From the NCBI GenBank assembly GCA_025200525.1, contig CM045758.1:166310261-166374260 (forward strand): a stretch of DNA of 64,000 bases, written 5' to 3'. The notes under the pieces were generated by a model. That model saw only the letters and a program-made list of their open reading frames with translations. It had not been told where the DNA came from and did not search any database. This DNA is from Camellia lanceoleosa. Lineage: Eukaryota; Streptophyta; Magnoliopsida; Ericales; Theaceae. Made by a program: the position numbers and the translations under genes. Below are positions 1-64,000 of the stretch, in pieces (within the stretch, counting starts at the first letter, position 1; each line of letters begins with the position of its first letter).

Positions 1-2052
1 CTTAACTTAGAATGTAAAGAATGCAAAGATACATTTTAGCTTAGCATGCAAAGATACATTTTATACCTGATCTTCTGGTGGTGGTGTATATGGATTCTCG
101 TCTTCTGCAGATTCCCTAAATGCCCGGTGGCCACTCGATGCATCAGGAACCTATGTTAGTCAGTGCATAATGTGTTAATCATATTCGAATTTCATACATA
201 AGCTTCAGTGAAAATTGAACTATCAAACAATTGTGATGTTTATATGGAACCTGTCTGTTGGGATCCACACTCGCCTCCTGTGACACAAGGGCCATCATCT
301 CAGCTCTCATCTGCTGCAACTGTGTAGAGAACTCTGCTCGAATCTCCTCCCTCAACTCATCCCTTAGCTCAGCACGAATCTGATCAATAGTCGATGGCTG
401 GGGTGTTGACTGTGATGGCCCAACACCATCTTTATACACCACTCTCCGAGGCACGATTCTCCCGTATGTGCGACAATATCCATGTGTGTCATGACCTATC
501 AACTCATGGAAAATGGCATTCCTAGCCTCCAAAGTCTGACCATCCTCAGGTAGCATAGAGAGTTGACGATTAAACTCATCCTGTATTGAATAAGACACAC
601 AAGTATACGCCAAATTAAGATGGTTGACACACAAAAAATAAACTTTAAATACAATCACAGGTGTTTGGAAACTACCAAGGTCTGGATAACCTCTGGGTCA
701 TCTACTCTACGTGTCATAAGCCAAACATTCATCTTATCGAAGAGACGCCCTTCTTTGGTCATCTAAATTTTTTTTAGAAATATGAAAATTAGAATCCAAA
801 TAATTTGCAAATATACAATGTTTATTTATATACAAAAATAAAACAATAAAATGTAAACCTCATGCCGTATCTGAGAGAAAGTAATGCATACTGTGGTATG
901 AGCTATGCCGTGAGCTCGCCGATTTTAGCGTTCCTACTTGCAATTTTCTATAACAAGTTCAACAAATGTAAGTATGTAAATATGATTTGTATGTTTACAT
1001 ATCATAAATATAACGTAATTGTATACCTCGGATCGAATGCGCCAATACTCCACAAGTTGTTCCCAATCGGCTTGGCACAACGTTCATAGGAACATCATCC
1101 TTCAGATTAGGATCAGAGCTTCTAGGCTTGAAATACTTAGCCTTAAGCTTGTTCTTGTGATCCTTCCATATGCTGTTGCAGTTTTTCATGCAGAGTGGCT
1201 TGTACTCCTCTGGACATAGATTCAAATTGTCCTATAAAACACAAAGTTTAAGGCTAAGTATAACACAAATTTGGATTTCGAATTGTGGACAAAAATATAC
1301 TTTTACCTTCACATCCTTCCAGATAGCATCAATAATATCATCAGGCACACTGTTCCAGTCAACAAAAGTAAGAGGAACAATGTTACCATTCCGGACAATA
1401 ATGCCAAGTTGAGTAGTTAACTTGGCCGCGTTATCCCCTATTGGGCAGTAATTTCCATCAAATTGTATGTCCAGCTTTTTACCAGTACCCCACTCTTTAA
1501 TACCCTTGGCACATCCTCTACCACGCCTACTCGAGGTTGATGAAGAACAAACATGACCTGCGATATACAATAATAATAAACAATATCAATGGTAACAACC
1601 AAATACAAATTTAAATAATGTGAATACAAATCATATCAAATAAACCTGATGTGGGCTGTGAAGAAGTCGAAGGGTCTGCAAAATACAATGACAATAAACA
1701 AGTTATATATAATGAGCATAAATAAATGTATGTGTAAATAATTTTCATGCAAATCAAAGCAAATTTATATACCTGCGGATGGCTCATAAGCTGATGATGA
1801 TAGCTGCTGTGGTGCCACTGATGGTGGACGCACCGATGGTAGGCGTGGAGGCTGAGTACATGGTAGCTGCTGTGGTGCCACTGATGGAGGTCGATACGGT
1901 GGTAATGGCCCCTCAGATGGTGGTGGCACTAATGGCCCCTCCGATGCTGGCCGATGTGATGCCTCCTCTGATGGTGGTGCTACTGATGTCCTGTTATGTA
2001 GCACATCAGACATCATGCGCCGGGGATGATCAGTCTTCCTCTTCCTTCCCAT
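1..2052 (-). pseudogene. CACTA second gene, Transposase_24 (Ptta/En/Spm-like) protein, spliced, 3' end off window
   Basis: The likely start is the ATG at 2052 (MGRKRKTDHPRR), a basic N-terminus followed by a Pro/Ser/Glu-rich repeat region (PPSEGPLPP, SVAPQQL) to about 1774. Further exons read as: a basic stretch RRGRGCAKGIKEWG and an IVPLTFVDWNSVP segment (about 1555-1310); CMKNCNSIWKDHKNKLKAKYF (about 1225-1095); DWEQLVEYWRIRS (about 1070-1030); HTTVCITFSQIRHE (about 910-862); GRLFDKMNVWLMTRRVDDPEV (about 765-680); an acidic coiled-coil-like segment with IRAELRDELREEIRAEF (about 580-250); and PYTPPPEDQ near 90-65. Intron-like AT-rich gaps separate them. The order matches the conserved Transposase_24 core (W-x-D…Y-W…SFA-x-I-R) followed by a charged tail. 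The family is thought to bind subterminal repeats; that role here is inferred. I did not confirm every splice site, so it may be intact or decayed. Confidence 0.7.
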
Positions 2053-2224
2053 AATAATCTGCAAGCAATATAACATTAATTGACATTAGAAACATAGACA
2101 ATGGTTTGTCATCAACTATAATATGACATGAATTGAACTAATACAATTACAAAGACAAAGTAAATTAAGAAATTGATGATTAACTACAACCTTGGCCTTA
2201 ATTGAATTACTAATTGATTACATA

Positions 2225-3095
2225 TCAGCCTATTTGAACATCAACTGTTTCCCCTAAAGCGGCTTCCCTCACCCAACCAACTTCTTCATCACGAAGCATT
2301 ATATTTTCTTCCAATTGTTGGCTCATGTATGGCTCGATTTGTGGATCAGTCGAACTCATATCAAATAAACCTCTTTGAGACATCTTCACTACGACTTGCC
2401 AGTCTGGTTGTAACGGGTCTGCAACATACCAAACTTGCTCTGCTTGGGACACCAAGATGAAAGGTTCATTGGTAATTCGATCATCTCGGTACAACAAATA
2501 ATTGAAGTTCACCAACGTGAAATTGAAGACATCTTCTTTCTTTCCGTGAATGTTGTCAATCCAATCACACTTAAACAACACATGTTTCTTCTCATTGGAA
2601 TATCGAATCTCAACAATATCTGTCAATTGTCCATAATAGTACACAGACCCCAGACGAGGATTCTTGTCTTTTCGACTAGCATAACTTATGGTATCTGCCT
2701 TCAAAGCTACACCACAATTTTGTGTGGCTCGACGATCATCCATGGCCTTTACTCGATAACGAAACCCATTCAGTATATACCCGTTGAACCTCCTTGCCAG
2801 GTTATGAGGACCATTTGCCAATAGAATAATCTCTTCAGAAAGTATGACATCAGTAGTCCTTCGCAAAGTTTGGACCTATTTAACACGAAAATGTAAAATT
2901 TAAAATGTAGATCGACTTAAGTAACTAGAATCTATAGAGTTAAATACATACATGTTCCTTGAACCAAATGTGAAAAGTTTCAAAATGTTCACGCCGAAGT
3001 TGATGATCGTCGACACGAGGCATTTTGAGCTTAAGTACTTCAAGGTGTTTGCTGTGTAGATTGAAATTTTAGCCATACCAAAAATTTAGTTGAAA
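2225..3095 (-). pseudogene. CACTA transposase gene, 3' part with DUF4216 domain
   Basis: The last coding segment (2866 to 2225, 213 codons) starts RRTTDVILSEEIILLANGP and contains ARRFNGYILNGFRYRVKA, the tract YYGQLTDIVEIRY, FKCDWIDNIHGKKED and a final PFILVSQAEQVWYVADP. These are hallmarks of the DUF4216 domain found downstream of DUF4218 in plant CACTA transposases. A short upstream exon (about 3090 to 2950) reads MPRVDDHQLRREHFETFHIW, with an intron of about 75 bp between. The gene ends in an acidic tail and a stop at 2225. It joins the segments at 3137-5752 as one transcription unit. This part is open and shows no internal break. Confidence 0.8.
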
Positions 3096-3136
3096 ATTCA
3101 ATAAAGCATAATAAAATATTGAGTGAGTGACTTAAC

Positions 3137-4090
3137 CTACTTTATGAATGGTTGAACCGCGCTTGTATTGCATAAGATGTACCGATGAGCTTGTACCCAA
3201 GAAGTATTATCAAGATAAAAGCTTGTGTTTTCACCAGTAGCATGACCCAAATTATCAGCACCACTATAGTTCCTCACGGGTCGACTAGATTTGGTTTCCA
3301 CATCACTGAGATATTGTGCACAAAAATTCATGCATTCTTCCATAAGATATCCTTTAGCAATTGATCCTTCAGGACGAGCTCTATTCCGCACGTATTGCTT
3401 CAAAGTAAGAAGATACCTCTCAATTGGATACATCCATCGAAACTGAATCGCTCCACCCAATAAGGCTTCATCAGCTAGATGTATAGGCAAGTGCTCCATT
3501 ATATCAAAAAAACTCGGAGGAAATATTTTCTCTAGATGACAAAGTGTTACAGCGATACGATCTTTAATATATTGCAAATCCGTCGCACGATTCACTTTCG
3601 AACACAATTGTCTAAAGAAATTGCTCAATTCAATCAAGGGTTCAATTACATTCTTCGGTAACGATCTGCGAATAGCCAATGGAATAAGTTGTTGCATCAA
3701 AATATGACTATCGTGGCTCTTAAGACCCCCAACGCTTCTATCATGTAAGCGCACACGACGTGATATATTGGATGAATACCCGTCGGGAACTCTTACTTCC
3801 TTCAACACTTTCAAGAACAAATCTTTCTCATCCTTGGTCATCGTGAATTGTGCTGGTGGTAAATAGGCTTTATTCGACCCTCTCAACTGCAAATGTAGGG
3901 GTTTTCTAATATTCATATCTTGTAAATCACGCCGAGCATTAACACCATCCTTCGATTTTCCTGCAACCCCTAATATTGTCCACAACACATTGTCACAAAC
4001 ATTCTTCTCTATATGCATCACATCGAGGTTGTGTCTTATTAGATTGTGCTCCCAATATGGCAATTCATAAAAGATACTCTTTTCTTCCAA
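3137..4090 (-). pseudogene. CACTA transposase gene, middle part (end of tnp2, DUF4218)
   Basis: 317 open codons. The N-terminal part (YELPYWEHNLIRHNLDVMHIEKNVCDN) is the highly conserved end of the tnp2 transposase domain, with the DVMHIEKN motif. It is followed by a DUF4218 region: LKSHDSHILMQQLIPLAIR, ELSNFFRQLCSK, FPPSFFDIMEHLPIHLADEA, GAIQFRWMYPIERYLLTLK and GSIAKGYLMEECMNFCAQYL. The upstream joint to the segment ending at 4185 is broken: between 4185 and 4090 the protein meets stop codons (at 4091 and near 4185), where related elements read straight through. I read this as decay rather than an intron, though an intron is not excluded. Confidence 0.82.
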
Positions 4091-4184
4091 CTATGGGTGC
4101 GATGTCCAACTTTCTCCTTCTCTACATCTCCTATGCCTCTCCTTAAGGTCATCCCTATTGTATTGGGTTAAAATACCCTCGATT

Positions 4185-5752
4185 CTAATTGTAGCAACAT
4201 CTCGGCCTGCACAACAATTTTGGTTTGAGTCGACTTCGACTACCATCAAATGATACTTTATCCTTCCGAAATTTATGGCCAGTAGGTAAAAATCTGCGAT
4301 GACCCAAGTATGATTGTTTCCTACTATGCTTCAACCAACACGATGTAGTTTCCTTATTGCAACAAGGACATGCATATTCGCCTTTAGTGCTCCATCCTGA
4401 CAAGTTTGCGTATGCAGGAAAATCACTAATTGTCCACAGTAAAGCTGCATGCATTTGAAACATTTGATTTGTTGATGCATCAAATGTTGACACACCCTCA
4501 TTCCATAGTTCTTTCAACTCCTCAATCAACGGTTGCATATAAACATCAATCTTGTCACCAGGTCCTTTCGGGCCGTCAATAAGCACGGATAAAATTAGAA
4601 ATGGTTGCTTCATGCACATCCATGGCGGCAAGTTGTATGGAATGAGCACAACAGGCCAAGTGCTATGAACTATGTTCATCGTCCTGAATGGGTTAAAACC
4701 ATCAGATGCTAAGCCAAGCCTTACACTTCGGCAATCATTACTAAAGTCAATATTCCGACGGTCAAAATCTTTCCATGCAAGGGAGTCAGCAGGATGCCTG
4801 AAGACACCATCATCAGTTCGTTCCTCTGCATGCCATCTCATTAACTTGGCCGTCTTGGATGACATAAACAACCTCTGCAACCTTGGCTTTAAAGGAAAAT
4901 ACCTCATCTGCTTTTGCGACTATTTGTTTGCCACCTGTGTTAGGACCATTTGAACCACCATCACCATTTGATTTCCATCTAGAACTGTTGCATATGACAC
5001 ATTTATCAAGATTGGCGTCCTCGTTTCGAAACAACATGCAACTGTTGGGACATGCATCCCACGTCTCATATGTGAAGCCCAAATCTGTTGTGACCTTTTG
5101 AGCTTTATAATATGAGTCCGGAAGTTTCACACCCAACGAAAACGCCTCATTCAATAACTCAAGCAACATGTCAACAGACTTGTCCGTCCACTGATTAAGC
5201 ACCTTCAAATGTAGAAGTCGAACAATGAATGACAAAGATGTGAACTTCTGACAACCCGGATACAATTCACTTTGTGCATCTTGAAGAAGTTTGAAATACT
5301 TTGCAGTCTCTGCATTTGGACCGAGCCGGGTTCGGATGCATGGGGATCGAGCCTCGTGGTTCATCACCCTCAGCACTTGTACCGGCATGTGGATTTCCCA
5401 TAGCCCCTTGTATCATTCCAATCATATCATCCCCAATGTCTGAATTAGCTAATGTTTCATTCTCTCTATTACCATGCAGAGATACGTAAGATTCCCCATG
5501 ATTAATCCAATGTTTGTATTTTTTAAAAAAACCATTCAAAATCAGATGCTCCCGTACACCCTCTCGTACAAAATAGTATCGATTCTCACACTTCCTACAC
5601 GGACAACTGATCATCGAACCTTCAACCCTATTGGTGTAGGCAAACACAAGGAATTCATCAATTCCATTAATGTATTCGCTCGACATCCTATTTGGCAAAT
5701 CAATCCAACTCTTATCCATCATCTGTACACATCCACAAAAATATCTCATCAA
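4185..5752 (-). pseudogene. CACTA transposase gene, 5' part (Transpos_assoc and tnp2 core), frame-broken
   Basis: Reading down from the ATG at 5752 or 5749, the first 100 residues form a transposase-associated domain: WIDLPNRMSSEYINGIDEFLVFA, then ISCPCRKCENRYY with the CPC-x2-C pattern, then LILNGFFKKYKHWINHGE. The protein then changes frame near 5340 (segment 5388-4813: AETAKYFKLLQDAQSELYPG, LPDSYYKAQKVTTDLG, CPNSCMLFRNE, CVICNSSRWK). It changes frame again near 4905 (segment 4907-4185: LRYFPLKPRLQRLFMSSKTA, MRWHAEERTDDGVFRHPADS, RLGLASDGFNPFRTMN, VVLIPYNLPPWMCMK, LWTISDFPAYANLSGWSTKG, CPCCNKET). These are the successive blocks of the tnp2 family. The two one-base frame changes, with no intron-like sequence between blocks, indicate a defective copy. 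Confidence 0.82.
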
Positions 5753-7215
5753 AGTAACTCTAAATATAATACCTTTAACTCAAACCTATTCGAAAAAATA
5801 CTCAAAACTCATCTATTTAAGTTTGACTAAGAAATTCTTCGCCTATTGCCAACTGTCATGTTTTTATTTGTTGCATGATGACATTTAAGCATAGCAAAGC
5901 TTTTGATACATACACAAATCAAGGTTGTTTCAATTATCTGTTATAATGGTGCCCATTTCCTATCATTAAGCATAGAGCATGAACGTGCATAAGGAGATAA
6001 TATAAGACTGACAATTCATAAGCATAGAGCATGAACGTGCATAAGGAATACATGGAGTATAAGATTGGAGTGGAGGAAAGTAGCCTAGGAGAGAAGTATG
6101 GGAAGGATGATGTGCTGATAAAGGATCCAATGTCCTTACAAAAGAAGGGTTGGTCCACAGAAATTATGGACATTTACTTAGAGCAGCAAAATGTGAAATT
6201 GGATTTGGTTAGGTTTAGGAAATATTTGAAGAAAGCATATGAAAAGGCAATTATCTCCATGGAAAAAAATGGTGAGCATGTGTCATGAAAGAGTCATATT
6301 ACTCTACCTGTGATTGATTTTGTGTTTTAAACTCATTGGTCTGTAAATACTAATGGTGATTGAGTATCATGTTAAAATTCAAATATATTCCAATAATCCA
6401 AGATATTTAAAGCATCATTATATAATTTTTACCCCCTATAATTTTCCACAAATCACCGTAAAGTTCAACCTTGAACAAAAAATGAAACCATCATGGCCTT
6501 AAAAACAAAATGCCTCTTGATTTAAGCAGAGACATAAGATCATAGATTATTTGACATAAGAACCACAAATCTAAAGCCCAAAGAATAAAAGGTTTCATTT
6601 TAATTTATATTTTTAACATATCTAATTTTTTTTCTTGTAAATGAATAAACAAAGTCATAAGTGCTATTTCATATACATTTATTATATATGAAAATTTAAT
6701 AACACTCTTTAAATTTGACATATATGAGGTATGAATTCTAACAATTTTTTTCTTAAACTCGGCATTGAATGAGCATACAAAATCTTTCATCTTCAATGGA
6801 AAAAAAGAAAAAGAAAAAGTGAACATAGATTGAAAAAAGAAAAAAAAAAAAAAAAAAAGTCAAGGTGCACCAACTACAATCCAAACATTTTACCCTCGTG
6901 TGTTATTTCAAATATATAGGAATACAGATAGATACAGAAAAATACATATACATTGGGACATGGATGTTTTTCAGAAGTAGGTTCTATCAATAAATCTTGT
7001 AAAATTCTAAAAACAAACACACTTCAAATTGATCTTATAATCAAACACAAAACAAATAATTGTTCAGTGTTATAACAGAAATGATAGGGTGCATACAGAA
7101 ATAAACATCATCCCAAACCCATCTCTATGCAAACCCCAAACCCATTCCACCAAATTTCCATTCCCCTCTTTCTCAATAACCCTCCTTCCACTAGCCACCA
7201 CAAGCACCACAGCTA

Positions 7216-7246
<31 letters not shown>

Positions 7247-7461
7247 CAGAGAGAGAGAGAGACAGAGAGAGCATACGGTGAGTGAGAAACTCGTCGCCGG
7301 TCACCGTCGCCGCACCACCGCACCACAGCTAGCCTGCACGTCGCTCGTCGAGAGAGATGCCAAGTTCGCCGTTCTTCGCACTCGAACAAATTAGGGATTT
7401 CAAGATTTAGGGAAACGTTGCAGCGCGAAGATGAAAAGAGAGGGGGAAATTTTTTTTAGTT
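5753..7461. other. 5' non-coding region of the CACTA element
   Basis: AT-rich leader and promoter side of the minus-strand transposase gene. It contains a roughly 31-bp near-perfect direct repeat (5966-5997 and 6019-6050). An 85-codon + strand frame lies at 6031-6288 (MNVHKEYMEYKIGVEESSLG…), which I cannot assign and which may be chance or a captured scrap. A poly-A run lies at 6839-6858, and a TA/GA microsatellite at 7218-7270. From 7270 to 7430 the sequence is GC-richer (CGTCGCCGG motifs) and could be a 5' UTR or promoter CpG patch. Confidence 0.5.
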
Positions 7462-7740
7462 TTTGCGACGGTAATTATACACCGTCGCAAATGATTTATT
7501 ATTTATATAAACGACGCCGTTCTGATAAGTTGTTTGCGACGGCCACTAACGCCGTCTCAAAAAAAAAACTTTTAGCGACGGTAAAAAAAACGCCGTCGCT
7601 AATACTTCCTTTTTTCCCACTATTCGCGTAGTTTTATTTGCGACGGTAAAATGCCGTCGCTAAAGGGATTATTTGCGACGGGTTAATCTACCGTCGCAAA
7701 AGCTCATTTTTTGCGACGGGAACGCGCACCGTCGCAAAAG
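7462..7740. repeat. CACTA subterminal repeats arranged as small hairpins
   Basis: TTTGCGACGG or AGCGACGG on one strand is followed 8-25 bp later by its complement CCGTCGCAAA or CCGTCGCTAA. Five clear pairs occur: near 7464-7492, 7573-7602, 7639-7663, 7672-7700 and 7709-7738, with a weaker one near 7529-7556. Such repeats are the established binding sites for the TnpA-like protein in CACTA elements. Here nearly every site is half of an inverted pair. Confidence 0.85.
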
Positions 7741-7750
7741 ATTCCGTGTT

Positions 7751-7772
7751 TATATGCCCTTTTCTTGTAGTG
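7751..7772 (-). repeat. CACTA terminal inverted repeat (right-hand copy)
   Basis: Read on the minus strand from 7772 it begins CACTACAAGAAAAGGGCAT. The CACTAC start, the AAGAAAA core and the adjacent subterminal hairpins define the transposon end. The flanking triplet CCA at 7773-7775 would be one copy of the 3-bp target duplication; the partner is outside the window. Confidence 0.85.
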
Positions 7773-8639
7773 CCACTAGCTAAAACCATCATTGTAGATA
7801 ACAAATAAGTTAACACAAGTTAACAACTGACAAGTTTAACACATATACTAACAGCTCTACTGTGAGAGCAAAAACAAAAAATAACTAGTTAAAAAATAAC
7901 AATTGACACTAACACATGCTCTAATAATTTCACTGTAGATGCTCTTACAATGCTACCGTCTCACCCTCTTCATTAATGCCTTTACCAAGCTTATCAAACA
8001 ATGCTTGCATCCTCTCATTCCTTGGAAACAGTGATGTTGTTTGGTCCACTTTATAAGAGTTATTTTGAAAAGATGGTAAAAAGTAATTTTTTAATTTTTA
8101 ATTAAGTTTTTGATTTTTTTAGACAAATAATTTGGAAAATTGATAAAAATTGACTTTTGACTTTTTTGATTAATATTTGTTTATAATGTCAAATCATAAC
8201 GAAATGACCAAAATATCCCTAACCAATTGAAAAATTACACATTTTCACCCTTTCATTTTCCACCTATGAAGGGTAATTTCGCAATTTTTCTTTTGGCTTA
8301 TAACCAACATCTCAAATCAATTTATGGCCAAAAAAAATCATTTTTTGCGTTTTCGCAAAAAGTCAAAACGTCACTTATATCTTTCTTCCCAAATTGAGCC
8401 TTAAGTCTGTTTGTAGCTTTTTAAAGCCTTGAAAGCTATGCAAGAGTGTTTGATACAATTTGTATGTACAATATAAATAGGTAAAAATAACCTAAATAAT
8501 TTTTAAAAAAATATTAGATAAATTGAACATGCTTTTTTACTCGCTAATTATTGCAAAAACAAAGGTAAATGTGTTTTTGATTTCTGTTGATTTTAAACTT
8601 TCACCTTGCTTGAAATTGTACCAAACAAATTTAAGTTGA

Positions 8640-8911
8640 GTTTAATAGAGTTTTTTAAATATGATTTGAAAATAGAGTTATATTTTGAGTTTGTGAGTTT
8701 AGAAATTATGATTTGAGTGTAAAAAATTTATTTGGTAAATAAGTTTTGAAAAGAGTTTTGAATTGAGTGAGAACGTGACATATGATATTTGATACAAAAA
8801 TTTATAGCTCATAACCAAACACACAACTCAAATTCTATTAAAGTTCATAAAAAATTTTAAAAAATTCAGAAAATATTTTTTATTGAATATATAAAAATTA
8901 ACATATGTCAA

Positions 8912-8950
<39 letters not shown>

Positions 8951-9145
8951 ATACTATTCCGGTCAACCGACTAGAAGACCGGTGGGACGTCCTGTAGAAC
9001 GTTTGGTGGGACGACCGGTTAGTCTAAATTTTTCCTCCTTCAACCACGTTTTTAAAAGTAAATGTAAAATTAATTTTTAAAAATCATAAATAAATACCAT
9101 GTACAAATTAAGTTCTGGAACGGAGCGCCACCAAACATAGCCTTA
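8640..9145. mobile_element. AT-rich MITE-like element, copy 1 of a family
   Basis: Shares long stretches with 31856-32312: both have ATTTTGAGTTTGTG, then ATTATGATTTGAGTGTA, then GATACAAAAATTTA.AGCTCATAAC (with CAACTCATAAC in the other copy), AAAAAATTTTAAAAA, and a long poly-A followed by a GC-richer segment ending in ACCAAACA.AGCC. The left terminal repeat is not recognisable here, so this copy is probably truncated or diverged. Confidence 0.5.
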
Positions 9146-10511
9146 TTTTTGTTTTGTTGTTTTCTTTGGGGAGAGTGGGCCAGTTGGCCACGCGAACCAC
9201 AATGCTTGCCAAACACCATTTTCACACGAGACCAACGTGGCCATGAATGCTAGCTTTAATTTGTTACTTTTTCAATAATTAGAAAAGGTGGTGTTGAGGA
9301 ACCGGTTTTGTATATTAATTGGATATTAGGCGATATTATTTTTTACTAATCGTATATATTTATATTTTATTATTTTTTAAATGTTTTATATAAGTGTAGG
9401 GGATTTTATTATCAAAAATTCAATCACAATAATAAAAAGTATTACATAATATATATTATACTTGCATACAAAATTTATTCAGTGTTAAAGGTGTACAGAA
9501 GTACAAAAAAAAGAGAGAAAATTGAAAATTGACAAAAAGAAAACAAGTAGGAACACATAAAAGCATGCCCCAGCGCGCGCGCGGGGGGGGGGGGAATGTA
9601 TTTTGTTATATATTTTTGAGATAATTTTTTTTTTTTTGCAAGAGTTACGACAATTTGTAATTTTGAAATAAAGTTACGTATTTTGTAATAATATTATGCA
9701 TTTTTTGTGGTCCAAACATTTTCTAACGATAAAATACGTAACAATGCTAAAAAAATTACATAATTTCATTTACGAATCACAAATTATCATAACTTTTATG
9801 AAAAATATGTATAACATTTATTATAAAAATACATAATATACATCAAAAAATATGTAACAAGATGCAATTGTGATAACAAGTGTCTTGGTTATGACTAGTA
9901 CTATATTATTGAAAGACAGATGCTAACAAGTATATTTACAAAATTATGAAAATAGTTTTAATTTTTTTTTTTTTTTTGCAATCAATAAAAAATTATTTTG
10001 AACTTAATAAAAATTAATTAATTTAATTTAACTTATTTATTTATTGATTTTTTTTTTTGTTTCCAACAACACTTGAATTTTTTTTAAAAAAAAATTCATG
10101 TGAAAGAGCAATGCTATAAAAAAATCACAAAATTTATGTAAAATAATCTAGCTTAGTGGTTGGCCTAATAAGGGATTATCTGTCATAAATTGTTATATCT
10201 TCATCTCTCAAAATAACCACAATCCTATGATTATGTTTGAAAATTTCAATATTTTACAAATGAAATGTAATTTAATAATTACAAGTATTTTTAAAATAAT
10301 ATTATAATTATGTCTAAAAAATTCAATATTTCAAAAATTGATACATAATTTAATAGTTACAAGTATTTTTAAAAGAAAGGGAGAAATTAAATACAAAAAA
10401 TCCTTTGTCAATACCTCGTACTGTAATGAATTCATTAAAATCTTTTAATTAGAAGAATTTTTACATCTTATCATTTTAGTGGAAAATTCTATAACATTTG
10501 AGAGGGCTTAA

Positions 10512-10542
<31 letters not shown>

Positions 10543-10654
10543 TTAATAGGACAACAAAGAAATCCGAGCTAGAAAACCACAGTGCAAAACAGCTACGAAC
10601 ATGTCAACGTCACGGAAATAAGAATTGAGCAACGCCTACGTCTACCAAATTTTA

Positions 10655-10850
10655 GGCTTTATTTGTCCTAATTTTAAAAAGTTAAAAAGTCAAAAAATTA
10701 CCATCTTATTTAAGTCATATCATCTTATTTAATTCACATCAATTTTTTACCATATCATTTCAAACCCAATCTATACTCAGTCCATATTTTATAAAAAATC
10801 AAAAAATATATTTATTTAGATCATCTCAAACTACCCTTTAATACACTACA
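10655..10850. mobile_element. MITE-like fragment related, inverted, to 17545-17700
   Basis: The tract ACCATCTTATTTAAGTCATA and following bases are the reverse complement of a matching tract at 17580-17625. The fragment is bracketed by two copies of CTACCAAATTTTAG (10642-10656 and 10850-10864), which could be a target duplication or part of the repeat. Confidence 0.4.
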
Positions 10851-11525
10851 CCTACCAAATTTTAGCTTGTTTGAATAGCTTCAATGCCGGTCATTTGATT
10901 GTTCATTCGGTAATAGAGGTGATAGTCGCGACTGATAAGAATTGCATTGATCATTTAGATGATCATTCGGGTGGTCAATTGATATGCATAAATTCAAATG
11001 ATTTGAACAAATTTAAATTTGATAAATGAGTCATTTTTTATAAGAATTCAATAATCTCATGTAAGTTATTATATTTTTAACTCCAAATAATTTTCTTAAA
11101 TAAAATTCCTTACTATAAAATCATGTTACACATGATCAAAACATTTGACACAAAATTTATTTATTTAGATAAATTACAAATATACTTCTTAATATTTACT
11201 TAAAATATAAATTACTCCATGTAGTTATAAAAAATTACATCTTGCCTAATGAAATTTTTAATTTCATAACAAATAATCATTTTATTAATAAATCATCAAG
11301 TTAATTAATAATTATTAATGATATCATAAATTTATTTTAATAAATAATTCAAGTAATTTTATTATTGTATATAAAAACAGTTAAGAATTTTATTTTCTTA
11401 ATTAATTTTGTTAAATAAAAAATTTTAACAAGAGAATATTTCTAATTTTTTAAACTATAAAAAATAATCTATATTTTAAATAAATTTCAAAAAGTATATT
11501 TGTGATTTACCCTATTTGTTCTTAA

Positions 11526-11623
11526 CTAACTGACTTTGATAGCCATTGATGATACGTGTTGTGTATATCTAAAGCTAATAGACTTTGCCAGCCATTGACG
11601 ATACGTGTTATGTATATCTAAAA
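11526..11623. repeat. 49-bp imperfect tandem duplication
   Basis: Two adjacent units start with CTAA(C/T) and share AGCCATTGA(T/C)GATACGTGTT(G/A)TGTATATCTAAA. The unit starts are 11526 and 11575, and the two differ at a few positions. No coding content. Confidence 0.7.
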
Positions 11624-13100
11624 TTGAATTACATATCAAATTTTGTAATTATTATTACATTTAACGTCACATATAAATAATACAGTATATTATAAATAAT
11701 AATTTTTAGTTAGTAAAAATTAAATGATGTGAGATGATAAATAAATTAATAAAAATAAATATTAAATCTAATATTTTAATGTTTTATATTATTACAAAAA
11801 ATTAAATAATAAATATTTTATACATACGACTATTAGCAAAACTTGTTCCCACTCTACGTTCTTGTTGAAACAAGAAAAATCTGTGTGTGAAATGGGGTGG
11901 ACCGAGATGAAGAAAATTACAATCATGTGAACTTTATCCTCTTACACTAATATAGTATTCACGTCAGGATGAGTTTCTCTCCCCTTTAAATTTAAATTTA
12001 AATTTAATTGTCATGCTTTAATTTTTAAGTTTTATCACAGATATTATTTCGATAATTCGAACAGTTTATTTTATAAAACTTTCCACATATATCTATGAAA
12101 AAAATTAGAAACATTTTATAATCTATTTTCAAAATCACACATCTATAACTTTAAATATAAATGAATGACGTAAAAATATTATAATTCACAAAAAAAAAAA
12201 GTTTTAGAGATCAAAATTTAAGGACAAAATTATTTTTTAGAGATCAAATTTTTTTATTGCGAAAAGTGTCATTATAATTTTAGCAACAAAAATTGAAAAT
12301 TAGTGATAAATTATTATCTTTTTTAGACCAAATTTTTTGTCTCAAAAAATAAACTTTTTTGAAACTAAATTATTTTGTCACTAAAATATATTTATTAGTG
12401 ACATTTTCAAAATTTTGTCGCTAAAAATCTTGATTTTTTAAGACGACCTTTTAGCGACTATCCTTACGACAATAAAAATTATTCCGTAAATGTTTTTTAC
12501 AACAAAATTTTCACTTTTAAGAAGAAAAAAAAAATTAACCTCTAAAACTCTTATATGTTATGATTATTGAATCAATCTTTTTTTTTTTAAATAAATTACA
12601 AATATACTTAAAATTTATTTATAATACGAATTATCTCTTGAAATTTTTAATTTCATAATAAATATCTTATTTTATTAATAAATTATTAAGTTAATTAACA
12701 ATTTTTAATGATAAGAATTTATTTGAATTAATAATTCATATAATTTTATCATTGTATAGAAAAATAATTAAGATTTTTTTTTCAGTTAATTTTATTAAAT
12801 AATTTTTTTTGATAATAAGATATTTATAATTTTTTAAATCATATTAAGTAATTCATATTTTAATTAAACGTAGGGTGTTTTTGTAACTTTCTTTTATGAA
12901 TAATATAAACAGAAAATTACAAAACAAACCATTTCAGCTCAACACGTCAGAATAGTGATTAGTCTTGCAACCCGAACAAGACGGATACCCTCAAATTGAG
13001 TTTCCACGCATTAAAAAAAAAATTAAAAAAATAAAGTATAAACAATCTTTTTCCAGACCAACCTTTAACCTTATCACATTTGCCAAAGCTTATGTTCCCT

Positions 13101-13178
13101 ATTTATAATTGCAAAACGCAACAAACTTAATGCGCACACTTCTCCGAGAGAGAGAGAGAGAGAGAGAGAGGGGGAGAT
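13101..13178 (+). promoter_or_regulatory. Likely core promoter and GA-rich 5' UTR of the acyl-CoA ligase gene
   Basis: A TATA-like TTTATAAT at 13102-13109 lies about 75 bp before the start codon. It is followed by a (GA)n tract at 13147-13171, a common feature of plant 5' untranslated regions. A start of transcription near 13135 is inferred from spacing only. Confidence 0.5.
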
Positions 13179-14837
13179 ATGGATGAGTTGAAGCCAAGGC
13201 CAGCAAACTCTAGTCCTCTAACTCCTTTGGGCTTACTAGAAAGAGCTGCTACAGTGTATGGGGACTGTCCTTCTGTGGTGTACAACAACACCACTTACAC
13301 GTGGTCAGACACCCACCGTCGATGCCTCCGAGTCGCCTCCTCAATCGCGTTCATGGGCATCAAACAAGGCCACGTGGTGTCCGTGGTGGCCCCCAACATC
13401 CCCGCCATGTATGAGCTCCAATTCGCCGTCCCCATGTCCGGCGCCATCCTCAACTCCATCAACACCCGCCTCGACGCCCGCACCGTCTCCGTCCTCCTCC
13501 GTCACAGCGAATCAAAGCTCGTCTTCGTCGATTACCAATCCACCTCTGTCGTCCTCCAAGCCCTCTCTCTCTTCCCCCCAACCTCTCCCCGCCCACCTCT
13601 CATCCTCATCGCCGCCGACGACGGAGCTCCGCCGCAATCCGCCGTTGACTTCATCAACACGTATGAGAGCTTGGTGGAGAGAGGTGATCCTGAGTTCAAG
13701 TGGGTCCGGCCGAAGAGCGAGTGGGACCCGATGATCTTGAATTATACCTCCGGCACCACTTCATCTCCCAAGGGGGTGGTTCACAGCCACCGTGGGCTTT
13801 TCATCATCACCGTCGATTCACTGATGGACTGGTCAGTACCCAAACAGGCCGTCTACCTGTGGACCCTACCCATGTTCCACGCCAACGGCTGGAGCTTCAC
13901 CTGGGGGATGGCGGCTGTCGGCGGTATCAACGTCTGCGTCCGGAAATTCGACGCGGCGGTGATCTACGCCGCTATACGTAAACACGGCGTCACCCATTTA
14001 TGCGGCGCTCCCGTGGTTCTCAACATGCTATCCAACTCCCCCGACGGTAAGCCACTGGAGAAGCCGGTTCAGATTCTGACCGCCGGAGCACCGCCGCCAG
14101 CGGCGGTGCTGTTTCGGACCGAATCCATGGGTTTTTTAGTGAGTCACGGGTACGGGTTGACGGAAACGGCCGGGTTGGTGGTGTCGTGCGCCTGGAAACC
14201 CAAGTGGAATCGGCTACCGGCGACGGAGAGAGCGAGGCTGAAGGCGAGACAAGGGGTGAGGACTATTGGGATGACGGAGATCGATGTAATTGATCCGGAT
14301 ACCGGGTTGAGCGTGAAGCGAGACGGGTCGACACTGGGTGAAGTGGTTCTAAGAGGTGGGGCGGTCATGTTGGGTTACCTGAAAGACCCGGAAGGAACAT
14401 CGAAATGCATGACAGAGAACGGGTGGTTCTACACCGGAGATGTAGGGGTTATGCACCCAGATGGGTATTTGGAGATCAAAGACCGATCCAAAGACATCAT
14501 CATCACCGGCGGTGAGAACGTGAGCAGCGTGGAGGTAGAGTCGGTGCTATACTCTCACCCGGCGGTGAACGAGGCGGCGGTGGTGGCTCGGCCGGACGAG
14601 TTTTGGGGAGAAACCCCATGTGCATTTGTGAGTCTGAAGCCGGAAATCCCTAGAAAGAAGCCGACGGAGAAGGACATAATAGAGTATTGTAGAGCGAAGA
14701 TGCCGCACTATATGGTGCCAAAGACGGTGGTGTTCAAGGAAGAGCTTCCGAAGACATCGACTGGGAAGATTCAGAAGTTCGTGCTCAGAGACCTTGCCAA
14801 AGCCATGGGATCTATAAACAAAAGTCGTTTGTGAATG
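13179..14837 (+). CDS. AAE: Peroxisomal acyl-activating enzyme (AMP-binding acyl-CoA ligase)
   Basis: A 551-residue ANL-superfamily enzyme that adenylates a carboxylic acid with ATP and transfers it to CoA. Visible motifs are: the P-loop-like YTSGTTSSPKG at 189-199, YGLTET at 325-330, YTGD at 418-421, the hinge DRSKDIIITGGENV from 435, and the C-terminal catalytic lysine in KTSTGKIQK (Lys530). It ends SRL, a type 1 peroxisome signal. Full length and lack of introns fit the plant AAE1/AAE5/AAE11-like clade, which also includes petunia cinnamate-CoA ligase and hop short-chain CoA ligases. The N-terminus MDELKPRPANSSPLTPLGLL aligns with that clade, so I chose this ATG. Substrate cannot be read from sequence: short or branched fatty acids or cinnamate/benzoate are all possible. 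The first half is strongly C-ending in codon use and the second half G-rich. It is the only intact host gene here, flanked on both sides by transposon DNA. Confidence 0.95.
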
Positions 14838-15044
14838 AGTTTGTCTTCGCGTTCTTGATTGCTCAATCTTATTAATTCAATTTGAGAATATAATTAAAAG
14901 TCAAATTTTAATTTTTAATTTATTTTGAGTTATATTATTTTTTTATTTTATATATATTTTTTTTTAATAAAAATTAAAAAATTAAAAAATTAATTTTTAA
15001 CTAACTTTTAAAAATAATTGTGGAGAAATTTTACTAGAACTATT
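14838..15044. other. 3' flank of the acyl-CoA ligase gene
   Basis: AT-rich sequence with several possible plant polyadenylation elements (ATTAATT near 14870, TTTAATAAAA near 14965). It probably holds the 3' UTR end. I see no gene. Confidence 0.4.
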
Positions 15045-15535
15045 TTGTTGGGAAAAATGTTTTTTTTTTTGGATAAAGATTGGGAGCGCGAATTCGCCCC
15101 TCCGAATCTCCCGAAATTTGCAATAGAGAAAGAGAAGAGAGGGGAGGAGCTCGTCGCTCGTCGCAGAGGAGCTCGGAGCCGTCGCCGCGTCATGGCCTCC
15201 GCCTGATCGTCGCACTCGGCCTCCGCCTCAACACTGATCGCGCCTCCGCCCCTGGTTCTCTAGTTCTTCTTCTTCCGTCTCCCCTGGTTTATGCCCCCTC
15301 ATGTTCATCTTCTTCCCTCCCTTCTTCTCCTTCCTTCTCTCCTTCCTCTTATTCTTCTTCTTCTTCTTTCCTTCTTCTTCTTCGTCTGCTTCGTTTTTGA
15401 TTCAACCAAAAAAAAAAAAAAGAGAAGGCAAAAATGACGTCATTTTGCCTTTAGGGAGATTCGGGGGGACTGGTTTCGAGCTACCAATCACTACTCTTTT
15501 TTTTTTTTGGATCAAGTTGAGAAAAATGTTTAGGA
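15045..15535. mobile_element. Non-autonomous TIR element with CpG/purine-rich centre, copy 1
   Basis: The left inner end (GATTGGGAGCGCGAA … CCGAATCTCCC, 15079-15118) matches the reverse complement of the right end (GATTGGTAGCTCGAA … CCGAATCTCCC, about 15455-15495). Between them lie a GA-rich block, a CGTCGC-rich block, TTCTTC runs and a perfect 16-bp palindrome AAAATGACGTCATTTT at 15431-15446. The element at 18120-18575 has the same architecture. Open frames here arise from purine/pyrimidine bias and are not genes. Confidence 0.6.
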
Positions 15536-15798
15536 ACACATAAATTCATCTTTCAATTAGATATAACTGTTTCAAATAAATTGTGTTTTATGGGTTATAT
15601 TTGATTTTGTATTCAGAATTTATTTGACATTTTTTAAATAAGTATATTCATTTATTTAGATAAGTATATTTATTTAAATTACATATATATTTTTTTTTTT
15701 ACATATTTTTTTATAAAAAATTAAAAAATACACTTATTTATCCATAATAAATTAAGAATAGTGAAAAAGGAAAAGTATTTTATGCAATTATTTATTAT

Positions 15799-16050
15799 TA
15801 GGGTAATGCTATAGTGTGCAACTTACACCTTACACCTTTTTGTGTTCACTTACACCTTACACTTACACCTATTTTACCTTGCACTTACACCTTTTGTGTA
15901 AGTGGCACATGGTGTGCAACTTATACATTTCATTTATACCTTCTACTTACACTTATACCTTACACTTACGCCTTACACTTACACCTTTTGTGTGAGTGGC
16001 ACATGGTGTGCAACCCACTTACACTTTTTGTGAGTTGCACACCTAAGAAA
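15799..16050. mobile_element. Small CTTACAC-rich repeat element with inverted ends
   Basis: Begins GGGTAATGCTATAGTGTGCAA and ends GAGTTGCACACCTAAG, so GTGTGCAA(C)T…AGTTGCACAC forms inverted ends. The interior is built from CTTACACCTTACACTTACAC-type units. A roughly 125-bp section (GTGTAAGTGGCACATGGTGTG…) occurs twice, near 15897 and 15990. Probably a MITE with internal tandem amplification. Confidence 0.55.
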
Positions 16051-16229
16051 ACTCCTTATTATTATTCTCAATGACCACTCAAAATAGAATAAATTAAAAT
16101 TAATAATAATCTATGAAGACTTTAACAAAAATGTGGCTTGACCAATAACACAATAACATGAATGAATTGCAATAGTGGACTAACAAATTAGGTTTGACTT
16201 GGAAGTTAGTGCACTCAACTTGGGAAGAT

Positions 16230-16345
16230 GATTATAATCAGCTTTTTGGTAAAAAGCTGCTTATAAGCAGCTTTTTTGTGAGAGAGGAGGTTGGTTATAA
16301 TCCAAAAAGCGGATTATAACCAACTTGCCAAAATAGGCCGATAAC
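16230..16345. mobile_element. Hairpin-rich MITE-like segment
   Basis: Contains a perfect 24-bp palindrome at 16252-16275 (core GCTGCTTATAAGCAGC) and a perfect 13-bp stem with a 7-base loop at 16291-16323 (TTGGTTATAATCC … GGATTATAACCAA). ATTATAATC/GGATTATAAC motifs flank both. This is typical of AT-rich fold-back MITEs. The exact ends are not resolved. Confidence 0.5.
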
Positions 16346-16386
16346 TACTAGGGTTACAAAACACTCTCCGATCAATTTTATATTTA

Positions 16387-16625
16387 GGCTCCGTTTGGCA
16401 AGGATTTTTGTGGTTATTTTAGCTATAAAAGTTAAAATAAATTTTTTTTAGTCACAATAAATAAAACATTACATTTAATCCATAATTATTACACTATTCT
16501 CTCACAAAAAAAGTCAAAAAAATCAAAAATTCAAAAAATTCTTCCCAAATCAAGTTTTTTAGCCAAGTTAAAATAGCCAAAAAAGTTAAAAAGTTAAAAA
16601 GTCAACACACTTCCCAAACGGAGAC
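16387..16625. mobile_element. Tourist-like (PIF/Harbinger) MITE, 239 bp, TSD TTA
   Basis: The left end GGCTCCGTTTGGCAAG and the complement of the right end GTCTCCGTTTGGGAAG form a 16-bp TIR with two mismatches. Both sides are flanked by TTA (16384-16386 and 16626-16628), the usual Tourist target duplication. The interior is AT-rich and non-coding. Confidence 0.8.
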
Positions 16626-16772
16626 TTATTTGCGTTAAATTAATTTTTTGAAAATACTTTCTTACAGTTAGTCACTAAAATTTTAGTAAATTTTTTTTCT
16701 AATTAATCTCAGAATCTTGAAACTAAGGGTTGGTTTGGGATGTTCTAAAAAAGTGCACTTTTTGACTTATTA

Positions 16773-17542
16773 GGGCTGGTTTGGGGTGTATTTAAAAAAA
16801 TGCACTTTTTGTCTTTTTGGACTAAAAAAGTTGAGAAAAAAATATGAAGGTTTGGGTTAACTTTTTGAATTTTTTTGAAAAAATGTGTATTAAAAAATTG
16901 TATAAAAAGAGTGTATAAGAGATGAATAGTGACAGGTGGGCCCCAGCTGTACAATTCGGCAGGTGTGAGAGGAGTTGGAAATTATTGGCTATTTTTTTTA
17001 CAAAGCACTGCACGGTTTTGTTTGGTCCGTGGAGGTCATCACGGGTCCCATTTTAATAATCTGAACCGTTCAATGTGTATAACTCGTCGAACACTATATA
17101 CCCAAAAAAAATCACGTTAATCGGATATCGATAGCTATCTGATCAGATATATTTATTTTTAATCATTAATTATAACACCATCCATTTGTCGTACATAACT
17201 GATCTGATCATATAGTTATCGATATCCGATCAATGTGATTTTTTGCAGACATATAGTACTCGACGAGTTCTACACATTTAACGGTTTAGATTATCAAAAC
17301 GGGACCCGTAATAGCCCCACAAGCCAAACAACGGTGTGTGCCAAGCACACCCAATCATTCCCAATCATTTCGTATGCTTGCACTGCCGCTGCACAGCAGC
17401 CGGCTGTTGGTCACTTCCGTGTGTACTTTGGGTAATAAAATATTATTATTATTATTTTTTTTTTGGTGAATAGTGATATCTTTTTGGATTTTGAAGTAAC
17501 TTTTTGGTTTTTTGGCTGAATTAGTCTACCCCAAACCAGCCC
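16773..17542. mobile_element. Tourist-like fold-back element, 770 bp, TSD TTA
   Basis: TIR GGGCTGGTTTGGGGT at both ends, flanked by TTA (16770-16772 and 17543-17545). The interior holds a second, much longer imperfect inverted repeat: an arm from about 17007 (GCACGGTTTTGTTTGG … ACGGGTCCC … ATCGGATATCGATAG) pairs with the arm ending about 17336. This gives roughly 115-160-bp arms around an AT-rich loop near 17150-17190. Just outside the left end, 16730-16769 repeats a diverged copy of the same terminus (GGGTTGGTTTGGGATG … GTGCACTTTTTG). Confidence 0.75.
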
Positions 17543-17544
17543 TT

Positions 17545-17700
17545 AGTTTATATGGGTTGGATTTGATGTGATGTATTAGAGAGGTAATGTAATTTAAATA
17601 AGATGATGTGACTTAAATAGGATAGTAATTTTTTAACTTTTTGTATTATTTAATAGATGCCAAACTTAATCTAAACTACCAAACAAACTTTTGGTGGTCT
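17545..17700. mobile_element. MITE-like fragment related, inverted, to 10655-10850
   Basis: TAATTTAAATAAGATGATGT GACTTAAATAGGATAG at 17590-17625 is the complement of the matching tract near 10700. It starts directly against the right target duplication of the fold-back element, suggesting that element inserted beside or into it. Confidence 0.4.
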
Positions 17701-18119
17701 TTTGGAATGATTCAAACCCGAGTACTTTTGCGAAAGGATAGGTATTTGAATTTTCTGCAATAAATTTAATTTTTTATTTTAAGATTTTCTTTGTATTAAT
17801 TACATGTTGTATTTAATCTCTATTATGATTCTAATTTATTAGACTTTATTGTAATATGACAAATTAATTAAAATAATTTTTTTTAAAAAAAACTGCCTCC
17901 AATTTAATTTTTCATAATATACTCAAATTACTCAAAGTCAATATAACAAAAGAATTTTGTTTTTCACTTCTTGTACCCTGATCCCATTGATAATGCACCA
18001 AAATAATTCAATCCGAGTTGTAAAATCATATCACATAGTTCCAGTAACAACAAATGGCTTCAAAAAAATATAAAAATAAAATTGAATTATTTAGGTGCAT
18101 TATCAATGGAATAGGTTTG

Positions 18120-18575
18120 TTAAGGGTAATTTTTAAGCGAAAATGAGCGGTAGCTCGAAATTTGGAGCCCGAATTTGGCTCGAAAATGAAAAGAGAGAGA
18201 GAAGGAGAAAAGAGGAAGAGAGGGAGAGGGAGAGGGAGAGAAAGAGAGAAGCAGAGGGGAAGAGAGAGAGAGAGAGAAGACGATCGTCGCCCCGCCCAGC
18301 CGCAGATCCGCCGATCGTCGCCCAGCCCAGCCCCGCCTCCGCCTTCGACCGCCGTCGCCCCGCCTCCGCCTCCGCCTCCTCCTCACCCCGAATATTATGC
18401 CCCCTCCAGTCCTCCTCCTCCTTTCTTCCTTCTTCTTCTTGGTCTTCATTCTTCTTCTGCAAATAAGAAAAAGAAAAGAAAAAAAAAAAAAGGGGGTCAA
18501 AACGACGTCGTTTTGACCCTCGAGCCACAGTCGAGCCACAACTTTCGAGCTACGAATCGGAACCCATTTTTAAGT
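18120..18575. mobile_element. Non-autonomous TIR element with CpG/purine-rich centre, copy 2
   Basis: The left end GGTAGCTCGAAATTTGG and the complement of the right end CGTAGCTCGAAAGTTG form the inner terminal repeat, with TTTTTAAG near both outer ends. The order of blocks matches 15045-15535: long GAGAGA/GGGAGAGG run, CGTCGCC-rich block, TCCTCCTCTTCTTC run, poly-A, then a palindrome. Here the palindrome is perfect over 26 bp (18494-18519, core AAAACGACGTCGTTTT). Overlapping long frames on both strands are compositional artefacts. Confidence 0.6.
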
Positions 18576-18952
18576 GTGCAAATATATACTATATATATTT
18601 GTATAAATTTTCACAAATATATATGATATGGGTTTCGATAACCATTTTGTGTAATTGAATATAAACCTTAAAACTTGTACCCCATGAGGGCATTAAATTA
18701 TATTCGACTCGCAGTGACACATACTATAAATTCATATTTTAGAAAATGTTGAATGTATAATTGCATGTGGAATATTTTTGTTAATCTCTAGAGTATAATG
18801 AATATGAAATTTAGAGATTTGATGATGATTTAAATGATCAGACATTATATTTTGTATACATATATGTAATGGGAGTTATTAAGTTTGGAACAAGATCATA
18901 CTGATGGAGTAAATTTGAATTTTTCTTATGTTAATAATTTGGGGGGCGTTAC
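18576..18952. other. Possible LTR relic
   Basis: Starts TGTGCAAATATATA and ends GGGGGGCGTTACA, the same GCGTTACA terminus as the TRIM LTRs at 20655-21089 and the minus-strand LTR ending at 34541. No flanking duplication was found, so a solo LTR is only a possibility. Confidence 0.25.
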
Positions 18953-19284
18953 AAATCAACCAATGCAAATTAAAGCCCTACTCGATCATCTTATTTATGT
19001 GAATATATTTAAAATTGGTAAATAAATACCTTTAATATTTTTTTCATAATAAAAATAACAAATATGTACATATTTATGCATGTTTGTTAAAAAATCTAAA
19101 TTTGGGTAAAATTTTATTTAATAATATCCAAATTTATTAAATTAATATTTAGATATAATTATGTATGAAAAAAAAATAATCCAAGACTCATACCCGATCT
19201 AGCTAAGAAAATTAAATAAAGTCATACACACCAATTTGTGTAATATTTGGTAGATGATTAATTAAAATTATATAATAGTTTGGG

Positions 19285-19520
19285 TAAATTACACTCACCT
19301 TCCTGAGATTTCTGACAAATACAAGGACGTCCCATATGGTTTCAATAATCACAGTAATTTCTTCTATTTTAATTGACATTTTCCAAATTCCCTCATTCCG
19401 TCAAATTGGAACAAACGGTGTTACTTGCATATAATAAATGACCTTATTACCCTTCCTTTTGAGCACAAAAAGACAATATTACCCTTGTCCCCTCTGTTGA
19501 CGTCATACAGTAATCAACTC
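19285..19520. repeat. Dispersed repeat fragment, related inverted to 30660-30830
   Basis: GGGTAAATTACACTCACCTTCCTGAGATTTCTGACAAATAC-type sequence (about 19284 on) is the reverse complement of a tract at 30725-30800 (GTATTTGTCAGAAACCTC … GAGAATAATTTAC). The two fragments bracket the TRIM and the Pack-CACTA element and are of unknown class. Confidence 0.5.
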
Positions 19521-19679
19521 AGACACGACCTACTAGCTGATCAAACACAACATATGGTTTTTTTTTTTTTTTTTTGGATTTATTTTTTAAAAATATTAAA
19601 AAATGTTAAAGTAAATTTTATTTTTTATTTTAAATATATAATTTTTTAAAATATTTTATTTTATTTTGTAAATATTTAG

Positions 19680-20450
19680 ATTTTTTTTTAATTTTAATAT
19701 TTTAAACTCAAAACACAACTCCACACTTAAATCGTAATCAAACACATAACTCAAAATTAAATTCAAAAATTATTTTCAAACCTTGTAACCAAACACATAA
19801 CTCAAAATTTCACACTACTTTCAAAACTCTACACTTAAATCGTAATCAAATACATAATAAAAAAATTAAAATATTTAAAAATGTATTTAGAATATAAAAT
19901 AAAAAATATTTAAAATAAAAACTATATATTTAAAATAAAAAAATAATTTTTTTAAATTTTTAATATTTAAAATATATATAAAAAAAATACAACACATAAA
20001 TGTATGAAACATAGTGCAAATTAAAATAAATAAATAAATTATTAAATATAAAATATTTACCCTAAAAAATAAATCTAAAAAATTTAAAATACTTACCCTA
20101 AAAGAATAAATCTAAAAAATTTCAAAATACAACTCAAAATTCTTTTCGAAACTTATAATCAAACAAATTTTCTTTTTTCAAAACTCATAACTCAAAATAC
20201 GACTTTACACTCAAATTATGATTCTAAAAATAATTTTAAAAAATACAATAAAATAAAATTCTTTTAAAATAGAGTTTTGAAAAAAAAAAATTGATTTTGA
20301 GTTATGAAAAGACTTTTGAATTGAATTTTGAATTATGTATTTAGTTATGAATTTTAAAAAAAAAAAATTGAAAATTTCTAATTGAAATTGTGATTTTAAA
20401 AAAGAACCAAACATGTTTCTTTGTTATTGTTTAGCTAATTAATTGTTTAT
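19680..20450. repeat. AT-rich MITE-like fragments (CATAACTCAAAAT family)
   Basis: Repeated tracts such as CAAACACATAACTCAAAAT, ACTTAAATCGTAATCAAA and GATTTTGAGTTATG in both orientations resemble the interior of the elements at 8640 and 31856. Several overlapping, decayed insertions are likely. No gene seen. Confidence 0.4.
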
Positions 20451-20654
20451 TCCACCTCATTGTAAACTGAAATTTTGATTGGAGTAATACTATAAAATAA
20501 ATAAATAAGAATAAATTTTAAGATAAATTTTAATAGCTATGGATAACTTACCTGTTGTTGTATTTTTAAATAAAAGGTTGCAATTGCCAAAAAAAAAAAA
20601 AAAAACATTGTTCCAAACGACTGGCCGGCATTTGGTATTGGTATATATGGATTG

Positions 20655-21089
20655 TGTAACACCCTGTCCCACATCGGAAGTTTGTATGGGTGATCTTGGG
20701 TATATAAAGCACCACTATCTTGCTACTAAATAATTTGGACTTAAGCTTTTGGGTATTGGTGGTCGACCCACAAGTTATTTGGGCCAGCAAGTAGTGGGGC
20801 GTTACAAATGATATCAGAGCCGACCCATGCACACAACCATGTGGGCCACTTATTCTGGGCTGGCTACGAGCTTGTCGTGGTATTCTGATTGATTATAGAC
20901 CCTCGCGAGGACGCGAGGATTTATAAGTGGGGGAGTTTGTAACACCCTGTCCCACATCGGAAGTTTGCATGGGTGATCTTGGGTATATAAAGCACCACTA
21001 TCTTGCTACTAAATAACTTGGACTTAAGCTTTTGGGTATTGGTGGTCGACCCACAAGTTATTTGGGCCAGCAAGTAGTGGGGCGTTACA
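20655..21089 (+). mobile_element. Complete TRIM (terminal-repeat retrotransposon in miniature), 435 bp
   Basis: Two 152-bp LTRs (20655-20806 and 20938-21089) start TGTAACACCCTGTCCCACAT and end GGGGCGTTACA. They differ by only two T/C transitions. The primer site TGATATCAGAGCC (20809-20821) is one base off the usual initiator tRNA-Met site. A purine tract AAGTGGGGGAG precedes the second LTR. Each LTR has a TATATAAAG box. The 5-bp target duplication GATTG flanks the whole (20650-20654 and 21090-21094). The 131-bp internal domain is non-coding, so mobility would need another element's proteins. Confidence 0.95.
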
Positions 21090-21289
21090 GATTGGTTGAG
21101 GACACTTGAGGGCATTATGAACATTTTAGTGTGTGACATTAATGACATCGGTAGGTTCTCACTACAACAAAAAGTAGCAACAACCACGTTGGTTAGACAA
21201 CGTTTTTTGAAAAACGCTGTGGTACACTTAAAGTAAAATTAAAAAACACGCGTTATCTTCTCTTATAAACATGCGTTCACTTTTTTAAC

Positions 21290-21800
21290 GGTGCTCCGTC
21301 TCCTCAGTATCCATTTCTCTTCAATCAATTTGTTTTCTATCTCCGTTTCTCTGTCCTAGATCTAGGGTTTTTTTGTGTCTGTCTCTTATCGTTTTCTCTC
21401 ACTGCTCTAGATCTAGGGTTTTCTGTGTCTCTCTGCTCATTCTCCTTGAGAGATTCACCAGGTTCGATTTCGATTACTTGTTCAGATCTAATTCTAAATC
21501 CATCGATTCTTGAATCGATTTGGTTGAAATTTCTTGACGGTATTTTGTTTTTCTTGATTCTGATTCTAATAATTTTGCAGAGGAAGATGGACCTGTTGAG
21601 TGAAGAAGGATCAAAGTCATCGGGATCGAGATAGGGTCCAGAACCGAGATTGGTCGAGTCGGAGCAAGAGGAGAGGAGATAAGTTGATTTACGGGAGTAA
21701 TAGAGAAGATGGTGGTGAGGACAGTTCAGAGGAGAAGAGATAGCAAATATCACCAGACTAAGTCAGGTATCCTCCTTTATGTCAACAGTGAGCAAATCAA
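21290..21800 (+). pseudogene. Possible captured 5' UTR and first exons of an unidentified gene
   Basis: Pyrimidine-rich leader-like sequence with two copies of CTAGATCTAGGGTTTT (21355 and 21406), typical of plant 5' UTRs. Next come an intron-like stretch ending TTTTGCAG at 21580 and a short frame RKMDLLSEEGSKSSGSR that stops. I cannot assign it to a gene. It may supply the transcript start for the downstream fragments. Confidence 0.35.
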
Positions 21801-22080
21801 CAGTGTCTATCGTTACAGATGTGATGATGCTCCTCAAGATCGCATTTTCTCCATTTAGGCCTTACATGTCCATTGTTTGATATATATGCAATTGGACCAT
21901 TTTCTGGGAAGTAGTTGTGCATATATGCAATTGGAAACCCAATTTTGTCGTGTTTATGCGTTTTGTTATCAATGTTGTCTTATTATCCCATCTCCCCACT
22001 CTCACTCTGCATTGCAATTGTATTGTTGTAATTTTCTGCTTCTCATGTAATACTTGGCTTACTTGCTAGTATACGAGTAG

Positions 22081-22170
22081 TTCTAACATAAAAGTTTTCT
22101 TAGATCAAGGAAAAATTATTTGGATTTCTAACATAAAAGTTTGCTTAGATCAAGAAAAAATTATTTGGAT
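22081..22170. repeat. 45-bp tandem duplication
   Basis: TTCTAACATAAAAGTTT(T/G)CTTAGATCAAG… occurs twice head to tail, at 22081 and 22126, with two or three differences. It lies between captured segments of the Pack-CACTA element. Confidence 0.75.
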
Positions 22171-22589
22171 TTCCATAAGCTTTAATCTGCCTTTACAGTT
22201 CATTATTTGATGCAATTACTAGCATGAGTAAAAATGTCTCTTTGTGTTTCAGATGCATGAATGCTTTTCAAAGCATCTAAAGTTGGTCCACAATAGTCTC
22301 TTTTGGTACTTCAACTTCAACTTTATATAAGGCTTCTTTTGTATTGCTAAGTGGCTGGTTATCGCCTAGCTCAAATTCTTTGATTTAAACTCGAGCTCAG
22401 ACTTGGGCAAACAAGTTTGGGCAGAGGTTAGGCTCGGGCTTGATAGACCCCTTTAAACTTTCATTTTGTAACTAAAGAAAGACAATTAGGCAAGCTTGTT
22501 TAAAAGGCATCCCTGTATTCCCTCCCAACCTAGTATTCTATGTAACTGTTGATTTGTTTTACTAATGACCCTCCATTTCAATGTCTCAG

Positions 22590-22953
22590 CTAAAACAGAG
22601 TTCATCACCACTGCAAGCAATGAGGTGCACCATCATCCAAGCTCGGAAGCTATCCAGTGCATTATCTGCCGCAAGCTTTGCTTGTGATCACATACTGTGA
22701 TTGGGTTCTTGGAACTCCAAAGGTTGAATTTTATGTTGCAATAATCTGTTTCTTGTTCTTCTTTCTATACTACATTAGTTGCATCTACTTATTTACTTCT
22801 TTTGCTTCTTTTTTTTGTTATTTTTTTCTACAACAATTTAGGGAACATGGGTTTCAATGGGAGTGTATTCTGATGGATCTTATGGAATCCAACCTGGCCT
22901 TATTTACTCTTTCCCCATTACTTGTGAGAAAGGAGATTGGTCGATTGTGCAGG
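22590..22953 (+). pseudogene. MDH: Captured fragment of cytosolic NAD malate dehydrogenase (two exons)
   Basis: Exon 1 (22590-22722) reads EFITT, then after a short disturbance IIQARKLSSALSAASFACDH, then after a one-base shift DWVLGTPK. Intron about 120 bp, ending in AG. Exon 2 (22843-22953) reads [15 protein letters not shown], then [20 protein letters not shown], fully in frame and followed by a GTAAG donor. These blocks are characteristic of the C-terminal half of plant cytosolic malate dehydrogenase. The remaining exons, including the active-site region, are absent. Retained intron borders show that genomic DNA was captured. Frame damage in exon 1 argues against function. Confidence 0.85.
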
Positions 22954-23768
22954 GTAAGTTTTTTGATGTTTTATAAAATGCAATGTGTCAAGTAGCATTA
23001 CATTCATCATGGTAGAGTGTGGGCTCCATTCATGATAAATGCATTGCTGCCGTGCCGACATTGCATTTTGTAATAGAAAAAATTATGAGTTTTTTAATTT
23101 GCAAATTCATCCTCAAAGTTTGATGGTTCTGGAGCAGGTGTTGTCAACACAACACTCTAATAATAAATTAAAGCAAATTTTGACCCTCATGCCTTAATCC
23201 TTAAACTGGCATGGTGGTACACAGATTACTCAGTGTGTGTGAAACACTAACTTTTCATTTTAAATTTTAAATGTAAACTGTAACAGGCATGTCTGATCAA
23301 CAAAATATCTGGTGTATCGGCTCAACCAACAAGCCAATTGACGTGAGCTAGCTATTTTTAGACTTCTTTCCCTTCTCGCAAATTGCTTTATTTATTACCG
23401 GTGCAAAACAGAAGTTGCTATGCTTATAGATGGATTATATCAAATTTTCCATTGGCGTAAACTGTTTTTTCAGGATTTTTGAAGCAACTCAAAATTAGAT
23501 GATTCAAAAATTTAAAGTCAAGATAATATTTATGTACCGCTTAAAATTAGTATATGTTATTTCTCTTTAAATTGTAAGCTTGAACACAGATACACTGTTA
23601 TTGAAATTGCTTTATTGTTTATTACTTTATGTCTGTTGGCTTGGATGACAAACCGGATGAAAATATGATGTTACAAATATATAGTGCACCATTTGACTTT
23701 GGTTTGGTTTTTATCATGTATTTGTTGTCTTTCTATTCCACTTTCTGCTTATGACCATTTTTTAATAG

Positions 23769-24900
23769 GTTTGCCCGATGACATGGATGCTAAGATATCG
23801 CTTATTCAATACTTTCGTGAGAGATACCACATCAATCTAAAGTTTGCGTGCTTGCTCGCACTTCAAGTCGGGCAAAGGACTTAAAGCCTGCTTACCTACC
23901 AATGGAGGTTTCTCATTTTTAAAACGTAATTTTTGTTTTAAGTTATACAAAGAGGATCTTAGCTTGCATTGTTTTGTCTTCCACTACTGACTTTGTAAGA
24001 TTGTAGAAGGACAAAGGTATTCAAAAGTTGAATGAAAAGCAAGTGATCGCTCTGCTAAGGGCGACTGTCAACGCCTTTTGAGAGAGTACAAAGTATTAGC
24101 GGTATGAATATGTTAAGATCATCGTTAGTTTTGATTATTAGAGTTCTCAATCATTTCATAAATCTCATAGTATACATCTTTTAGTTTATGTCCAAAAATA
24201 TAGGAAATTGTTTTCTCCTACTTTGTTCACCATTATTTTACTAGATGATGCGCTCCATTGCGTATGGTTGCGTAACAATTACAACAATGATAAGTTTGTG
24301 AATGAATTTGGGCTTCGAGTAAAGACTGAACTTACATCTATTGATGCTCGTGTCCTTCCAAATCCAATGGTAGTTTTTATCTATTAATTTCATTATGAAT
24401 AAATATTTCACTTTCATATGTTTTATTTATTTATTTTATTTTATTTACTTTAACCAGTTCTTCAATTGTTGCAGCTTAAGTACCAGGGTACACAAGAGGT
24501 CCCACGAGTGGGGTGTTGGAACATGATTGATAAGGTTTAGTATTTGGTTGTTGATTTGATATTTATCTCTGCTGCAAGCTATTATGAATCTTAAAGTCAA
24601 TTGATAGTCAAATCTTCTGGCATTATTCTCTCTTAAAGAATTTATGAACTAGAAGATGCTAATGCCTTTTGTACTTTAGGATGACCCTTCGTTAGTTTGG
24701 TTGTGCAGAAAATGGTTAATGGTGGCAAGGTGGAGTTTTGGACATGTGTGAGCTTCTCACGGCTAAGGCAAAATGAGGTTTTCAAATTTTGTGAGAATTT
24801 GGTCGACATGGCATTCGAACTTATGTTGCACAACACTGATCTTGGAAATCGTTGGAAGCCATTAAGTAGATCTCAAAATATGTTACTCAGAATGTAGTGG
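23769..24900 (+). pseudogene. AGO: Captured ARGONAUTE fragment (AGO5-like; PAZ end, linker, start of MID)
   Basis: Exon-like blocks, each bordered by AG…GT signals: 23769-23907 (DDMDAKISLIQYFRERYHIN, LQVGQRT, then after a one-base change KPAYLPME); 24007-about 24091 (GQRYSK-LNEKQVIALLRAT); 24244-24369 (NNYNNDKFVNEFGLRVKTEL, IDARVLPNPM); 24475-24534 (LKYQGTQEVPRVGCWNMIDK); 24709-about 24890 (KMVNGGKVEFWTCVSFSRLR, FCENLVDMAFELM). The LPMEV–EGQRYSKRLNE–ARVLP–WNMIDKKMVNGG series is diagnostic of plant AGO1/5/10-clade proteins. WNMIDKKMVNG and WTCVSFS favour AGO5. The N domain and the PIWI slicer domain are missing. A stop replaces the expected reading near 24082 and there are frame shifts, so it is a pseudogene fragment. 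Confidence 0.88.
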
Positions 24901-25198
24901 GCAAAGGGCATGGAATGAATTCAAATTCCTCTATTCGACCTTTGATCCCCTATTTACTCTATTGACCCTTGTTATACTAGTGTTGCTTCATTTATTTGTT
25001 TCCCTTTTTGGTAGGGTAAAATATATGAAATCAAAGTGAAATTCATAATTTATTTGGTAGGGTAAAATATACCATTCGTGCTTATGCAGTTATCAATCTG
25101 CCAGTAGACAGCAATTATACTAATTAGATGTCCCTCCATTAAATACGACTTCATCTCTCAAATAAAGTGGTTGCTCAAAGTGGTTATCTTTTTTACAG

Positions 25199-28100
25199 AG
25201 CCTCATATCTGCTAAACATCGTATTGAAATGTGTCATCTGGCTTGCAGAAGTTTAGAGTTTATAATGGTGGATCCGTGGGAGGTATCTTTTTCTCTCTGT
25301 GAATTTGATGTATACCTCCTAAAAATTATGCAGTTTTGCAATTACGTTTTTCTTTTGTTCATTATGTTTTTCATGCATCTAAACCTCTATTTCCATGTAT
25401 TTATTGGCTCTACAAATTGATTTGGAAGTATTGAATCCTTGTTCTAGGCCAGTCAAGATATCTTCCAACGCACGTTGACTGTTTTGTGTAGAATCAAAAG
25501 TTCTTTGTGCGACAGTGGAAGGATCTCTGGAGGTGAGGTCCACTAGAAATTAGCTTTCTTCGTCTTTTTCTTCTTTGGCATTTGAGAAATTGGTCTTTAT
25601 GGTCAGTTATTTGATTGTCTCTAAGGAATGCTTTATCATCTAGCAAACTGAAGTTTGAATTTGGAAAAAGGGACTTTGTTGCTTAACAATACCTTATGTG
25701 TTGTGAATATATATGACAATGAGTGTTGTAATTTATGGATTTCAAATTTCCCGATATGTGAGTGTAATTTATTTTGTTGAAAAGTCATAAAGGCAACTAA
25801 ATAATCACTTCCCAAATGCCTAAATGATTAGTTAAAGAAGTATTTTTGCTAACCAAAAAGTGAAGGCAGCACTACGATTAATTTAATTCAACTCTACATT
25901 TTATATGCGTTAAAGATTGAAAATTATACATTTTATATGTATTTATGTCTTTCAAGAAATCTTATTTTTGTAATTTAAAGATATTTATATTTTCTATAAC
26001 TACACATTTATTTATACTTATTTTTTACAGTATTAAAATATTTTACAATATATAATACGATACGATATGTCATTAAAAAAAAAATTGATATATTTCATCC
26101 ATAGTTGAGTGTTAGATGGCCATCTTTGTCAATTGAATCATTATTTTTTATATTTTATTTTATTTTATTTTTTTGTTTGTTTGTTTGTTTTGTGATTGGA
26201 TGATGTTTGAGTGTTTGATGAGTCAATTTGAATACTTTCTATGAAATTACAAATTTATTTTTTGTCTGCCTCCCAAAGTGCCAACACTGTCAATGGATTC
26301 TTGTGGAATTCCATGAACAATGGACACACTTTCCTTAAAAGATTCCTTTCGATTTTGACAACACAAGCAAGCAACCCGTTTCTCGCGGTTGTTACCATTC
26401 TCCTACACTCTGTTTTTCAGTCACCATTCCGTATTTGATAACAATGACTAATTATTAAATTGTGATCTTTAGATGAAGTGTTGGACAATAATTGAAAGAA
26501 AAAAGTGTTAAAGAAGATTTGGATCTATATGGGATAGTCATTACCAAACGTCCCCATTGGTAGTCAAGTCTGTAAGTCATTATTGTCGTGGAAACCCCTT
26601 TCGACCACACAATCAAACGCATTTCTCACGGTTGTTACCATTATTGTTGTGGAAAAAAATTCCTCTTTCTCATCATTCAACATTTGATTAAAGATCGCAA
26701 AATATAGTAATGATTAACTGTTAAATTGTGACATTTAAATAAAGTATTATATAATAATTGAAAAATAAAATGTTTGAACTACAGAGCATTAATCCCAATG
26801 ACCTGGGTTTTACAACATGGATCTGTCTAGTGCAGTGGGCTCTATGTAAAGGTGTTTCCTGGGTTAAGTCCAAAGCCATCATGTTGTCTCTTGTACATCA
26901 ACCCATATTTATTTATTTTTATTATTTTGGCAGTCCTCTTGTCCGCATGACACTTTGGACTCAGATTAGGCAATTCAAGTCCCACCTCTTTATTCGTATA
27001 TTAGTATCTTTAAGTTGTTTATTTTTATTTTTAATTTTATGTTTTTTGGGTCTAATTGATGGCAATTCTATAACTTGCTCTTTTCCTGCTCATAGAATCC
27101 CTAAAGGTCATGCTTGTTTGTGGTTCTGATCTGCTAGAATCTTTTAGCATTCCCGGAGCTTGGATTCCTGAGTAGGTAAGTTCTTGTTGCATAAAATTTG
27201 ATGTTAAGATAGCTACTACTTTGCTACCATTTAGATGGCATGCCCTTTTACTGTGCTACTACACTTTCCAGTGAGGGACAGTAATGCCATAAAACTAAAC
27301 CCCATGCTATGCCAATGTGAGCAATTAGATATTGAAGTAATGCTCTACAATGTATCTATAAACCACCACGATCATATTACATATGAGGTTTGGATAATTT
27401 GCTTTCGAGAAAGTAATCAATGGAAATATGAACACACAAGTAATAAACATATAACCCACAGAGGAGAGCACACTATTTCCTTCATATGAAAAGATCAGGT
27501 GATAGTGGAATGTTTGAACCTTTTGATATTTTGATATTGAGTAGCTTCCTCCTATGTGTTTGGAGCATGTTCAACAAAAGTTTGTCCGAATTCTGGATGT
27601 GTGCTTCATATTTTGATATTGAGTAGCTGCATATTATAATTGATCCAAATGCGCATATTTTGTATTTTCAGATGAGGACTATATGTAGAGACTTTGGTGT
27701 GGTTTGCATTCATAGAGAACGTCAGGATATTGAGAAAGTTATCTCTAATGATGATATTTTAAATGAGTACAAGGTAATTCAAGTTCCTTGGGTTGTTATT
27801 CTTCTTCTTGATAGATAAGTTGTTTCTCTGTTTCTATTATTCTTTTTACTGGACCAATGCACTGATCAAATCAAGGCTTTGAAACTAGGATGAGATATTA
27901 ATTCACCATGTAATTAAAGAAGGTTGGTAGTCGTCTAATTTTCAGGTAATGAATTTCGGAAAAAAATTCAATTTATCGAAATTCGGACTGTTGCACCAAA
28001 TGGGAAGGAACATTCCCTAGTGATTTTCCATTATCAGAAGATTCAGTACATAAAAATTTCATAATCATTGGCTTACATATTGCCTTTACCGTTTATATTA

Positions 28101-28375
28101 CTGCAGACTAACATCAAAGTTGTCGATGAACTTGTACCAAACTAGATCAGTTCAACACGAGTAAGGTAAACAGATTTGGTGTTGTGGGGTTTCTGGCAAG
28201 GGCTCACTTCGTTTTATTTATTCATTTTTTATTTTATTTTATCATGTATACCAGGGACTGCATTTCGAGAGGGTTGTTAGTAAAATATCTAACAACTGAT
28301 GACGTGATTAATTATATCAAACAGCACCGTCTGTACTTGACATTCCACAACAAGTTTTTCAGGTCTTCAAGTTGA
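25199..28375 (+). pseudogene. NMNAT: Captured nicotinate/nicotinamide mononucleotide adenylyltransferase (six exons)
   Basis: Six blocks with AG/GT borders follow the order of plant NMNAT: 25199-25282 (LISAKHRIEMCHLACRS, FIMVDPWE); 25448-25532 (ASQDIFQRTLTVLCRIKSSL); 27096-27175 (SLKVMLVCGSDLLESF, GAWIPE then TAG where Gln is expected); 27672-27773 (ICRDFGVVCIHRERQDIEKV, NDDILNEYK); 28107-28165 (NIKVVDELVPN, stop, ISSTRV); 28255-28375 (DCISRGLLVKYLTTDDVINY, IKQHRLY). NMNAT makes NAD from NMN and ATP. The exons with the N-terminal nucleotide-binding (GSFNPPT-type) motif are absent. Two in-frame stops (the first CAG to TAG) show decay. The intron at 25533-27095 is long and may itself hold insertions. 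Confidence 0.88.
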
Positions 28376-28392
28376 GAACATAAAAATCATTT

Positions 28393-28586
28393 GTAGTGTT
28401 TGATTGATCTTTTTTAGCAAGCATGTCTCTTTAGTTTATTTATTTTTTACTCCCAATCATTTGCTTACTTATGTGTATATTTTGTTTTTGTAGTGTTTGA
28501 TTGATCTTTTTTAGCAAGCATGTCTCTTTAGTTTATTTATTTTTTACTCCCAATCATTTGCTTACTTATGTGTATATTTTGTTTTT
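28393..28586. repeat. Perfect 97-bp tandem duplication
   Basis: The unit beginning GTAGTGTTTGATTGATC at 28393 is repeated base for base from 28490 to 28586. It sits just after the NMNAT-like fragment. Perfect identity implies a recent event. Confidence 0.95.
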
Positions 28587-28600
28587 GTGGATGATCACAG

Positions 28601-28662
28601 ATGCGGACATTCTTTTTGTTACAACTACGGATCTCCTCTAATAGCCCACTACTGTAGTAAAT
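28601..28662 (+). pseudogene. Possible captured zinc-finger exon (IBR/RBR-like)
   Basis: Bordered by CACAG and GTAAG, the block reads RCGHSFCYNYGSPLIAHYCS then KC, giving a C-x-H-x2-C … H-x-C-x2-C spacing reminiscent of the last part of an IBR (RBR ubiquitin ligase) zinc finger, with one Cys changed to Tyr. It is short, so the assignment is tentative. Confidence 0.4.
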
Positions 28663-28669
28663 GTAAGCA

Positions 28670-30360
28670 TTAAGTCCTCATAGATGCCAGCCTTTATGTA
28701 TTCATGAAACTTACTTTTCAATCACAGGACATAGTGATGGAAGCGACCATCTTAACAAATGTGTAAGATGCTCATCTTTAATGCAATTTTTTAAAAACTT
28801 TTAACGATTTGTTATGAATTCTTATTAAAGATTAGTGCTAGACACAAATTTCGATCTCTGTTGTAATCAACAAAACAAATGCAATTTGATGAATCTTTGC
28901 TAACTCGATCACAAAATTTAAATTTATCAGAACAAAAAAAAAAAAAAAAGACATATGTTTTAGATTTGAATGATGCAACCGGTTAGTTATGTCCTAAAAT
29001 TGTCACCAACCTCGTAATCACATTGTTTTGATCGTCAACTTCTTCAATCTTCTCGACCCAACATGCACGATCAAATGCATTTATTGTATTTATCGACATG
29101 TTTTGTTTTAGTCACTTTTGTGTTCGCCATTTGCCTAATCTTCTGTTATTTACTTACGCAAAATACTAAAACATCTTTGCACATTTCAAAGAATCAAGAA
29201 TCAAGAATCTTAGAGCAACACAATCACAGTCCTTACCATTTTCAGATATGGCAGTGTTGTGGCCATAGGACTCAATGTTCACACAAGGCTGGCATTTTGT
29301 CTGGAGATGTTATCTGAAAATTGATGACACAAGTAAAGAAACCATGGACATATATGATGCAGCAGAGTGCTTGCAGTGAGTTCTCTACTATGCTCATCAC
29401 TTAGTTCTCCATGTTACATTTTTGTTCACCAAATATTATCTACAATCAATCAATGAGATCCTTTGCTGCATTGTGGTAGAATAGTGTACATTTGCCAGTT
29501 TTAAACTATTATTGAATTCTTTCTCTTAGGTTATCACGCATTGAGCCCTTATTTTAGAACTATATTGTCTGATTACTTATGCATACAATGAGATTGTGTA
29601 TTTTTGCAGTTATAAATTTATTTATGTTAGATGTGTAGTGAATGCTTTGTTGTGCTTGACGTTGAGGGAAATGGGTTAATGATGGATAATGCATATATAT
29701 ATATATATATATATTAATTGCTAGGTTGCAAATGGGTTAGTGATAGATTTTGCAAATTTACTTACTAGGTTGCATGACGATTCATTTTTGTGCAATAGCA
29801 CTTTTAAGATCATCATTTTTTAGTCTTCAATTGATAATGGCATGCTCAATGGCTGATATTTTTGGGTTGATAGTCAATGGTTGCTATAAGAATCTAACTA
29901 TCAAGTCTATTTTTTATCTGCCTCAAACTTCTTTCTAATCAGATTGAGTTTGTCATTTTTTCTTTTTGATTACAGTAAAAAATCTTTTATGATCTTGAGA
30001 ATGACAGAATGGAAGGATGATTCAGGTATATATCATCATTTTGCTGAAGAGGATTGGATGACTAGAAGATGAAGTTATTTTCAAAATTTGGAGGGCACAC
30101 TCCATATTTTTTTTTCATTAAAATGTAAAAGTATTAGTAATTTTTATTTTTATTTTTTTGTATTGATTTAACATATTGTGTTTTAAGGGTTATTTATTTA
30201 TTTATTTATAAGTTGTGGAAAATTGAAAAATGGATATTGACTCACATTGTGGTATATATATATTTTTTTGAGGATATGTGGTATATATTTTGAAAATGGT
30301 GATGGATAATAGGTTTGCTTTGAACAAAAGTAAAAGCATAATTAATTATGAATTTTTTTT
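28670..30360. other. 3' part of the Pack-CACTA element, unassigned
   Basis: No family recognised. One exon-like stretch near 29245-29380 reads KIDDTSKETMDIYDAAECLQ or, in another frame, IGLNVHTRLAFCLEMLSEN; I cannot place either. It also contains an AT microsatellite at 29693-29714 and an A-rich run near 30355-30375 before the subterminal repeats. Confidence 0.4.
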
Positions 30361-30649
30361 TAAAAAAAAAAGAGAAAAGGTGGCGTTTTCGTAAAAACGT
30401 CGCAAACTATCGTCATGATTACGTCATAGTTAACCCTCGCTAATCTTATTAATCGTTAACAGAGGTTAAGAATCAGTGGCGCGTTAAAAAAACATCGTCA
30501 AAAACCTTTAGTGGCGTTTTTAAGATGCCACAAAGATATGACGGCGGTCACATCTGCGATTTAATTTTGTAAACGCTACTTTATTTTTTTTGCGGCGTTT
30601 TTATCACTGCGTTTTACAAACGCCGGTAAATCTCAATTTTCCTGTAGTG

Positions 30650-31855
30650 TCTGTGAATCAAGTAAACAAAAGTAAAAAAATAGAAGAATCTGGAGAATGT
30701 CAAGTAAAGTGGAGAAGGTTACTGTAATTATTGAAATCACAGAAAAAGTTCCTGTATTTGTCAGAAACCTCAGGGGAGGTGAGAATAATTTACTGTAATA
30801 ATTTTGTAGGTTGTAATAAGCATGTGTTAGCTTAGGAGTGTTACAACTGGATTGGATACTAAACAAAGCCTAAAAATCAATTTTGGGTGGACTTTTATAC
30901 CATTATTGTCCTAAATTTAGTTATTAAAAAATTATTACTCGATGGTCAATCCATCAGTTACTTGTCTACTTATTTATTTATTTATATCAAATTGTTATAT
31001 ATAAAATCAAAATAAGAAACATGTATGTAAATTCTATTTGCATATTGATTAATATTTTAAAATTTTAATTATGAAATATATATATTTATTCTTAAAACAT
31101 AACCAATGTCTATTTTATTAATATTAAGGTATATTTAAATATTAGTCCGAGCATGTAATGTGCTTTTTGGCCTAGGACTTGCTTAAGAGAAGTGAATTGT
31201 TAATTATTGGTTTAAACTTTATATTTAAAATTTTAAGTTTTAATTTCATATTTTTTTAATAGGATTAGGGCATGTATATTCTTGAATTTTATAACTTTTT
31301 ATAAATTATTATTAAAATTTCATTTCATTTTTTTCTTCTAAATTTTAAATTAGTTGTAGGGTTAAGTATGGTTACATTTTTGTTTTAAATTACAATTAAA
31401 AAAAAAATTAAACTTAGATATGGCTAGATAAGCCAATACTTTTATGCCACACGTGTTTCATGCCACATTTATATTTCGTTTTAAAAAAAATACAAATATA
31501 TTCAAATTTTATAAGGATAAAATTAAATTTAAAATATTATTTTAATTTATTTTTTTAATTTCAAATTAGATATGACTTAGATCTTGATAAAAAATATGAC
31601 TAAAATTCATTTTTTGACTTTCTATAGAAGTAATTTTGAAATTTAAAATTATAGAAATAGAATACAGATATAGATAGTAATGACAACAGATACCATAAAT
31701 AAATAGTTCAATGTTAATAAATTTAAAAGATTTTGCATATTAATAAAGGATTTAATTAAAATATTAAACTAGAAGGACCAATGATAATGTGTCATGTGTA
31801 TTTTTAATAATTTTTTAATTCAATAATTTGAGAAAATTACATTGAGACTTTAAGG
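30650..31855. other. AT-rich intergenic DNA
   Basis: 30660-30830 is the inverted relative of 19285-19520. The rest is AT-rich without recognisable coding or repeat ends. Confidence 0.5.
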
Positions 31856-32162
31856 TAGCGTTTGGTAGAGTTTTGTAAATGTGATTTGAGAGTATGAGTT
31901 GTATTTTGAGTTTGTGTGTTGTGGAATTATGATTTGAGTGTAGAAAATTTGTTTGGTAAAGAGTTTTGATTTGAGTGAGGAATTATTGATGTGACATTTA
32001 ATATGTGATACAAAAATTTACAACTCATAACTAAACATGCAACTCAAAATTATTTTAAAGTACATAAAAAATTTTAAAAATTTCAAAAAATGTTTTTTTC
32101 GATTATATAAATCAATTGAAAAAAAAATTTCACTATTCGTCAAAATATCCGACGCGTCGTCG

Positions 32163-32196
<34 letters not shown>

Positions 32197-32312
32197 CAAA
32201 AAAAGAAAGTAATTAATCGGGTTCGAATCATCGTTTGAGAACACTAACCAAACGCCATACTTGAATTAACGTGTGGAATCATGATTTGAATTCACAACCA
32301 AACAGAGCCTTC
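31856..32312. mobile_element. AT-rich MITE-like element, copy 2 of a family
   Basis: The left end GGTAGCGTTTGGTAGAG and the complement of the right end GGCTCTGTTTGGTTGTG form imperfect inverted ends, followed inward by TGATTTGAG / ATTCAAATCATGATTC. The interior matches 8640-9145. It includes a CGACGCGTCGTCGA patch and a poly-A run of about 30 bases at 32167-32195. The target duplication is unclear. Confidence 0.6.
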
Positions 32313-32361
32313 TGCAGCTTTTTCGTTTATATTATATAATTTATTTTAGTAGTTGATTTAT

Positions 32362-32627
32362 TTATTTAATTATTTTTTTGATTCATAAAATGAATATGCA
32401 GATAAGTTACTCTACAAACTTACCAGGAAGTATTGCCCTTAGCACCCACAACATATCTGTAGAGAATCTCACCGCACCTACATCGGAGGCCTACACTTAG
32501 GCCCCCCGCATGTTCCAAGTGCTAAAGAGTATGTTTAACCGCAATAAGGAGCTATGAAGACTTGAACCCAGGCTTTGAGCGAGGTATTCAAAGGCCTTAC
32601 CACTAAACCAACCTCTGTTGGTAATAA
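32362..32627 (-). mobile_element. tRNA-derived SINE
   Basis: Read on the minus strand it has an RNA polymerase III A box TGGTTTAGTGGTAAGG (complement of 32595-32610) and a B box CCTGGGTTCAAGTC (complement of 32559-32572), about 25 bases apart. A 3' body of about 190 bp follows, ending in a T/A-rich tail. The 9-bp sequence TTGATTTAT flanks both sides (32353-32361 and 32628-32636), as expected of a target duplication. Box spacing and tail are typical of plant tRNA-derived SINEs; it does not fold as a full tRNA gene. Confidence 0.8.
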
Positions 32628-33007
32628 TTGATTTATGTATATACAGAAAAATTGCTACAAAGGTACAAATTTTTTTTTTGACGAATTTCTAACTAGAAAA
32701 TCTAATCCAAGCTCTACCTTTAGCTTTCCTCATCTGCTATCAACTATTTACCTTTTTTTCAGTATGAATCGAAATCGAGCGTAAACTCTGCTCATCTAAA
32801 CTGGGATTTTAAGCGAAAGAAAGATCTTCCGCCCTTAAAAGACTTTTTCAATTTTAGTAGTTAACAACGTCATCAACTAGTAACCGGGGACTAGAAGTCC
32901 GCCTCTCAAGACTACTCAATCCCTGTTGTATGCCCTATTGTTGATCTTATTGAGACAATGAGAGTGCGTCTCATTTGAATAGAAAGGCTTTGTTGGACGG
33001 TGACTAA

Positions 33008-33480
33008 TGTAGACACCCTATTTTGACTACCCTTAAGACTTGGGCGCTTCATTTCGAACACCTAATGATGAAAGGGTATACTGTGCGATCTTTTGAACTC
33101 TCAACAAAGAAATCCGAGTTCAAGCTCTAAACCCCAACCTTACACCCCATTTTGACCAAAAATGTTTTAGGCCTCAAAACCTTATTTGTAAAGCATTTCA
33201 CCAACCTGCACTAACCATACAACAGTACGGCAGAAGACAACTTTTAGACTCAATCGTAGGTATTTGGACCTGGCTGAGTCTAATTAGCGATAGATAGTGT
33301 ATTTGGCGGGATTTCGCTAGATGTCCTTTTTTGAAGATATTTTCGACTAAAAAATCTCAAATTCTATAAGTAGACCCACTCCCTTCATAATCTAGGGTTG
33401 AAAAAAACTATCGAAAGGCCTTGAGGTTGTTAGGAGTTTAGAGCATACCCTTTACTTACAAAGACCGCCATACCACCTTT
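33008..33480 (+). mobile_element. LTR relic beginning TGTAGACACC, cut by the copia element
   Basis: TGTAGACACCCTATTTTGAC … CCTTAAGACTTGG resembles the start of the 41917-46038 LTR (TGTAGACAACCCATTTTTGA … CCTCAAGACTTGG). A possible TATA region CTATAAGTAG lies at about 33366. The sequence runs up to the copia LTR at 33481. The upstream stretch 32640-33007 is unassigned. Confidence 0.5.
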
Positions 33481-34540
33481 TGTTAGAATAGCATATTATT
33501 AGTTGGGTTATTCTTAGATTGTAATTATTCTATGCCTTAAGGCTCTCTTGTAATTATTAATCTTCATTAATATAAAAGGGGGATGATATCACAATCATTC
33601 CTTAATCTTTGTATTCTCTAAATTATCATGGTATTAGAGCCTAACCAGAAAACCTAAACCCGTCTACCCATACAGTTCTTGTTATCCACAAGAGCCTCCA
33701 GTCATCAGTCTAAGACATCCCACGCAGCCAGCGACTACCTTTCAGTAGCCGACGGGCTCTCTCTCTGTCGACTCAAGTTGACTCCACCCTGAGGGGTTTC
33801 GGCTTAAGCCGAGAAAGACCCAGGTTGTTTCTGGGTGGGTTGATGCCTGTCTAAGGTTCGAAACTCACCTTGGTTGATCAAAATCAGCACCGAAGATCTC
33901 TAGGGTTTGAACCTTACCTAGGTTGGTCGAAATCCTCACCACAGGCCTTCTAGTCCCTCGTTGGTCTTTGCCAATAGGCCTCCTGGCTTAGTCGACCACT
34001 GGTGACGGCTTGTCTCGCCTGGCTAACTGCCATGGATGGTCTCTCTACCTCAGCTAATGATCATCTCTCTCTGTTTCTTGATAGTCTTTGTTTGACCTGT
34101 CGTCATTTTATTTCTTCATAGTTGACCTCATTCTCTGTTCTAAAAACATTCTCTAAAAAAAAATTAAAAGAAAAGAAAGAAAAAGAAAACCTCTATGAGT
34201 TCTTAATATTTTCTTTATGCTTTCATAGTGGTCATTGTGTTTTTCCTTCCACCACTACCTTCCAGGTTTATGATTTGGCCCTAGTTTTGTTGAGGGTTTG
34301 ATTGTACAGTATCCATGGCAGATTCCCCCAGTGTGTCCACTACTTCTCAGACACCTAGGAGTGAGAGTTCCATTCTACCTACTACTATGACTGATAACCC
34401 CAACCCTACTCTTAAAATCACCACATTTCCATTTAATGGTAAGAACTATCTAGCGTGGTTACAAAGTTTGAATATTTTTTTGGAAAAGCATAGGGAAGAT
34501 TGGATATGTTGATGGTAGGATATAGGCACCCAACACCACT
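33481..34540 (+). mobile_element. Ty1/copia retrotransposon, 5' end only
   Basis: A 148-bp LTR (33481-33628) starts TGTTAGAATAG and ends AAATTATCA. It is followed at once by TGGTATTAGAGCC (33629-33641), the initiator tRNA-Met primer site with one change. An untranslated leader leads to a gag start at 34315 (next entry). The element is interrupted at 34541 by a gypsy LTR in the opposite orientation; the rest of gag-pol and the 3' LTR are not seen in the window. Confidence 0.8.
34315..34540 (+). pseudogene. Ty1/copia gag, N-terminal fragment
   Basis: From ATG 34315: a Ser/Thr-rich start, then LKITTFPFNGKNYLAWLQSL and NIFLEKH, the conserved N-terminal block of plant copia gag (UBN2-type). A one-base shift at about 34500 is needed to continue into GYVDGR. 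A stop follows, and the frame is cut at 34541 by an inserted LTR. Confidence 0.8.
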
Positions 34541-36543
34541 TGTAACGCCCCCAAATTTATTAAACTAAAACATCACTCTTAATTTGCTTAATCTGATATC
34601 TTTCCAAACCAATAATAACAATAATCTCAAAAATCCTCTTTTCAATTGATCTACATATCAAATATTACAATTTTCATGTTCTTGTCCTTGTAATAATAAC
34701 ATTTACATAATTCGAGAAACTAGAAAATAAAAATAATAATGCCTTAATGGCATACAAACAACAAGGCATAGCCTTGGTACAACAAAATGGACACATGGTC
34801 CCAATACACATTAGCCCCGAAGCTTCACCAATTAACAATCAATGAGCCCACGTGCTATGTTCAAAAATCTTCATCGCCTTGTCACTTGGGCAGAATCACA
34901 CCAACAATTCCTGAAACGTTAGATAGGAATGAGCTAGATGCCCAGTAGAATTACTTTTAACAATGTATCTAATTATCTGAAAATCCATGTGGCATTATCA
35001 CAACCAAAACATTTTCTTTTTTAAACACATGATAAATGTTTAGCCATCAAAAATCAAATATTATCATTTCCATGAGAAATCACATTTCAAAACAGGGAGT
35101 AAATAAGCCATGAAGTCCCTAAAGAGAGCCCCAGTACATACATACATATATATAGTTTTATATCCAAAATACCTCCACATTTACGGACTACAATATGGCA
35201 GGACCAGTGGACACCCAAAAACATTTTCCTACATTCATCCGACGATAAGCTCAAGAAAGGGCAATTGGGCACCTAGACTCCCCGCGCAGGTACCAACATA
35301 ACACATAACTCTTTTTAAAATCGACTCTCTACCCAGACTCATATGCTATTTATCACCCCCTTAAAACAACATTTCCAATGTTTTCACAAATTCCAAGCAT
35401 TTATACATCCATGAAAACAAAGGTAAATATCACCATGCAAATAATTGCATTATTATAGATACATAATCATCATATTTCTAAGGAAAAATTTCAAAGGCTT
35501 TCAAATTCATAAATCTCAAGCAATACATATTCAAAATATCATAATCCATTCATCAATTTAAAGATTTGAAATCAATTTCATCTTTTCTCCAAATTTGGCA
35601 GCTAGGGTTTTCATAAATTTGGGACTTTTGCCCATAAACCATGTAAAATGCTATCTTCAAACTAAAATCTCCATAATCTATGGCCATTAATAAAAATCTC
35701 AAGAGAAAATAAAGGAAATCTCATTTTTGAAACAAAACCCAATTTTGTAAACTCAAAATTTTAATTATAGCATCAATGTTACAATAATACCAAATAATCA
35801 TCCTCAAAATAAAGAGATACAAAGCTAAAAATAATCCTATCTCAAGAAAAGAGCAAGAGAGCAAGACTTCTAGGAGAATCCATCACAAAACCAAGATCCA
35901 ATCGGTTAAAAATGCTCATCTTCACTTGTTCTTCATCTTTAATGCAAGATCCAAGGTGGATTATAGGTTAAATATGGATGAAATCAGGGTCTTTTTTTTT
36001 TTAGGGCTAGGGTTTCGGGTATGGAGGAAAGGGGGAGAAGAGAGGAAGAAAAAATAAAGTTTTTGGGCCAAAAAGTCACTTTAAAGAGATTAATATCGAC
36101 TAGTTTGCTCGAGTGAAGAAAACTAGGCTCGAGCGCAGAAAAAGAGCTCCCAGAATCTCTAAAATTTGCACAGACCGCTCGAGTGCAACTTCTTGCGCTT
36201 GAGCAGACTTGTTTCCTGCACAGATACTCAAAATTCAAACGAGCATAACTCTCTCGTCTGAACTCTATTTTATGCTGTTCTTGTGTCCAAATCGAAGCCC
36301 CGGAAATAAGATTTCCAATGGCTCTAGCCTCACATCCAAATTCAAAGTGTGGAAAAATAAAAGGGCAAAAGAGTGATGACTGTTCATAGGACAATTATCC
36401 AAATCAAAGTTTTTGGTTCAATCCTACTTCCCAAACATGATACCACCTCAATCAATATTCCAAAATGAATCTAAGAGGTTCCAAGTATAATAATAAAGGT
36501 GGTCAGAGCAATCCCATTAATCCAAGAAGTATGGCTTGTCACA
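34541..36543 (-). mobile_element. Ty3/gypsy LTR of element D, 2003 bp
   Basis: On the minus strand it starts TGTGACAAGCC (36543) and ends GGGGGCGTTACA (34541). Just upstream on that strand is the purine tract CTAAGGTGGAGAG, preceded by TTTCGAGTGTGAAATTTC, the usual coding-end-plus-PPT arrangement of plant chromoviruses. This is therefore the 3' LTR of a minus-strand element inserted into the copia gag. Its U3 carries GCTCGAGTG/GCTCGAGCG motifs (36110-36215). The copy of the target duplication next to 34541 would be CCACT; no partner was found. Confidence 0.75.
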
Positions 36544-36973
36544 ATCTCTCCACCTTAGGAAATTTCACACTCGAAATTAGACAGTTCAAGAATCAAAGTT
36601 TTGAACAACCAAAATGGAACGGATATTGGAATTAACACTTACTCCGACGACTCATGAACAATCTCTACTCAATCATAAGTTTCTAGAAAGGCCTCCCAAC
36701 GTAACTAATTTCACGAGTTGGATAAGAAACAATTCGCAATTGATTTACAATCGCCACACCAAATCTAATTCGAATTCTAAAGGAAACTTTCATCTTTCAG
36801 CCCCACACTAATATTTTGATAGCACCCAAATGTTATGACAATAATTCCAAAGTGGTGAACCTCATTTTCAGCCCATTCACAAGAATTACCTCTATGAGCC
36901 ACAAGAAACAAAAATCGAACAAAATATCTCACTAATATATCCAACCATGCTCGTGTCTCAACCAGACTCCACC
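36544..36973 (-). mobile_element. 3' internal region of element D
   Basis: Sequence just upstream (on the minus strand) of D's polypurine tract. It is non-coding or too decayed to assign; only the terminal TTTCGAGTGTGAAATTTCC resembles the end of a gypsy polyprotein. It is cut at 36974 by another LTR terminus. Confidence 0.45.
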
Positions 36974-39838
36974 TGTCACATCCCAAACCCGGCCCTATGG
37001 GTTTAGCAGGAGAATCGCCAAGAAAGAAGAAGGCGCTCGGCTCACAACAAGAATAAATAAAACTTAAACGTGTGATGGCCCGGGCTAAGCCAATACAGTA
37101 ACTAGTGTCCATTGGAAAAATGAAAAAAATTAAAAAACAAAAAATTTTTCATGTATTCAAACAAATTTAGACACAGACAGTTTTATACAATTTACAACAA
37201 TACCAAGTAGATCAAAAAATCCTAGACAACAAGACGAAAAACAAGAGAGAGACACAATGTGACAAAAGAAGGAAGAAGGAGACCGAGAATAAAACACCAA
37301 CACCCTGCCATAATAGCATGGCAACTCAAAGGAGACAGCGCATACACATAGGACCGTTTTGACAGGAACCGGACCCACGCCCCACTTCCTTCCCTAGCCC
37401 CCAGTAATTGAGATATATATATATAAACAAAGAAAAATAAAGCCCAAAACATAATAATAAAATGAAGCGAGAATGAATGTCTGAACAAGAAAAAAATCAC
37501 CATGAAAATTACATTCATTTCATTTTTTACCCAATCACCATACCAATCACATCCATTAGTACATCCATTAGTCTGGTCCAAGGAGTCCGGTCTTAACAGG
37601 TCAACAAACAATGATGGCCATCAAATAGAATAGTATGGTTCCACGAACCGAACCGAGAGATAATATATAAAGAAAAGCTAAAGAATGCTATGATGCAACA
37701 AGATGCCACAAGACATACAAAGATATACATTCATTCAAGAAATAATATCACCTCAATAAATAATCAACGCCTCAAAAGATAACCATTTTGAACATATCTT
37801 TACACAATTGTTACTCACAGAGATTGGGCTATAAGCGCTAGAGAGCGTCCCCCCCGAGACCAACCCTAACGACAAACAAATAGAAACACACACTAAGTTC
37901 ACACATGAAGGATGATAATTAAATCCCTAAATTTCCTCGGTGTGGTTCTATGTCTAAACCCTCGTTAAGATGCCTTAAACTAGGCCTAGAGGCCTGGGGA
38001 TGGGATGCAATGCAAAAAATAATTTTTGGAAGGCATTTTTCAAAAGTTCTTTAGTCGGGGGTCCTCTCTTCAGCGAGCCTTCCTTCGCTCGGGTTTGCAA
38101 AAAAAAAAAGAAACGACCGGCGAACTTTTTGATCCGATGCGATGCCCGATGAAAAAAAGAAATAAAATCTTTTTACCGAGAGCTTTTTTCGAATCGAAGC
38201 TTCGCTCGAGGCGAGGTCGCGAGAAAGCAGCAGAAGCAAAACGAATTAAGATATTAAATCATAAATCAACCCAGCTCAAACTTCAACTTCTCAATCTCTT
38301 GGCTTCAAATTCCAAAAATTCTCCTCCGACGGAAAATACATCCCAAAACATTGTATAACAAGTTTCAAAAGCCAATTTATGAATTCAAGCCCCAAATGTG
38401 AGTCAATTAAAACCATTTTTCAAACCCAATTTCAAGAACAATTTCAAACATGCAATGCATGAGCTTTAAACCAAAATCAAGCCTCAAATCTTGCTCTAAT
38501 GAGCTCCAATCTTTGAAGACAATGTGGAAACATGGACTATGATAAAAACATGGACATGCATGTGCAATTTACCATGAAATCAACTTCAAAATGCACCAAG
38601 ATGGTCATACATGCAACAATCAAGCTTCAATTCAACATTCTTGCACTAAATCATGGCCTAGCTCTCTAATTGGGCATGAACCATGCAAAATGAGGCTCAA
38701 AGACAACAAGATGGAGGTGAAGTCACTTACCTAAGTCTCAATTTCAAGGTAAGGAAGCTAGATTATGCCAATTATACTTCAATTCTCTCAAATTCCAAAA
38801 GATGAAGATGAAATCCTCCAATCTCTCTACTCTCTCTCTCTAACTAAAAAAAAAAAAAAAAAATGATATGTTTTTTTTTGTTTTTGTATAACAAAGTGTA
38901 AAGGCTCAAGTCATAAGATTAAACAAGTGCCCACCCATGGGCGCTTGCATTAAGCCCAACTCTTCAATTTAACTCATTAAATCTAATTTAATCATTCCTA
39001 ATCAATTTGCAGAGAAATATATCATTAAATCGCAAATATTCTCCTAATACAAAAACACTAAAAGTTCCTCCTAAGGCCCATAATAATAAGCTTAATTAAC
39101 ATATATTTAAACATATAAATTCAAAGTATAATCAATCAATCAAACAGATGCAATATGCAATTCAATAGATAAACTTATTCAATTTCAGCCGATTTCAACT
39201 CAGTTCATTAAAGGTTTCAAAATTTATTATATCCATTATCGCTCGGTTAGGTAGGTAAATCGATGCGTAATTCAAAGTTTGAATCGTCGACGCGGGTGCG
39301 GCGGTACGGGGCTTTTTCAATCGCTCATTAGAGGTTAATTGATTTATTCATCAACACATCATTCTATGAAGCGGGAATCAAGAGGCAAATCCAAGATTTA
39401 ATTCATTAAACGACGCACCTCAAGGAAATAAGCTTCCAATTCACATTCGCACCCCAAGAAACAACTGTCAGTCTCTCAGCAACCAAATTTCTACACAATT
39501 ACCTCACATTACTACACAAGTCCTCAATCCCTTCTCATGAGAAGAAAAGTTTCTAATAAAAGTTTCATCCGCCAATCATGGCCTTTAACAAAACGTAACT
39601 CAACGAAACCAAGCACCACAAACGTCGTTTTTCCAACACAACTAGTATTCCATGCCTTCATATTACTCAATTGTGATTTTAAAATACTTAAGAACCAAAA
39701 AAAAAAAACATCCGATAATATATTTTTTTACTTTTTGAATTTTAAAAGAGATCATTCTTGGTAGAAGTCTTTATATGAAAATGTTTTAGATGTACAAAAA
39801 TGATTTGTAAAAGTAGTGGGTTTTAAGAAAAGATATAT

Positions 39839-39873
<35 letters not shown>

Positions 39874-40365
39874 TTTTGAAATTGTTAAGAATCATGCACA
39901 TCATAAGACTCAATATGCCTCTTTCATAATTACTTCTCATTTACTAACGGGTCTATCCATAACATTACATTCCCAATTTTAGTAAAAACAAGGTCACGCT
40001 CAACAGGAGAACTCCGTTCTCATCTCTTTTCTCAAACATTTTCCAACCGGTGACTCTCAAACATCACCCCACCAATGATCCTATCACTATAGTGATTGCC
40101 AATCTCCCTTTATAGTTATTCAAGCAATAACCACTCATAACAACACGAAGAGACTAAACATCACAAGTTTGGTAAGTCACATCTCATTCACGACTACTAC
40201 GATAATCCACCAACTACTCATTATTTATATTATGTTTGTATCACAATTTTCATAATTAACTCCATTTTGGGGGTCACACACAATCAACTAAAAACAATTA
40301 CCAAGCAATTTACACGACTTGTCACTCCCCTGAGTGACACACACGCTTATCAAACAATTAATTCT
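36974..40365 (-). mobile_element. LTR-retrotransposon debris, minus strand, LTR end at 36974
   Basis: TGTCACATCCCAAACCCGGC at 36974 is the complement of an LTR end (…GGGTTTGGGATGTGACA) close to that of element A (…GGGTTTGGGTCGTGACA). The other end was not located. The region holds poly-A/T runs, an (ATTT)n microsatellite at 39838-39877 and no recognisable protein domain. Part of it, next to 40365, is probably older host sequence of element B. Confidence 0.5.
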
Positions 40366-40370
40366 CATTT

Positions 40371-41916
40371 TATAGCGATCTCGATTTTGCCCAAGCCTTC
40401 ATTGTGTTCCGGACTTGGGTTTCGTGATTGAATATTATATCCATGTCTTGTTTTTCTCCTTTGACCCTTGATGTTTGAGTTTTAGAACTTGTTGGGTGAG
40501 TTTGGAACAGGTTGGTTGCAGTTGGGTTACATTGTTGTTGCCTAGGTTTTGGCCTCTTTGCTCGAGCGAGCTTTTTGTAATTTGCTTCTTCACTCAAGCG
40601 AAGTTTCTTGCACTCAAGCGAGAATTAGGATTTCTCAGGTTTCCTTCTAGACACAACATTTTTGGGGAAGATGAAGTTCTTCGCTTGAGCGAGGCTTCTT
40701 GCGCTCGAGCAAGCCTTGTGTTATTTGTTCCTTCGCTCGAGTGAGGTTTCTTGCGCTCGAGCGAGCGTGTGCGTCTGTAGCAAACCTGAAGCTTTGCATT
40801 GTGCACTCGAGCGAGGTCACTTGTTGTGTCTGGTCGCTCGAGCGATAACTTCTTCGCTCGAGCGAAGACCACGTATATCAGTTCACAGCAAAGGATTTTG
40901 TATCACTTTTCACTCAAAACCCTAATCCGGCACTTCTCTCTCTAAAACTCTCTCTCTCTTTCTACAAATACTCATTGATCTAAGCATTTCTCTACCCTAC
41001 TTTCTTTGTTAAAAAGGTAGAGCACCTTGAGGGCTCCGTGTTGATCCAAATAGATCGTGGTTTCGACTTATTTGAAGTGTCTCCATCTCCTCCTTTGGTC
41101 TCCTAACGTTGAGATAGGGATATTCTACACTTTGTTATGAATTTTAACCTAGTTATTTCTTATTATGAATATATGGTGAGATTTGGGATGTTTGGAGGAA
41201 ATCTAGGATTAAGATTCAAATTTATAAAGAGGGGTTTTCATGTGTTGTGGCATATTTGATCATGGGGCTAGGTTATGAGGTTGTTTGCTATTAAAATGGT
41301 GGAATCTAGCTATTTGGTAGAATTTGAGAAAAGTTGGGGGATTGCCCTAATTTGAGTTAAATAAATTATTTTGTATAAATAATGAAATTGATATGGGAAA
41401 TATGAAATTAGGAGGGTGCATGAATGAATGGTGTAGTTGGATTTATTAAATCACTCACCTATGGAAATCTGATAAATTATCTGTTTAAAAGATTGGATAT
41501 TTGTTTGGAAAATATCTGTTTTGGGCTATCGGTGGAGGATAGCTATGATTGTTGTAGAAACTGCATATAGATTAGGTGAATTGAAACCTATCATTTAAGT
41601 TACCTCATTGAATGTGATGGTATGATTGAGATATTGAATATGTGCCGTAGATAGTCATTGTATATGACGATGCTGTTAAATACATTGTATGTGTATCATT
41701 GTTTGAGAGGAGATAGGGGATGAACTCAATTTAAAATTAAGTTGGCCGGAGTGTCCAGGGTGAAAGTCCCGAAACCTTATATACATATGGATGCCGGTTC
41801 CCTCGGACGAAAATTCCGTAAAATGGTAAAATTGAAGTGTTTGAATAATAGTTGTATTGAATTGTGAATCATTGAGTTGTAGTCTCATTTGGGTTGTTTA
41901 GATAACATGAACTTGT
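40371..41916 (+). repeat. Element B 5' LTR, first part (U3/R)
   Basis: Matches 60035-61710 closely. It contains the CTCGAG palindrome array (40558-40865), a CT-rich leader (40935-40965) and GGATAGCTATGATTGTTGTAG-type U5 sequence. It is interrupted at the target CTTGT by a 4122-bp insertion. It continues at 46044-46573. Confidence 0.9.
40558..40865. repeat. CTCGAG-palindrome array in the 5' LTR of element B
   Basis: About ten copies of (T)CGCTCGAGCGA(G) or one-base variants (CTCAAGCG, CTTGAGCG, CTCGAGTG), spaced 15-40 bp, mostly in the context CTTC[TT]GCGCTCGAGCGAG. The full unit TCGCTCGAGCGA is a perfect 12-bp palindrome. Confidence 0.85.
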
Positions 41917-44900
41917 TGTAGACAACCCATTTTTGACCGTCCTCAAGACTTGGATGTTCTTGTAGGTATAGCAACAAGTTTGATTGCTCATTAAGTGTCC
42001 GACTTTCGTGACGGAATGCTCCAGGTTTGATCCTTCTAAACCCTATTTCCATTCTATCTCATTTTTGGACCATGTGTTGGTCTTTGCTTTATGGAGTCCT
42101 TGATGGGCTGCCGGCCATCATAGAGGGCTGTCGGCCATAGACTAGGCCCTGCCGACCCTCATTAGGCCATGCTGACCATCAATGAGGCACTGCCAGCCAC
42201 CACTGATGGCCGGCCAGCCACCCTTGTTTTAACAGATATTTTCTCAGATATTTTTGAGCCAGCTGTAGCTCACTGAGCCCTCCTCCATACACGTATGGAG
42301 GGATGGAAGGCAAGCTTTAAACTTGTCAAGAAAGCTTTTGCTTGCATTGCCTATATAAGGAGAGACCTCTTCCCCTATTCAAAGTTCAGATTTTTCAAAG
42401 ACAAAAATCTCTCTCTCTCTCTCTAGAATTCTCACACTCTCTCTCTATATTGTCCTCTATATTGCTTGAAAGTGAGTGTTCTTCACACATTTTGGCTACA
42501 ACCCCTTAGCCAAACATCTTGACCTTGGAGCTGAGATTCTCTAAGGCTTGTTTGGGCATTCTAAAACTGGTTTTGGCTCAGAAAAGTTGCTGGTTTTTGC
42601 TGTTCTTCAAGGGTAAGGCCCTAACCCTTTCAAGGCTTTGTTTCCTTTGTTTGATTGACCACCTTTGCATGCTATTTTTGGCCTAGTTGTCAACTATTAA
42701 AAGTTCTATTTTTTAGTGTTAAAAATGTTGGTTTGAGTCCATGTTGGAGTTAGGGGTGGTCCACCCTCCTTTTATTGCTTATTTGCTAAGCTTTTGTACC
42801 ACCTCTTTAGGCTTTTCAAGCTATCTCTTTTTGGCCTTTTAACCACTGAATTCCAGAGGAATTTCAGTGGTGGAAAGGTGGTTTTGAGGTCCAAAATAGG
42901 AGGGGGTGGTCTCCTCTCCTCTTGTCTTGCTAGTTTGTGTTGATGGCCTCATACTTGAGCATGTTTTTCTACCATCTCTTGACTTGATCTAAGCATGTTT
43001 TTGTGACTTTTTTAACATGTTTTGGCTCTGTTTGTGGTTGGCTTGGCCACCTCTTGCGTGCTCCTTACACTTGTATTGTAAATCTTGCTTACTAGCTTAA
43101 TATGCTTGTTATTTTGGCCTATTATTCTAGCTTATTTTGGCTACACTCTAGCATGTTTTTGCTCATGTTTTGGCATGATTGAACTCTGTTTTGGGTGGTC
43201 TTGGTCTTATGAGGCTTGCTTTGTATAGCTATAGCATGATAGGCTTTAATAGCTTTGCGTTATGAGTCCTCTAGCACGCTTTGCTTGAGTTGTTTGCATG
43301 ATTTGGCATCATTTAATATGTGATTTTAGAGCATATATCACTGTCATATTCTCATAAGTATCACTCTTTCAATACTTTTGAGAAGTTAAGCCTCATGCCT
43401 TGTTTGTGAGCCAATATATGAGCATATCTTTCTTGCCATCTATGTTGCAAGTTTAGCATGTTTTTATTACTGTTTTGACCTACCTTAGGTCTGTTTTGAA
43501 TGGTCAAAGTCATTTGAGCATTGCTTAGTATGGTTGTAGTGTAAAGGGCCTTGACTAGCTTTGAGTTTTAAGGCTTTTAACATGTTATGCATGCGATGTT
43601 TGCATGGTATGGCACCATTTAGCATGTAATTTTAGTGTATATAGTGTAGTCATAATCTCACACACCTCACTCCTTCATTGCTTTTGAGGGTTGTGTATTG
43701 TGCCTTATTTGTGGCCTAACATGTATGCATGTTTGTCTAGTCCTTTAAGCTTCAATTTCAGCATGTCTTGGCCTCTAATTTGACATGATTGAGCTTTGTC
43801 CAGAGCTGGTGTGGTTGTTTAGGCTATGCATTGCATGTCTCTTGTATGATGCTCTTCACTAGCCTTAGTGTTTGGGCTCTTAACATGTCTTGCATGCATT
43901 ACTTACATGATAGAGTCTTGTACATGCCACTTTAACATTGAAATGTCTGTCATCTTTCCCATTAGAGGACTTTCACAATTGGACCAACCGGTTAAGGAAT
44001 TGATTGGTAATCTAAAATGTGTAAACAAAATCAATCAAGTAAAACATGCCAAGATAAGCATGTTGTTTGCATTGCATGGTGTTCAATCGGACGTTATATT
44101 GAACACAAGATGAATTGGCTTGGTTTATCTCATACTTGAAGTGATGAAAATGAGCCAATTCTCTTTGTCTCTATTGCCTTTGATCACTCATGATAAGGCA
44201 GTGGTCTTAATGTCTCGTTTGTTTTGCATTTATTGAATGTGTACAAGTTGGGTCTTAGACCATCATGCATTCAAAATGCTTGGTTTATGGTCTTGGATTC
44301 AATTATGCAACTTCTTTGATGTTTTGAGGTGATAAGGAGGGGTATGGGACACACATACCCTTAGGAGACCCTCCATTTCCTTTGTTTTGTGCTTTGTTGT
44401 AGTTTGGTGTCATAGCACACCAGTGGTCGGTAGTGCCACATAGATGGCCGGCACTATTGCATTGTTGCCCGGCAGAGGCCCATCTTTGGCTGGCAGGTGG
44501 CCGGCAGCAACTCCTCATGGCCGGCAGGCCACTGGTGCACTCCCCAACATGGATTTGGTAAGTTTCAGCAGAGGGTTCTTGAAGACACCCTGCAAACAGA
44601 GCCTCAAGAGAGCAAACCGGAAGACGTTTCGAGGCGGCAACCGAGAGCATGCATCCTTCATTGTCCAAGGCAGAGCTGAGGTAGCCTAGGTTTAAATATC
44701 ATGCATGTTTATTTGGTTTTGTAATTTAATTAATTTATTTGTTAATTAGTTAAAGTGTTGTAATAATTAGTAAGTAGTTTGCTGATTATTCAATTTGTTG
44801 TGTAATAATTAGTCTAATTAGTTTAATTAGATTAGTTAATTTAGCTCAGCTTAGATTAGCTTAGCTTGTTTATTCGGACCCTCCGTCGCAAGGGCACAAT

Positions 44901-46038
44901 GTTGTAATAAGGGTGCATGTGTGTACGCATGTCTTCCAACCCCATTTCTTTCTCCTTTTACTTACCGCTTTCGATGGTTAGTTTTAGGGCACGTTTTGAT
45001 TAGCATACCTTATGTTTTGCATGTTTGCATCATTCATTTGTCTTGCATGCACCAGGCTCGGCGCACTATTCAAACTGCATTGTATTTCAATACCTATTTG
45101 AATACATGTTATCAAGTGTTGCATTCATATGCCATAGTAGATAGCCGAGCCAATTAGTTGCACTATTGCATGTGTTGCATTAGGCATCTTTTATAGTTAG
45201 GATCATGCATGATTTCTAACTAGTTTTCTGTTTTGGCTTGGAGTACGTTGTAAGTGTTTATGCTTTAGCATCCTTGCATGTGTGTAAGTGACTGCCATGA
45301 TAGCATGCTTGCCATGAGGCTATTTGCTTAATTGATAAACTGCATGAATGCCTGTGGATGAAGGCTTCATTACTTGAATTGGAACAATTCATCAAAATGT
45401 GAGTTTTAAGCCCACTTGGAGTGGCAAATCATCATGTTTTAAGCCCACCTTGTTTGGTGGCAAATCCGCATTTCTAAGCTCACTTGAGGGTGGCAAATTC
45501 AAACCATTTTCGAAAACAAACATTGAATTGTTTTGTTCCAATTTAGGCGATCTAGTCTATACTTGTATGATGTGCTCATCATGTAGTAAGTTAGCTAAAT
45601 AACCGGAACAAGAACACATGATATTAAAAAAACAACATATCATATTTAGCAAAGGCCGATCTTTGATTAGGCGAGCGGGGGTGCTCATTTCAGGACCTTC
45701 CCCTCTCGTACCCAAGTTCCCGAGCCGAGGCAACTTTGGTGATGACGGATACATGGCTTTTGGCACGAGTCAAGGTTTCCTAAATTTTTCAAAAACAAAA
45801 TATTTAGGTGACGACTCTGTAATCTGGCAAAGCAGTCCATGTTTGGCACTTTTTGATTAAAATCGATTTTCCAAAACGATTTGCGGGATTTGAACTCTTT
45901 GGTGATTTATCGGTCTTACATTGCACTTTGTGAGATTAGATTTAGAACCATGACAGGAGTCTGAACTGTAGTAACTAGAACCCAATTCGCATCCTCTCCG
46001 AAAAGGGGACGCGCGGAGAGAGTTTCGGGCGGTCTATA
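41917..46038 (+). mobile_element. Solo LTR of a long-LTR retrotransposon, 4122 bp, TSD CTTGT
   Basis: Begins TGTAGACAACCC and ends GGTCTATA (inverted terminal TGTAGAC…GTCTATA, one change). It is flanked by CTTGT at 41912-41916 and 46039-46043, and it splits the 5' LTR of element B, which resumes exactly. No internal LTR duplication, primer site or protein domain is present. TATATAAG at 42352-42359 followed by a CT run fits a transcription start about 460 bp in. Size, TGTAGACA start and the GGTGACGACTCTG-type tail suggest the Tat/Ogre group, which is known for LTRs of several kb; the class call is inferred. Confidence 0.75.
43186..43960. repeat. Degenerate ~304-bp tandem repeats inside the solo LTR
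   Basis: Blocks starting at 43186 (CTGTTTTGGGTGGTC), 43491 (CTGTTTTGAATGGTC) and 43794 (CTTTGTCCAGAGCTGGTG) share an ordered set of motifs: a TAG(C/T)ATG…GGC(T)TTGA(C)TAGC core, then CTCTTAACATG-like and GCATG-rich blocks, then GTGTATAT or equivalent. The third copy is partial. Confidence 0.55.
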
Positions 46039-46043
46039 CTTGT

Positions 46044-46573
46044 CTCATGAATTGACTTAGAATTAATTGAATTATAATGAAATAAATAATTGGAAATGGA
46101 TCGAGATATGGGTATCAGTATTGAAAGATCATGGAAAGAAAGTAAGTTGGTTATGAATGTGGAGCATTTATCTAGCGCTTATATCTTAGTTGAACTTCAT
46201 ATATTGTGTTAGTATATCTCTACTGGACTTTGGCTCACCCTACTTGGAAAACCATTTTTAGGTACCGGTGACGTGCCACCTCCAAGGAGGTAGCTTGGGA
46301 GGATTTAGGAGCTGAAAGCTCTATTTTTTTGTTTGTTGTTTAGATGCTTAAATTATTGTTTAAGCCTAAGGCTTTATATGTAATGAGCTTGTAACTCTCT
46401 TTTGTCGTAACCAAGTAATGTCTTGGAAAGATATAAGCCCGAAGGGCATTTGTTTATGTTAAACCCTCTTGTATTATCAACTTCTTGTAATGAAAGGATC
46501 ACTTACACTCTGATTTTTGTAATTCTTGTTTATGCTTGGGTTATATCTATGGTATTATTTTGGAGGTGTTACA
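46044..46573 (+). repeat. Element B 5' LTR, second part
   Basis: Continues the LTR after the solo-LTR insertion (CTCATGAATTGACTTAGAATT, matching 61725 on) and ends GGAGGTGTTACA. The TGGTATCAGAGT primer site follows after three bases. Confidence 0.9.
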
Positions 46574-46976
46574 ACTTGGTATCAGAGTATACCAGGTTTG
46601 AATACTTTGGGTACATGGGAAGTTGTTATTACCATAATGGGTTTGTCTTACTTAGTTGAGGCATTAGTATGCATTGTATGCTTATTTGATAACATGCTTG
46701 TATGATTATATGGGTATGGGATTTAATTTTTAAGATGCTGATCGAGTCCATGGGTTTCTAGGAGTCTTGTTGGAAAGGCATTTGATCACTGCCGTTTCTA
46801 ACCAGAACTCTAGCAACGCCGCGAGATGGTCATTATCCAAAAATGAAATACGTATGTGCTTATGTGATTATATGCTTATGTGGAGTGATTTACTATGGTC
46901 CAATGTATTAGGGCCTGAAAGTGAGATAACCTCGGCGCATTTGTAAATGTGCTAATATCTTTGTTACCCTCATTAG

Positions 46977-47463
46977 GATGCCTAGATGAGGAAGTGATAA
47001 TTTCCCTCCTTCCACACAGGAAGAGTTACAGAAAGAGTTTGTGGAGTTATGCCAAGGTACTATACCTTTGGTACAATTTGAACCATGGTTCACTAACCTG
47101 TTAAGATTTGCCCCGGAGTTAGTAGAGACTGAGGAACTTCGTTGTTCAGAGTTTGAGAGTAGGTTGTGTGACGACATCCAAGAAAGGATTGTTGGGTCTT
47201 GGCATAGGAGTTATAGTGTGCTTGTTAAGGCGGCAACTCATGTGGACGCAGCGGTACTAGCCATGGGACAGAGTAGGGAAGAGGCCATTTCTGCAACTCC
47301 TGTAACTCGGGGTGTTGGTAGGCCTTTTAAGAGGTAGAGGGGTTTTACCCCACAACAGTTTTAGAGAGCTCAATCTAGCTCTACCTTTTTAGTGCCGAGT
47401 TTGGGTTCGAGGAAGAGTAAGCAGAGGGATTTCACTTGTTTCAAATGTGGATAGCTGGGCCAC
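46977..47463 (+). pseudogene. Element B gag, 5' part, ending inside a zinc knuckle
   Basis: Reads EELQKEFVELCQGTIPLVQF, then FEPWFTNLLRFAPELVETEE, then GVGRPFKR and a stop, then a zinc knuckle beginning CFKCG at about 47437. The middle blocks align with the C-terminal half of chromovirus gag (EF-x2-L-x-QG…RFAPELV). The normal N-terminal half (the PPTFSG…W segment) is absent, so gag was already truncated. The knuckle is interrupted after its histidine by element A at 47464. Confidence 0.8.
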
Positions 47464-48826
47464 TATCACAACCCAAACTCGCCCCTATAGGTTTAGCATC
47501 GTAACCGTCCAGTAATCCCCGGGATTACCAAAGGCCTCTGAACAGAATAATATGTAACAGGGGCTGTGGAATCAAATATACTAAACATACATAGTCCATA
47601 AAACTGTGCAAACATACATGGGACAGGAAATTTTCAAAACAACTTATATATATATATATATACAAATGTGGCGTCAAAAATACATTAGTCTTACATCACC
47701 CAAGCCACTTATACAAAACTTTCAAACGTGTTCAGACCAGACATAAGCAATTAGAAAGTACAACAGTTTCAAGGACACAAAAACTTGAGCATAACTCAAA
47801 AGGGAACCTCCACGAGAGGCATGATGGCAGGCTGACACCAAAACTTGCCAGGCAACAACTTAGGCCTAGTCATGCGCCTGTTCACCTGCATACATACAAA
47901 TAAATAGTGAGTGGAAATCAGAGTTTATATCAAAATCATATTCTTATCGAAAACAGAGTCTTGTGCATATTCACATTTCAAATCAGAATTGGATTCAGAT
48001 AAATGCTCATATTCATATTCAAATTTTGCATAAGATCATACGTGGTACACCCATTAGCTATCATATCAACTTGGTCCTGAGACCCACATGTATAGTTGGT
48101 ACCGAGGACCATAAAGGTCCATATCTTGCGCGCAACTAGCCATGGTATTGTTACCACCAGGCAAGGGCCACGTGAATATAGGCCTCAGTATTGTTACCCC
48201 TGGGCGAGGGCCACGTGCATATTGGTCACGGTATTGTTACCCCCAGGTGAGGGCCACGTGAACTAAGGATGCCACAAATACATTTCAGAAAAATGGAAAT
48301 TCATTCATAATTCATAAAATAGCATTTCAGAAAACAGATCATATCATATCAGTCAGAAAATACTAGTAATTAAACATAGCTTTACAGAGTTATTACTCAC
48401 TGGGCTTCCATTCACTGTTTATTTGTATGTTTGTAGGTGAGCAGATGCGTAACCAGGCCTAAGTTGCTATTTGGCGAGTTTTGGTGTCAGCCAACCATCA
48501 TGCCTCCCGTGGAGGTTTCCTTTTGAGTTCTGCTCAAGTTTTTGTGTCTTTGGGACTATTGTACTTTCTAAATGCTTATGTCTGGTTTGAACACGTTTGA
48601 AAGTTTTGTACAAGTGGCTTGGGTGATGTAAGACTAATGTATTTTCGACGCCACATTTGTTTCCTGTCCCATGTATGTCTGCGCAGCTCTATAGACTATG
48701 AATGTTTAGTATATTTGCTTCTGCAGCCCCTATTATATATTATTTTGTTCAGAGGCCTTTGGTAATCCCAAGGATTACTAGCTGATTACGATGCTAAACC
48801 TATAGGGGCGGGTTTGGGTCGTGACA
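47464..48826. repeat. Rearranged, palindromic left LTR of element A
   Basis: 47464 to about 48400 is the reverse complement of the last ~1.03 kb of the 3' LTR (55071-56102), shortened by one 43-bp repeat unit and a ~50-bp stretch. From about 48389 to 48826 the sequence runs in the normal orientation (matching 55640-56102, with a ~24-bp deletion). The turn-point is GTTATTACTCAC at 48389-48400, which resembles both source sites. Both outer ends of element A are thus the U5 terminus. Confidence 0.88.
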
Positions 48827-49039
48827 AAGTGGTATCAGAGCACGTGTTTTACCACACGCACGAGTCCATATGAGCTTAGGATGTCCTAATAATAAGTAGG
48901 GGCATTCCATCTGCATGAGTGAGTGTGTGGTAATCTTTATGAATGTGGAAACTGAAATTTGAATCTAGACAGATAAAATAGAAAAGAAATGAATAAGATC
49001 ATTCCTATGTTTAATATTACTTGTTGTCTTTATAGCAAC

Positions 49040-49960
49040 ATGGAGAATGCAAGAGGAAATGATACAAGCGAATCTTCTGAGGCCTGAATGAACAGAATAG
49101 AACAGATGCTTGCGGCTTTGACTGAAACAATGACACAGCAACCCAGACAATAACCTTTACCTCCTCCACCTCTGCCAGTGCTAGCCAAACCAGACAATAA
49201 TGACATCATCAATTTGACTTAGAAATTTATGAAAATGAAATCGCCAACCTTCTTGGGTGGTATTGAACCATTGAAGACAGAAACTTGGTTATTGGAAATG
49301 GAAAAGTTATTTGAAGTATTTCCTTGCTTTGCAACTCAGAAAGTCCTTTTGGCTACTTACACCCTAAATGATGAAGCCCGGAGATGGTGGTTGTTGGTTC
49401 GAAATAACAATGGGGACATGACATGGGCACAATTCAATGAGATATTCTGCAACAAGTACTTTCCCCAATGCTTCAAGGACCGAAAAGTTTCTGAATTCCA
49501 AGAACTCAAACAAGGCAGAATGTCAGTGGTCAAATATGAAGCTAAGTTTACTGAATTAGCTCATTTTGCCCCGCACATGGTAGACATTGATTATAAGAAA
49601 GCGCGAAAGTTCAAGGGAGGACTGGACCTGGAAGTATTTGATCGAGTAGGTGTCTTGAAATTGCCTACTTATATAGAAGTGCTCGACAGGGCATTGATGG
49701 CAGAAACCATAATAGCAGCTAAGAAACAAACTACAACTCCAACAACTAAATGGAAGGGAAAGAGGGCCACATTTAATTTCGAGAAGGGCCAATTATTTTC
49801 GAAGAAGCAAAATACAGGATCTTCCAGTAGCTCTAGTTAGAGTAGCGGATCTACTCCAAATTGCCCCGACTGCGGGAGGAAGCACAAAGGTGCATGTTAC
49901 CGTGCATCAGGTGCGTGTTTTCGATGTGGCAATCCAATGAGGTTAGCTGTCCTGTGGCAA
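49040..49960 (+). pseudogene. Element A gag, decayed
   Basis: Starts at ATG 49040 (MENARGNDTSESSEA, then stop). The main block 49229-49840 contains SPTFLGGIEPLKTETWLLEM, DEARRWWLLVRNN, FNEIFCNKYFPQCFKDRK, FQELKQGRMSVVKYEAKF and ELAHFAPHMV, the Retrotran_gag domain. After a stop at 49838 comes CPDCGRKHKGACYR and a knuckle CFRCGNPM, then a frame loss. The stops are mostly TAG/TGA/TAA where Gln, Arg or Trp is expected. Confidence 0.88.
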
Positions 49961-50113
49961 GTTCAGCCAGGTCTGTTTCTGCAGCAAGATCAACTACAAG
50001 AACCAATACTAGAGGTGACACTAACAATAAAACGTTAGGCAAGGGAGAGTGTTTGCACTATTACCCAGAGATGAACAGAACACCGAGTCTGTGGTGTCAG
50101 GTATAATTTTCAT

Positions 50114-50746
50114 TTGTACCCGAATGCATATGTCTTGATAGATTATGGTTCTACACACTCGTTTGTATCGCATGCCTTTTCTCAAAAACTAACTAGATCT
50201 TTAGAATCCATGAATTATTTATTGTCTATATCTACGCCATCTGGGGGTTCTATGTTATGTGCATATGTACATCCGACATGTGATGTTTTAATTGGCGATA
50301 TGACGTTATACGTTGATTTGCTGCCTTTGAGTATTGACCACTTTGATTGCATCTTGGGTATGGATTGGTTAACAAAGTATTGTGCTACTATTGATTGTGT
50401 AAACAAAACCATCATGTTCAAACCACTTGGTATGCCTGAGTTTACTTTCACTGGAAATGGGGTAGTTCCTTCGCCATACTTGATTTCGTTTGTAAAAGCC
50501 AAGAAATTGTTAAGGAAAGGTTGTCGGGGCTACTTGTGTTGTGCATTGACTAAATCTTTAGATAGTACCAGTGTAGAAACTATTCATGTGGTTTGTGACT
50601 TTCCTAATGTGTTTCTCAATGATCTACCCAGGGATTTAATTGATAGAGAAATTACCATTGATGTAATACCTGGAACACAACCTATCTCCAAGACTCCTTG
50701 TAGGATGTCGACTTTCGAATTGAAAGAGTTAAAAATCCAACTCTAA
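50114..50746 (+). pseudogene. Element A aspartic protease region
   Basis: Retropepsin-like: VLIDYGSTHSFVSHAFSQKL carries the active-site region, with Tyr where the family has Ser, Thr, Ala or Pro after Asp. The flap and second half follow: DVLIGDMTLYVDLLPLSIDH, FDCILGMDWLTKY. It continues into the linker before RT (FPNVFLNDLPRDL, TPCRMSTFELKELK). A TAA at 50744 replaces a Gln codon, after which the same frame continues into RT. Confidence 0.85.
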
Positions 50747-51345
50747 GAGCTCTTAGATAAGAAATTCATCCGTCCGAGTACCTCACCTTGGGAAGCCCCA
50801 GTTTTATTTGTTAAAAAGAAGGATAGATCTTTGAGGCTATGTATTGACTACCGTGAGTTAAACAAAGTAACAGTCAAGAACAAGTACCTACTACCCCGAA
50901 TTGATGACTTGTTTGATCAACTTTAGAGAGCCCAAGTGTTTTCTAAGATTGACCTTAGATCCGGGTATCACCAGTTAAAGGTCAAGGCAGAAGACATAGA
51001 GAATACTGCATTTAGAACTAGATATGGGCATTATGAATTCCTAGTCATGCCATTTGGGGTAACCAATGCACCTGCAGCCTTTATAGACCTTATGAATAGG
51101 GTGTTCAAACAATTTCTGGATGAATTTGTTGTTGTCTTTATTGATGATTATATTGATTTACTCCAAAAACAAGGAAAAACATGAGAATCATTTGAGAACT
51201 GCCTTACAGATTCTGAGGAAAAAGAAGTTATACGTAAAACTTTCCAAATGTTAATTTTTGCTTGACACTGTAGCATTTCTAGGGCATGTAATCAACAAAG
51301 ATGGTATTTCGGTTGACCCTCAGAAAATTGAAGCCATTGTGAACT
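50747..51345 (+). pseudogene. Element A reverse transcriptase region
   Basis: [39 protein letters not shown], then a TAG stop at 50925 in place of Gln, then [39 protein letters not shown], and the catalytic FIDD box at about 51141-51152. A one-base shift follows near 51155, after which the thumb region reads NHLRTALQILRKKKLYVKLS and FLGHVINKDGISVDPQKIEA. Four or more lesions make it inactive. Confidence 0.88.
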
Positions 51346-52055
51346 AGCCAAGACCAACTAATGTGTTTGAAGTGAGAAGTTTTCTGGGACTTGCAGGTTG
51401 CTATAAAAGGTTTGTGAAAGATTTCTCAAAACTTGCTTTGCCATTGACGCAATTGACATAGAAAAATGTACCATTTGATTGGGATGATTAGCGTGAAACA
51501 GCTTTTCAAGAGTTGAAAGCCAGATTAGTGACTGCACTAATCTTAACTCTATCTAATGGTACTGATGGGTTCCAAATTTACAGTAACGCTTTGTATAAAG
51601 GGTTGGGTTGTGTACTAATGCAGAATAGGAAGGTAATTGCTTATGCCTCTTGGGAACTTCGTCTATATGAAAAGAATTACCCAACTCATAACCTTGAATT
51701 GGCAGCTGACGTCTTTGCTTTGAAGATTTGGCGACATTATCTGTATGGTGTGACTTGTGAAGTATATACAGACTATAAAAGTCTCAAATATTTCTTCACC
51801 CAAAAAGAATTGAACATGAGATAAAAGAGATCGTTAGAGTTAATCAAAGATTATGACCTACAAATTTTGTATCATCCAGGGAAGGCAAATACCATTGCAG
51901 ATGCATTAAGCCGGAAATCCATTGCTAATTTTTCATGTTTGCTCACTGGCCAAAGAGAGTTACTATGTGACTTGGAGAATAATGAGATTGAAGTTGTGTT
52001 ATGTGAACAGGACGGAATCTTAGCTGGCATTTTCTGCTCAGCCTGCAATCATTAA
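51346..52055 (+). pseudogene. Element A RNase H and connection region
   Basis: RSFLGLAGCYKRFVKDFS, two stops (51461, 51489) in place of Gln, then RNase [21 protein letters not shown] (Asp replaced by Asn in the first block), [40 protein letters not shown], a stop at 51822, then ILYHPGKANTIADALSRK. The frame differs by one from the RT frame. Confidence 0.85.
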
Positions 52056-52138
52056 AGAGATTAAAGGGAAACAGCGCGAAGATGAGTTTCTGAGGAGAAT
52101 TATTGATGAGATTGAATTAAAACCAAAAATCGGGATTT

Positions 52139-53040
52139 GTGCTTGACAATGATGTGTTGAAATTTCAGAGTCGCCTGTGTGTGTCGGATTATGATTATTT
52201 GAAGAAACGCATTCTGGCAGAGGCCTACAATTCTAAATTTGCTATGCATCCAGGAAATACGAAAATGTATCATAATTTGAAGCAGAATTTTTGGTGGCCT
52301 GGAATGAAAAAGTGCATTGCAGATTTTGTGGCTAGATGTTTACATTGCCAACAAGTTAAAGCCGAACATCAACGACCAGCTGGTTTGTTACAGCCGCTTC
52401 TAATAGCGGAATGGAAATGAGAGCACATTATCATGGACTTCGTTATGGGATTGCCTCGCTCTTCCCAAGGTATGGATTCTATCTGGATTATAGTTGATCG
52501 TTTGACTGTCAAAACTATTTATAATGCGGATAAGTTAGCTAACATGTATGTGAATGAAATTGTGAGATTACATGGTGTACCAGTATCTATTGTATCTGAC
52601 AGAGATTCGAAGTTCACATTAAGATTCTGGCAAAGTTTGCAACAGGCTTTAGGGACGGAACTGAGTTTGAGTAGTACTTATCACCCATAGACAGATGGTC
52701 AGACTGAACGGACAAATCAAACCTTGGAAGATATACTCAGAATGTGTGTGTTAGACTTCCAAGGAAATTGGGAGACTTATTTGCCATTGCTTGAGTTTGT
52801 GTATAACAGCAGCTACCATTCAAGCATTGGAATGGCTCCTTATGAAGCTTTGTATGGAAGGAAATGCCGATCTCCGATATGTTGGGCCGAGGTAAGCGAT
52901 AGACCTTTGTTGGGACCAGAACTTGTACAAGAAATGACTGAAAATGTGAAATTAATTCAACAGAGATTGAAAACTGCTCAAAGCCGACAAAAGAATTATG
53001 CTGATGTTCGAAGACGAGGACCACGTGTTCATAAAAGTGA
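52139..53040 (+). pseudogene. Element A integrase region
   Basis: The zinc-binding part has HPGNTKMYHNLKQNFWWPG and CIADFVARCLHCQQVK (H…H…C…C). The core has [20 protein letters not shown] (first Asp), [17 protein letters not shown] (second Asp) and, after a TAG stop at 52688, [16 protein letters not shown] (catalytic Glu). About six residues expected between IVDRLT and VKTIYNADK are missing. The C-terminal region [20 protein letters not shown] and [13 protein letters not shown] follows. A frame shift occurs near 53035. Confidence 0.88.
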
Positions 53041-53522
53041 TACCAATGAAAGGACAAACTCGGTTTGGTGTTAAGGGCAAGTTGACACCAAGATATGTTA
53101 GGCCATATGAAATTCTCGAGAAGATCAATTCAGTAACATACCGAGTAGCCTTACCTCCGGTAATGGAAAATATGCATAATGTCTTTCATGTCTCTATGCT
53201 TCGGGATTATTTGAGGGATCCGCTACATGTGATTGAGCCGACTCATGTACTTCTAAAAGATGATTATACTTATGAAGAAAGACCTATTCAGATTGTGAAT
53301 CGCCGGATCAGAAGATTGAGAAATAAAGAAATACCGCTGGTGAAAGTTGATTGGCAGAACCACGAGGGAACTTATGCTACATGGGAAACAGAAGAAGATA
53401 TGATGAAGAGATACCCAGAACTGTTTCCGTTAGACCCAAGGTTCTTCCAAAATGAAGGTAATTCGAGTTTAGAGGACCAAACTCTTTTAAAGGGGGAAAA
53501 CTGTAATAACCCTGACCCATGA
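53041..53522 (+). pseudogene. Element A integrase tail with chromodomain
   Basis: The open tail reads [20 protein letters not shown], then YRVALPPVMENMHNVFHVSM, then the chromodomain: IVNRRIRRLRNKEIPLVKVD and WQNHEGTYATWETEEDMMKR followed by YPELF. A C-terminal chromodomain of this type defines chromoviruses and is thought to guide insertion to heterochromatin. The frame runs on past the purine tract into the LTR. Confidence 0.88.
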
Positions 53523-54504
53523 TTAACGTTAATCTATGATTTTATGTGCCTAATAAGTTATTAAGATCAGATTTTGGATTAATTACATATGTATTGCATC
53601 ATATTGTGTTTATATCTGTTTGACGTAGAAAGATCTGTTCATGTTCTAGTTTCGGTTTGCAAATCGAAGGCCTTATCAGTATTTGATTCTGAAATTGATT
53701 TGATTTATGTGTTATTTGGAATTTTTAAAACCTTATGGTAGGTTTAATTAAAATTCGATTTGGAACGATTAAATTAGATTAAGTTAATGTCCACTTAATT
53801 AACTGCACTTTTATCCAAGCCTATTTAAGGCACTAATTGAGCTCCCACTAATCTATTTTCCTTCATCTCAATACATTTTGAGCCTATTCAAGTAAGAAAA
53901 CGTGAGAGAGGGAGAGTTGGGAGAAATTGAGCTCAAACAAAGGATTTGCTAGGAAATGTTGTGAGATTGAAGAGAATTTGGAAGTTTCAACTTCAACCTT
54001 TGTGAATTCAAGTCTCTAGGTATGGAATCAAACTCTTAGTTATGTAATTGAGTTAGATTTTACAAGACTTCAAGTGAATTCGATGAATTCATGTAGGAAT
54101 TGAGTTAGAATTGAAGAGAATTGAACTATACCATGCATGCATGTCCATTTCTTTACAAAATGAGCATGATTTCAAAGAATTCTTTCATGCATGTGTTCAT
54201 CTCACCTATGTTTTGAGAATTCATCATGTTTTCTATCAATTTGCCTAATTTGATCATGTTTTGAGAGGTTTGAGTTCAAGGGAATTCATGCATGTTATGT
54301 TCATGAAACATTCATAAAGTCTAAGTTGAATTTGTGAACAATTGGTATGCTTTTGGGCCTTGATTTCATGAAATGATCTTTAAATAATGATGTTTTGTGA
54401 GTTTCCAAACGTTTTCTAGAATTTTGGCCCAAGAGGATGAGTTTTGAAGTGTTTAGTTTAAGTTTGAAGCTTGGAGATCAAATCTGGAAATTCCAGAATT
54501 TGCA

Positions 54505-54810
54505 TCTACGCTCGAGCGTAGGAGTTCATGCTCGAGCGAGCACTTTGAGTGTGTGCACTTCCGCTCGAGCGACCTGAAGCCCGCCCGAGCATGAAATGCA
54601 TGTAACTAGAAGTTCACATGTTTTGCAGCACGCTTAAGCGACAGAAGTCACGCTCGAGCGAGGGTCTGAGTCTCACGCTCAAGCGAAGACCGAGCGTCTG
54701 TCGAGTGTGAAAAGCAAGTAACTAGTACTTTTTCAAAATTTACAGTACGCTTGAGTGAAGGAAGTCACGCTCAAGCGAAACCTTCACATTTTGCATGTCC
54801 GCTCGAGCGT
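54505..54810. repeat. CTCGAG-palindrome array in the 3' LTR of element A
   Basis: About nine copies of ACGCTCGAGCG(A/T)… and variants (CGCTTAAGCG, CGCTCAAGCG, CGCTTGAGTG), spaced 20-45 bp. The flanking sequence is unlike that in element B; only the palindrome is shared. Confidence 0.85.
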
Positions 54811-55207
54811 GGACCCTGTTTTCAACAAGTTTTGAAAAATGTTTTTGAGTGCATTGTTGCATCCTCATTCCATCCTAGTCATTCCTAGGCCATGATTAAG
54901 ACACTATAATGAGAATAGAGGTTAGAAACACACTTAGGACAAGAAATGTGTTATGTGCAATTCGAGCGTGTGTTTCAATGTATGTCTCTGTCATGTTATG
55001 TAGGTCATGCGTCGTGAGTTAAGTGAGTTACCTACTCTACTTGTTTACTTGGAGCCATCTGTTAACTGTAAGTAATAACTCTATAAAGCTATGTTTAATT
55101 ACAAGTATTTTCTGACTAATATGATATGATCTGTTTTCTGAAATGCTATTTTATGAATTATAAATGAATGTCCATTTTTCTGAAATGTATTTGTGGCATC
55201 CTTAGTT

Positions 55208-55379
55208 CACGTGGCCCTCGCCCGGGGGTAACAATACCATGGCCAATATGCACGTGGCCCTCGCCCAAGGGTAACAATACTGTAGCTTATATTCACGTGG
55301 CCCTTGTCCAGGGATAACAATACCGAGGCCTATATTCACGTGGCCCTTGCCTGGGAGTAACAATACCATGGCTACTTGC
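55208..55379. repeat. 43-bp tandem repeat, four copies, each with a G-box CACGTG
   Basis: Units start CACGTGGCCCT at 55208, 55251, 55294 and 55337, an exact 43-bp period with modest divergence. The inverted left LTR holds three copies with the same period (CACGTG at 48169, 48212, 48255). Confidence 0.95.
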
Positions 55380-56107
55380 GCGCAAGATATGGACCTTTAT
55401 GGTCGTCGGTACCGATTATACATGTGGGTCTCAGGACCAAGTTGATATGATAGCTAATGGGTGTACCACGTATGATCTTATGCAAAATCTGAATATGAAT
55501 ATGAGCGTGTATCTGAATCCAATTCTGATTGGAAATCTGAATATGCACAAAACTCTGTTTTCGATAAGAACATGTTTTTGATATAAACTCTGATTTCTAA
55601 CTTTGTGATGGACATCATCCATCAAAATCCCTTTACCTTGTTATTATTCACTAGGCTTCCGTTCACTATTTATTTCTATGTATGGAGGTGAGCAGGTGCA
55701 TGACCAGGCCTAAGTTGCAGCCTAGCGAGTTTTGGTGTCAACCAGCCATCATGCCTCCCATGGAGGTTCCCTTTTGAGTTCTGCTCAAGTTTTTGCGTCC
55801 TTAGGACTGTTGTACTTTCTAAATGCTTATGTCTGGTCTGAACACATTTAAAAGTTTTGTATAAGTGGCTTGGGTGATGTAAGACTAATGTATTTTTGAC
55901 GCCACATTCGTATATATATAAGTTGTTTTGAAAATTTCCTGTCTCATGTATGTCTACACAGCTCTATGGACTATGTATGTTTAATATATTTGCTTCCGCA
56001 GCCCCTGTTTATATATTATTCTGTTCAGAGGTCTTTGGTAATCCCAGGAATTACTGGCCGGTTACGATGCTAAACCTATATGGGCGGGTTTGGGTCGTGA
56101 CAGCCAC

Positions 56108-56540
56108 AAGTCTTCGGCTTGCCCACAGAGGAAGAGGGTAGGGTTGGTAGTTCAACCAGTAGTTGCACCACCGGGATCATCTAGCCAGCCAGGATTTGAA
56201 GCGATCGAGTGCTCGTTGGGAAAACAGCCATTGGGATCCCCACCAATTCAGACTTTGAACTAGTCATGTATTCGGGAACCACTTACTTGCTGGGTGTGTA
56301 ATCACTTAGGTCATATCAAACGTTTTTGTACCCAGCCAGGGACTTCTTTGGGAGTTTTGCAACCTAGTCAAGTTCAACCTTATTCGTCTGGGCAGGGACA
56401 ATACCATTATGAGAAACAAGCAGGCCAGATTTCGAAGGCGTCGGGAGAGTCAAGTTCTCAGGCCCCAAGTGGGGAATTATGCAGTTGTTCCAGGTGTGGC
56501 CAGTTGGGACATATCAGTAGTTCTTGTCTGTGGCTTGTAA
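56108..56540 (+). pseudogene. Element B gag, 3' part, zinc knuckles
   Basis: The first residues after the duplication finish the knuckle begun at 47437 (KSSAC). The sequence continues with a Pro/Ser/Gln-rich linker and two further CCHC knuckles: CWVCNHLGHIKRFC at about 56288 and CSRCGQLGHISSSC at about 56490. Three knuckles in one gag tail is more than the usual one. A TAG interrupts the linker at about 56260. Confidence 0.82.
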
Positions 56541-59500
56541 GCTTGTAGGATATCTTGGGTTTGAGAATAACCAGCTTTAGCGGCCCAGCGAGGGACGGTA
56601 ATGATGGTAGTACCGATGGGATGGTTTTGTTTTGGCTATGCTGTTTTGTAACCGGTGAATTATCGTTTTGTAATCATTGGGTTCTGTTGTGTAACCAATG
56701 TGTATTGGAGATGTTGAAACATCAAAATTGCTTATTTATATGTGTGTATCTTTGCTTGTCTATTTCCATGGATTGAGCAGATTGGAGCATGTAATGACTC
56801 TAAAGTTTTATTGATATGACAAGTTGTTATGGGATCGGAAAATTTTGTATTGATGCATATATACACTTGTGACTTGGTTTTGAAATGTGATGGTCGGCGA
56901 GCCATGTTTTGAAATTAAAAAGAGTTGTTGAGGAATGCGTGTTTTGGTAGGGATTACCATGAGGCGAGAACAATTATACTTGCCGGGTATGCGGAATTTC
57001 ATGAGCGCTACTTATTTGATCTTATGTGTGTGGTAGAGATTTTGGTCTACTGTCATGGAAATTCCTCGGGAGAATGTGAATTGTGCGGTTGGCACTAGGT
57101 TTTATAAGTACAACGCGTTGTCTTCAAAAGGTGAATTGCGTATGGTTTTGTTAGGTATAGATTTGTACCCTAAAGGCAGGTTATGGTGACGAATCTCTGT
57201 ATTATTTGGTTGGTTGTTTCTTGTAGAGAGATATTAGTCCTTTACCGTAGTAGTTGTTATTGACGTCGATGGGTGGTGTGCTCGGAGTAGCTGGTATTAT
57301 ATTTCGAATAGTGGTGTAGCAAGCATTTCCTATGTTCTAGGATTCCCTATTGTATTTGGGTGTGAGGGGTGTGTACCTCAATTTTGGGTAAGTTAAGAGA
57401 TGTTGTTGGAAGGATTGATCGGGTGTATAGCCCATAGTTAGTGTGTGCCCTATGTGTAGGGTTACAGTGGTTTGGTGTTTTAAGTTGGGGTTTAGAATGT
57501 CAGTGAGTGTGTTAACAACTTCATTCGTTCTTTTATAGAGTTGGAATGGTAAGACTTGAAAAATCTTGTAAGTCTTTGTGTATGTACTCGAGGTCTGGTT
57601 CAGGGTAATTGTTCTATAAGTATCAACAGATGGTGGGCTGACTAAGAGACTTAGTGTTTTGGTTATACTAGTGTATTGAGTGAGGGGTTGAATGTGGATT
57701 AAAAGGGGCTAACCATATTGGTTATTGAGGGATGAAGGTGTTGCGTTTACTTGTTGTTCGGTTTGGGTGGTTACGTAGTAACGATGGTGTTGTAGCATGG
57801 TAAGCCTATGCAAGTTGACTTGGTGTGAGAGAATAAGTATGTAAGTTTTGTTATTATGAATTCGGTCGAGATTGTGAGTACATTCTTAGAATGAGGGGTT
57901 CAGTGTAGATGTAAGATATCGTGCATTAAGTAAGGAGGTTCTGCTAGTTGGTGTGTGGTGGTGTGTGGTTCATTTGTTGTTATCAAATGAGGTGTAGAAA
58001 GTGATCGGTCATAGGGCAATACCATAAGAATGCCTTGGTAAGGCAATAGTGTGGTTAATGATTGGATTGAGTAGTTTAATATTAGATAGTGCTGGGTCAC
58101 TTTGGTGTGAATATTTGTCGTGTAGTTTCGACAATAGAACTCCGAGTGAGGTAATCAGATCTTGTAGGATGAGTGATGCACTCTGTCAGAGTTGTTTTGA
58201 CCTATTCGGTCCTTGTGTGCATGATGTAAGGTACCAGTGTGAGCATTGACTTGAGATGGTGTATCGTGTTTGACTTGGAAATAGTTCGGTTAGGACTCAA
58301 ATGTGAAGCGAGGATATGCGTGCCACACAGGCATACATGTGAAGGGTGAATGGAAAATCAAAGTACCGTGGGTTAACTTTGAAGAATCCGAAGTGATTTA
58401 TTAGACCTAAGAGGTTGTGTATGGAACTCCATTTCGGAGTTGTTGAGGTTAGACAAAAGTTGGTATTGACACAAAGTTGGGAGAAATTGAGTGGTATGTC
58501 AGTGTTCGGGGACTGGTACGAGTGAATAATGTTGGATAGCTGATTGGTTAATACTTGGGTTGGTTGACATATAGCCACCTCGGGGATAATTTGAAATTGT
58601 GGGTCGTGTAATTAAACGGTGTCTTGATGTGGAACGTAACTTCCACATGAACAGTTGGAAAGTTATTTTGAGTTATAGTAACCGGTTTGAAATTTCAGTT
58701 GAGAACTTTGGCCTTATAAGCACTTTGCGCCATTATGTGATTAGTGGGTGTGCAAAATTTTTTTTTTCCCCTTGTGTTGTTGCATTGTTGGCATTTCAAA
58801 ATTTATAGGGGTCTTCATTATGGAAATTTTGTTTTGGGTATTGCGTCATCACCGTGAGTGTGATGGGTTTTGTTGGATGACTATGTTGAGATTCACTGGA
58901 GGAATGTTGATGAATAATTTGGAGGAAGACCAAAATTGGGTGCTCTTCATAAACTAAAATGTTTTTAGGTCGAAATGTGAAATTGCGATTCTTATTTTGG
59001 GAAAAATAATTTGAAAATCTCTAAGCTTTGCTGTGACCAGTTGTTAATGTAGTGTTTAAATTGTGACGGTGTAATCTGAACACCTTTTGGGGGAAGATTG
59101 AGTATTTTGAAACAAATGAGATAAATAAAGCAATTTCTTTAACCTGGACGAAATATCTTATGAGAAATTAGATTTTTATCTAGCCTGAGTTGCTGGTTAC
59201 AGGTTGCATGTCTTTTGGCAAGGACTTGAAACTTTCAGGCATTAATGTGCCATAACGTTATTGATTATTCGTACTTTATTTTGCGTTCTCGTTCTATGAG
59301 AGTTGACCAAAAGCCTTGTGTACGAGTGGTTTCAAGTTTCCTATGTTGGAGTGTTAAGCACTCAATACTGGTTTGGGTACTGTCAGTAGTCGAGACGTGG
59401 TGGATGTCTTAGAACGCTGTAGTTGTTGAATTTGTCGTTACTGTTATTATTGTCATTGAGTCTTGTGAAGCAGGACTTTTCCATTAATTAAGGTGTTGTG

Positions 59501-60022
59501 GAAACATCACGGGGTTGCGAAAGAAACTTGGGAGCATGAATTGAAGTCCGTGAGAAATATCCGGACTTATTTGTTGATGTTTGAACATATGTCAAGAATT
59601 TAATTTTGTTAATGAAATGTAAAAACATTGTATATGTTTTAAAGTATGGAAACATTATATATATTAAATATGTTTTGGAAACATGGACTAATATGAACAT
59701 TGTATATGAAATGGATGTCTCGGGGACTTAGCTTCAGATAAGCATTACATATGTCTTGAAAATATGGAATATTATGTATGTTGTATCATTTTGATAACAT
59801 TGTATGTGTTGAATAAATTTTGGGAACTTGAGTTGAGTATAAACATTGTAAATGTTTTGGAAATATATGAATTGTGATTCGCTGTTGAAACTTGTGTATC
59901 GAGTTAATGAGAAAAGGTGACCAGAGAATAAGTCATGTTAATTGAAATTAATAAGATTATCATAATGGGAATAATTTGATTGATTTGGCACTTGTCTTGA
60001 AATTTCGGGGACGAAATTCCTT
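56541..60022 (+). other. Element B internal region without recognisable pol core
   Basis: About 3.5 kb, T/G-rich on the + strand, no long frame. I could not find the RT FIDD box, RNase H or integrase motifs. Near 59488-59575 one frame reads IKVLWKHHGVAKETWEHELK, like the end of a chromovirus chromodomain, and 60003-60022 resembles the usual polyprotein end (TTTCGGGGACGAAATTCC). The interior may be very decayed pol or replaced sequence. Confidence 0.55.
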
Positions 60023-60034
60023 AAGGGGGGAGAT

Positions 60035-62245
60035 TATAGCGATCCCGGTTTTGCCCCGGCCTTCATTGTGTTCCAGACTTGGGTTCCGTGATTGAATATT
60101 GTATCCATGTCTTGTTTTTCTCCTTTGACCCTTGATGCTTGAGTTTTAGAACTTGTTGGGCGAGTTTGGGACAGGTTGGTTGTAGTTGGGTCAGATTGTT
60201 GTTGCCCAAGTTTTGGCCTCTTTACTCGAGCGAGGCTTCTTGCGCTCGAGCGAGCTTTTTGTAATTTTCTTCTTCACTCGAGCGAAGTTTCTTGCACTCG
60301 AGCGAGAATTAGGAGTTCTCAGGTTTCCTTTCAGACACAGTATTTTTGGGAGAAGATGAAGTTCTTCGCTTGAGCGAGGCTTCTTGCACTCGAGCGAGCC
60401 TTGTGTTATTTGTTCCTTCGCTCGAGCGAGGTTTCTTGCGCTCGAGTGAGCATGTGTGTCTGTGGCAGACCTGAAGCTTTGCATTGTGCGCTCGAGCGAT
60501 GCTTCTTGTGCTCGAGCAAGGTCACTTGTTGTGTCTGGTCGCTCGAGCGAAGACCACGTATATCAATTCGCAGCAAAGGATTTTTGTATCACTTTTTTGT
60601 ATCTCTTTTCACTCAAAATCCTAATCCGGCAGCCTCTCTCTTTAAAACTCTTTCTCTCTCTACAAATACTCCTTGATCTAAGCATCTCTCTACCCTACTC
60701 CCTTTGTTAAAAAGGTAGAGCACCTTGAGGGCTCTGTGTTGATCCGAATAGATCATGGTTTCGGCTTGTTTGAAGTGTCTCCATCTTCTCGTTTGGTCTC
60801 CTAACGTTAAGGTAGGGATGTTCTATACTTTGTTATGAATTTTAACCTAGTTATTTGTTGTTATGAATATATAGTGAGATTTGGGATGTTTGGAGGAAAT
60901 CTAGAGTTTAGATTCAAATTTATAAAGTGGGGTTTTCATGTGTTGTTGCATATATGATCATGGGGTTGGGTTATGAGGTTGTTTGGTGTTAAAATTGTGG
61001 AATCTAGTCATTTGGTAGAATTTGAGAAAATATGGAGGATTGCCTTAATTTGAGTTAAATAAATTATTTTGTATAAATGATGAAATTGATATGGGAAATA
61101 TGAAATTGAGAGGGTGCATGAATGAATGATGTAGTTGGATTTGTTAAATCACTCACCTATGGAAATCTGATAAATTATCTGTTTAAAAGATTGGATATCT
61201 GTTTAGAAAATATCTGTTTTGGGCTATCGGTGGAGGATACCTATGATTGTTGTAGAAACTGCATGTGGATTAGGTGAATTGAAACCTATCGTTTAATTTA
61301 CCTCATTGAATGTAATGGTATGATTGAGATATTGAATATGTGTCGTAGATAGTCATTGTATATGACGATACTTTTAAATACATTGTATATGTATCATTAT
61401 TTGGGAGGAGATAGGGGATGTACTCCATATGTGATTATGTGCTTTAATACATTGTATATGTATCATTGTTTGGGAGGAGATATGAGATATACTCCATTGT
61501 TTGGGAGGAGATAGGGGATGGACTCTATTTAAAATTAAGTTGGCTAGAGTGTCCAGGGTGAAAGTCCCAAAACCTTATATACATATGGGTGCTGGTTCCC
61601 TCGGACGAAAATTCCGTAAAATAGCAAAATTGAAGTGTTTGAATAATAGTTGTATTGAATTGTGAATCATTGAGTTGTAGTCTCATTTAGGTTGTTTAGA
61701 TAACAATGAACCTGTCTCATGAATTGACTTGGAATTAATTAAATTCTAATGAAGTGAATAATTGGAAATGGATCGAGATATGGGTATCAGTATTGAAAGA
61801 TCATGGAAAAAAAGTAAGTTGGTTATGAATGTGGAGCATTTATCTAGCGCTTATATCTTATTTGAACTTCATATATTGTGTTAGTATATCTCTACTGGGT
61901 TTTGGCTCACCCTACTTGGGAAACCATTTTCAGGTACCAATGACGTGCCACCTCCAAGGAGGTAGCTTGCGAGAATTTAGGAGCTGAAGGCTCTATTTTG
62001 TTGTTTGTTGTTTAGATGCTTAAATGATTATTCAAGCCTAAGGCTTTATACGTAATGAGCTTGTGATTCTCTTTTGTTGTAACCAAGTAATGTCTTGGAA
62101 AAATATAATCCCGAAGGGCATTTATTTATGTTAAACCCTCTCGTATTATCAACTTCATGTAATAAAAGGATTACTTACACTCTGATTTATGTAATTCTTG
62201 TTTATGCTTGGGTTATATTTATGGTATTATTTTGGGGGTGTTACA
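60035..62245 (+). repeat. Element B 3' LTR, 2211 bp
   Basis: Uninterrupted copy of the LTR seen at 40371-41916 plus 46044-46573. Main differences are in the number of CTCGAG units and an expansion of TTTGGGAGGAGATA(G)GGGA repeats at 61400-61520. The CATTT duplication follows. Confidence 0.92.
60228..60560. repeat. CTCGAG-palindrome array in the 3' LTR of element B
   Basis: About eleven copies of CGCTCGAGCGAG and variants. Compared with the 5' LTR it has gained units near 60230-60250 and 60490-60520 and lost one near the end. Confidence 0.85.
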
Positions 62246-62250
62246 CATTT

Positions 62251-64000
62251 TACCCACCTTATTTCTAGACTTAAGACAAGTTCTGAGGTGACTCCTAGTC
62301 GACCTCTCCTGACGCCACAACAATCACTAACACTATGTAAGGAAAAATCATCAGCCTATATTTGCACAACACACCACACTCCCTAAAGTCAATGCCAGAA
62401 TATTAACTCCAAAGCTGCCACACCCATATTAAGATGCCCCACGAGATCAAATATGAATTCAATACCTTCTATAACGCAAACTTACTCAATGACAAATTGT
62501 CATACTGTTAGTAAATTAATCTTCGATTACAATAAAATCTTTCCTAACGAACTTCAAGATACCTCTCTCACTAAAATAGTACATGCTTCTATTACAAAAT
62601 ACTGACAAAATCACATTTTCAGTACTTCAATCCAATCACTACTTAAGCTGCTCAAATCACAAGACACGACACCAACTGCCATATTAAACCCACCACAAAA
62701 GCCTACACAACTTAAGACATCCGGTTACACCAACAAATGTCCATAGTTATATTTACTTTGAAATCTCATCCAAAGTCTCTGATCAGTTTCTAGTACTTAA
62801 ATTCTAAAGATACTGCCACAAGTTATAATGTCACTTATTTACTCGAAGAGATTCTCTCTATCAACAACGATCATTCCAAAACAATCTCCGACCACAAAAC
62901 AAAGGTACTTCACACCAAATTGATTTTCTTGACGAAGTGTCCACCGAATAACTTCATATAAAATGATACCATCACAAAACATCATGGAATAAAATTGAAA
63001 TAAGGAGTCACCCTCTATTAGGCAAAACTAAATATCCTATAATTAAGAAAATCACTTACCACTCAAGATTAAATACACCCAAATTAAACCCAATAATAAT
63101 ATTAGATCAACCTACCAACAACATCAATTCTCACCATCCTTATAACAAAACGAAGTATCAATATAGGGGTTCACAGCTCTTACTCCAAGGACACAAAACA
63201 ATTTTATAACTAAAGGACAATGGATACAAAATAACCTCCACTTCAATTGCATGAAGACCACCGTCACCACACATGCCAAACTTAACCCAAAATGATCACG
63301 TATATTTCTCATATTCACAATTTCTAACCCTTAAGTAAGAGTAACTCTAAGAATTAACACTAATCACTAGTCAGGACCAAGCACAAATTTCCATGAAAAT
63401 ACTCAAATCACAATCATATCAACCATCTCTAAGCACCTAATCATAGTCTCCATAAAATCACAACATTCCCACAAGATCATTTTCAAAAATTTCTCTAAAG
63501 TCATTTGTTTGCTAATACAATTCCCCGAGATACCAGCCACATCATATCCCTAAACATTCGTATATTACACTTGAGTGCATCAACAACCAACTCTGAGAGA
63601 ATTGACTCCGCTAAACCCGAAAACATTCAAAACATGACTACACAATCCAAAATATCTACTCACAAATCACTATATTCACTACTAGTAATTTCACCAAATG
63701 GTGCAATCCCAATTAAATTTAATCTCGTCCCAATCTATTCCAAAATTCTTTACCTAATTCGTTCACTTATGATTTACAACAAAATTCTGAATAAAACAAA
63801 CTCTCTAAGAAACTCATCCCTTACTAAAAAGAATTTATTCACCTTTAACGATAAGACAAATTTAGGGTGAGACCACTAGATAATTGACATTACTATTAAC
63901 AACAACTCAATGTAATTTAAATAATATCATGGTCTATCAAACACAGTGAAGAAGTCAACCTCATTTCTAACCATATAATCAGATCACCACAATTTACACC
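62251..64000 (-). other. Older sequence into which element B inserted
   Basis: A/C-rich on the + strand (T/G-rich on the minus strand), with no recognisable protein domain. It joins 40365 across the CATTT duplication. The composition resembles the non-coding internal region of element B read on the minus strand, so it may be internal sequence of the minus-strand element D; this is inference. A 121-codon frame at 63505-63870 has no family features. Confidence 0.4.

Follow-up and report, generated by a model that had tools for sequence, protein, structure and literature searches.

A probable non-autonomous CACTA transposon of Camellia lanceoleosa carrying genomic fragments of malate dehydrogenase, ARGONAUTE and NMN adenylyltransferase genes

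Introduction

How did pieces of three unrelated host genes come to lie one behind another between the ends of a single CACTA-type unit in Camellia lanceoleosa, and what does the gene annotated across them in public databases represent? The unit lies within the window analysed here, a stretch of 64,000 nucleotides. CACTA elements carrying several host-gene fragments are an already known class. Pack-CACTA/Pack-TYPE elements of Arabidopsis, rice and maize share CACTA ends and captured coding DNA with the Camellia element, differing from it in host plant and donor genes (PMC8903248), while Chenopodium CACTA elements also contain host-gene fragments, located there in the 5' region and not within the coding sequence, in elements that have transposase-related domains, whereas no transposase was found in the Camellia element (PMC8978399).

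Results

The unit spans positions 21160-30649 of the window (9,490 bp). Its left end starts with CACTAC at 21160, its right end closes with GTAGTG at 30649, and both flanks carry an identical 3-bp target-site duplication, TCT (21157..21159 and 30650..30652, neither assigned a strand). The left terminal inverted repeat (TIR), CACTACAACAAAAA (21160..21173, plus strand), matches the right one (30636-30649, within the right subterminal zone) at 11/14 bases overall, with a perfect match spanning 6 bp only. Subterminal repeats are present at both ends, as ACGY/RCGT words on the left (21160..21309, plus strand) and AAAACGC/GCGTTTT words on the right (30350..30649, plus strand); the ACGY/RCGT density reaches 40/kb over the leftmost 150 bp and 30/kb over the last 300 bp on the right, vs. 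2.1/kb in the interior. In the whole window, matching 3-mers flank 2 of the 52 CACTAC/GTAGTG pairs spaced 1-20 kb, and the hexamer plus 3-bp repeat, taken alone, is weak evidence for paired ends. In a Markov control, whose thresholds were fixed after the element had been seen, a target-site duplication together with a TIR match of at least 11/14 occurred in 6/300 random sequences, and in 0/300 when subterminal word counts were added; since the random sequences held 15.5 end pairs on average vs. 52 in the real window, this control understates chance approximately threefold. The TIR, the duplication and the subterminal words bear out the original prediction of a CACTA-type unit with CACTAC ends and TCT flanks. 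Pack-MULE identity, which implies long TIRs and a 9-bp duplication, was rejected, as CACTA ends and a 3-bp repeat are found instead and the flanking 9 bp differ by eye.

No transposase family was detected in the 20 ORFs scanned out of 229 listed ORFs of at least 25 aa, nor any transposase domain in the joined pieces of the element; the previously noted lack of a visible transposase thus holds for the ORFs and joined pieces scanned. A second CACTA element, encoding a tnp2 transposase (domains Transposase_21, DUF4218, DUF4216 and Transpos_assoc), occupies positions 1-7772 on the minus strand; its other end was not found within the window. It resembles the Pack element in its CACTACAAG end but differs in its subterminal words, TTTGCGACGG as opposed to AAAACGC, and a tblastn search with six of its ORFs against the Pack element gave no significant match (best E 0.072).

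The malate dehydrogenase (MDH), ARGONAUTE (AGO) and NMN adenylyltransferase (NMNAT) fragments follow in that order in one orientation, all on the plus strand; by arithmetic, one shared orientation for three fragments has a chance of 1 in 4. MDH exon fragment A (22598..22722) shows two frameshifts relative to the C. lanceoleosa protein model P0156, and fragment B (22842..22953) equals P0156 in 38/38 residues, its last codon overrunning the exon end. An earlier note had exon A starting at 22590, vs. 22598 here. Joined by hand, the MDH pieces match 5nue with E 6.5e-34, in agreement with the fragment of cytosolic malate dehydrogenase proposed originally. Relatives elsewhere are Arabidopsis MDH1 and the chimeric P0156, with the MDH part of which 72/79 residues match.

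The AGO exon fragments comprise piece a (KISGVSAQPTSQLT, 23302..23343), piece b (end of PAZ, frameshifted, 23769..23907, aligned part from 23777), piece c (LCKIVEGQRYS..., 23991..24100, two frameshifts in the alignment), piece d (ArgoL2, open, 24245..24369, AGO-like part from 24271), piece e (24475..24534) and piece f (start of MID, 24709..24810), the alignment to Camellia P0155 stopping at 24810. Joined by hand, they match AGO10 (7sva, E 5.2e-24), and 169/183 residues match P0155. A 20-row tree, built from the window, P0156 and 18 of the 63 further AGO matches, places the fragment with Camellia P0155, P0165 and P0156 at support 100/98, the branching order within this group staying unresolved. 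By its sequence, an origin from a Camellia AGO5/MEL1-clade ARGONAUTE is supported; hence the AGO5-like assignment made before stands by the tree, but the start given at 23769 does not, as the fragment begins earlier, at 23302, with a piece that had been missed. Only the end of PAZ, L2 and the start of MID were found, with frameshifts, and the fragment offers neither the PIWI domain nor the open frame of a functional AGO5/MEL1 gene. The M in DDMDAK, common to the window and P0156, is present in 3/64 AGO proteins, P0156 included, and was therefore dropped as proof of one capture.

The NMNAT exon fragments lie at 25199..25282, 25448..25532, 27096..27171, 27672..27773 (27677-27773 in the database model P0028), 28107..28166 (with a premature TAG at 28143-28145) and, for the last exon, 28253..28339. 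Joined by hand, they match 9rpk with E 2.3e-68, which confirms the NMN adenylyltransferase fragment, and 155/167 residues match Camellia P0001. The first of them is preceded by 11 codons, SGCSKWLSFLQ (25166..25198), which also precede the first NMNAT exon in the C. sinensis model P0002 and are absent in P0001, P0003 and P0011; we take this stretch as an intron end, which would therefore indicate capture from genomic DNA. Frameshifts number 0 in 167 NMNAT codons vs. 5 in 262 MDH and AGO codons (p = 0.08), and the corresponding comparison of all disabling changes gives p = 0.25. Since neither difference is significant, we do not regard NMNAT as a clearly younger capture.

Upstream of the fragments lies a CT-rich 5' region with CTAGGGTTT motifs (21310..22560, plus strand), which we take to be 5'-UTR-like; the ORFs tested in it gave no Pfam match at cut-off. 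Downstream, two identical 97-bp tandem copies (28390..28583, plus strand) are followed by candidate zinc-finger exons (CGHSFCYNYG...HYCSKC / GHSDGSDHLNKC, 28601..28760, plus strand) that remain below cut-offs. The zinc-finger exon suggested earlier near 28601 was not upheld, with no Pfam cut-off reached (zf-A20 E 0.05 and 0.026). The stretch presumably has RING-between-RING likeness; its assignment as such a fragment was rejected, since IBR_1 stayed below the Pfam cut-off (E 3.3) and the PDB search gave nothing relevant. Nor was a DUF155 fragment accepted around 29240 (E 0.018 and 0.074), and a bacterial promoter/terminator scan was disregarded as uninformative for plant DNA.

Ten exons of the window, separated by GT-AG introns and spanning 22565..28145 on the plus strand, reproduce the C. 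lanceoleosa protein P0028 residue for residue, ending at the premature TAG. P0028 carries the name "NMN adenylyltransferase" in nr/UniRef; judging by this exact match, the window almost certainly stems from C. lanceoleosa and public databases annotate the element as a gene. The C. lanceoleosa model P0156, named "Polygalacturonase", sits on another contig and joins MDH and then AGO pieces in the order seen in the element, without NMNAT. In its tail, a formin (FH2) piece was rejected (E 0.022 and 0.011, under cut-off; no relevant PDB match), and what we assume to be a MYB-type piece was not counted. P0156 is known as a protein model alone and could in part be a prediction or assembly artefact.

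Discussion

We propose, with a probability of about 85%, that the unit is a non-autonomous CACTA transposon (Pack-CACTA) of Camellia whose CACTA ends enclose pieces of genomic DNA from three or more host genes. The fragments are decaying, and no parent's intact protein is encoded. The GT-AG introns in the P0028 model and the pre-exon stretch common to P0002 sustain the original view that genomic DNA with introns was captured, and likewise speak against capture of a processed retrocopy; Camellia relatives of the captured AGO and NMNAT DNA are found elsewhere. Because P0156 has MDH-AGO without NMNAT, the compared sequences favour an assembly that was probably stepwise. Of the two routes originally offered, P0156 thus favours repeated capture, while nothing specific points to template switching. 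By the terms of the original prediction, the three fragments lying in series elsewhere without CACTA ends would refute it: two of the three, MDH and AGO, do recur in this order in P0156, and NMNAT is absent there. Probably, the MDH-AGO module formed first and now occupies two loci, NMNAT having either joined it at the window's locus or been lost from it at that of P0156. The likely route would be the published one, in which adjacent insertions move together as a single unit that afterwards undergoes internal deletion. The transposase may have been lost or never present, and any mobility, past or present, would depend on a related CACTA transposase acting on the element ends.

A close precedent for the Camellia element is Tgm-Express1 of soybean, a CACTA element of 5.7 kb that lies in an F3H intron and is transcribed from the F3H promoter (PMC1947982). 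It likewise carries fragments, with exons and introns, of unrelated genes, malate dehydrogenase among them, but its five fragments (unknown protein, CDC2, FPK, MDH and cysteine synthase) include no ARGONAUTE or NMNAT, the comparison being one of described features (PMC1947982).

An alternative, in our judgement unlikely, is that the MDH-AGO(-NMNAT) run was built by a Helitron or by filler-DNA repair, and that CACTA ends merely flank it or jumped around it. Helitrons also hold several gene fragments in one direction, and P0156 presents MDH-AGO at a second locus, seen as a protein model; the module could predate the CACTA element or have been moved by something else. Against this, matching CACTA ends and a target-site duplication bound the unit, and a scan for Helitron-like 3' ends (a GC-rich hairpin, then CTRRT) that yielded five in the whole window on both strands yielded none on either strand in 20160-31649; a nested Helitron was accordingly rejected. 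It is less probable still that P0028 is a genuine chimeric gene that is expressed and has acquired a new function. The model does have ten exons with GT-AG introns and the presumed 5'-UTR-like stretch upstream, and splicing of exons of this kind into transcripts is described for Tgm-Express1 (PMC1947982); however, its donor site falls within the damaged MDH exon A, 3/6 AGO pieces are left out, it ends at a premature stop, and there is no second whole-chimera protein among the 120 matches listed of 6193.

We give equally little credence to the idea that small RNAs made by the element reduce activity of the parental AGO5-like gene and thereby make transposition easier. A review describes sequences captured by maize Helitrons, by Pack-MULEs and by Sireviruses as reservoirs of siRNAs directed at the donor genes, CACTA elements not being named in that section (PMC13317346). 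The AGO part is near a Camellia AGO, as the match to P0155 shows, but there is no inverted AGO copy: the element contains five inverted repeats of at least 25 nt, each 25-34 nt long with 70-80% complementarity, and none of them forms a long AGO hairpin that could act as siRNA source. Moreover, germ cells and defence against viruses are the principal settings in which AGO5/MEL1 works, as opposed to the main siRNA-directed branch of transposon silencing. That the chimeric unit is transcribed, that its AGO5-like exons give rise to small RNAs which, in the germ line, dampen the AGO gene they derive from, and that the MDH-AGO module was kept for this reason is a speculation to which we assign very low odds; if true, a transposon would use a captured part of a silencing protein to disarm that very protein.

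Under the Pack-CACTA interpretation, the locus may allow the stepwise capture of genes to be traced, with a two-gene module present in two models of one species and a third fragment in one only. The main visible effect of the element would be that gene predictors fuse its surviving exons into chimeric 'genes'. Of two chimeric public protein entries, one corresponds to this transposon (P0028) and the other is probably transposon-derived (P0156); labelled as an NAD enzyme and a pectinase, respectively, they can mislead studies of domain architecture and gene families.

Structure of the CACTA unit and its surroundings

The candidate Pack-CACTA element spans 9,490 bp, from CACTAC at 21160 to GTAGTG ending at 30649, and is flanked by TCT at both sides. 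Among the 52 CACTAC/GTAGTG pairs lying 1-20 kb apart in the window, two share a flanking 3-mer, and only the 21160/30649 pair combines a shared 3-mer with 11 of 14 matched TIR bases. Moreover, AAAACGC/GCGTTTT-type words are dense at both ends (40 and 30 per kb, vs. 2.1 per kb inside). With thresholds chosen after the element had been seen, a TSD plus a TIR of at least 11/14 occurred in 6 of 300 first-order Markov sequences, and none of the 300 also reached the subterminal word counts; this control underestimates chance about threefold, as the Markov sequences held a mean of 15.5 end pairs vs. 52 in the window. Given the end pairing, the Markov control and the subterminal words, both ends very probably come from one element, in agreement with the TCT-flanked CACTA-type unit of the original prediction.

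That prediction had also seen no transposase, and Pfam scans of 20 larger ORFs on both strands (out of 229 ORFs of at least 25 aa in the element), of joined pieces and of further ORFs likewise detected no transposase domain. Part of another CACTA element occupies 1-7772 on the minus strand, with Transposase_21 (E 2e-95), DUF4218, DUF4216 and Transpos_assoc; it has the end CACTACAAGAAAAGGG, and its other end was not found within the window. With TTTGCGACGG as subterminal words, this neighbour is an unlikely partner for the Pack element, against which tblastn of six of its ORFs gave a best E of 0.072. No Helitron 3' end was found on either strand of 20160-31649.

Several other features were recorded. 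Directly ahead of the element lie two 161-bp direct repeats, 97% alike (20649-20809 and 20932-21092), in which TGTAACACCC...GGGCGTTACA suggests a small LTR-type element. At 13131-14831 (plus strand), a GC-rich, 567-codon stop-to-stop open frame encodes an AMP-binding enzyme (E 9.4e-73) and is probably an ordinary host gene. Direct repeats 91-95% alike and about 19.7 kb apart (40370-41907 with 46038-46337, vs. 60034-62009) likely represent the two LTRs of one large retrotransposon; some 4 kb seem to split the left copy. At 47463-56103, ORFs for Ty3-type gag, protease and chromodomain are surrounded by repeat copies in direct and inverted orientation (83-92%), marking a retroelement that is either a second one or nested.

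Identity, damage and annotation of the gene fragments

Queries joined by hand from the pieces matched cytosolic malate dehydrogenase (MDH; 5nue, E 6.5e-34), plant Argonaute (AGO; top PDB match AGO10, E 5.2e-24) and plant NMN adenylyltransferase (NMNAT; 9rpk, E 2.3e-68). Ldh_1_C, ArgoL2, ArgoMid and CTP_transf_like exceeded the Pfam cut-off, and PAZ fell under it. The predicted AGO fragment is present but starts earlier than proposed, at 23302, and takes in no more of the protein than the end of PAZ, linker 2 and the start of MID. When a broader set of proteins was searched, this fragment matched 64 of 625 candidates, best of all P0155, a full-length Camellia fascicularis AGO. Among the 27 listed AGO proteins with a visible number or MEL1 (counted by hand), 26 carry AGO5 or MEL1 in their names, the remaining one being argonaute 7. 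In a tree of 20 rows, 19 of them hand-picked from the 64 matches, the window AGO clusters with two Camellia proteins, P0155 and P0165, as well as with P0156, a C. lanceoleosa "Polygalacturonase" model (support 100/98; branching inside the Camellia group is unresolved). Names and tree thus bear out the description "AGO5-like".

Frameshift-aware alignment of each exon separately gave 72/79 identical residues and two frameshifts for MDH (vs. P0156), 169/183 and three frameshifts for AGO (vs. P0155), and 155/167, one stop and no frameshifts for NMNAT (vs. the C. sinensis model P0001); these identities cannot date the captures, because P0155 and P0001 belong to different species of Camellia, not C. 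lanceoleosa, and P0156 is a chimera too. NMNAT appears less damaged, but the difference is not significant, either for frameshifts (p = 0.08) or for disabling changes of every kind (p = 0.25). The large NMNAT intron holds a diverged repeat pair (26353-26774; 67 and 47 bp, 79-81%), perhaps a later insertion.

A public C. lanceoleosa protein of 268 residues named NMN adenylyltransferase, P0028, has the order MDH-AGO-NMNAT. Ten window exons within 22565-28145 yield it exactly, ending at the premature TAG of the element; a search near hand-set exon ends that accepted only AG as acceptor and only GT or GC as donor had one solution, with all donors GT. The model uses a donor within damaged MDH exon A and skips three of the six AGO pieces. 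Judged by this match, the window almost certainly comes from C. lanceoleosa, or is an identical copy, and its element has been annotated as a gene. A Nepenthes gracilis NMNAT entry (P0145) additionally bears PF03936 and PF19086, which are terpene synthase domains, and would be another chimeric model or a neighbour fusion.

Discussion

Retained introns, proposed earlier as a sign of genomic capture, are supported by the GT-AG introns parting the exons in P0028 and by SGCSKWLSFLQ, 11 codons directly ahead of the first NMNAT exon. This stretch stands at the same place in the C. sinensis gene model P0002 and is absent from P0001, P0003 and P0011; since element and P0002 have it in common, the captured DNA seems to carry parental intron sequence, as far as one gene model can tell.

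The original prediction was open to challenge if the three fragments lay adjacent elsewhere without CACTA ends. Two of the three, MDH and AGO, are adjacent in P0156, known only as a protein model, so that their association is seen in two gene models at the protein level. P0156, on a contig that differs in length from that of P0028 (177.7 vs. 226.3 Mb, in one assembly or two), runs from polygalacturonase through the MDH C-terminal part to an AGO part that shares 211 of 215 aligned residues with C. fascicularis AGO, and is without NMNAT; FH2 in its last part fell short of the cut-off (E 0.022 and 0.011). Its MDH end and earlier AGO stretches had no significant tblastn match in the element. The simplest reading would be that the MDH-AGO module is older and was once longer, with internal deletion in the element and either a gain of NMNAT there or its loss at the P0156 locus. 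The M in DDMDAK, considered as a shared derived change, is no proof, as 3 of 64 AGO proteins have it.

The structure of the element, its fragments, introns and damage are matters of observation. The idea that it might disarm silencing is weakened, because its AGO belongs to the AGO5/MEL1 clade, which acts mainly in the germ line and in antiviral defence, and because no AGO hairpin was found in the element. We did not meet an ARGONAUTE fragment inside a CACTA element in the literature searched, though one may have been published. In soybean, the CACTA element Tgm-Express1 carries exon-intron DNA from five genes unrelated to one another, malate dehydrogenase among them, and gives rise to chimeric transcripts by splicing (PMC1947982). 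The Camellia element is of the same kind, a CACTA element with exon-intron pieces of unrelated genes, MDH among them.
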